A stretch of 64,000 nucleotides of DNA from positions 19,030,848 to 19,094,847 of the forward strand of contig NC_045141.1 in NCBI RefSeq assembly GCF_008831285.2. Reading direction: 5' to 3'. Below are positions 1-64,000 of the stretch, piece by piece. Position 1 is the first letter of the stretch, and each line of letters opens with the position of its first letter. The position numbers and the translations under genes were made by a program. This stretch comes from Nymphaea colorata. Its lineage: Eukaryota > Streptophyta > Magnoliopsida > Nymphaeales > Nymphaeaceae. The notes under the pieces are model-generated. The model worked only from the letters and a program-made list of their open reading frames with translations. It was not told the DNA's origin and did not search any database.

Positions 1-1691
1 AAAATCTCAAGAGATTATCTGCTAGTGGTGATGAGTACATTTGCAGTAGTCTTAAAGAGCTTCCTGAAGACATTGGGGAACTCAACAATTTAATATATTT
101 GGACATAAGCTATAATCCTGATCTTGCTGTCGTTCCTTCTAGTTTCTTTAATCTTAGCTCACTGGAGATACTGAAGGCTGCTGATTGTAACTGGATACGG
201 AAGGTTGACATTGACAGCTTAGGTAAATTGTCTTCATTAAAAGAATTAGACTTGAGATTCAGTGACGGCTTCTGTAGCTTGCCATCGTGTATAGGTGTGC
301 TTCCTCAGCTTGAGAGGCTAGATTTAGAATGCTGTGAAAGTCTTCAGTTCCTCCCTCAACTTCCTCCCTCACTAGTCAGGCTTTCTGCAAGGTGTTGCTC
401 TGCTTTGGAGATTATGTCTGATGTTTCAAACTTGAAGGGCTTACAGGAATTGGATTTAAGTGGCTGTGAAAAGCTTATCGACATTCCAGGCCTTGAAAAT
501 TTGGGCTACTTGAAGGTTGTGAAGCTTGGAAGGTGTAGAAGCCTCTCTGATACTCAGAGGTACAGAATTAAGGTATATATCTTGCACAATCTGCACAAAC
601 GCCTTTAGTGGTTTTGCTTAAACTCAGGTCCTGTTCTTTGCAAAGGTCTTTGAACTTTGGCTTGGAAGTAGGGACTTGACTTGAAAGGGGTTGACACATG
701 ATTAGTGGGTCATGCTAAAGCACTCTGCCAGGTCATAACAATGTTATTTTTATTTACATTATAGTACCAGAGATAATGATGCATAAATATATTTCTATAG
801 TTACATCAATATACACCTATATATGATCTTATAGATAATTGTGCGAGTCTGTGAGAACTCCGGTGAAATATGTATCCACTGCAAACTCACGTATGTATAT
901 CCAATCACTTGGCTTAGTCATGCTACAACTTGGCTTCTGCTCGACCAAATCTTGTCAACTTTCTGGTCGTTCATTTTTATTGATCAGGTGGATGATCAAT
1001 CCTAGCCATGTTAGCTGAATTACCTGGTTGACCTATCAAGTTTCAGACTGCTGATTTTTACATAATCTGCTTGCTGCTTTATTTCTAAGTTTTTGTCTTT
1101 CCATTTTGAGCTCAGGAAGCAAGCTTTCGACATTTGTCTGAGTTCTCAATCTCTGGAAGTCCAACTCTTGGTCGCTCTTTGGATGCACGGCTGCTCTCTT
1201 TCTTTCTTCACAAGAGGTTGCAGTGTGTCAGTTTGTACTTGGAAATTAGCGGAAACTTTGAAGATGGGGAGGGAATACGTGTTCATGTTGACGTTGTGAA
1301 GAATCATTATACCATATCAGAAGCTGTAAGTGAAGTTGCTCTGTGCAGGGACCCATTAAAGTTAGGTAGAAACGAGCCTGTGCTAATCAAGCTTCAAGAG
1401 AATGAAAGGACGAAAGGTTATGCAGAAAATGACCATGGGATCATGCATGTGTCAATAGACAGGGGCCTGCTTATGGGGGCTGATGTGAAATTAGGTGCAG
1501 ATGAGAGTTTTGCCGATAGTTATATTGAGTATTTACAGCATGGAAACTATTCATTCTATAGGTATGAGGCGATGGACATCTCAGTTGATGGTAGTTCTCA
1601 GAACACTAGGTGGTACTGTAGGCTGGTGTTTGAGCAACAGTTGGATTGGTCCAGACTGCACCACCCTGAAGGGCTCTGGAGGCGCCTCTGA
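1..1691 (+). CDS. TNL-type LRR disease-resistance protein, 3' end (partial)
   Basis: The window opens inside an exon. Frame 3 is open from base 3 and encodes leucine-rich repeats (e.g. LPEDIGELNNLIYLDIS, LSSLKELDLRFS, LPQLERLDLECC, LKGLQELDLSGC). The step LQFLPQLPPSLVRLSARCC is typical of the last repeats of TIR-NBS-LRR receptors. This exon ends at 572 before a GT donor in phase 0. The next exon starts at 1116 after a CAG acceptor and reads in frame to a TGA ending at 1691, encoding about 190 residues of a post-LRR C-terminal domain. Family knowledge: such proteins are intracellular immune receptors for pathogen effectors. The TIR and NB-ARC domains would lie upstream, outside the window. TNL rather than CNL is inferred from LRR style only. 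No frame break is seen in the visible part. Confidence 0.72.
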
Positions 1692-2413
1692 AAGTGAACC
1701 TGAGGAACTCCAGCCTCCAGGCCTTTTCCATTTGCGACGGGGGTTCAGGCAAGTATTAAGCTTCTGAAACATGGGATCCTTTGATTTTGTTGAGGAGTGA
1801 ATGGCATCATCAGGTTGGCATCATCTTACCTGCTCTTCAACATATTTTGGCTTCATTTCATGGCTGGTAATACAATTTAACCACTCGTTCTTTTTTATGT
1901 TTTCTCTATTTTTTCTCATAAAACCGATCTATATTTGCAAGTGGGTTCAAGGTCAGCATTGTCATTGATGTTAAAAAAAACAAAGGACTGAGAATCTGAG
2001 AAAATTTTCTAAATTTCAGAGCCTGATTGGACAATAGTTGCATCGAATGGTGAAAAGTAATATTGTTTATGCCTTCACTTTTTGAACCAACAGTAGATTT
2101 CTAAATTCGATGGTAGTCGGATTAAAAATCTTTAGTCACCTACAATGTATATTTCAAATCCTCAAGGTAGATCAGAAGTAATGAGTTGCCGCGTGTAGAT
2201 TTTGATGAGGAAGCCTTTTGCAAATATTTTTATAAAATTGCTACGCAAATGCAAGAGAACACAGAGATTTTTTTTTTTTCTTTTTGGATTTCTGTCCATT
2301 TTTTTCTGAAGAACAGCAATTTATCATTTTGGACAAGGCATATACACAACTATGTAGGAGAAAAAATAAAATAAAAAGGAAAACAAATATTTTCTGATAC
2401 AAAAAACCCTCTT
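1692..2413. other. Intergenic, between convergent gene 3' ends
   Basis: AT-rich sequence with short T and A runs (about 2269-2282 and 2362-2372) between the end of the LRR gene (+) and the end of the MYB gene (-). It presumably holds both 3' UTRs. No gene or clear repeat is seen. Confidence 0.6.
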
Positions 2414-5400
2414 TTAATGATAAATTACATCATGAGTGTTAGCAGCGATCTTGCTGAACAAATCCTCCCCACACAACAGGTCGTAGAGACCTTCCTCCAC
2501 AAGAAGATCGACGTCATTCCCAAATTGCTCCTCCAACTCCACAAAATGTCGCGAAGTCTCTGCACCAGCACCGCTCTGAATTCCGTCCATTCCCGGAAAA
2601 CCAAAAGCCAAGCCGTTGTCAAGGTTACACGTGGGCGCCAACGTTGCATCCTGGCCGTTGAAATTGTACCGTCGGTCGTCTTCCGGTTCAAGCCACTCGG
2701 AGAAGAGCAGCTTAGGCAGGGGGCGGCTCATGAGCGTCGTTCCCTTCACCGGCGGCGAGTCATGACTGACAGTGGGGCAATCGCCGCTTAAAAGGCTTGA
2801 ACTCTGAGCGTCGGTGATAAACCACAACGGCTCCGTTGATTCCAAACTTGCGGCGGGGAATCGGCACGATGGTCTTGAGGACGAGGTGTCTGAGGTCGGG
2901 GACGTGGTCGATTCGGACTCTGCCGAAGACGAGGGGTTGGGCGGAACATCCTCAGAAAGTGGCGGCGTCGAGGTGGTTGGACGGCGAGGATTCAGCCTCG
3001 CCTGCGCCGCTTTCCTCTTGCTCAGGTGGGAGTTCCAGTGGTTCTTTATCTCGTTGTCCGTGCGTCCAGGTAAATGGAAGGCTATCTGGGACCATCTGCC
3101 ACGCTCGGGAAGAAACAACACCTTAGTCAAAATTTCCATGGAAGCTCGACAGGGAGAATCCATGAATTATTAGCACACAGAAAATATGAAGGCATTGGAG
3201 TCTTAGAAAAAGGTAATATTCTTTGAATCATGATATCTTTGTGATATTTTTGAACTGACAATTTCTCGAAAGTATTGTCATCTGTTTCACCAGATGGAAA
3301 GGAACTCTTTTTCTCCTCACTGGGCCTCCTAATTAAAAAAAAGGTGGATTTTGTAAGTGTGATTGAACTTTGATTTCAAAAGTTAATGGAAGATGAGAGA
3401 AGTGTCGGTCTCATTTATTCAAGTCGAATTTCTCTCATCCACTTCTCTTGATGTTTGTTTTAATTGGTGTGAGAACTTTGGACTTCCCATCCAACAGGGA
3501 ATTTCTGCCAGCTTCTGATGAAACAGACGATCAGGCAGTGCTGGTTGGGAACGTGGTGTTTTAGGTAATGAGAAATATATTGGTAGTTCTCATAATATTT
3601 GCCCCAACCTTGCGTTGTAGGTTGAGTAGATAAGGCAACTACATCTTTAAAATCATTCATGTCATCATCATCTTGAATAAGAAGTCCTTGGCAACAGGAC
3701 ACTTTGGTGCGATCTCCCTCTGCTTCAATGAGAAACTAGCTAAGATGATGAGCAAATTTATTGAGACTGAAATCATTCAGTTCTGTCATGAGATCAAGAG
3801 AAAAGATAAATTGAAATTCTCGACCATTCTGTGAATGTTGAAAGGCTGTTTGGGAGATATGCAAAGAAATAAGGAGTGAACGAGGGGAGAGAAGATGGTG
3901 TTCTCGTAAGCACGAAGAGAAGGAAGGAAACAAGAACCCAAGAAATGGAAAGAACAAAAGAAGAAGAGGGGAAAATGAACATACTTATTTCCAAGCACGT
4001 CATGAAGGCCCATAATGATCTCTTCCTCCCGCTCCGTGAACACGTCTCGTTTGAGTCCAGGTCTCAGGTAATTGATCCATCTCAGCCTGCAACTCTTCCC
4101 ATTTCTCTGCAACCCTGCAACGGAAATTCGCGTAACCCTTTTACAGTGAGCTAATAATATGTCATCTTCTGGTATTATTCATTAGCAAACTTTGATGGGC
4201 CAACTTCATGAGCTCTACCGTTCCTGCAGCTTTCTAGTGCATGTTCTTTTCTTCTTGGGGCCACTTCTAAATGAAAATCCTCACATCACTGGCTGTAAAT
4301 TTATAGCAACTTCTTTTCTATTAATGAGTGGCGTTTCGAAGGTGGCAAAGAATTGGAAAAACAATGGAAATGGTTAACAGGTTTTAGCCTTCTCCGGCAC
4401 GAGATATTCCATTAAGTTGTATTTATTTCATCGCAGATTTGAGATCCGCGGTGATTAGGGAATCAGACACCCCCTCCTTTTCGAAAATCCAGCCTTAAAT
4501 CTATGGTTTTTAACATGTAGCTACTGCAAACTGATGATCACCTTTTTATGCAACTTCAGATCTAAGATCCGAAGCTACCTTAATGCTTTAAAAACTTTTG
4601 AGAAAGGAGGGCAGTCAAAACGAAAATACCAGTTTTATTTGTTGAATTCCCTGGCTTTGTCAGTAATTAGGTGATTACTGGTGTGCTTGGCTCCCTTGAT
4701 GCAGGTCCAGAACACTATAGATGCTTAGCTTTTTAAAAATATGGTTTTAGGTGAGGGAGAGGTTATCGCGCCATGTAAACAAAGAGTCAAAACCTTCTCT
4801 CTCATTTCAGTTGCTTGTCGAATCCAAAACTGTCTTGGCATCAGATGGTGGAAGGTTCATATGCTTCAACTTGAATATAGAGACCCACCTCCTTTTGGTA
4901 TAGGAGCATAGTCCCTTATAAATCAAACTAAGGACTCGCTCTATAAAATATCCCTACCCACCTACTTGAGCTATGCTCTACGAGACTAAAACCATAGTTT
5001 ATAAAGCAGTGGTTTGATATGGAAAGGCTGTGTCAGCAGAGGAAGCGCATCGTTCGGAATGCACCCAGCCATATTCGGTTCCTATGAGCATGACACTTTT
5101 CAATATAACATGGAAACTTTATGCACGATCTCAGAACAGAAAACAGTACACTCAAAAATTCATATGAGAGTTCAGGTCAGCGAGTTTACATCACAGGTGG
5201 GCTAGGCCTGGAGGGAGGTGCATTTAGAAGTTTCTTCTTCCATAAGGAAAAATAAAGAAAGGCTGTGGAGGGTTTTTGAAGACAAGCCAGGGGCGCAAAT
5301 TCAACGACCGCCTTTCTTTTCTGGATCTGGACATGCAGGCTTGCTCTCTGCATTTACTTGATCATCAACATGAAGCCTGCCTACCCATGGACATTTCTTT

Positions 5401-6207
5401 GCAGGGGGTCTATAATATCCAGGATTCAAATGGGTTGGACTTGATTTTGTTATTATTGTTATATAAAACATGATTTTGACATGGCTTCTGATGCATTTTA
5501 GTCTTCATCATTAGCCCAAATCATTTAATTTGCATCCTTACTTATGCCGCAGCGCGGCATTCACTCTCTTTTTTCAACTTTGAGTGAGTCTCAGCCGGCC
5601 AAGTCTCACAAGAACAACACTCTTAAAAGATTCCAGCAACAAGGTTGAGACCTGATCAAAGGCTTTCAATTTGACACTCTTCGCATTCATTTCTTGGCAC
5701 CATTGTAGATGTTTCCGGCTCTGACCAACAAGGTGATACAATCTTGAAGAGCATTTACTAACTACCTGTTCAGATGAAAAGTGACAGGGAGAAGCAGCGT
5801 CTGCAGCAAGGTGAGCACTTCTTTTTTCTTTGAAAAGAGAAAGAGATTTAGCTGCTAATATGCTTCTTTTCGATTACGCACTTGTTTGCATCATGGATAA
5901 TACTGAAAAGAGATGAAACCACTAAGGAAAAGATGCACATGGCAAAAAAAGTACGAAATACCCTTCATACAGAGAATCATATCCGATGATATGAAAGAGC
6001 GTGGAGATAAGAAATTGAAGAATGATGAAAAAAAAAAAAAAAAACTTTCATGGCTGATCAATTACCTGCCTTCATCGGGACGGTGCTCCAACATCCATGT
6101 CCATTTTCCAATATGTAATTTTGGAGCTTCTCATCTTCCTCCGGCGACCACAGCCCTCTGCGGCACTTGGGTTTTCGCGCCTGGCTAAGGCATTGCTTGC
6201 AAACCAT
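2414..6207 (-). CDS. R2R3-MYB transcription factor, LAF1/MYB18-like
   Basis: Three exons on the minus strand: 6207-6066, 4114-3985 and 3095-2414, totalling 954 nt (317 aa). The 130-nt middle exon and intron positions match the usual R2R3-MYB layout. R2 carries Trp at residues 20, 40 and 60. R3 has Phe73 in place of the first Trp (normal for the class), then Trp92 and Trp111, with the recognition-helix stretch [18 protein letters not shown] Ser/Thr/Pro-rich linker follows, then [10 protein letters not shown] near residues 217-226 and an acidic C-terminus, a likely activation region. The N-terminus ([20 protein letters not shown]) and the LLFxEWL motif point to the Arabidopsis MYB18 (LAF1)/MYB19/MYB45 clade. 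LAF1 is a nuclear activator in far-red light signalling; that role here is inference. The start is the first ATG after the TATA box at 6327-6334. Intron 2 and part of intron 1 have been copied, inverted, to 24-25.3 kb. Confidence 0.9.
3398..4972 (-). repeat. Source copy of the inverted MYB duplication
   Basis: This stretch (part of MYB intron 2, exon 2, part of intron 1) reappears reverse-complemented at about 23975-25312. Shared anchors are exon 2, the block around 4200-4340, the block around 4580-4700, and the motif near 4895-4935 that reads as rc at 24020-24060. The copies differ by base changes and indels, including a deletion of roughly 170 bases in the derived copy. This copy is taken as the source because it sits inside the complete gene. 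Confidence 0.85.
5335..5465 (+). repeat. Dispersed module shared with 23860-23985 (direct orientation)
   Basis: About 125 bases starting ATGCAGGCTTGCTCTCTGC match 23858-23985 in the same orientation, although the neighbouring MYB sequence is inverted between the two places. A second short block, AGCAAGGTGAGCACTTCTT near 5806-5824, is also repeated in direct orientation near 23828. The module lies in MYB intron 1. It could be encoded as an alternative exon, but there is no evidence for that. Confidence 0.7.
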
Positions 6208-6326
6208 CTTGGGGAACCGGAAGCAGCAAAAGATGATTGATGAGGAACTAACTGAAGGGAGAGGCACTGTGGATGTTTGAAGAGAAAAAAGAATGATATT
6301 GGTGAAAGTGATATATGGTTGGTACA

Positions 6327-6334
6327 TATTTATA
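6327..6334 (-). promoter_or_regulatory. TATA box of the MYB gene
   Basis: Minus-strand TATAAATA about 120 bases upstream of the MYB start codon. This implies a transcription start near 6300 and a 5' UTR of roughly 90 bases. Confidence 0.6.
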
Positions 6335-6559
6335 GAGATGACTCACCGCCATCTTTTCGTCCCTCCACATATAGTTTAAGATTAAAGGACCATTGAGATT
6401 TTATTTTATAATTCTTGTTTTCAATGGGTAAAACCAGGTTTTGAATTGTGTAAGAAGGTTTAAAACTACCCTTGAGGACGACGAGTAATATGACGACATC
6501 TAGGTCGACTCATATGGGGCCAAATGGTAGCTTCTTGTCTTCTTCGAAGGTAACGGGCC

Positions 6560-6790
6560 GAGTCAGAGATCTAAAGTTGGAAGGGCCTATAATCTTAGAT
6601 CTTCAAGGCCATTCTTATCTCATCTTAGATCAGATCCCTTTGATAATGGAAAACTAAAAAAGAAGATTTTAAAATCTAGCTTAAGATCCTTAATTTGATG
6701 AACAATGGATCTTAGTGTGGATCGTCTTTTACATCAACAATCGCATGCCACATATAAATCTGATCTCCAAGGTAATCAAATGCTCAAAAG
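6560..6790. mobile_element. MITE-like dispersed repeat, copy 1
   Basis: Shares an extended pattern with 9215-9420: ATGGATCTTA, then a T-rich step, then ACATCA, then GCATGCCACAT, ending near AATCAAATGC. No open frame. It behaves like a non-autonomous DNA element, but I could not define exact ends or target-site duplications. Confidence 0.45.
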
Positions 6791-7562
6791 CTATGTTCTT
6801 GTTTTCTATGGTATTTGAAAATTCTACCGAACCCCAAGTTCCAAAACTGAAACTGTTTTGTTGCCTGGACGCATAAATCATGATGGAAATTGAAGGCTGA
6901 ATGGAGCAAAGTCTAGACCAGGGTCTGGGTTTTACAGGATTTGGATTGAGATGGAGTTAATATTGATAAGAGTTGGGAGTCGGTCTATACATATAAGCAC
7001 TAAAAATGAATTTCGTTATCTCAAAGTAATCTGACAAAAAAAAAATGATTTAATCTGAATTCAGATTTGAACCCCAGCCACATATAGTGAACAACAGGTG
7101 GCAAGAGTCGAGTTGAGAAGGGTGTTAAAATAAAGACCATTGATCAAGTCTCAACCCTTCAATCTTGAGCCGCAGTATTCCCAAGCAGCATCATAATAAA
7201 TAAATAAATAAACAAATAAATAAAAGAAATTTAAACCCCCACGTCCCCCACCCCCAAAACAAAATTTAAAAGAAAACTATTAGTATATTTCTTGTGCCAT
7301 TTTTCAAGCCTTTTTAATCTTTCCTTTGCGTGTGCTGAAAGACAGGCCTTTCTTGAACGAAGGACATTGACATACAAAATCGGCAGACATTTCTAGGTGA
7401 GGGCCTTCCTAATCTCTGCAAAAATATAAAGAAATTTCATAAGCAAAACTTATGAGAGTTGATGGTACTTCTGAAATAGTACTTAGCACATCTGTACTTG
7501 GGATACGTTTTAATTCCTTCGTTATATTAAGATATTGCCATTGGGAACACATACAGTAAGTC

Positions 7563-8086
7563 TTAATGCATGTTGCATGAGGAAGATATTTTATAAGCTT
7601 TCAGTCTTTTCGGAATTTTCTCAACGTCAATAACCTGATGTGGATCGACAGTTGACATCTTCGCACCACTATCATTGAGTAACAACGAGCCAACAGGTTG
7701 AGTTGATTGGGAATGAGGACCCATGTTGACCACAGTGAGGCATGTTCTTGTGTTTGGTACCGTCATATGCTTTTCTCCTCTAATACTAATTCCTTGTTTC
7801 TCAAACTTCTTAGTCTTTGAATTCCTGAAAATGAAATCGACATTAATAAAAGTACAAAATCTAATGGAATGGATTTGTCCAACCATAACTTCAAAATAAT
7901 CAGACTTTGGTTCCTGAACTCATTGTTCAGTTGAATCCCCGTTTTCCGCTCATTTCTCATTGGCAGACAAACCAGCAACATTTGGTGTTTCTTCAACATT
8001 TTTTCTGGATTCTTCAGAGATGGATACTCTCTTGTTCTCAGTAACACCTTTCTCCCCTTTTGTTTAAGATCATGTTTAGCATCCAT
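7563..8086 (-). pseudogene. Possible degraded coding remnant, unrecognised
   Basis: Two overlapping minus-strand open frames of 107 codons (8086-7763 and 7886-7563) run into each other as if separated by a frameshift. The second contains a hydrophilic stretch (SLLLNDSGAKMSTVDPHQV). No family is recognised and there are no supporting splice or promoter signals. It may be chance. Confidence 0.18.
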
Positions 8087-9214
8087 TCTTATCAGTTCAA
8101 GCTTTTATTCTCACAGAATCATTGATATAGGGGACTTCATTACCACAGATATGAATTATTTTCCTTTTCCTTTTTGTTCAAGGGATATGAATTTCCTCCA
8201 TGTAACATGTTGGGGCCAATTGCACCATTCTGCGGCTCCGAGAAAATCAAATATTTCCATCTGCTAATCTCAAACGCTGTCCAGAGGACAGGTCCCTTCT
8301 CAGTTATGGGTGTCTAAGTCAACAAAAAATTTTCAGCGTCCTGTAAAAGTATTCAATGAAACGCAGACAGATGCAAAACAAAAAAAACATGAAGAAAGAG
8401 TTTACTTACATCTTATTGTTGTTGCACCGAGTGTAGCATAGCTGATTGGATTGATGGATTTGTGAAATTTTATTTGTCATTCCGATTTTCATGGGCTCCG
8501 CTCTACTTTTTTGTACTGCAAATGGTAAATGTGTAATGTTGAGTTAATGGGTGTCTCCTCATCACCCAAATTTCCAAAACAGTTGCATTCAAGGGACAGG
8601 AAAAAGGGGAAGGGTCTTTCCCCTACTAGGCCACCCCTAGCCTAACATTCCTTCTTAAAGGAAGGCATGAAACCAGCCAAAGTACTAGCTCTTTCAGATG
8701 AAGTGGGTGTGTTTCCCAAATTTACCATCCTAAGATGGAAAAGGTGAAAACAAAAAGGAGCTCTCTTCAAACAGTTGTTCAAAAGAAGCAGAAGCGAACT
8801 CTTGTGTTCAACCAGCTACCAACAAACACATTCATATTAAAAAACAAAAACTCACATGGATTAAACAACGTTCTTTTGGGCCAAAAAGGCTAGCGTGGTT
8901 TATAGTTGCAACTTGCAACAGTTTTAAGATTTTCCGCTCATAAATCCGGGGGATTTTCCCACCAGGGTAGTGATTAATTATGAACTGCGGGCTTAATTAT
9001 CATGAACTCAAGATCTTGTGACGTAGGAAAGGATCTTTTGACCTGTTCAAGTCAAGCCATTTGTCTCCGCGTTACGTAGATAAGTGCGAACAATATTTTG
9101 GAAAAAGAGGAATAAAGCGCGAGCCCATAAAAAAAAACAGCTAAAAATTCAACCTGTCTCTCCCAATTGCTCTACTGCTGACGTCGGAATTTTCTCTTCA
9201 AATGATCAAGCTCC

Positions 9215-9420
9215 CCAGGTCGACCTTAAATCTGACATTTTCTCAATGCAAAAAGTTAGAATAAGGATCTGCTTCTTGTGGATGGCCTGACCAAGACCCT
9301 TAGTTTGATAAACTATGGATCTTATAATGGATCTTTTGCTACATCAGCAAAAGCATGCCACATCATGTCCACATTAGATCCATAAATTTCAAATCTGGAA
9401 TAATCAAATGCCTCCTTTAA
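9215..9420. mobile_element. MITE-like dispersed repeat, copy 2
   Basis: Same family as 6560-6790 and 42945-43280. The end CATAAATTTCAAAT followed by AATCAA matches 43236-43262. Non-coding. Confidence 0.5.
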
Positions 9421-11265
9421 AATAAATGGAATAGTTACATTCGAATTTATTTAAAAACAAGAAGCAAGAGGCCGCAAAAGAAAAAAAAATGCAACTTTTT
9501 TAATTAGTTGATATGGTTTTAGAACATTCGATCTGAAAAAATCTCGAGAACATATATATTGTCTAGCATATAAAATTCACAAACAATTAGAAATTAATAC
9601 CATAAAATGTTAAACCATGTTCTTGGCAATGTTGAAATCATAAAAGTTAAAAGAAGCAATATTTTCAAATTGTCCTACAGTTTAAAAAATGTTTGAAACG
9701 GTGGAAATAAAACGACGATTTCTTTTAAATATGCGGAGGCCATTAGGAAAGGTCAAACAAAATAATTTAATGGAGGTTCTCGGCTTTCCTGCATTGTGGG
9801 TCATCCCCAGGAAGGCCCTTGATTAGATTGTTGCCCAAGAAAAGGATTGTTCGTTGCACTCTGTCGTGTGTCTCTGCGTAGAAACGTTGTTTGGTAATTA
9901 TATTTGTACATGAATTGTATATTTGTTTTCTGCTAACTGAAGCATCCTTTGAGCAATTGCACTGTCGGCCTACAGCTTTCCCTTCGTTAATGGCAGGCGA
10001 CAGAGTACTACCGGCCGATCTGTGCTGACTCCTGATACACACCCACATTTATGACACTGGTTAGTCCACAGCAGAATCACAAAAGAAAAACCTTCGCCAA
10101 TCGCCGCCTCCAGATCAAGAAATGTATCAAAGTATGTGCTATTGGGTTAGACGTTAGGCCACGTCTAAAGAAGAATTGACGGCCGCACGTCATATAGAAT
10201 TGAGAAGATTTGCATGCTTGCGTCAAGCTCACCGATCTTCACATCAGCTGGTTCACTTCGATGGCGGCAGAAGCTAAAACGATCTCATTCACACTTATTC
10301 CAGCCTCTGTAGCTTTGATGTGTGCGCTAGTGCTCTCTTGGTTTGCCCAATTGTAAAGCAATTTTGGGCTCCAATCCATGTTCTTAGCTGAGCACTGCGA
10401 TCATGCAAACTATTTGCTACAGGCTGAACCTTTTTGTTGCCAAAAATTGAGGAGGCTTGTGCATGCGAAGCATTGCCAGTTTCCGGTTAGTTCAGACAGG
10501 CAATAGATAAGGTCCATTCCATTTGTCCACACAGTGACCTCAAAAATTCAAGCATTGCCATTGTCATCAACTCACATACGACAAATGGGGCCGGCGTAGC
10601 ATGTTACTCGAGAAGTCAATCCGCTAACAGAACCTCCCAAGTGGAGTTTGATCAAGCCAACAAAACCTCCCTAGTGCAGTTCAAGCTGGATTTACTTCTG
10701 TTTCTGCTAATATTTTATCTAAAGGAATCAATCCGCCACCCCCTCTCGAAAGGGGCTTTATAGATGGACAGAAACGTAGCAGTCCTGTGACTTTCTCATG
10801 CATTATTATTGTTATTATTATTATCATTGCTAGTTGCTATTCTTATGGAGAGAGATCAATGAGCAAAAGAGGCTAAGGGCCGCTTACTCTCAGCAACAGT
10901 GTCACCCAAGAAAGATCCATGTGCAGATCCATGTATAACAACAACACCACAATAGAAGAAAGCAAGGGCACATCAAAATAAGCTTTCCTACAACATGATT
11001 TCTCTTGATAAAATACATGGCAGTACAATAATGGAATGTTTCGAGTCCTGTTTGGGCGCAACCAAGGAAAAGAACAGCAATTGAACTTCAATATAGGAAA
11101 TTAGCTTTCTAATTGTACATAAACCACAAAAAAAGAGAGAGCTTCAGATCAAAAATTATGCAAGCCAACAATATTAGAGGGACAAATTAACGATAAACAC
11201 AAGTTTGAACAGCTCAACTCTGCAGCAGCCAATAGAGTTGAAAGCAGCTTGGGAACTTTTTGAGT

Positions 11266-23799
<12,534 letters not shown>

Positions 23800-25312
23800 A
23801 ATGGCACCGATCAGTGACAGCTTCTGTAGCAAGGTGAGCACTTCTTCTTTCTTTGAGATGCAGGCTTGCTCTCTGCATTTACTTGATCATCAACCTCAAG
23901 CCTGCCTACCCATGGACATTTCTTTGCAGGGCATCTATTATATCCAGGATTCAAATGGGTTGGACTTAATTTTGTTATTTTATAGGTGGGTTGGAATATT
24001 TTATAGGGCACGTCTTTAGTTTGACCTATAAAGGACTATGCTCCTATACCAAAAAAAAGGTAAATCTCTATATGTAAGTAAGTTGATGCTTATGAACATT
24101 CCACCATTTGATGTCAACACAGTTTTGGATCTTAAAGGCAAGTGAAAGGAGAGAGAAGGTTAAACATCTTTTTAGAGGGCTGCACACCAGTAATCCCCTA
24201 ATTACTGACAAAGCCAGGGAATTAAACAAATAAAACTGGTATTTTCGTTTCCACTGTCCTCCTTTTTCAAAAGTTTTGAAAGCATTAGGGTTGTGTTTGA
24301 CAGCTTCGGATCTTAGGTGAAGTTGCACAAAAAAATGTGTTTTGATAGCATGAATTTAAAATATATGTTACATGTCGGATTTTGGAAAGGAGAGGCGTCT
24401 AATTCTCTGGTCGCCGCGCTTCTCAAATCTGCGATAAAACAAACGCAAGTACCTGGTGCCGATGTGCATAAAAGGGGAAAAGGCTAAAACCTGTAAACCA
24501 TTCCCATTGTTTTTCCAATTCTTTGCCACTTTGGAAAGTAGTAATAAAACTACAGCTAGTGATGTGAGGATTTTCATTTAGAAGTAGCCCTACGAACAAA
24601 AGAAGAACGTGCACTAGTAAGCTGCAGAACGGTGGAGTTCATGAAGTAGGCCCATCAAAGTTTGCTAATGAATAATACCACAAGATGGCATATTATTAGC
24701 TCACTGTAAAAGGGTTACGTGAATTTTCGTTGCAGGGATGCAGAGAAATGGGAAGAGTTGCAGGCTGAGATGGACCAATTACCTGAGACCTGGACTCAAA
24801 CGAGACGTGTTCACAGAGCGGGAGGAAGAGATCATTATGGGCCTTCATGATGTGCTTGGAAATAAGTCTGTTCATTTTCCCCTCTTCTTCTTTTGTTCTT
24901 TCCCTTTCTTGGGTTCTTGTTTCCTTCCTTCTCTTCGTGCTTACGGGAACACCATTATCTTTCTCCCCTCGTTCACTCCTTATTTCTTTGCATATCTCCC
25001 AAACAGCCCTTCAACATTCACAGAATGGTCGAGAATTTCAATTTGTCTTTTCCCCCTTGGCATATGATATATCTCATGACAGAACTGAATCAATTCAGTC
25101 TCAATAAATTTGCTAATCATCCAAGCTAGTTTCTCATTGAAGCAGTGGGAAATCACACTAAAGTGTCCTGTTACCAAGGAGTTCTTGTTCAAGATGATGA
25201 TGACATGAATGATTTTAAAGATGTAGTTGCCTTATCTACTCAACCTAGAACGCAAGGTATTGATGATGACATGAATGGGAGAAATTCGACTTGAATAAAT
25301 GAGACTGACACT
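23800..25312 (+). pseudogene. Inverted MYB gene fragment (exon 2 plus flanking intron)
   Basis: An inverted copy of the MYB locus at 3398-4972. Exon 2 is at 24736-24865, again 130 nt with an open frame ([20 protein letters not shown], then [17 protein letters not shown]), differing from the source by L to M at the first whole codon and I to T after LRW. The donor reads GTCTGT instead of GTATGT. Exons 1 and 3 are absent, so no MYB domain can be made. The left part (23858-23985) is the direct-orientation module shared with 5335-5465. The copy stops abruptly at 25312, where NT-C2 gene sequence begins. Confidence 0.85.
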
Positions 25313-27658
25313 ATCCCATTTCCCGCTAGGACATCCTGGAAAGAGTTAGAGCATGTCCATTAGCCTGTGCATGTCAAAGCATGAGTAGGTCACTAAAGTT
25401 GTGACATGATGACAATAGTTCATTGTGGAATTCATCCCAGGTTACTGAGTTTTAGTATTTGATAAGTCATTCCTTCAGCATATAAGAACTTTTAAGCTTT
25501 CGGCACTTTTGTGTTTCATCATTTGAGCGTTTTAGGCATGTGAACATTCTTTCATCCCTCCACTGACCAAGCATAACTCATCAAGTCTTAGATAAGTTCA
25601 CCTGAACATGGTTGTGCAATTTGGTGTACATCACATCAATGGATACACATGCTGGTCTGTCTTAGATAATATTACCTGAATATGGTTGTGCAATCTGGTA
25701 CATATCACATCAATGGATACACATGCTGACCTCTGGAACAACTTGACATGCTTGAAATATTTTATACATTTGCATATAAATTTGTAGCTCTGTGTATCTC
25801 AGCAAGATTCTTTTTCCTGCTCCTCCTAGTTCATAATTTGAAGAATAAGAACAAAAATAACAGGTTTATTTTAGCTCTCTCCAGAAACAAAGAAATTCAA
25901 TGTGCCCTGTCATCCTTCTTTCTTTTTATTAAATTACGGGTTTCTGTGGTTCATGGGCACTAGGATGCAGAGATTTAGGAAACTTGGGCTCCTATTATAT
26001 TACTGCAGCCGTTCGGACATTATGGGGATGCAAAGATAGACTAAAGTAATAGCTTCTCAAACTTGACTTCAATTAACAAAGGCAAGAAACACGAAGATGA
26101 CCTAAGCCGTAAAAGTAACTGGAATTGAGGAGCTTAATAGTTGCTTGTGTTCTTTATCTTCTCTAATAAGTTAAATCTCGGCAACAAATGCAAGAAAAAG
26201 TTTGAAAAAATTACTATCAAAAGCCATTATTACATAAAAAGCAGTTGGATGAATTTGTATGTCTTCTCTGAAGACACAACCAAGCAGCTTCTGCACTAGT
26301 TTGTAACTTTCTGATTTGCTTAATTTTGTCCTACCGAATGAAGTCACCTTCTACTCAACCAAAGTAGAACTACAAAAATTTGGAAAGTGGGGTAGAAAAA
26401 CTGGAAGAGGAATTTGGGAGATTACTTTGCTCGCACTACTGGCGCTGCATGAAGTTACGGAACTCCCATCCGTGTCAACATCGCTCATTTGATGCCGGAG
26501 GCTCTCAGTGTGAGCGCTTCTTTTGGCTGCACTTCTTTTTTCATCATTCAAAAAAAAAAAAAAATGAAAACAGAAAATGAAGTCAATATTCAGATCTGTA
26601 CTGCCAGATAGAGGACTGAAAACACAAGCATTGATCAAGCTGGAAGGAATTTCCAGTACCTCGTGTTGCCATCAGCATGCAATCTCTGGATCGTGATCTA
26701 CATCCCCATGGCAAAAGGAAAAGATTAGGGCAAGATAAAATCGAATAACTGTTAATGGAAATTTTTTCCTGTACATTTTCAGCAAAATATACAAATTCGT
26801 TTCTTGAAACTGAAAATTTTCTTAAAAATGCGGGAAACATAACCAGAGGATCTTCCTTATCCTCAAGTTCAAAGCACTGGAGTAACTGTTAATTAAAAGT
26901 GTTTCCTCTGCATTTTCGGCAAAGCAAACAAAATTATTTATTGAAAACTTAAACCTTTTGGTAAACATGCACAAAGCATGAACGGAGGATCTTTCTTATC
27001 CTCAAGAGCATTCTGAAAGAAGGGCACTTTGTATTGAGGTTGGATCATGCCAGAGTAGCAGGATTCACTCAATTGAAGTGGCAAAGCAGGAGAACTTCGA
27101 TCAGCTCTTCCAAAGGAGTCGAGGACAAGTACAAGTCCATAGACGGAATGTGGCATTCAATTCCGTCATGAGTTATAGCTTCAGCCAAGCTGATCGATGT
27201 CTCATCGAGAGGATTCGATTTAGTTTCGACCTTTAGGCGTTCCACAAGAACTACTTACATGAAGAATTGTGGAGTTCGAAGCTCCAAGTGAGAGGGAAGC
27301 GGAACAAGGTTCGATGGCATCTGCATACTCGGCAAAATCAACAGCCGTTCGCCCAAGAATTCCATCTTTACTTGACCCCTGGTGAAATGAAGACAACACA
27401 TCACCACCGGCAGCAAAAACACGAAAGCAGAAGATGGTGGCAAGAAAGTCGTTTTACGTTTGATACTATAAATTGATACTTTTTCCCTTCAAATTTCCCT
27501 GTTTCCGGCTCTCGCGATAGTTTTACAGTTTCATAGACGGGATTCCCCCATATACATGCCCCATTGTGAACCTGAACCTTCTCTGTCTTGGCAGAAGGCT
27601 TCCCTGTTTCTGAAGGAACTAGAGCTACCAACAAACTGTCCCATCCTGTTTGAGGTAC
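25313..27658 (-). pseudogene. Truncated copy of the NT-C2 coiled-coil gene (exons 2-5)
   Basis: Minus-strand exons equivalent to the intact gene are at 27658-27458, 27378-27259, 26697-26660 and 26534-26426, with GT-AG signals kept and no stop in frame. Exon 2 differs by one residue (K to E in SREPxTGKF). Only the first 23 bases of exon 6 remain (25335-25313) before the sequence switches to MYB intron. Promoter and exon 1 were lost in the deletion at 27810/27811. It could encode at most part of the NT-C2 domain, without a native start. Confidence 0.92.
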
Positions 27659-29635
27659 CTGCAATTTTCAAGGTACAACAGAATAAAAAGATGGGCAGCA
27701 TTAGCTCATTTGCGTTGCAGAGATTTTGTTCTTTGTCTGACTAGAAACAGCTTGATCAAAGCACTAATGAGTCAACGCAAATCCGAAAATCGGAACCAAA
27801 TTCCAAATCTTTGTCATGGAAAATGACATACTCTCTTACAAGAAGAAACTCAATCAGTTCTTTTTTTTTTTAATTTATGAAGCTGCTGACTCCGCTACTA
27901 ATAAATATAATACTGTGATTTTTTCTGCGTGAGGCAAGTATTCGGCTGCTCACCTCAGCCATGATGCTGCCATGATTAAGTGCTTTCTTTCCTCCATAGA
28001 TAGAGTAAATACTGCAATTGAAAAGGGAAAAGAGAGACAGGCACATCTGAGTAATTGGATTGGAGGCCGGGGCCCAGTTCTCAAGTACCATAAAGAACAG
28101 CACGCCCCCATTGAGAAAGCTGTTCGATCTTATAAAAGGCCATGTTTCTTACCAGAAGTAAGTCTGTCCACGTGATTAGAGAGAGAGAGAGAACACATTA
28201 ACCAAGTTGTGCACATGAGATGCGTGCACAAACACGGAGCTGATCTCTTCGTTCAACGATAACATCAACGTACAAGCAATGTAATTGAGTAAAAATGTTT
28301 GCTTGATTGGTTTATTGTTTGTTTGCTCACTTTCTTTTTCTTTGGTTTGAGACAGGTGACTTTGGTTACTATGCCCTGAACTTTTGTATTTGGCCTCTCT
28401 CTCTCTCTCTTGTGAAGACTTTAATCATAATTAATTGCCAATAAATGAAAGAACGATGCAAGCCATAGGCAAGGAGAAAGTTGGGAAGCAATGTCCTGAA
28501 AAATATTAATTAGTGTAGTTGATGGCGTTCTATCAGGTAGTCTGAATTGAAGAAGTCGGCAAGTAGTCTGAATCGAAAGTGGGAAGCAAATATTCCTAGA
28601 AACTGTAGTTTAGATTGCAAACAAAATGTGCTTTTAATTTTAGAATGAAAGATGTTGGTTTTGATATGTTGAACTTGACAGTGCGCGGACGAGATTGAGC
28701 CGAGCTAAAAAATTTTCATTAAAGAACCGAACTATATAGTGATAGAAGTTAAAATATAATTTTTTATTAAGTTAAATGAAAAAATTAAAATAACGTGTAG
28801 ATTTTTTTTCTTTTTCAATTTGAAGGGCCCACGGCCCTCTGCCCCTGCATTCCATCTAATATAAATTCGTTACCTGTCCTTCCCTTCACTAGAATAGTTT
28901 CTCCAATACTTAAGTACTATGCGAGCAAAATAACCATTCCTTGGGCAATGTCATAGCTATTTCTTTGTTTTTTTTTTAATGTCCCCACAACATTACAAGT
29001 TCATTCTAACATTCCTTTTAACACACCGAGGAGGATCGTATCATAGTTGCTCATGCTGGTGGCTGGTGAAAGCTTAGTCATCAGTTTGATTCTCGTGGAT
29101 GCTATATCTCTAGACTCTACATAACTATAAGTTCACCCAGGTCTTGAAGTAGCCCTGAAATCTGTAAAAACGAAGAGAGACTTGGCCTCTTTGAAGTATC
29201 TCTCCCACTTCTTTTTTAATGATTTCTTTTTTATTTATCTTTAGATAAAATTGTCAATATGTTTTTCCCCAAACAACATGATGTATGTATTACCTGAGCA
29301 GAATGTTACCTGAAAAACATAAAATCGTTTTGCTAACCAACAATAATATGTCGTAATTTGCTGCTAAATAAATATGGTTAAAACATATATAAGCTGATTT
29401 TGGCTGCCTTCATAATTAATAAGCTTTTTCAGTCATGAACTTGGGCTATTAGAAAAGTGACGGTGTAGTTGTAAAGAACAATGGACAGCAACGACACACA
29501 AGCACGAACGGATGCTCCATGTGCGCGACTGTCGGCAGAGCTTTTCACTTGATGAAAATTTTGTAAGAGCACCGACGTTTTTGAAGATATAAAAAAGGAG
29601 ACTTAAACTTTTGCTATTGTTAAAAACGTGCCTAT
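25313..29635 (-). repeat. Left arm of a large inverted duplication (derived copy)
   Basis: This is the reverse complement of 50232-55750. Both arms carry the same anchors in mirrored order, for example 29458-29560 against 50330-50410, and 25748-25963 against 55100-55315. Identity is very high even in introns: a 72-codon stretch at 26938-27156 translates identically to 53907-54125. Relative to the right arm it lacks about 1.17 kb (right-arm 52088-53253) at position 27810/27811 and has about 37 extra bases near 28200. The inner end at 29635 abuts the copia element. Confidence 0.93.
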
Positions 29636-29907
29636 GGCATGTCTACTTGTCATTCTCTATCATGTATCTGCCCAATAGCATCATCTGGCACTGCTGTTGG
29701 GGTATTCTGCAAGGGAATAGGCTCCACATCAACTGGTTGATAGCTGCTATGAGAAGAATCCTTTACTGTTTTCTGAATATCTTCAATATTTTGATCTTCA
29801 GCAAATACCACATCGCTGCTTCTGACAAGCTTCTTCTCAACTAGATCATACAATCTATAACCAAATTCATCATGGCCATAACCCAGAAACACGCACTACC
29901 TGCTTTT

Positions 29908-31092
29908 TTATTTCAACTTCGATCTCTCATCCTTTGGTATATGCACAAATGCCCTACATCCAAATACATGTAAGTGCTCATAAGATACATCCTTCTCATA
30001 CCAAACTCTGTTAGGAACATCACCATCCAAAGAAACATGTGGAGACAAGTTAATCACATAAGCAGCAGTATGTAAAGCTTCACACAAAAAAGAATCAGAT
30101 AACTTAGCTTCAAATAGGAGACATCTAACTCTCTCCATGAGTGTCATGTTCATTCTTTCTGCCACGCCATTCAACCGAGAATTCTTAGGTAAAGTCTTCT
30201 GATGCCTGATGCCATGAGATCTGCAATACTCATCAAATGGACCAATATACTCTCCCCCATTATCGCTGCGAACACACTTCAGCTTTTTTTCTAACTGTCT
30301 TTCAACCAGTGCATGAAAGTTCTTAAATACAATAAGGACTTGGTCTTTCCTCTTCAAAGAATAGACCCAAACTTTCCTGGAAAAATCATCAATAAACGTG
30401 ACAAAATAAAGTGCACCACCATGTGAACTTACTTTCATAGGACCACATACATCTGTATGAACAAACTCAAGTGCATCTGACTTTCTGGAAGGTGGATGAC
30501 TCTTGAAAGAAACCCGCGTCTGCTTCCCTGCAAAACAATGACTGCATTTGTCAAGTTTATCCTTCTTTACATCTTGTAGAAGATTCTTCTTGATCAAGAA
30601 TTGCAATCCCTTGTCACTCATATGTCCCAGTCTCCTGTGCCACAACTCAATAGATTTTTCATCCTGTGTCACATGTACCATGTCTTTGGAAATCGATGCC
30701 TGCATAGTATAAAGATTGTTGCTGCATCTTTTGCCTCGAGCAATAATCAAGGAACCTCTGGTAAGCTTCCATTGGCCATCACCAAAAGTGTTGTGATACC
30801 CTTCTTCATCGAGCCTTCTTGCAGAGATAAGGTTCAAATGCATGTCAGGTGCATGCCTCACGTCTGTCAGCTTCAATAGAGCTTCATTCGCATTCTTCAG
30901 AATGACGTCGCCTCTGCCTACAACATGAGACAAAGAACCATTACCCATTCTCAAAGTGCCAAAATCACCAGAAATATATGCAAAGAAAACATCCTTATGG
31001 GAAGTAACATGAAGAGCTGAACCACTATCAACAAGCCAACAAGTATCATCTCTGGCAACATTAACCATGTCAGCATCACAAACAATGAACAT
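29908..31092 (-). pseudogene. Copia protease-integrase reading frame
   Basis: This is the longest open stretch of the element (394 codons). Protease catalytic Asp lies in VDSGS, with the GAG-pre-integrase domain and then the integrase core. It ends at TAA followed at once by TAG, after which the frame continues (VFLGYGHDEFGYRLYD) to about 29650. Inactive by premature stops and the missing RT/RNase H. Confidence 0.9.
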
Positions 31093-31919
31093 TTTATGTT
31101 GTGTAGTGGCTGCGACGTTGTCATTTCGGTCATTTTTCTTCTCCTGTTTCTCCCCAATTTTATTCTCCTTCTTCAGCTGGAAGCAACACTTCTTTATGTG
31201 CTATTTCTTTCCACAGTGGTGGCATTCCAAATTCTTATATCTCGATTTGGACTTGCTTCTGCTTTTATCTCTGCTCCTGTTCTCTGCGAAAAGAACCTCT
31301 GTCTGAGAAGATTCTATCTGAGAAGAGCAAGCCTGAGATTTTCTTCTCATCTCCTCATTGAGAATACCTGACTTAACAGTCTTTAAAGAAACAACCCCAT
31401 TAACTGCAGAGTTAGTAAATGAGACTCTAAATGTCTCCCACGAAACAGGCAAAGTAGGAAGCAATAATAATCCCAAAATCTCATCTTCAAATTTAACACC
31501 CATACTGGATAACTGACTGATGATCCCCTGAAAATCATTTAAAAAATCTGACACTGAACTGCCCTCCCTGAATCTCAAATTTCATCAATCTTTTCAGAAG
31601 AAATAATTTACTATTTCCTGTCTTGGAGGCATAAAGATTTTCTAATTTTGCCCCACAAACTACATGCATGATTTTCATCTTGGATATGGTTATAAACATT
31701 TTCATCCACAAATTGTCGAATGAAACCACAAACTAGTTCGTGTTCAAATTCTCATTCCTCATCAGACTTAGAAGCAAGCTTTTCTTTGGAAAAAACTGGG
31801 AGGTGCATAGCCTTCACATATAAGAGATCTTTCATCTTATTTTTCCATAGACTATAATTAGTTCCATTTAGGCTAATCATACGGCTAGTACCAAAATCAA
31901 TTTTGTTATCCACCATGTT

Positions 31920-31935
31920 GGCTCTGATACCACTT
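31920..31935 (-). other. Primer-binding site of the copia element
   Basis: The minus strand reads AAGTGGTATCAGAGCC directly after the LTR. TGGTATCAGAGC is the classic site complementary to initiator tRNA-Met. Confidence 0.93.
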
Positions 31936-32567
31936 TGTTGAGATAAAATGTGGATAGGCATAAATCTACTAAAATGATTTAACAACGAAGTATAGCTCAA
32001 ACCGATCATGCAATAAGCAACAAATTAATGACCAAGCAATCACAAAATGCATGAGAAGATTTTTACGTGGAAAACCCCTCAAAACAATGAGGGTAAAAAT
32101 CACGGGGTACTACGACCCAAACTCAATTCACTATAATCAATGATATAAGTTTTCCCACGAGGAGCTACACAAAGCCAACCCTCAAACAATAATATCTCAT
32201 CAAAACTATATTTGAAAAACAAGGAAAATATCACCGATGAAATGCAGAAACCGTGGATTGAGAGGAGATGCGTTTGGCTTCCTCCTTCGAATCGAATCTT
32301 GCTCGAGCTAAGAGCTCGCAACCTTCTCTTCCTTGCCTTCTTCTTCTCCTTCTCTCCTTCATTCTTCTCCTTCTCTTCTCTCCTCTTGGTGTGCAGCCAC
32401 AAGAAAGCACACCCTTTCTTTTTCCCCAAAAAGAAACCCTAGAGAGAGAGAGACGAGAGAAAAGAGAAGAGAGGGGGCACCATCGGGTGCCCACCTTTTA
32501 TCACCTGCCCGTCACTTAAGTGACGGGCCGGGTCGGGTCCTCTCTTGAGGCTGGACCCAACCCAACA
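31936..32567 (-). repeat. Long terminal repeat of the copia element
   Basis: A 632-bp LTR. Read on the minus strand it starts TGTTGGGTTGGGTCC and ends ATCTCAACA, giving TG...CA ends with the short inverted repeat TGTTG/CAACA. The interior contains GGGGTTTTCCACGTAAAA, common in plant copia LTRs, and a CT/GA-rich promoter-like half. The only LTR present. Confidence 0.88.
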
Positions 32568-32783
32568 TTTCGAGTGGATTTCGCATGTATGGCGGACGGG
32601 CATCCGCGCGCAGAAGAGTGAGACAGGAGTTTTTGGGAGAGAAGAGTTGAAAAGGTGCTTGAAGATGGTGATGGAAGGGGAAAGCGGAGAGGAGATGAGG
32701 AAGAATGCAATGGCCTGGAGGGAGGAGGCTAGAGCTGCAGTAGATGAAGGTGGTTCCTCCGATCGTAACATCCAAGACTTCAT
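32568..32783 (+). pseudogene. UDP-glycosyltransferase C-terminal fragment
   Basis: The frame starting at the LTR edge encodes HVWRTGIRAQKSETGVFGRE, then a helix with CLKMVMEGESGEEMRKNAM and WREEARAAVDEGGSSDRNIQ. These are the last helices of plant family-1 glycosyltransferases, which move sugar from UDP-sugars to small molecules. The PSPG donor-binding box and everything upstream are missing, and after NIQDF the family similarity stops. The fragment directly abuts the copia LTR at 32567/32568. Confidence 0.85.
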
Positions 32784-33987
32784 GATCTGGCCAGCATGGT
32801 CACCGCACAGCCAGTCCGCCACTGCCACAGTCGCCACTCCTCCACTGGGCCACCGTCGCCCTTTTGCCGCTCCTAAAACAAATATTCAGATAACATGTAA
32901 GGGTTTTGCCTGCGTTTGTTTGCTTGTCTCTGTCTTTCTCTCTTGCTCTCGCTGTCTCCCTTTCTCTCTTTCTCTTGCTGATGCCTTCCTTTTTTTGTGT
33001 TTCTCTGCTGCTCTCGCTGTCTCCCTTGTTGATGCTTGTCATTTGCTTGATTCTGTTATGTGGAAAATCTGCGTGTTCTGTCTTTATTTTGCTGTTTGGA
33101 TTTCGTGGTGTTCCTTTTCTTCTTGTCTTACATTAAGCTCTTCATAGTTTTATACTTGCTTCTGATATTTCCTAGTGTGTATTATCTAATTTTTGAACTA
33201 CAACCTGCTCCTAGCACAATGCAATTGTGACTTCTTTTCATAGGTTTGCTTTAGTAAAAAATCTAAGTCACTGCAAATATGAAGTGGGTGTGAAGAAAGC
33301 ACGTGGAAGGATTCAGGTTTAGAAAGGGATATATTCATTCTGGGTGCTGCTCTACAATACATGCTCTGTGAATTGTATCTGAATTTGAAGATAATAGCCA
33401 TTTGTGATGTTTTTGAAGAAGCAGCTAGCTAAGTTGCTACTTTGCCATATCTTGAACTTAACAGAGAAAACTATATTGGTCCTTGAAAATCCAGCTGCTT
33501 GTTGAAGTGCATGTCTTTTTTGTCAATCTATTGCATTGGCAGCTAGTAAGAACAGTCACTCTTTTTTGTCATTCTTTGAAGTTTGATGGAGACATTCAAT
33601 AATCCAATTCAAAGTCAAAAATGTCTTCTAGTATTGTAAGTGCATAGTACGTGCTCCACTTTCATCCAATAGTTGTTTCAGATATCACACATATAAAAAA
33701 TGTACCTTTCTACATTAGTTCCCATTGCAGACTTTTTTTTGCCATCAAAATACTGTTATTTGACAACGTAGAAGCAAGAGGGCATATTTACATCTGATAA
33801 AAATGGGGGTTGCTTATGCACAAGTATACTCTTGCCCAGCCAACCTCAACCAATAGATATGCACTCGGCTTTGCTGGTTGTGGTTTGAGAATCAATGTGT
33901 TGGCTAGAAGGCCGCAACAAAAACAATCTCCACTAGCTATTTCTGATTACTCCTGCTTTGTCTTTACAAATCTGTACTTGGCGACAG
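32784..33987. other. Non-coding sequence between UGT and MYB-CC fragments
   Basis: Begins with a GC-rich stretch, then CT-rich sequence at about 32925-33030, then AT-rich sequence. The open frame that continues from the UGT fragment to 33147 has no family similarity after residue 80 or so. No gene is seen. Confidence 0.5.
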
Positions 33988-34480
33988 GGGAATGCAAGTA
34001 ATTGAGGCCCTACGGATGCAAATGGAGGTCCAGAAACAGGTCCACGAACAACTTGAGGTGCATCTTTTTTACTCAATTTCATGTGCACCTTTCCATAGTG
34101 AAGTTTTGTTGTTTCGATGTTTCAAAGTTGAATTTCATGCTATGATGCTTACCCTTTTCTTCTATATAATTTTATAGGTCCAAAGGACCCTCCAGTTTAG
34201 AATAGAAGAACATGTCCGGCACTTGTAGAAAATATTGGAACAACATCAAAAAGCAGGCCACACATTTCTATCTTCTTGCAACTTGCAGCATCTGTCCAGT
34301 TCATTTGCTGAAGGACTAACCAGTTCAACACCACATGCTGGTCGGGAAGCTGACTCCAACTTGTCTCGATCAAGTGGTCATGCTTGCCTGATTCCTATAC
34401 CCCACCAAAGGGGAAATTTGAAAGGTGTTCAGATGAAAATGAGTCGGAATCAGCAGCTTGCTCTAAATGACTTCGACTAG
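33988..34480 (+). pseudogene. MYB-CC (PHR1-like/PHL) gene fragment with premature stop
   Basis: Two exon-like pieces. 33988-34057 encodes the conserved MYB-CC dimerisation helix (GMQVIEALRMQMEVQKQVHE, then QLE) and ends at a GT donor. The next starts at 34178 after ATAG and encodes VQRTLQFRIEEHVRHL, then TAG at 34226-34228, then KILEQHQKAG and a Ser-rich tail to a stop at 34480. Relatives have Gln at the stop position (LQKILE), so one C-to-T change explains it. The MYB DNA-binding domain was not found upstream. PHR1/PHL proteins control phosphate-starvation genes; this fragment cannot. Confidence 0.82.
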
Positions 34481-35214
34481 AGGCCAAGCCTGAAGATAGT
34501 TGTGATCATCCAATTATTGGAAACTGAGGCACATTTACACTGAAAGTTCTTGTAGATGATCTTAAATTTTGTCCCTTTTAGCATTTTCAGTTGTCTGATT
34601 GTTGCAAATCTTGTATATCCCTGACGCTATTGCCTTAGCTATGTAACTGGATGTTCAAACAATTTGCTCCATTTACTTTGCCATCATACAAATCTTCTGC
34701 ATTGTTTCCACTCCACAGGTTCGGGGGAAAAAACCTAAATAGTAGACTTTTCATAAGAAATTACTCATGTGCTAATACATGTTCAAGCTTCTAATTGCAA
34801 GCCATTTCAGTCAGGGAGAGGACATACAATTGCATCCCATAACAATATGTGAACGCTATTGGCTTACCTATGTATCTGGATGTTGAAACTGATTGCTCCG
34901 ATACAAATCTTCTGCACTGTTTACACTCACATGGATTTGAAAAGAAAGAAATGCGGTATTTTCATTTATCACAATTCATAAGAAGTTTACTCATGTACTG
35001 ATACATGTCCAACTGTTCCAGCTTTTGATTGGAAGTTATTTCAGTCAACGAGAGGACATGCAATTACATCTCATAAGAATATGTTGTTATAAGTTGTCTT
35101 TTCTCTTATTTAGCTATCCTCCGTCAAAACTTTGTATTGTTTTCATAGAATCAGGATCTCGTACAAGCGAATGGGCTTTTGGGGAGGAGAAGGAAAAAAA
35201 AAAACTACTACTAA

Positions 35215-36035
35215 GAGTTGTAAAAAAAGTCTCTCAAATCTTCTACCTTGTGCATCAAACATGATTAATTTTACCCATCAAATAGGGTTAGTTTTACCAC
35301 GTTAAATTCTACCCTGTAATTAAACATAGCCTCAGATTGGAAGAGGGAGAATTTTATCTTCTAAATTTTTTCAGAAAAATTTACCATGGTAAATTTACCA
35401 CATTAAATTCTTCCTAGCCTCAGATTGGAAGAGGAGGAAATTTCATCTTGTAATTTTTTTCAAAAAAATTTACCATGGTAAATTTACCACGTTAAATTCT
35501 TCCTGTGCATCAAACAGGTCCTAAGAAACTGAGTCTTCTTCTACTGATTGAAAGTTTGAGAAGGTGCATGTAAGGTCGTGGAGTCGAGTTGAGCAGATGT
35601 GACAGGAGGAGAAGGAATGAAAGAAGGATAATTTTATTATTTAGGCACAGTCTACAGTTGTTTCTTGTAGTTTTAATCTCGTAAAAATCTCTTAATGTTG
35701 AGAATTTCGATTTTCTGAAATGTTTTCCAGATATTCAGCATGTTTGCTATCTGCAAAATTTTATTATGCAGTCTCAAGATTAATATTTTACCATAGGCTT
35801 TGTTTGATTGTATGAAAGAATTTAACGTGATAAATTTACCATGGTAAACTTTTCTGAAAAAAAAATACAGGGTGAAATTTTACCCTCTTCCGATTTGAGG
35901 CCCTGTTTGATTGCAGGAAAGTTTTTTGCAGGGTAAAATTAACTGTGTTTAATGCACAGGGTAGTTTTTTGCAAGGTAAAGTTAACTATGTTTGGTGCAT
36001 ATGATAAAAAATATGAGAGACTTTTTTCCTGGTCA
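35215..36035. repeat. Nested tandem and inverted repeat element
   Basis: Two tandem units of about 88 bp (35330-35417 and 35418-35505) each start CCTCAGATTGGAAGAGG and contain the palindrome ATTTACCATGGTAAAT. An inverted relative lies at about 35815-35905. The outer flanks pair too: GTCTCTCAAATC-type sequence at 35231 against ATGAGAGACTTTTTT near 36013. The whole looks like a MITE with internal duplication. The core at 35625-35800 recurs at 38555-38730. Confidence 0.65.
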
Positions 36036-37139
36036 TTAGAAATTATTGTATGTCTTTTCTTTATCCGTTTCATGCTTCTCGCTGTCTTGGTAGTTATGGG
36101 GATGGAGTTGGAACTCCAATTGCAGTTCAAACTAATGTACAAACCCAGGTACAGGTTTTTGCAGAATCAATAGAACAAATACAATCGAGGCGCAGAAAAT
36201 AGTTACTTGCAATCAACTCCTAGCAACTAATATTGCAAAAAATCTCAAAGCATAGGGAACTATATGGTCCATCAAATGCAGCTGCCAAGAGGCAATCAGT
36301 GTCAATATGAGATCTTACTGCAATATGTCACAAGTCACAACAATCTAAGGATTGCATAGAGCTGAATTATAATTTCTCAACTTGAACATCAAATGTCTAT
36401 AGATCTTCACATTTTGGAGCTAAAAAACATCGAATAAAGTATGGTGATGAAAACACTCTGTTCTAAATGTTCCTTCTAAATGTTCTTGTGAATAAAGTAG
36501 AGAATCAGGAAAAATTCCAGGCATAACTTACCAAAATGCAGCAGTGGAACATAAAGATACCAAAGAGAAAATCAACAGAAAATTTTTAAAGTAATAAGAA
36601 CTCATTGATCAATACATATAGAACTAAACCCAATTACGAGCGCAATTCCTTTCAAATAAGAAAAGGGTTGAGTTCCTCATTCGGGAGATTCCTGATGAAG
36701 GCAATTGCATTCTTGGACGCATTTCTACACCATCCAGCAAGAACAAAACCGCCCATCTTTTCTCAGGTTCGTCCACGGCCTCATTCAGATGCCGAGTTCT
36801 TCCTCAGCCTCTTTCAACTGATAGCACCATAAAAAAATTGTATAGACTTGTCCTTCTAAAACCCATGAATTGCAATTGCTGCACCGAGGAATCGAAGAGC
36901 TGGAACTCACCGACGAGCTTGAATCGAACACCGACTGTTGCTCGATAATCTGATCGGCTCTCCTCTCCCTCCCGGCCCTACCAACCGCCACCACTTTTTC
37001 CACCCGAGCAAGAGGCACCCATAGAGAGGCAGCGCGAAGGAGGAAGAGGAAGACGAAGGCCTTCGATGGAGAGCAAGAGGCAGCGATAGAGGAGAAGGGG
37101 GCTTCGGCGGAAGGGGAAAGACGAGAGAAAAGAAGGAGA

Positions 37140-37217
37140 AAATTTTTAAGCCGTAACGGCTCAAAAATTTGTCCGTGGAAAAAAGTCGGACCTCAAGAGG
37201 TCAGACTTTTTTCCACG
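37140..37217. repeat. Two adjacent strong hairpins
   Basis: The first palindrome, 37140-37170, is centred on AGCCGTAACGGCT flanked by complementary A/T runs. The second has 21-bp arms 37174-37194 and 37197-37217 with a 2-base loop and a single mismatch, built of GTGGAAAAAAGTC/GACTTTTTTCCAC. Probably the end of a DNA element. Confidence 0.8.
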
Positions 37218-37384
37218 TTAATTTTCCCCCGGTCGTACAAAAAAAGAGCGTTAAATTTTTTGGCATTTGATGGTCTCACCTCACACCGGTTGAACTTTTC
37301 CCTCGTCGTATAGTTTTCACCCGCTCCTCATCTTTTACCTCCACAATCAAATGCAGCCATAAGGTTAACGATAAGGTTGAAAGG

Positions 37385-37682
37385 TTAATGATAAGGTTGA
37401 AAGACAACTGTTTTAGAAAGATTAAAGGAAAGAATCCCGACAAGATCAATCAAAATTAATGATAAATGAAAAAGAAAATCTTTCCTCAAAAATCAGATTC
37501 AGTTTCCCATGTTTATCATTGCCAAGATTATAGTGTTAATGATAAGATTGAAAGACAACCATTCCAGATATATTCAAGCAAAGAATCTCAGCAAGATCAA
37601 TCAAAATTAATGATAAAGGAAAAAAAAAATCTTTTCATAAAAATCAGATTTAGTTTTTCATGTTTATCATTGCCAAGATTAT
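37385..37682. repeat. Tandem duplication, unit about 150 bp
   Basis: Units at 37385-37535 and 37536-37682 share GATCAATCAAAATTAATGAT and CATGTTTATCATTGCCAAGA. The small reading frame across them is a by-product. Confidence 0.9.
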
Positions 37683-38109
37683 AGGAACTTCAACTATTTA
37701 AGCTCGTTATATGCATTGTGTAACCAAGGCTCATGGTGGCATTCCATAATGAAAAATCATGCACGTTTAATGAAGAATCTTTTCATTGCTGGTTTTTATT
37801 TGTTTTGCTTCTTCTTTATTTTTTAACTTGGTATTAGAGCAGAATGCTTGACGAAGAAGAATGAAGCCCATAGGTAGCCTGCAAACGACCAAATACATCG
37901 ATGCCTTCTTTACCAAAACGAAGACTCGACCCTGCGAAGAAAATCTTGAGAAATCAAACTTGGGTTTTCTGAATCGCTGTCAAAGCACGATCTACCTTCA
38001 CAAAAAACTTCATGAAGCAAATTTGAGCTCGTCGAATCTTTGTCAAAGAGATGACATGATCACCTTTTACAATGTTCTGCAGTAAACTTGGACATGCCGA
38101 ATCATTGTC

Positions 38110-38700
38110 AAACATGCTGAATTTTTGGAAAACTTTTCAGAAAACCGAAATTCTTAACATTAAAAGATTTTGAGGAGATTATGATTGCAAAAAACATCTG
38201 TAGACTGAAGCTAAATAATAAAATTATCCTTTTTTCAGCAGCAAACACAACCTTCTGACAATATCATAATGGTTTTAATGGTTGTTCATCTTGCCCCCCT
38301 TTTTACTCCTTTCCTTATTTCTCCCTAGCTTGTTCCTAGTACCAAGGCTGGATTCAAGCCATGGAACACCACCCTTGTGAGATGTGAGCCTAGGGCTGAT
38401 GGCTAAGTACTGAAGATTTGAAAAGAGGCCTTCTATATACTATATATATACCAACCAAGTACAAGTACATGCTCGTGTTTAATCAGCTTTACCTAGAAGA
38501 AGGCAAGATGAGCAGCCATTAAAACCAATATAATATTGTCAGAAGGGTGTGTTTACTGTTGAAAGAAGGATAATTTTATTATTTAACTTTAGTCTACAGT
38601 TGTTTCTTGCAGTCTTAATCGCGTAAAAAAATCTCTTAATGTTGAGAATTTCAGTTTTTAGAAAAATTATCCAGAAATTCAGCATGTTTGCTATCTGCAA
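38110..38700. mobile_element. Foldback-type element
   Basis: The arms 38110-38295 and 38501-38700 are inverted copies: ACATGCTGAA against TTCAGCATGT at the outer ends, TTCTGACAATAT against ATATTGTCAGAA inside, and CATCTTGCC against GGCAAGATG at the inner ends. The spacer is about 205 bp. The right arm is also a direct relative of 35625-35800. No coding capacity. Confidence 0.75.
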
Positions 38701-39492
38701 AATTTTATTATTTAATATTTTACCATAATCTCTCAAGCATGTCTTTTAAAAATCCCTCCAAAAATTAAGTGACGACCTTTTAAAATTACGCAGTAATTTG
38801 ACAAAACCTTAATAGGAGCATGGTGGTCGGTGTGATAAATGACCAAACTGCTCACTATTCTAGAATGGAGGACCCCATAAATAAAATGAGAAAAATGCCC
38901 AGCGCATTGTTTCCCGTGTTGGCCATTCCTAGTAATTTGTTTATGTGCTTGAAAATGAAACGATTTTTTATAATTCTTGCAAGAACTTAAGAAGTAAGAA
39001 ACTTCCTTATAAGTCTTTAAAAGTCTGCCTTCTTCTAGGTAAAACTGATTTTTATATGTTTTCCACTTATCATCCAAACATCCAAATAAGTTTACGAAAC
39101 TACCAAATTTTCAAAATAACGTAACTTTTACAAAAATCAAATTGTTGGAGAGTGTCGTCCAATTCGACCAACGGATCTGGATTCAATCCAGCCCCGATGT
39201 AGGATCTGAGGAACAAGTCTTTCATTCGGTTTGATGAACGGGAGAGGGCCGCACGGCAGCGCTCTGAAGGGCCAGCGCTCAGAGGAACAAGACGTACGAA
39301 ACGGGACAGCCCATGGTAAGACGGCCACCACCCATGGTTTCGATCCCTCTCCTTCTCTCTCTACATCTCTCTAGAGAGAGAGAGAGTGAGAGTCCAAACC
39401 CATGGCTAATAAATTCAACCAAACGAAACGCCCACTGGTTTTCATTCTTCCAAAGAGTTTCCACCTCCACCACCGCTGCAGTCATTCTCAAC

Positions 39493-39500
39493 TATATAAT
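39493..39500 (+). promoter_or_regulatory. Probable TATA box of the small gene at 39647
   Basis: ACTATATAATC in a CT/CA-rich setting, about 150 bases before the ATG. It would give a GA-rich 5' UTR of roughly 120 bases. Confidence 0.4.
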
Positions 39501-39646
39501 CATTCCTACCACCATTACTCTTTTTCAATGACACAGAAGAAAACTCAGCGAAAGATCTCCTCGTGGCGGAGGTCGCGAGAGGCATAAGTGGGAGAAGGAC
39601 AGCAAAGAAGAAAAGGAGAAACCCTGTCTAGAGAGAGAGGGGGGCA

Positions 39647-39874
39647 ATGGATGTTTATATCTCGGAGGAGTACAAGGAGGCTCGGTATAGAGAAAGAAGG
39701 GCGAGGTCGAAGGACGCCGGAGGTCCGGCGACGGGAGGTGGTCACGAGGCGGGGCAGGCGAAGGCCTCGACGGCGAAAGCGAAGGCCGCGATCGCCTCCC
39801 TAGTGTCGCAGATGGAAGGTACGGTGGTCGCCGGTAGCAGCGACGACATTTTCGTTAGTTGCTTCTCCGCTTGA
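39647..39874 (+). CDS. Small conserved-looking plant protein, 75 aa
   Basis: A single-exon frame in GC-rich sequence unlike its AT-rich surroundings. The N-terminus MDVYISEEYKEARYRERRAR is charged, the middle is Ala/Lys/Gly-rich, and the C-terminus is DDIFVSCFSA. The pair of a VYxSEEY-like start and an FSCFSA-like end resembles a family of short uncharacterised plant proteins, from memory only. A TATA-like box lies at 39493-39500. The protein has no membrane segment and its function is unknown. A chance frame is the alternative. Confidence 0.5.
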   Translation: MDVYISEEYKEARYRERRARSKDAGGPATGGGHEAGQAKASTAKAKAAIASLVSQMEGTVVAGSSDDIFVSCFSA

Positions 39875-42800
39875 TACGCATACAATTTTTTCATGCAAAA
39901 ACGGAGGAAAGCCGCCTCCGGTGAACGTATTCCTCGCCTCCCCGTTCTTCCTTTCATTTTGTTTCATATTTTTAGCTTTGCAAACGTGGGAACAGCCTCT
40001 GCTTTAACTCTATCTATGTAAATGTCCGCTGATCACTTGTCTCTAACAGCTACCACCGATACATCGCCATTGCAGAGATTTTGCTTGGCACCTTCAGACT
40101 AGCAATTCCAGATCAAATTTCTCTAAGGAGTTTAGAACGGCCTATATATATGTATATATTTAGAGAGAGGGGGAGAGAAAGAGAGGGGGGGTTCGATCAG
40201 GACGCCTGTGTCTGGGACATGGTTAATACCGACGGTTCGAACGCGAAGTACATGCTCAAACTGGAGGTTCCGTATCAAAGGCAAAAGAGAGGAAGTACAT
40301 ACGCTTCAGATGATGATGAAGGTCCAAAGTGGGGGCAGCCAAACAGGATCTGGGTTTTGATCGGATCCTTGAAAACTTATTGGGGCTTACGCTGTAGGGC
40401 TCCTTATTCGATGTGCTTGTGATAATTAATCGAGAACGACGAACGAGTCTGCGGGTACTGCAACTCAAGATCCCGTTTGGATTTTGGACGGAATCTCAGG
40501 AGATGCCAATGCCAAAGGAAATGGCTAAACGAATTCAAATATTGAATTCTGCTGGATCTGGTTCCCCCCCCCTTTTTCTCTTTCTCCATTTCTTCGAAAA
40601 GTTAGCAGGATGATCAAAATGCCAAATCCATTCTAGAATTAAGAACTTTTTTTTTTTCTTTCCCTAGTTTCTTTTATACATAAGATGAGACATCACAAAG
40701 AAAACTGGACGGGACTAAGAAATTTCAGAACTAAACTAAAACTACTAGTGTTTGTGCATTTACATTTTACGTGAAACCAACGAATCCCCAACGGCCACTT
40801 TAAAATGTTATTTGAAAGAGTGAACAGCAGCTGACAGCATAGCTTTAATGCACAATTGAATTTTGTGACATAATCAATCTTTCACTATACAGTCGAAGAC
40901 CTTCATCACCATAACTTCAAAGTAGTCCAACAAACCAATATGTTCCACACATATATATTATATGTATGATATATGTATATATATATTATATAACTGAAAT
41001 TTTCAAAAGATACTGAATTCACTGAAAATTTCAGAAGATACCGAATTCTCTGTCGCTAATTTTTTTTTTCAATAGTCAGCATCGAGTTTAAACCTATACC
41101 ACGTGATGTGTTTCGTTTTTCAAACTTAAAGGGCACCGAAATATAAAATTTTTCACCGTTACATGGTGACAAATATATATTTTCATATTTTCCTTGCGTA
41201 TGTTCATCTATCTCTCTCATTTTTGTGATCTCCTCTAACTTTTCGGACTTTTTGACCATACTTGCAAAAGTGGCACTCACATTTCTATTTGGACGCAGGT
41301 GACGGTCACCAAATTGGGCCCTGACTTTTCTTCTTGGGCACTCGATGTGAATTATTTTGACATTATAAAGAGAATGATATTGCACTCAGTCTAAATGAAT
41401 ATTTGACCGGAGTTGTGGGAGAAGAGTAATCTAAAGCTCTCATCTATTCGATGTAAATGGCGTCTATACGCTGTACAAAAGAAGTCTACAATAGTTACTG
41501 ATATCAAAGCTTTCAAGTTCAGAAAAATTTAAAATACTTCAATACTCATAATACTGTGCTTCTTTTTCGACATTTATAAAAAAAAATTGAGAGGCAGATC
41601 TAGAGAGTGCATGAACAGAATAAAGTGGTGGTGTGAAGAAAGATGAAAGAACCTTGTGGTTCCTGCATTACTGTGGGCTTAACTCACTCTCTTATATCCA
41701 CGGCGAAAAGTATCACATGCTCTTTCTTTATCGTTTTGATTCAATTTCTCAATACACATTAATATATGTTAAAGATTTTTTTTCTTATCTTTAATAACAG
41801 ATCGACTTCAATCGATCTCAAAGATCGAATATATCAAAATTCAGATGGTAAATACATCCAGATATTTGTACAACTTGCGCAGTTGAATATTGCCGCTTGA
41901 CTCGTTGTTAACGCGCAATTGATTTAATGCATGTCGTATTTAAAAAATAATTTCCTTTTAAATTCGTTTCCGTTTCAATTGGTGCAGGTAGGGTATCTTA
42001 GCTTCTTGCTTCAATTCCGGCGTCAGTATCCAAGGAATCTTCCAAATGATGACATCTCTTCTACTAAAAAAAAGGTGAATTTAACGTCATTTTCAAGAGC
42101 CAAATCGATCTTTGAGCTTAAACCATGGCCCGAACCCCTTGTTTAGGTAGCTATTATAAAGAGAAACCACCAGCCAGAGTTGAACCTGCAGTTTTTTTTT
42201 TAATTTTATTTATTTATTTATTAACAAGAAAGCTTGAGCATGTAGGGCCTACTCTGGTGTTTGGAGGTGCCACCCCTACCGTGCGTCAACTTGCATGTTG
42301 GTGACTGCCGACTGGTCAAGCATAAGAAGTTGAAATGAAACAGTGACTGGTCACCCACCAGCCTCTACTCGATCCCGAAACTCTTTTTGGAATAACGGGG
42401 ATGTGAAATTTACTAAATTTGGAGCCGGGTTGGATTCATCCTTTTTCATATAACTGAATATGGATCTGGATTTAGGGTTTGTGCTCGATCGATTTTCTAA
42501 AACTGGATTCGAGTCACGCTGACGTTACGAATCGGCTGCCGTTAGAAAGCTGCCTACGGAATTCAAATCTGATTAGTAACTGAATTTAAATTTCTTCAAC
42601 AATTTGGCTAAGTCGTTTCTAATTTGGATTGGGAATTGGACCACATATCATATCCACTTACATGGAGGGAAACTTGGGTATGGGGAAGGGCTGTAGCCTA
42701 TCGGCCACCAACCGGTCAAGAAGAAGCTAGAAATGCTTGTTACATACACGCAATATGAAGGAGTGCCAACAGACTTCTACCAATGCTGTGGGTGGATCGA

Positions 42801-42944
42801 GATTCACTATTCATTACACGAGATTTGTTTGCTTAAAATAAAAGAAGCAAAGCTGGTTCCAGAAGGATCCTTCTAACTGTATCCCAATATCCCTTAAGTT
42901 GGCATGTCATCAAATATTACATATTTAAATAAGGCTACGTTTGG

Positions 42945-43280
42945 TAGCCTTGGATCTCATACCCAAGGCCACCACATACCCATGTAAATTTTAAATTAAA
43001 AAGGTGTTTGATGTCGTTGGATTTAAGATCTTGAAGATTTGAGATCCGTAGATTTAAGATCAGGCGCTACCCTTCCTTCCAATCTTAAATCCTACACTTT
43101 CTCAATGTAAAGAAGTAAAAATAAAGATCGTAAGTGGATGTTAAGTCTGATTTGGAATCTTTGATGAGCCGTGAATTTTATCATGGATATTTTATCACAC
43201 AGTTAAAACATGTCATGTCATAGGGACATCAAATTCCATAAATTTCAAATCAAAGTAATCAATTGCCCCCTAAGAGTCTT
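42945..43280. mobile_element. MITE-like dispersed repeat, copy 3
   Basis: Starts near TACGTTTGGTAGCCTTGGAT and ends near AATCAATTGCCCCC. It shares TTTCTCAATG, ATCATGGAT and CATAAATTTCAAATC blocks with 9215-9420. Non-coding. Confidence 0.5.
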
Positions 43281-45387
43281 ACATCTGTGAATGTGAAATC
43301 ACTGCTTGCTGAAGTTGCTTGTTTCACGTAACGTGGATTAAAGATCTGCCTCCGAACATAGCCTAGAGGAAGAAACGATAGATATTGTTGCACCATCAAA
43401 CACGATACAGAACACCAAAGTTTTCGCCTTGCCCTTTATTTTCGTCGTACCCACAGGAAAAGTATATACTGAACCAGAACAACGTTATGTCCCCATGTTT
43501 ATGACCATGAATAGTTATTGGCCCCCATAAAGAAAAAAGATTTAGGAAAACAGTTGCACGATTATCGTTGACGCTGGAGCGACTCATGCGCGGGTTCATT
43601 CAGAAAAACGAGAAAGGCCAATAAGAAAACTTGTTCCATTGGATCCGGACGGGTGCCTGCTTTTGTGTTTCCCAAGTATATTATTTTGATATAGGTCTGA
43701 TTCATGTCTGCCTTTGTATCTTATTATTTTTTTCCGGTGAGTGAAAGGTTAAACAACCTTTGCAATGGCACCATACATTGAATTACTATAGGCACAGAAA
43801 TATAGTAATATCTACAAAGAATCAAACTAAACTCATGACCTTTCAAGCAATTTTCTTCTCCTCCTCCTCCTCCTTCGCTTGAATAAATTTTACAGCAGCT
43901 TTTAACAGAAGGGCGGGACGGTCATGATTCTTTCCTCCTCCTCCTCCTTCCTTGTTTCAGAGAAGATTCACCGTGACTTTATGACGGAGCTACGAGCACA
44001 AGTTAAAGATTCAGACAGCGATGAATCAAATGTTGGAGGGAGACGTTAGAGTGCAAGTTGGCAAGAAAGGATGGGAGTGGATGGAAGTAGGGACAAAGGT
44101 GGATGATTGTGTAAATATTGGCCTGGAGCGGTGAAAACAGCCACGAGTTGTGGACGGCAACTGCCCACGGAAGATCTTGCATCTGGTGGCTGCCAAGGAA
44201 TCCCGCCGATGAATCTCAATGGGCGGCCGGAAAATCGGAAGATCTGTCGCCAGCCATGATCGTTTTCTTTTTATATGGTCGAAATTGAGTCGCCGGCGTC
44301 TGTACATTGGCACATCGATTTGGGCGATACCACTCGGCACTCCCCTCGGACGTGGCTGCCATTAGATTGGAGCTCACTGTGGCAATCCTTTGGAACCGGG
44401 GCTCGCTGCGAGGATCCGATAGATGGACAAGTTAACCGGGTCAGTTTTATTTTGAACTAGATCTGAACACATATAAATCCAAATACTGAATTATATTTGA
44501 TTCTAAACAAGTCGTGAATCCTAATTTTTACAAATTCTAATTTTACTAAGTCCCGCTTTTTGTTTCCCGTTTTTCATGAGACATATTATATATTATATAT
44601 GTGGACACTGACTGGCGCCTATTAAATGATACCACTACACTGATTGTTCTCTTTAAATTTGTAATGGTGACAGCGACTATATGCCAAATAAAAGTGAGCG
44701 GTGGATATTTTGTGTACCATTTGGCCTGGCAAAGGATATATATTGCATCGGCTCTTGGGTGTTGCAGGTTAAATGGCAATATGTTTATTTAAATTTGATG
44801 TTATATGCAGATTCGACATAACTTTCTTGTTAGAAATAATGCTGTCAATCATATTTTTTTAGAAATAAAATCATAATGTTTGCCTCAACAACTTTTCTTG
44901 CATTTAGAGGTCACTGCTATTGAATTCCCCTAATTTTCCCTTTCCCCTCCTAGAAGTAATGTACAGGTGTTCTTACTTGTTAATTAGATTACGTAGATCC
45001 CATTTATCGGATTACGTTATCCATTTGCTTACTGGAGTGAACATCTTAATTAGGCATGAATGAACACATCGTTTCAATCACTATGTATGTGTGTGTGTGC
45101 TTTGGATCTAGAAAACAGCGTAAAACATGTCATATTGGACCTCATAAAAAAGTACAAAAACCATATCTTTCAAGGCTAAGTTATGCTAAAACTTGGTTTT
45201 AATTCGTATTGGAATAACCAAAACCCATTACTACTAAAATTAAATTCGAGCATATCCAGATTTTACTTAGATCTAAATGCAACACGCCAATTAAAAAGAA
45301 ATGAATTAGTACTAATGGAGTGGAATAATTGAACCCAGCTGTGGTTTATAATATCTCACGCAATAGCTGTCTTTCACATTTTCATCT

Positions 45388-45455
45388 GATGAAGTTCATT
45401 TCAATATTTTCCTGTTAATTGGATGAAGTTCATTTCAATATTTTCCTGTTAATTG
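45388..45455. repeat. Perfect 34-bp tandem duplication
   Basis: The unit GATGAAGTTCATTTCAATAT plus 14 more bases occurs twice in a row (45388-45421 and 45422-45455) without differences, so it is probably young. Confidence 0.92.
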
Positions 45456-47404
45456 GGTGGTTCTTGGCAAGTTATTAGTTCGATAAGTTGGCAATTGGAA
45501 TCTAATGCATATTCTATCTTTAGGGCTCTCCGGATGAGTAGCAGTGGACGAGAACATCTCAGAATTCCTCATTTCATATTCTCCTTTTCTGATCATTATT
45601 GGCAATCGAAACAAGCAACTTGGATTTTGAGAATGTTCATCAAATTAAATCTTGAACAATAGAATATTTTCATCTTCCAACAGTTGACATATGGCTTTTT
45701 GCAGAGTGGTCAAGTTTTTCTTTGTTCTCTTCATATTTCCTTGTTTCCATCTATTTTCCTTTGTTTTCCTATTATTTAACTTGTCCCTGTTTTCTCTAGA
45801 TAAATTTAGTTTTACCGCTTAGACGCAGAACTGTATTCAGGTTTTGTATCAACTCAAAGTTTTGGCTACCATGAAATCGCGATTCTCATTCCATGAAATG
45901 TGTTTCCGTTGAAAAGGAAATAATGCTCTTCCATTAAAGAAGGAAGCTCGATCTGCTTAGAAAGGAAGCGCGCTTCCTGTAGTTGCAGAACCTTTTCAAA
46001 AGCAGTTCGCTCTGCACTTTAAAGTGGCGCTCCTCCACCGAAACCTTGTGGGAAAGATGCGCTCGGCAGCCTTTTGTTGCCCAAAAGAGAGACGCATAAA
46101 TCAAATTGATATTATCCGATCCAACCCTATTTCTTTTCAAAGATTTTTCTTAAGAAAAAAAAGTTTAAATGTGATTTGCATGTTTAAAAACGTACAAATC
46201 AACATGAAAATAATATTGTGTAGATACATCAAAACGAGGCCTAAAAGTAAAATAAATTAAGCCGTAGACTTGAAAATATTACAAATCTTCCTTGTATATT
46301 TTAAAAATGTTGTTTCGTTATATTCATAATATTGTACATCTATCAGGTATATTATACAGGTATATTATAGGGGGGGGAAAATTGAGCACTAACCGAGCTA
46401 GAAATAAATTTTGGTTGAAAGGACACTAATTCAATAACTTTAATGTGTTTAGGGGCACTTGTCTTTATAAACAATCAAATATATCAAAGCAGTTACGTAA
46501 AAATGAACAAATTTTGTAAGGCAGATACAGGCAACTACCCACACAGGCCACCATGTAGCTCCGCCACTGAAAACGAGTGTTAAAAATGAAGGAATTAGAT
46601 AAATCAGTTTTAAAATAGGATTGATTTAAGCCATGTATCATAATTTGATACCATCCAGGTATGTTTGAAAGCGAGATAATAATTTTCTCCCCAATGTTGT
46701 CTGATTCCGTTTTGGATATATATATATTCTCAAACTTGAGTTGTTAATATATAGAGCGGCGCTGGATAAGTTCACATCCTCTATGATCTTGAAAGCGTTT
46801 TCTTCTTATTAGTTTTCTCCACATGGAATTCACAAAGATCTCCAGCTTAATTCTGTGGCCCTACACCTCCTGTCCCTCCCATAATCAAGTTCCTTGAATC
46901 GCGTCAAATCCTCTGGTTTTTTCGTGACTAATTAAACAGCTCTTGAACATTGCCAGGAGTACAAAGAGAATAATTTTCATGACCGATTCATTCGGTGCAA
47001 AGGAGAAAAAGGTCGGATTCCTTGTCGCCGGACTTTTTCTCTTTTGATTTTTGCAATTGATGAGGACACAAAAGTTTCATGAAAAACACTAGATTAGTGT
47101 ATACTAAACAACCCCTAATGACTGTTAGTCTGTGTTAACATCATGAGCTTGCAATTACCACGCGTCGGAATCAACTATTTTTTTAAAATAATTTAAACTT
47201 GTTGCATTTTAAATTGATCTTCGTATATCAAATATTTTTAGCCAATTGACCACCAATTCAACGGAATCTTCACTAGACAGTATAGATCTGACTCAAGATC
47301 GCGTCTTTCTCTGTCTCGGGGAATCCACGTGTTTGATGAGATAAATATTTCTTTCTGGAAATCAAACTCATTGTACTAGTCAAAAATATAGCAAAATGAC
47401 CTTC

Positions 47405-47690
47405 GCATGGTTAGGCTAACGTTTTGCTTTTCTCGTAAAACCAACCAAGTTTTGTGAAAACCTTGGTTAAAAATTGAGTTGTGTGAATTTGGTTTGGATG
47501 TTTGGATGACAAGTGGAAAACTTAATTTAGAGACAAAACTTAAAGCAGGTTTTCCAAGTCCCTTATGAAAACAAGGTTTGAATGTCATCTAAACATTTTT
47601 GAAATGATTTTTTGAGGCAAAACCAAGACACAAAAACTAGTTTTAGATTGTCATCCAAACGCCCCCTTAAATTTTACAGACATGTTTGCC
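47405..47690. mobile_element. Probable hAT-like MITE
   Basis: Non-coding block containing TTTGGATGTTTGGATGAC and the opposite GTCATCCAAACGCCCCC. AAAACC/GGTTTT motifs recur on both strands. The exact ends are uncertain. Confidence 0.35.
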
Positions 47691-47879
47691 CGAAAACATT
47701 TTTCTAAAAAATTCCTCTATAAAAATGGTTTTTACCATCATCGAATCGAATAAACGTTCCTTCTAGTAACCACTTAATTTGGCTCAAAACAGGTTGTTTG
47801 TTATGCGCTTCCACTCCAATCATTTGTAGTCAAGCGATTAGCGGGTTCTACCAGCTATGGTGGAACCCTATGACACCCA

Positions 47880-48262
47880 AATAGGGGTGAACAACCAGTC
47901 AAGCTACCCGAGCTCGACTCGTTAAAACTCAGCTTGTGAATGAGTTCGAGTCCAGTCATTTGCTTAACGAGCCGAACTTGAATTCATGAGTCAACTCGTT
48001 TAAATAATCGAGTTGAGTTCAATCTCAACACGTAACTGCCGAGTCAAGCTCGAGCTTTAATCGAGTTTCTCGAGTCTTAATCAAGTCGATATATTCAAAC
48101 GAGTTTAGGAGTTTGTGGAGTCTTAATTGAGTCGAACTCGAATTCAACATGTAATCATGAATATCAATTCTATTCAAATGAATTTGTCGAGCCTTAATCG
48201 AGTCGAAGTCGAGTACTGATGAATACAAATTCTATTCAAATTGTCGAGCCTTAATCGAGTTG
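47880..48262. repeat. CTCGAGT-rich degenerate repeat
   Basis: Many spaced copies of GAGCTCGACTCG/TTAATCGAGT-type words on both strands (e.g. GAGCCTTAATCGAGT at 48190 and 48244). This word pattern is common in high-copy plant dispersed repeats. No coding sequence. Confidence 0.55.
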
Positions 48263-48825
48263 CTGGAACCCGTGACCGAAAGTCGTCCCTCTCCTCCTCC
48301 CCCAATGACCTTTGAATGATTCGCTTTAAAGAACATGGTAAATACAGGAAGCGAGCACCGAGCAGCTCTCGCGTGGGGCCCGCGCGATCCTGCCTTGCAT
48401 GGCAAGCCTGGCCTTAGTTTATTAAATAAATATTAACTGCGACTCTCCCTCTGACTTCCCAACTGGGGGCAAACCACAGACCAAAAGCTGTTGCCTTGTC
48501 CCCCACAGAGATCTGAACCCGACTTTCCTCCCCTTTTTTTTATTCAATGCAAAAAGAAAATTATTTCTTTTTCAAATATTTAGTTGTTCATTATTTTAAT
48601 AAAATAAAATATGCCTCGGACGCACATGAACTCAATGTTTTTTAAATGTTTTTTTTTTTTACATGGTAAAAATAAAGATTTGTTTCATGAACGCTGCTGG
48701 CCAATGGGCCTTCATCGTCTGAAACCAACTATTTTTAGGTCATGAAGGAATCGTGCAAGTCATAAATCTACGTCCACCCGCTATCAGTTATTTAATTGCA
48801 TGCCTTTATATATTGTTTCTCTTAA

Positions 48826-49024
48826 GGGTGTGTTTGTTTGACAACAAATTTGAGATCCATGGTGATTTGAAACCACTAGGATTTTACATCTATGGATTCA
48901 AGGTCAGACCAGTCGACAGTTTTTTACATGTAACGTGGATTTAAGATCTACATCATAAGATCGTGAGAATTTTCCAAAACACACCGTTTAATGATTTAAG
49001 ATATGACGCTATCAAATGCAACCT
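48826..49024. mobile_element. MITE-like element
   Basis: Bounded by GGGTGTGTTTGTTTGAC on the left and ATCAAATGCAACC on the right, a frequent pattern of hAT-type MITEs. The interior has GATTTAAGATCTACA-like words, as in copy 3 at 42945. The ends are approximate. Confidence 0.4.
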
Positions 49025-50231
49025 AATTTATTTTCCTCTACAAAATTGTTGTTGATATGGATTGAATGCTTCGAACTTGATAATGGATCTAAATTTTCAC
49101 AGCTGCAGGGACGCAGCATTTGAAGATTAAAATTTCAGTTGGGGAGGTGATCAGCCTCTGATCAGAAATTCACAAAAAACATCTGGGGATCGAGTTACAC
49201 ACGAAGATAAGTCACTGGAAAATGGCTTTGCCGTGTTTGATCCAATCGATAGGGCTTCTGCAGCGTAGATAGCAAAGCTAATCTCTCTGCAATACATGTC
49301 CTTAAACTATATGTTCCACAAACGCTTTATTATTGTTTTATAAAACATAGTGATGTAGTGTATCTAGCATTGAATCACTAGATCTAAAAATAACATGCTA
49401 AAATGTGTGTTTGGAACATATGTTTCAGATCATGTTTCTTCTTGCATAATGTTCTTCTTATCAAACAAGATGCAGTTTTTACTTGTTAAAGTTATGTTTT
49501 AAAGCATTAATCAATAATGTTTTGCTGAATCTGGTATTGGGTGGGATATATATATCTAAGCAGCGCATCATCTCTTGAGATCTGGATCGGATGCTAGAGT
49601 TTCTGATCCGGGACAAACAGCTTGTGCAGGAATACATTATGCATCCGTTCCAAGCAGCCATTAAAATATTTTAAACAAGTTTGTGGGGACATGGTAGCAT
49701 CATGATAAAACGTGGCTATCTTTTTCTTTTTTTTGGGCACTTCTGTTGTTGCAGTTTTAATTTGATTTTTTATACATGTGAATCTCCGACTGCTTCAAGA
49801 ATCTTAAAAAGAATTTGATAGAATGCAGCGAATCGGAATGATGCTTCTTGTTAAAATCAAAGGAACTAATTCTAAAATTGTTTGCAATTGGCATTAGTTT
49901 CAAGAAAAGCTCAAGTAACTGAAACGGGTTCGACATGGCAACCCTTGCAGATCTTGGTTTGAACGCCAACACTTTTTTGACAATCACAAACTATTTCATG
50001 AATCTACTTCAATCGTGAAACATAAAACACTGTAACATAATGTTTCATCAATATGCTCAGATATTTAAAACAGATTCATGAAACAAATTTTATATTTTTC
50101 TCATTGGCAAACTAGTTCGATCAGGACAGGAACAGTCCGAACCGGGGCATCTGAGCAGCCCTATTTGAACCTAGTAACTCAAGTTAAAAAATGGTTGCAA
50201 ATGTGTTTTCTCCATTAATGTGTAGAAAAAG

Positions 50232-53200
50232 ATAGGCACGTTTTTAACAATAGCAAAAGTTTAAGTGGCCTTTTTGTTATCTTCAAAAACTTAAGTGCTC
50301 TTACATAATTATCGTCAAGTGAAAAGCACTGCCGACAGTCGCGCACATGGAGCATCCGTTCGTGCTTGTGTGCCGTTGCTGTCCAATGTTCTTTACAACT
50401 ACACCGTAACTTTTCTAATAGCCCAAGTTCATGACTGAAAAAGCTTATAATTTATTAGGGCAGCCAAAATCAGCTTATATTATGTTTTAACCATATTTAT
50501 TTAGCAGCAAATTACGACATATTATTGTTGGTTAGCAAAACGATTTTATGTTTTTTCAGGTAACATTCTGCTCAGGTAATACATACATCATGTTGTTTGG
50601 GGAAAAACATATTGACAATTTTATCTAAAAAAAATAAAAAAGAAATCATTAAAAAAGATGTGGGAGAGATACTTCAAAGAGGCCCAAGTCTCTCTTCGTT
50701 TTTACGGATTTCAGAGCTACTTCAAGACTTAGGTGAACTTATAGTTATGTAGAGTCTAAGCATGTAGCATCTACGAGAATCAAATTCACCAGCCACCAAC
50801 TTGAGCAACTACGTTACTATCCTCCTCGGTGTGTTAAAATGAATGAACTTGTAATGTTGTGGGGACATTAAAAAAACAAACAAACAAAGAAATAGATATG
50901 GCATTGCCCAAGGAATGGTTATTTTCCTCCCATAGTACTAAGTATTGGAGAAACTTTTCTAGTGAAGGGAAGGACATGTGGATAATTTATATTAGATGGA
51001 ATAGCACGTAAAAAAAATGCAGGGACAGAGACAAAGCGGGCTGGCAGGGGTATGGGCCCACTTCAAATTTAAAAAGAAAAAAATCTACATGTAATTTTAA
51101 TTTTTTTCATTTAACTTATGTAAAAAATTAAAAAATTATATTTTAACTTCCGTCACATAGTTCGGTTCTTTAATAAAAAAGTTGTAGCTAGGCTCAATTT
51201 CGTCAGTGCACTGTCAAGTTCAACATATCAAAACCAACATCTTTCACTCTAAAAGGAACTTTTTAGCCTGGCTTGTTTTCCTGTTCTCTGCAATTAACAC
51301 CCTTTAAAAACACATTTCGTTTGCAATCTAAACTAAAGTTTCTAGGAACATTTGTTTCTCACTTTCGATTCAGACTACCTGCCGACTCCTTCGATTCGGA
51401 CTACCTGATAGAACGCCATCAACCACACTAATTGACATTTTTCAGAGCATTGCTCCCCAACTTTCTCCTTGCCTACCGCTTGCATGGTTCTTCCATTTAT
51501 TGGCAATTAATTATGATTGAAGTTCTCTCTTGAGAGAGAGAGACGCCAAATACAAAAGTTCAGGGCACAGTAACCAAAGTCACCCGTCTCAAACCAAAGA
51601 AAAAGAAAGCGAGCAAACAAACAATAAACCAATCAAACAAAGATTTTTACTCAATTACATTGCTTGTACGTTGATGTTATCGTCGAACGAAGAGATCAGC
51701 TCCTTGTTCTCTCTCTCTAATCACGTGGACAAACTTACTTCTGGTAAGAAACATGGCCTTTTATAAGATCGAACAGCTTTCTACATGGGGGCCTGCTTTT
51801 CTTTATGGTACTTGAGAGCTGGGCCCCGGTCTCAAATCCAATTACTCAGATGTGCCTGTCTCTCTTTTCCCTTTTCAATTGCAGTATTTACTCTATCTAT
51901 GGAGGAAAGAAAGCACTTAATCATGGCAGCATCATGGCTGAGGTGAGCAGCGCAATACTTACCTCACGCAGAAAAAATCACAGTATTATATTTATTACTA
52001 GCGCAGTCAGCAGCTTCATAAATTTAAAAAAAAAAAAGGACTGACCGAGTTTTTTCTTGTAAGAGAATATGTCATTTTCCATGACAATGGGGCCTTCTTG
52101 GGGCATCGGAGAACAGTGTAACGATGATAAGGGTGCGGTCAAAAACTACCCCTCTGATAGGTGAGATATGCATCTGATATTCCTACCTCTATAATTTTCT
52201 GCGAAAGTCAAAACGTGTACCGACTTCCACAAAATAATCAATTGCAGGAAGGAAAAGAAAATTGGTATCTGGTCTTAAAATGTATCTTATATTTTTTCGA
52301 AATTGCTTGACAGATTGCATCACATGTCACATGACAGACTGCATGTTGGTGTTCGCTGCTCAACGTTCTACCTACTTAATGCTAGTAAACATTATTGTCT
52401 TTTAGCATCTCCTTTTATTTCTTTAAAAATTTTGAACTCTTTGTTACTTGGTGAATCCAGAGGGCCACTTGGATACTGTTCTTTTCTTGGCTTTGTATTT
52501 TTCGTCTCTGTTATTCGTTCTAGATTTCACAAAAGCGATGGTAGTCCTGCTTTGTTTCTGATCCCAACTTGTGAAAAAAAAAAAGATTTGTTTCTTATCA
52601 TACATATTCCTTTTATTCTGTTATTTCCTAAAATCTGCAGTTGTTCACAGCCCGGGATCATTTATTTTGCTCTGCGGAAACAGTCTGTCTCTGATTTCTG
52701 CAAGGAGGAAATACGCCAAGCAGCACGCACATCCCCTGCTCTCTTTTATTTCTTCCCATTTTGTTTTCAAATTTTCATCTTGGCCTTACTAAAGAGGCTC
52801 AGCAGCTGTCCTTCTCAGCATCGTTTTCCGGCAAGTCTGTGCTGGGAGGGAACTCGCCAGTAGCGCTCGGGTTCGGAGGCGATGTCCTTTTCTTTTCTAT
52901 GACAAAGAGATCTGGTCTTTGTTGGCACCGTGAAGAGAATTTGAAAATTCTCTTCTGGGGAGTTGGATTCTGGTGGGTTCTTCTTGTGACCGGGACAAGA
53001 TGGCAGTCGTAGTGGGATGGAGGAATTTGCGGGTCGCGTTCGGAGGCTATATCGGCAGACAAGGTCGTGACTGCGATCCTCTGCGCTCGATTTTCCGGCG
53101 AGATTGCTGACTGAGCCTGAAGGGCAGCTTCGAGTGAGGGAAGATGTTCAAGGGAGCTAAGTGGAGGAGTGAGAAGAACAAGATCAAGGCCGTTTTCAAA

Positions 53201-55750
53201 GTACAGGTTCAGGCAACCCAGGTGAACCTCTCAAGAAAGCTATTACATAATTAGATTTGGAATTTGGTTCCGATTTTCGGATTTGCGTTGACTCATTAGT
53301 GCTTTGATCAAGCTGTTTCTAGTCAGATAAAGAACAAAATCTCTGCAACGCAAATGAGCTAATGCTGCGCATCTTTTTTCTCTGTTGTACCTTGAAAATT
53401 GCAGGTACCTCAAACAGGATGGGACAGTTTGTTGGTAGCTCTAGTTCCTTCAGAAACAGGGAAACCTTCTGCCAAGACAGAGAAGGTTCAGGTTCACAAT
53501 GGGGCATGTATATGGGGGAATCCCGTCTATGAAACTGTAAAACTATCGCGAGAGCCGAAAACAGGGAAATTTGAAGGGAAAAAGTATCAGTTTATAGTAT
53601 CAAACGTAAAACGACTTTCTTGCCACCATCTTCTGCTTTCGTGTTTTTGCTGCCGGTGGTGATGGGTTGTGTTCATTTCACCAGGGGTCAAGTAAAGATG
53701 GAATTCTTGGGCGAACGGCTGTTGATTTTGCCGAGTATGCAGATGCCATCGAACCTTGTTCCGCTTCCCTCTCACTTGGAGCTTCGAACTCCACAATTCT
53801 TCATGTAAGTAGTTCTTGTGGAACGCCTAAAGGTCGAAACTAAATCGAATCCTCTCGATGAGACATCGATCAGCTTGGCTGAAGCTATAACTCATGACGG
53901 AATTGAATGCCACATTCCGTCTATGGACTTGTACTTGTCCTCGACTCCTTTGGAAGAGCTGATCGAAGTTCTCCTGCTTTGCCACTTCAATTGAGTGAAT
54001 CCTGCTACTCTGGCATGATCCAACCTCAATACAAAGTGCCCTTCTTTCAGAATGCTCTTGAGGATAAGAAAGATCCTCCGTTCATGCTTTGTGCATGTTT
54101 ACCAAAAGGTTTAAGTTTTCAATAAATAATTTTGTTTGCTTTGCCGAAAATGCAGAGGAAACACTTTTAATTAACAGTTACTCCAGTGCTTTGAACTTGA
54201 GGATAAGGAAGATCCTCTGGTTATGTTTCCCGCATTTTTAAGAAAATTTTCAGTTTCAAGAAACGAATTTGTATATTTTGCTGAAAATGTACAGGAAAAA
54301 ATTTCCATTAACAGTTATTCGATTTTATCTTGCCCTAATCTTTTCCTTTTGCCATGGGGATGTAGATCACGATCCAGAGATTGCATGCTGATGGCAACAC
54401 GAGGTACTGGAAATTCCTTCCAGCTTGATCAATGCTTGTATTTTCAGTCCTCTATCTGGCAGTACAGATCTGAATATTGACTTCATTTTCTGTTTTCATT
54501 TTTTTTTTTTTTTGAATGATGAAAAAAGAAGTGCAGCCAAAAGAAGCGCTCACACTGAGAGCCTCCGGCATCAAATGAGCGATGTTGACACGGATGGGAG
54601 TTCCGTAACTTCATGCAGCGCCAGTAGTGCGAGCAAAGTAATCTCCCAAATTCCTCTTCCAGTTTTTCTACCCCACTTTCCAAATTTTTGTAGTTCTACT
54701 TTGGTTGAGTAGAAGGTGACTTCATTCGGTAGGACAAAATTAAGCAAATCAGAAGGTTACAAACTAGTGCAGAAGCTGCTTGGTTGTGCCTTCAGAGAAG
54801 ACATACAAATTCATCCAACTGCTTTCTATGTAATAATGGCTTTTGATAGTAATTTTTTCAAACTTTTTCTTGCATTTGTTGCCGAGATTTAACTTATTAG
54901 AGAAGATAAAGAACACAAGCAACTATTAAGCTCCTTAATTCCAGTTACTTTTACGGCTTAGGTCATCTTCGTGTTTCTTGCCTTTGTTAATTGAAGTCAA
55001 GTTTGAGAAGCTATTACTTTAGTCTGTCTTTGCATCCCCATAATGTCTGAACGGCTGCAGTAATATAATAGGAGCCCAAGTTTCCTAAATCTCAGCATCC
55101 TAGTGCCCACGAATCACAGAAACCCGTAATTTAATAAAAAGAAAGAAGGATGACAGGGCACATTGAATTTCTTTGTTTCTGGAGAGAGCTAAAATAAACC
55201 TGTTATTTTTGTTCTTATTCTTCAAATTATGAACTAGGAGGAGCAGGAAAAAGAATCTTGCTGAGATACACAGAGCTACAAATTTATATGCAAATGTATA
55301 AAATATTTCAAGCATGTCAAGTTGTTCCAGAGGTCAGCATGTGTATCCATTGATGTGATATGTACCAGATTGCACAACCATATTCAGGTAATATTCTCTA
55401 AGACAGACCAGCATGTGTATCCATTGATGTGATGTATACCAAATTGCACAACCATATTCAGGTGAAATTATCTAAGACTTGATGAGTTATGCTTGGTCAG
55501 TGGAGGAATGAAAGAATGTTCACATGCCTAAAACGCTCAAATGATGATAGACAAAAGTGCCGAAAGCTTAAAAGTTTTTATATGCTGAAGAAATGACTTA
55601 TAAAATACTAAAACTCAGTAACCTTGAAGGAATTCCACTATGAACTATTGTCATCATGTCACAACTTTAGTGACCTATTCATGTTATGACATGCACAGGC
55701 TAATGGACATGCTCTAATTCTTTTCAGGATGTCTTAGCGGGCAATGGGAT
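50232..55750 (+). repeat. Right arm of the large inverted duplication (source copy)
   Basis: Mirror of 25313-29635. It contains the upstream region, exons 1-5 and the first bases of exon 6 of the intact NT-C2 gene, so it is taken as the source. The 20.6 kb between the arms hold the copia element, the UGT and MYB-CC fragments and the gene-poor region. Confidence 0.93.
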
Positions 55751-58700
55751 AGTACAATTTAGCCCATCTATCATAAATACTGTCCCTCGGACTGCTGAAT
55801 ATGACAATAAAGGTTTCAGAAGTTCTGATGCTATCTCAGCATCAAGTTCTGATAGCAGCTCTGGGAATGATCTCAATCATGAATATAAGTTTAAAGCTGA
55901 CATCCATAAGGATACCGTAAGCATTCTTTCACCTCTTAGCGACCATACAAGATCTCCACAACTTTTAGCCAATGGATGCAATGCAGCAGCAGATCATAAA
56001 GAATGTGAAGATTCAAATGTAGGATGGTCTCTCAGATGGACTTCGAAAGAAAGCAAAGAAAACTCAATGAACACTTCCAAAGAGATGAATGCGAATGAGA
56101 AGTTGCAGGCCTCAGAGATTGAGGTTGCAAAACTCAAGGATGAAATTGCTGCCATGGGAAGGCAAGCAGAGGTCTCAGATGTAGAAGTCCAGACACTACG
56201 AAAACAAATCATAAAAGAAAGCAAAAAGGTGCAGGAATTTTCAAAGGAAATATGCAGCTTAAGGGAAGAGAGAGATGCACTTAGACAGCAATTTGAACAA
56301 ATCAAGGCTTCAAGAGCTACTGACGGTGTCACGGTTGTGGACAAAGCACATGATAACAAAAATGATGATACCAGCATTCTCGAAGAAATCAAACAAGAAC
56401 TGGTTTATGAACAACAGCTTAATTCCAACCTCCATTTACAGTTACAGAAAACTCAACAGGCTAACTCTGAACTCATTCTTGCTGTTCAGGATTTAGAATT
56501 GCTTTTAGAGCAGAAAGAAAGGGAAATATCTCATGTCTCCAGCACTGCACGATGCAGCATGCCAGTAACAGATGATAGCTGCCAAGAATTATCAACAACA
56601 GCAGATGCCTTACAGAAACCTCAAGTTCAGAGGTATTCTGACTCACAGAGCATAAAGCATGAAGGAGATCAAGAGCAACTTGAATTGGAAGTATTAATTA
56701 AGGAGCATGATGATGCAGATAATTCGTTGACACTTGAGCAAAAGATTTTGCAATTGCAAAATGAGTTAGAAGAATGTAAAACGGATCGGGATCATATAGA
56801 GATGCAAATGGAGCAGCTTGCTCTTGATTATGAGATTCTGAAGCAGGAAAATCATGACATGGCTTTTAAGCTTGACCAAAGCGAGATACAAGAACAACTA
56901 AAAATGCAATATGAAGCCTCTGTGTCATTAGCAGTCATCAATGACCTGGAAGCTCATGTTGAAAACTTGGAGAAAGAGCTTGCCAAGCAAGAAGAAGCAT
57001 TTGAAGCTGAACTGGCTGCACTAACTCGTGAAAAAGTAGAGCAGGAAAGGAGAGCAATAAGAGCAGAAGAGATGTTGAGAAAGACGAGACAAAGCAATGC
57101 TGACACAGCTGACCGGCTACAACAAGAATTTAAAATGCTTTTCACTCAAATGTCTGTTACCTTTGGTGCAAATGAGAAGTTAGCCATGCAAGCAATGACA
57201 GAAGCTAATGACCTGCGTATCCAAAAGAGTCACCTAGAGGAGTCGCTAAAGAAATCTGCTGAAGAGCTTCAACTGATCAAAGATCATTACGATGAGGAAC
57301 TAACTGAGCTTTCATGTCAACTGGATTCAAAAACAAATGGCATAAATCAACTACTGTCAGAGGTTGAATATCTCTCCACAGAGCTGAAGGCTCAGAAGAA
57401 AATTGCAGAAGTTGCCATTAACACCCTCGCAGATGAAATCCTTTCACTGAAAGCAGATATCCAAGTGCTCATAATTGGGAAAAATGATCTTTTTAAGAAG
57501 GTAGAAGAGAAAGAAAAGATTCTACTTGATCTGCAAGAGATGAAAATCAGAATGAATGAGAAAGAGCTCATCCTAGAAAAAGGAGATGCCAAAATAAAAT
57601 CCCTTGAGAGGGAGATTCTTCAGGCGATGGCAGAAGCAGGAAAATCACAGGAAGAATTGCATGATATGAGGATCTTGTTGGTTGAAAAGGAGGAAATGAT
57701 TGCTATGGTTCAATCAGAAAAAGAAACGATAGCAATACAGTATAATCAACTTAAGCAATCCTTGTTTGAGCATGAGACTGAGAAACAAAATCTAAAAAAG
57801 GAATTTCCGTTTACATCTGATTTGGAGAATCATCAAGAGGCAGTCACAGCCACTGAAAAGAAAGTCATAGATAATGCTTCAAGTGCTACAGAATTTGAGG
57901 AAAATGCAAATGCAAGCATAAGAAACGACGACTCCCACTCCATCCAACAATGCATTGAAGAGGTTTTCAGGTTGCAACACAAAATCAAGCTTCTTGAGGT
58001 ACGTAGTCAGTACAAGAAAAAGTTTCCATTGCCACATATACTTATTTTAAGAAATGTCTATATGCGCGCTAATGATGTCACTGTTTGATAGGAAGAAGTA
58101 AAGATAAAGGAACCAACAATTCAGGTATCAAAGGATGAATTCACAGAGAAGGAGAGAGATCTTTATGCTAGGATTGAGGAACTACAGAAGGCAGCATTGA
58201 GTCAATCATGGAATATCTCAACTCCTTCTGATGGAACTGTGCAGGTAAGTAACGTAAAACAATTAGTGGCACAGACACCAGACTGATGGACCTACAAACT
58301 TTTAGAGAAGAGTGCAGCTTCTGGCATTGCACTGTGGTTGAACTTCTTGCATGGAATTAATTCATCATATTAATTCAGAATAATTGGCAAACAAGGGTAG
58401 ATTTAGTCATATTTGGTACTTCTCTGAATTATTGTTCCTACGTTCAGCTCTGATATGCTTTGCTTGCTCGTTAAGTGAAGCAAGGTTTGAACAAGACCTT
58501 GTTAGCAACCATGCCAACTTAAATACCTCGAATACATTGAGCAATAAATTTGCAGCTTTTTAACATGTTTATTCATTTCATTCTGTCGTCTGTATGTCTC
58601 TATCCATCTCAATGTTTCTATCCGATGGTTATTGTAGGTGAAAATTGGTCTATTGCAAGTCAGAGTGAACTTTCTTCCTGCTGATAAAGGGCCACAGTAG

Positions 58701-59844
58701 TTACGTGACGCTCTGTATAATCTAATGAATTCCTTTCCCATACTCTGTCCAGCTAGCTTTGAGCATACTATCTATTATGCTCCTTATAGCAGAAATTTCT
58801 GAGTCTGTTAGATGAAGTTTAATGTTTAGACGAAAATTGATTTCAAAGGTTTTAATAATTCATGGCTCATTTGGATAAGAAAACAACGGAAGCGCATGAA
58901 TCAGTTGAATTCACTCCACGTTATTTTGTATGATTTAAGAGAATGGGTACTTATTACCTTGACCTCTTCTTTATAACTTCCGATTAACAATAATTTTTCA
59001 AAATTCACATATATTGAAACTAAGTGGTTAGAAATAGAACAAAAAATTATTCAATTGTATTGCGTACATCATTTACATAATTACTGGTAGGGTATTTCAG
59101 GAAGCCGTCTTCTTTAGTCCACACCAGCAAGGGCTTGGTATGGACAAAGAAGTGTCTGTTAGTTCAAAGGAGACACAGGTGAAAATGTTGATGAATATTT
59201 GTTTGTAGACGAAATATATGATACACTTTCATCTCTTCTTCTGTAAAGAAGTACAAAAGACGTACTGGTTTAGTTATGAAAACTTTACAGCATAAACACT
59301 TCCCACATGCAGGAGTCACAGCATGAAGATTGCAGGGTTGGAGACAATCCCCATCATAGAGAAGAGACGAGCAGCAGCAGAAGTTTCTCAGAGACAGGTG
59401 TGGATATTCTATCAGGTGTTCTTGACCATGCTGACAATGAACAAGGGTCAGCTAAAAGGTATGACATTGTTTATGTAACCTTTTACGATGATGTCCACAG
59501 CAAATGAAAGCTGCTAGAAGCATTAGGTGTAGATATTTCTCCTGAAAACTTACTGATGTTGGGATTATGTATGAATATCTAATGTAATCGTGATTTACAG
59601 CATTGTTATAGATCCAAGTGATGAACAGAAAACCTGCAATCCTTGCGTACCCTCGCCAGATGACATCACAAAAATGATAGATGAAATATCACAGTTGAAG
59701 AAGAAGAACACATCAATGGAGGATGAGCTCAAGGAAATGCAAGAACGCTACTCCGACTTAAGTCTCAAATTCGCAGAGGTAGAAGGTGAAAGGCAACAAC
59801 TTATAATGAGTGTTCGCAATCTCAAAAATGCTAAAAGGACCTAG
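53144..59844 (+). CDS. NT-C2 domain coiled-coil protein (myosin-heavy-chain-related)
   Basis: Ten exons: 53144-53221, 53405-53605, 53685-53804, 54366-54403, 54529-54637, 55728-57998, 58092-58244, 59101-59178, 59313-59458 and 59601-59844, totalling 3438 nt (1145 aa). Residues 1 to about 140 form an NT-C2 (EEIG1/EHBP1 N-terminal) domain: MFKGAKWRSEKNKIKAVFKV, GWDSLLVALVPSETGK, NPVYETVKLSRE, FIVSNGSSKDGILG. A Ser-rich linker follows, then a long Glu/Lys/Leu heptad-rich coiled coil from about residue 300 to beyond 900, and a further coil in the last exon. NT-C2 domains are thought to bind membranes. The plant proteins are annotated as myosin-heavy-chain-related or sporulation-specific-like, but there is no motor domain and the cellular role is unclear. 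The exon 4/5 border is the least certain: the acceptor at 54528 was chosen because it alone keeps the frame. The largest exon (2271 nt) encodes most of the coil. Confidence 0.92.
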
Positions 59845-60024
59845 CTACCCATATTTGTACAAGCACACCATCATTCAATGTATACATACAAACAGAGTGT
59901 TCCACTGTATAGAGGAAGTAGTTGGAATCACTCAAGAGGCTGATTTCCAAAGATAGCTTTTGTAATTTAAAAGTATGCTATATTGCCAATGCAAATCACC
60001 TAGTGAATTCTTTGTTGTCTTGCG

Positions 60025-60030
60025 AATAAA
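60025..60030 (+). terminator. Poly(A) signal of the NT-C2 gene
   Basis: AATAAA about 180 bases after the stop codon, in a T-rich setting. Confidence 0.5.
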
Positions 60031-60511
60031 GTACATTCTTCTGCGTCTGGAAAGGCAATATGCAACAGGATTCACAATTAAGGACACCACAGAGAGCAAC
60101 AAAAACGAACATATTTAGTTTACATTCAATCTTCAATTCAGGAAAGACAGTATCATGGACCCATTAGAAGATTGCTAACAATAGTTTAAAGAACTGATCA
60201 GCAGTGCTCCTCGTATATGCTTTGCCATTTTATTCAGACTACCCTTGAGCTGTCGACATACCAATTATAAGACGCTTCATGCAGAACTCCACATGCCAAA
60301 TCCAGAAAACTTCATAGGGAGTCTGTGATGCTTGCCCTTGAACTAAATGGCGATGACTTAGGATGGCACTGCAATGAGTGTCAATTCATGACGTAAGACG
60401 TCGTTAATTCACCATGTTGAATCAGGCACACCTACCAGACCAGACACGACTCGACTGAAAAGGGCTGGAGATTGGCTAGCGTCAAGGGTCCTTCCGGCAT
60501 GGGAACAGAGC

Positions 60512-60594
60512 ACCGACCCTTCCTGTAAATTGACTTCCATGAACTGAGAGTTCACGTGTCACTTGACTACGTGTCACGCTTTTGAGTACGTGTC
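60512..60594 (+). promoter_or_regulatory. DRE/CRT core and three ABREs upstream of the LTI65-like gene
   Basis: ACCGAC at 60512-60517 fits the DREB/CBF-binding core (A/G)CCGAC. ACGTGTC occurs three times, at 60554-60560 (as CACGTGTC), 60569-60575 and 60588-60594. Multiple ABREs in the proximal promoter give strong ABA response through bZIP factors, and DRE plus ABRE is the architecture of Arabidopsis RD29A. The cluster lies 137-219 bases before the ATG. Confidence 0.85.
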
Positions 60595-60648
60595 GCTCGG
60601 GCGTTCAACAAAATAGCCAGCAGAGCACATACGCTGACGCATTCCTTG

Positions 60649-60656
60649 CATAAAAG
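60649..60656 (+). promoter_or_regulatory. TATA-like box of the LTI65-like gene
   Basis: CATAAAAG in GCATAAAAGAGAG, 55 bases after the last ABRE and 75-82 bases before the ATG. Confidence 0.5.
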
Positions 60657-60679
60657 AGAGAATAAGGGGTCGTAGGTCC

Positions 60680-60691
60680 GAGAGAGAGAGG

Positions 60692-60716
<25 letters not shown>
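60680..60716 (+). repeat. (GA)n tract in the 5' UTR
   Basis: An almost pure GA repeat just before the start codon of the LTI65-like gene, probably transcribed in the 5' leader. Confidence 0.9.
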
Positions 60717-60724
<8 letters not shown>

Positions 60725-60730
60725 GCAGCT

Positions 60731-63700
60731 ATGGAGATGAAAGCAACCAGAGGTCAAGGTGATCGTTTTGCTGAAAACCCTACAGCAGAGCAGCAGCAGA
60801 CTGGTTAATACATGACGCTCAATTTATGAACTTATTGCACAACTTGTGGGTCCTTTTGCAAATCAACGCACTAAGAACTCTCTGTGACAGGTCATCATGA
60901 TACTGGTGAAAGGGATCAAAACCATGGAAAGAAGTCGGTGTTGAAGAAGGTGAAGGAGAAAGCCAAGAAGCTGAAGGACAGCACGATCGGAAAGAAGAAG
61001 CACCGGGAAGGGGAGGGCGGCCCACCTCATAAAGGTGAAGTCCGAGAACACGGCCTTCCTCTCGATTACATGGAAGAGGAGGAGGAGGAGTATGAAGGGG
61101 TTGAGGAGGAGGATGAGGAGGGGAACTTATTGGGAGCAGACCCACCTCCTGGTACGTATTTCGCATCTTAGCTGGATTTGCTTAACCTGCTGTGAATTGC
61201 TTTAAACATAATCTTAAAAATTTTTTGTTTCTGATTTTTAAGCATGTCCTTTTGATCTTTATCATTGCTTCGTAACGTTTTCTAAAGGATCAAGCGACGT
61301 GACATGATTTTTTTTCCTTTTATAATTTCCTGTTGTCCGATTCATGTTCAAAGATCAGTCCATTTGAACGAGATTAACTTAAATAAAATATAGCGCTGGT
61401 ACCATAATAGTAGCATTAGTCTTAAAAGTGACAAAATAAGTAGCTTGAATCCAGGCTCGTCTGAGCTGAACGATTAGTCTTAAAAGGGACAATCAATCTT
61501 GTGCGGTTAAATAGATTGAATCCATGCTCCTCTGAGCTGGACCTATGTTTTTTTGAGTTTTATGTTTTCTTATGTTTTTGTTTTCTAATGTTTTTTCATA
61601 TCCAGAAGTTTTGACATAGAAATTTTTGACTGGATGGAGCAGTAAGTCAATATGTTTAGTTCTTTTAAAGGCACTTACATATATAAACAACCAAAGCATT
61701 AACATAAAATTAAACAAACTTTATGAGACCAGCTACCATGTGGTTCTGCCATTGATAAACACAACACTCAAATTGAAATTGAAAGGTTATATTACAAGCC
61801 CACCTATCTACCTACCCTGATCCAATCTACTCATATCCCAAAACATGACAAAACTTTTGATACATAAAGATATGACCATAGGATTTTACATTCAAACTGG
61901 GGTATGACCATCGGGTTTTATGTTGAAAGCTGTTTCCTAAGTAAACAACTAGAAGCAAGCCAAGTTTGAACAATTTTTAGACAATTTTGTGAAGTATAGA
62001 GTTGCACACTAAAAGAACTATAAACTAACTCTATGCAGTTCGGTCGATAACATTATGGAAATTTTTGACATGAAATGTTATTAGCTTAAGTTGAAACCTC
62101 ATATTTCATTCTCCTAAGCTATGCAGAACCTTGGCGGCCCTTGTTTTTAAAAGATTATTCATTTTCAATGTGGAGTTTTTTTTTCTTAAATTACGGGAAA
62201 AGTGGGAAACGTTTATTTTATTGTATGTGGATGTGCGCTTGCAGGTAAAGTAACGGAAAAGATGGGGCAATCTGAACCGTCCGGTGCGATCAAACCAGGC
62301 ATCTATAAGCCCCCAGATCCCCAGCTGCAAGGCGGTTCAGGTAAATTTCAAAAAAAAAAAAAAGTGCTAAAATTTTGGTGGTAGCGTGTTTTCTATTTTC
62401 TTCGGTAATATTTCATATTTTTTATTTTGAAAGAAAAACTTGGCGTTTGTTTTTCCTTTTTTTTATATATATTTTTTTCTGGCATGGGAAATCGTTAGTG
62501 ATGGGATTGAAGGACGTCGTCAACTGGCCGATGCTTGGAGCGACTGAGGTATTCCTACCGGTGGGAGAGCAGGAATCTCGTCCGTTGGATGAGGACGCCG
62601 GCGCAAAGAGGAGCGAACCTGCTCTGATCTCTCCCGGTATTATTAACCTTTTCTCAAACACCTCATAGTTTTAACTTTTCTCCAATAAAAATTTTAAGTT
62701 CATCAACGTGCATGTTATTAATTTAAACCTTAGGTTATAATGCTTGTTAAGAACTCTTTTTTTCTATTATTTTAAGATAATTGGCATGATGCATTAGTTG
62801 CATGAAAAAAAAAAAGCATCCATCCCGACGAACAGGAGAAAAATGGATGGTGAATGTTACATAGGTTTAATGCTCATAGAGAAAGAAATGTTATATATAG
62901 CAGTAGGAAAGTGGAAAAGTTACAGTTTGAATAATTTGTGATACCTTGCGTTGTCACTTTAATGATTTTTTTTTCAAACGTTTATGGGTCGAGTCGCAAG
63001 TACGTTAAAGCTGAAGATTTGACCAAAGTTTTTAAACAATATTGTAGAATCACTTTTTAACTAATGCAAACTTAAACGTTGAAAGAACGGATTCCGATTA
63101 AATAAAGTTTTATCAGCAGCCAAGAAAAAACTCTTTTAAAAAGAATAGTTTTTACAAAAGAATATGGACAGGAAAGGAAAGGATCGATCAAGATTACATC
63201 TTAACAAGATTACGGTAAAAAAGGAAATCTAAAATGTTTTTTTTTTTTTTTTGAAGAATAACCAAATGTATAAGAATGTTTTTCCTTTCAAAAACGCCAT
63301 GAGAAAATATCGTGTAATCGTTTTCAGTCCGTCTGATGATCGAATCTAAAATTAATATCATAATGATTGTTAGGTCTAAAAACACTATCAGGGGGCTTCA
63401 AGGAAAGCAAAAAACTGTGGTTTCTCTTTGTCCACTCAAAGGGAGCATTTTTCTTCCCACCTAAGGAGCTTCCTGTTTTACTGACCTTCCACAGTGCGCG
63501 GTTCGAAGGAGGAGGTTGATGTGCCGGAGCCAGGACGGAGAGGTGCCAGCGGTCGACCGTTCGACGAGGACCCCGATGCCAAAAGAAGCGAGCCGGCGGT
63601 CGTGAGTCCGGACGTCACTGAGGCCGGTACGTCCTTCCACCCGATGGATGCCAGTAATTTGACATCCCCACTTCACCGCTTTGAGGTTTCGTTCTATTCT

Positions 63701-64000
63701 ATTTTAGCCGATCAGAAGCCAGTGGCTATGGAGGATACTGATCTGGGACCCGTTCTTAAGTCGATAAAAGATCTGAAGTTCAGCGAAGATTTCCCCACCG
63801 GCAGCCATGACCAGTTCGCGCCGGAACCTCCGGCAGAGCCAGAGACCGAGCTGTCGCGGTCCGAGGTCGCCGGAGAGGCGAAGCCGACGTCGACCCTGCT
63901 GACCGAGAAGGTTGCATTGGCCAAAGATGCCATCGCGTCCATGGTGCACCCCAAGCGCGTGAGGAACTGCCACTATGGACTTATAGCGACTGCTCTTTCA
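60731..64000 (+). CDS. LTI65/RD29-like ABA- and cold-responsive protein (3' end missing)
   Basis: Exons: 60731-60803, 60891-61151, 62245-62340, 62499-62636, 63495-63626 and 63708 to at least about 63960, where the window ends. Every intron falls in phase 1 after a G. The N-terminal motif SVLKKVKEKAKKLKD is the LTI65/LTI78 signature. A Glu-rich run follows (about residues 83-100), then a YKPPDPQ region and two repeated modules, RPLDEDAGAKRSEPALISP in exon 4 and RPFDEDPDAKRSEPAVVSP in exon 5. The last exon has KVALAKDAIASM, resembling the C-terminal helices of the family. The protein is hydrophilic and acidic, with no signal peptide or membrane segment. Family members accumulate under cold, drought and ABA and are thought to protect cells; the molecular action is not settled. 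The DRE/ABRE promoter agrees. A GTGAGG near 63959 could be the next donor. Confidence 0.88.

Follow-up and report, generated by a model that had tools for sequence, protein, structure and literature searches.

A 5.8-kb patchwork of MYB-locus and NT-C2 gene fragments in Nymphaea colorata, with an old chimeric junction probably left by templated repair and a middle probably altered by later gene conversion

Inverted copies of parts of two loci that lie about 52 kb apart, a MYB locus and an NT-C2 gene, are joined at positions 25310–25312 of the 64-kb stretch of Nymphaea colorata DNA analyzed here (the window, to which all comparisons were confined). This junction is one seam of a 5.8-kb patchwork (23818–29635) made up of pieces from both loci, in two orientations and in permuted order. 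We regard it as probable that the patchwork was made by an old episode of template-switching repair, and that its middle was subsequently overwritten by ectopic gene conversion, unless paralogs were mixed in the assembly.

The junction itself is sharply defined. On the MYB side, 25272–25312 corresponds to the reverse complement of 3441–3401 (38/41 identical; E 2e-9 in a self-comparison of the whole window), and on the NT-C2 side, 25310–27810 corresponds to the reverse complement of 55753–53253, with 2461 of 2501 bases identical and no gaps by self-comparison and alignment. When the joint is laid out base by base, the bases ACT (25310–25312) are the sole overlap and are compatible with both sources, and no inserted sequence stands at the junction. 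To the left of ACT, 16 of the next 59 bases of the NT-C2 source are identical, as are 16 of the 59 bases of the MYB source to its right, which is background in both cases; separate searches of the flanks for homology of either source across the junction returned weak matches (E at least 0.08). The first-pass annotation had described two loci about 50 kb apart, both copied in inverted orientation and fused by a short overlap, with ACT fitting either source, and this description holds in each of these respects: neither source continues past ACT, there is no extended homology of both sources, and no bases that might represent a transposon scar lie between the two parts.

The same annotation took the short overlap as a signature of FoSTeS/MMBIR. 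Here, caution is needed, since random joins of window sequence share at least three bases at a frequency of 0.062 (200,000 trials); the ACT overlap is therefore weak evidence for template switching, and the microhomology by itself is not clearly above chance. What stands of the claim is the non-homologous fusion of two sources, the presence of three seams within 25258–25312 (as close template switches of the FoSTeS/MMBIR kind would leave), and the similar divergence of the stretches near the joint. Better evidence for templated repair than the overlap is provided by a 17-bp filler and by the 5.8-kb patchwork.

Read along the plus strand, the patchwork consists of 5795–5833 and 5330–5454 in direct orientation, 4964–4791 and 4686–3607 inverted, the filler, 3441–3401 inverted, 55753–53253 inverted, and 52087–50232 inverted. 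In this layout there are seven seams, four with shared bases (2, 3, 3, and 0) and three with unassigned ones (2, approximately 3, and approximately 20). The overlaps are short, with 3 bp at the junction and again where the filler is left, 2 bp at 23855–23856, and 0 at 27810/27811, and they suit end joining as well as replication.

The pieces derived from the MYB locus come from a source region at 3401–5833, of which 3401–4964 was copied inverted and 5330–5454 and 5795–5833 directly. From left to right, they are a plus-strand patch at 23818–23856 (36/39 identical to 5795–5833), a second plus-strand patch at 23855–23979 (118/125 identical to 5330–5454), a minus-strand patch at 23983–24161 (matching 4964–4791 in 145 of 179 columns, 5 of them gaps), the main minus-strand patch at 24182–25258 (from 4686–3607; 84.4% identity over 1115 columns, including 73 gap columns), and the short minus-strand patch at 25272–25312, the first 6 bases of which overlap the filler. 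The main patch contains a MYB coding stretch (24738–24866) that agrees with its source in 41 of 43 residues. It is the exon at 2414–3163 that gives the locus its MYB label: this exon scores above the Pfam cut-off for Myb_DNA-binding, was not among the copied sequence, and is absent from the patchwork; the copied coding stretch and its source matched MYB models below the Pfam cut-offs only.

The filler (25259–25277, plus strand) replaces approximately 165 bp of the source (3606–3442) and sits 32 bp left of the junction. It consists of 2 untemplated bases followed by 17 bases (25261–25277) that are identical at all 17 positions to 25195–25211, located 66 bp further left, and to the source at 3670–3654; a crude estimate puts the chance of such a match at approximately 1e-6. 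The exit from the filler passes through an ATG common to the template and the next patch. The combination of a deletion (approximately 165 source bases lost) with an insertion templated by the flank is what one would look for in theta-mediated end joining, though the filler could also reflect a later local deletion, given that its 17 bp are also found in the copy itself. The sequence left of the junction is thus a copy of the MYB locus, as first annotated, but not a continuous one.

On the other side, the source region extends from 50232 to 55753 (plus strand) and comprises an upstream part and the first exons of the NT-C2 gene. The gene owes its name to Pfam family PF10358, which is matched by a 72-residue exon stretch (E 2e-11), and its model was drawn by eye from reading frames and splice signals rather than transcripts, with exon 4 not placed. 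The NT-C2 patch (25310–27810, minus strand; 40 mismatches) spans from intron 1 to the 26th base of the exon starting at 55728. It is followed by an upstream patch (27811–29635, minus strand) taken from 52087–50232, with 116 mismatches in 1752 aligned bases and 19 indels. Between the two, the copy lacks 1165 bp of the source (52088–53252), which comprise exon 1, reading MFKGAKWRSEKNKIKAVFKVQVQATQ at 53144–53221, together with the sequence preceding it. A processed retrocopy is ruled out by the NT-C2 introns in the gapless copy. The gene also holds a 137-bp tandem repeat of approximately two copies at 54057–54317, with a matching repeat in the copy at 26743–27006. The patchwork is most likely a pseudogene, since the NT-C2 patch lacks its first exon and the MYB patch lacks an exon; no function is implied.

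Close to the joint, the two sides have diverged from their sources to a similar degree. There are 49 substitutions in 701 bases (7.0%) in the proximal MYB patch (24540–25258), 21 mismatches in 358 (5.9%; noncoding 19/332) in the NT-C2 patch next to the junction (25310–25667), and 116 in 1752 (6.6%) in the upstream patch (27811–29635). These near stretches do not differ (p = 0.75) in a test that omits 24182–24539, the cut at 24540 having been set by hand. This omitted, distal stretch carries 70 substitutions in 342 bases, and with the whole MYB patch (117–119 substitutions in 1043 bases, entered as 119) the test of equal divergence gives p = 1e-5. Divergence of the kind that a single event would leave is thus seen in the three near stretches, and is no longer seen when the diverged MYB stretch is added.

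In 60-base steps, the MYB excess sits in 24302–24481 (56/174, 32%), and the rest of the patch stands at 61/869 (7.0%). The patch at 23983–24161 is approximately 17% diverged from its source versus 6–7% in its neighbors. Because these two stretches far exceed the rest, the patchwork is not all of one age by the divergence measure. Its seams need not be of one age either. Mutagenic synthesis near the joint is not needed to account for the 21 clustered mismatches at 25310–25667, as the near MYB and upstream stretches are at the same level. These mismatches lean toward G/C in the copy, 14 to 3, versus 61 to 60 in the flanks (p 0.018), which may reflect chance or biased conversion.

The remainder of the NT-C2 patch behaves differently. 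Its near-identical middle (25668–27391, limits set by hand at mismatches) has 10 mismatches in 1724 bases, and a two-segment model with a break at 25626/25627 is the best by BIC (400, versus 418 for one segment, 409 for three, and higher values for further ones). None of 100,000 shuffles reached the longest identical run of 768 bp, which is the kind of identity tract, longer than chance in a diverged duplicate, by which ectopic gene conversion is recognized. Selection on exons does not explain it: when noncoding bases alone are considered, a run of 648 bp was reached in 6 of 100,000 shuffles, with exon 4 bases counted as noncoding, which slightly weakens the test. The most extreme part, 26309–27391, has 1 mismatch in 1083 (noncoding 1/862, versus 6.6% beyond 27811), and the right end, 27392–27810, is intermediate (9/419; noncoding 6/218, p 0.02 versus the 27811–29635 patch).

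The lack of indels counts against the account favored below. With 24 indels to 165 substitutions in the flanks, approximately 5.8 indels would be expected in the 2501-bp block and none are present (Poisson 0.003), and the old-looking 358 bp next to the junction are likewise free of them (Poisson 0.047). In its favor, an A15 tract is equal in length in both copies of the middle, and the three T tracts examined in the 27811–29635 patch all differ from the source.

The simplest account is an old joint with later homogenization of the middle by gene conversion between the inverted copies, and one should keep in mind that mixing of paralog reads would look alike. Gapless near-identity inside an old, indel-rich duplicate is what would be seen if the middle were an assembly artifact, with the reads of the inverted paralogs mixed and the true copy approximately 6% diverged throughout; the junction would stay real. 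We consider this unlikely, although it is the strongest of the alternatives: the 10 differences left in the middle are scattered, and gene conversion between nearby copies is a known process that would produce the same tract.

Under the account that we favor, a break between the two genes would have been repaired by error-prone, DNA-templated synthesis, giving rise to the patchwork. Synthesis would have proceeded in hops with the MYB locus as its template; after a backward slip of 63 bp, which gave the 17 bp of the filler, it would have jumped ahead for another 32 to 41 bp and then switched to the NT-C2 locus approximately 52 kb away, where copying would have gone on through the introns before skipping the 1165 bp that hold the start of the gene. 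Later, ectopic gene conversion between the NT-C2 patch and its source, which are inverted copies 25 kb apart, may have covered approximately 25668–27391, perhaps up to 27810; the 1165-bp gap would set the limit of the tract on the right, and the exchange would have made the right side of the junction look young. The pieces, their order, the filler, and the similar divergence of the near stretches are observed; that a break was repaired with template switching, in one episode, is what we infer. Three features, namely the filler, the retained introns, and the occurrence of short patches in both orientations, favor DNA synthesis that changed templates while a break was being repaired.

The order of the pieces deserves special attention. 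Had the whole region been copied inverted and then trimmed by deletions, NT-C2 would precede MYB on the plus strand if the present gene order is ancestral; the copy has MYB first, and we reject this scenario. The order seen requires that synthesis jumped from 3401 to 55753 or, failing that, that a circle or head-to-tail duplicate once existed. In the latter case, a tandem duplication or extrachromosomal circle of 3401–55753 would have created the joint 55753|3401, after which the piece spanning it was inverted or reinserted between the two genes and the rest lost. A plus-strand copy running from 4686 to 3401 and then from 55753 to 50232 is indeed the reverse complement of such a joint, and it agrees with the comparable divergence seen close to the joint on either side. 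Nevertheless, two pieces of the same orientation would be expected to give this order with even chance, nearly all of a 52-kb copy would have to be lost in addition to the inversion, and the direct-oriented patches at 23818–23979 are unfit for a single simple piece, all of which leaves a head-to-tail origin rather improbable. A more specific version takes 3401|55753 to be the point at which a 52-kb extrachromosomal circle (or rolling-circle copy) of this region closed, with the spanning fragment pasted back inverted into the midst of its own source and kept young by conversion from the intact gene. This version has only a slim chance of being right; if true, it would represent a gene shuffle through a circular intermediate in a plant genome.

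Raw identities, calculated with gaps, differ between the MYB side (84.4%) and the NT-C2 side (98.4%), and it is tempting to read these values as two independent insertions, that is, an old MYB fragment beside which a recent 2.5-kb NT-C2 fragment was later placed. The lack of gaps in the 2501 bp is in keeping with a recent insertion. When mismatches are split by position, however, 21 of the 40 fall in the 358 bp next to the joint, at a level like that of the near MYB side, which speaks against two events with the reservation that the MYB stretch 24182–24539 is excluded from that comparison. In addition, the match continues in order into 27811–29635 at 6.6%, and a recent insertion exactly between such flanks would be unlikely. 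We therefore give this explanation little credence, less than a head-to-tail origin.

The edges of the patchwork were inspected for signs of mobile elements. Intron-bearing chimeric gene fragments are typical cargo of transposons, but capture of the two fragments by a Pack-MULE, Helitron, or similar element is the least credible explanation of all, as 4 exact 12-mers recur in inverted orientation between the flanks (ten control placements gave 0 to 14), with none of the 4 at 23818 or 29635, CTRRT ends followed up for a perfect GC-rich hairpin (6–9 bp stem) are lacking in 21500–24200 and 29300–33500, and a self-comparison of 20000–33000 contains no inverted repeat flanking the patchwork. Terminal inverted repeats were thus not found at the edges by exact 12-mers and BLAST self-comparison, nor was a Helitron 3′ end (hairpin and CTRR) in either of the stretches scanned near the edges.

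Pieces of a Copia-type retrotransposon lie to the right of the patchwork on the minus strand (29653–31898), and were recognized by Pfam searches of the separate pieces as gag, Pol_BBD, GAG-pre-integrase, integrase, and SH3-like. The last piece is 18 bp from the patchwork edge at 29635, and the element may have been the site of the break. Gag and integrase pieces are recognized in it, and no reverse transcriptase piece was seen. Reading the 27811–29635 patch as retrotransposon sequence is not supported, given that it matches the stretch upstream of NT-C2 and the recognized Copia pieces, to which the Pfam search applied, start at 29653. For the missing Copia half to the left, 9 of the 25 frames at 18000–23817 were searched (2 of them reaching into the patchwork), with one NUDIX_2 match and nothing in the other 8. 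The former is a weak match (E 5e-6, 26.5 bits versus a cut-off of 27) in a minus-strand frame at 19988–20392, which is perhaps an exon of a NUDIX_2-type gene. Further to the right, 35223–38727 holds a cluster of direct and inverted repeats with 71–87% mutual identity.

Gene movement in plants by DSB repair with foreign filler DNA (SDSA) was reportedly proposed by Wicker, Buchmann and Keller in 2010. Judged by a barley and a wheat paper that cite this proposal, the patchwork is similar in its intron-bearing fragments at a non-allelic site, its retained sources, the absence of transposon ends among those searched for, the filler at a seam, and the partial retrotransposon at one edge, and it differs in combining two nearby source loci, through several hops, within a single patchwork. 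The features that it shares with FoSTeS/MMBIR are the non-homologous joints, the short overlaps, the three seams in approximately 55 bp, and copies gained in both orientations; unlike in FoSTeS/MMBIR, the overlap here does not clearly exceed chance. The near-identical tract in an older duplicate, with edges more diverged, resembles the outcome of ectopic (interlocus) gene conversion between paralogs. The kilobase-long copied patches exceed the usual filler sizes of theta-mediated end joining.

In other respects, the patchwork shares features with theta-mediated end joining: templated insertions are a hallmark of this pathway in Arabidopsis (PMC10923293), and the patchwork has a 17-bp filler from the near flank of an approximately 165-bp deletion, together with 3-bp overlaps. 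Filler is also described in cereals, where a paper on barley CNV reports that 13% of the deletions in a cultivar comparison contained filler, pointing to SDSA (PMC3706897), and one on wheat states that gene fragments serve as filler DNA in DSB repair (PMC3445842). FoSTeS/MMBIR is a possible mechanism, which in so old a joint is inseparable from theta-mediated or SDSA-type repair, as all three would be able to leave such scars.

Nucleotide substitutions accumulate in plants at approximately 5e-9 to 1.5e-8 per site and year. At these rates, the approximately 6–7% substitutions near the junction would make it old, very roughly 2 to 7 million years.

Taken as a whole, the patchwork is most likely a good but ordinary example of gene shuffling by repair, later homogenized, and it involves known processes and no new one. 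It is of interest as a case, taken apart piece by piece, of how chimeric gene fragments can arise in plant genomes, and it carries a caution: gene conversion at a later date, or mixing of paralogs during assembly, can give the halves of a single joint the appearance of different ages. For this reason, the ages of chimeric joints are best read from the bases adjoining the joint, with indels set aside.
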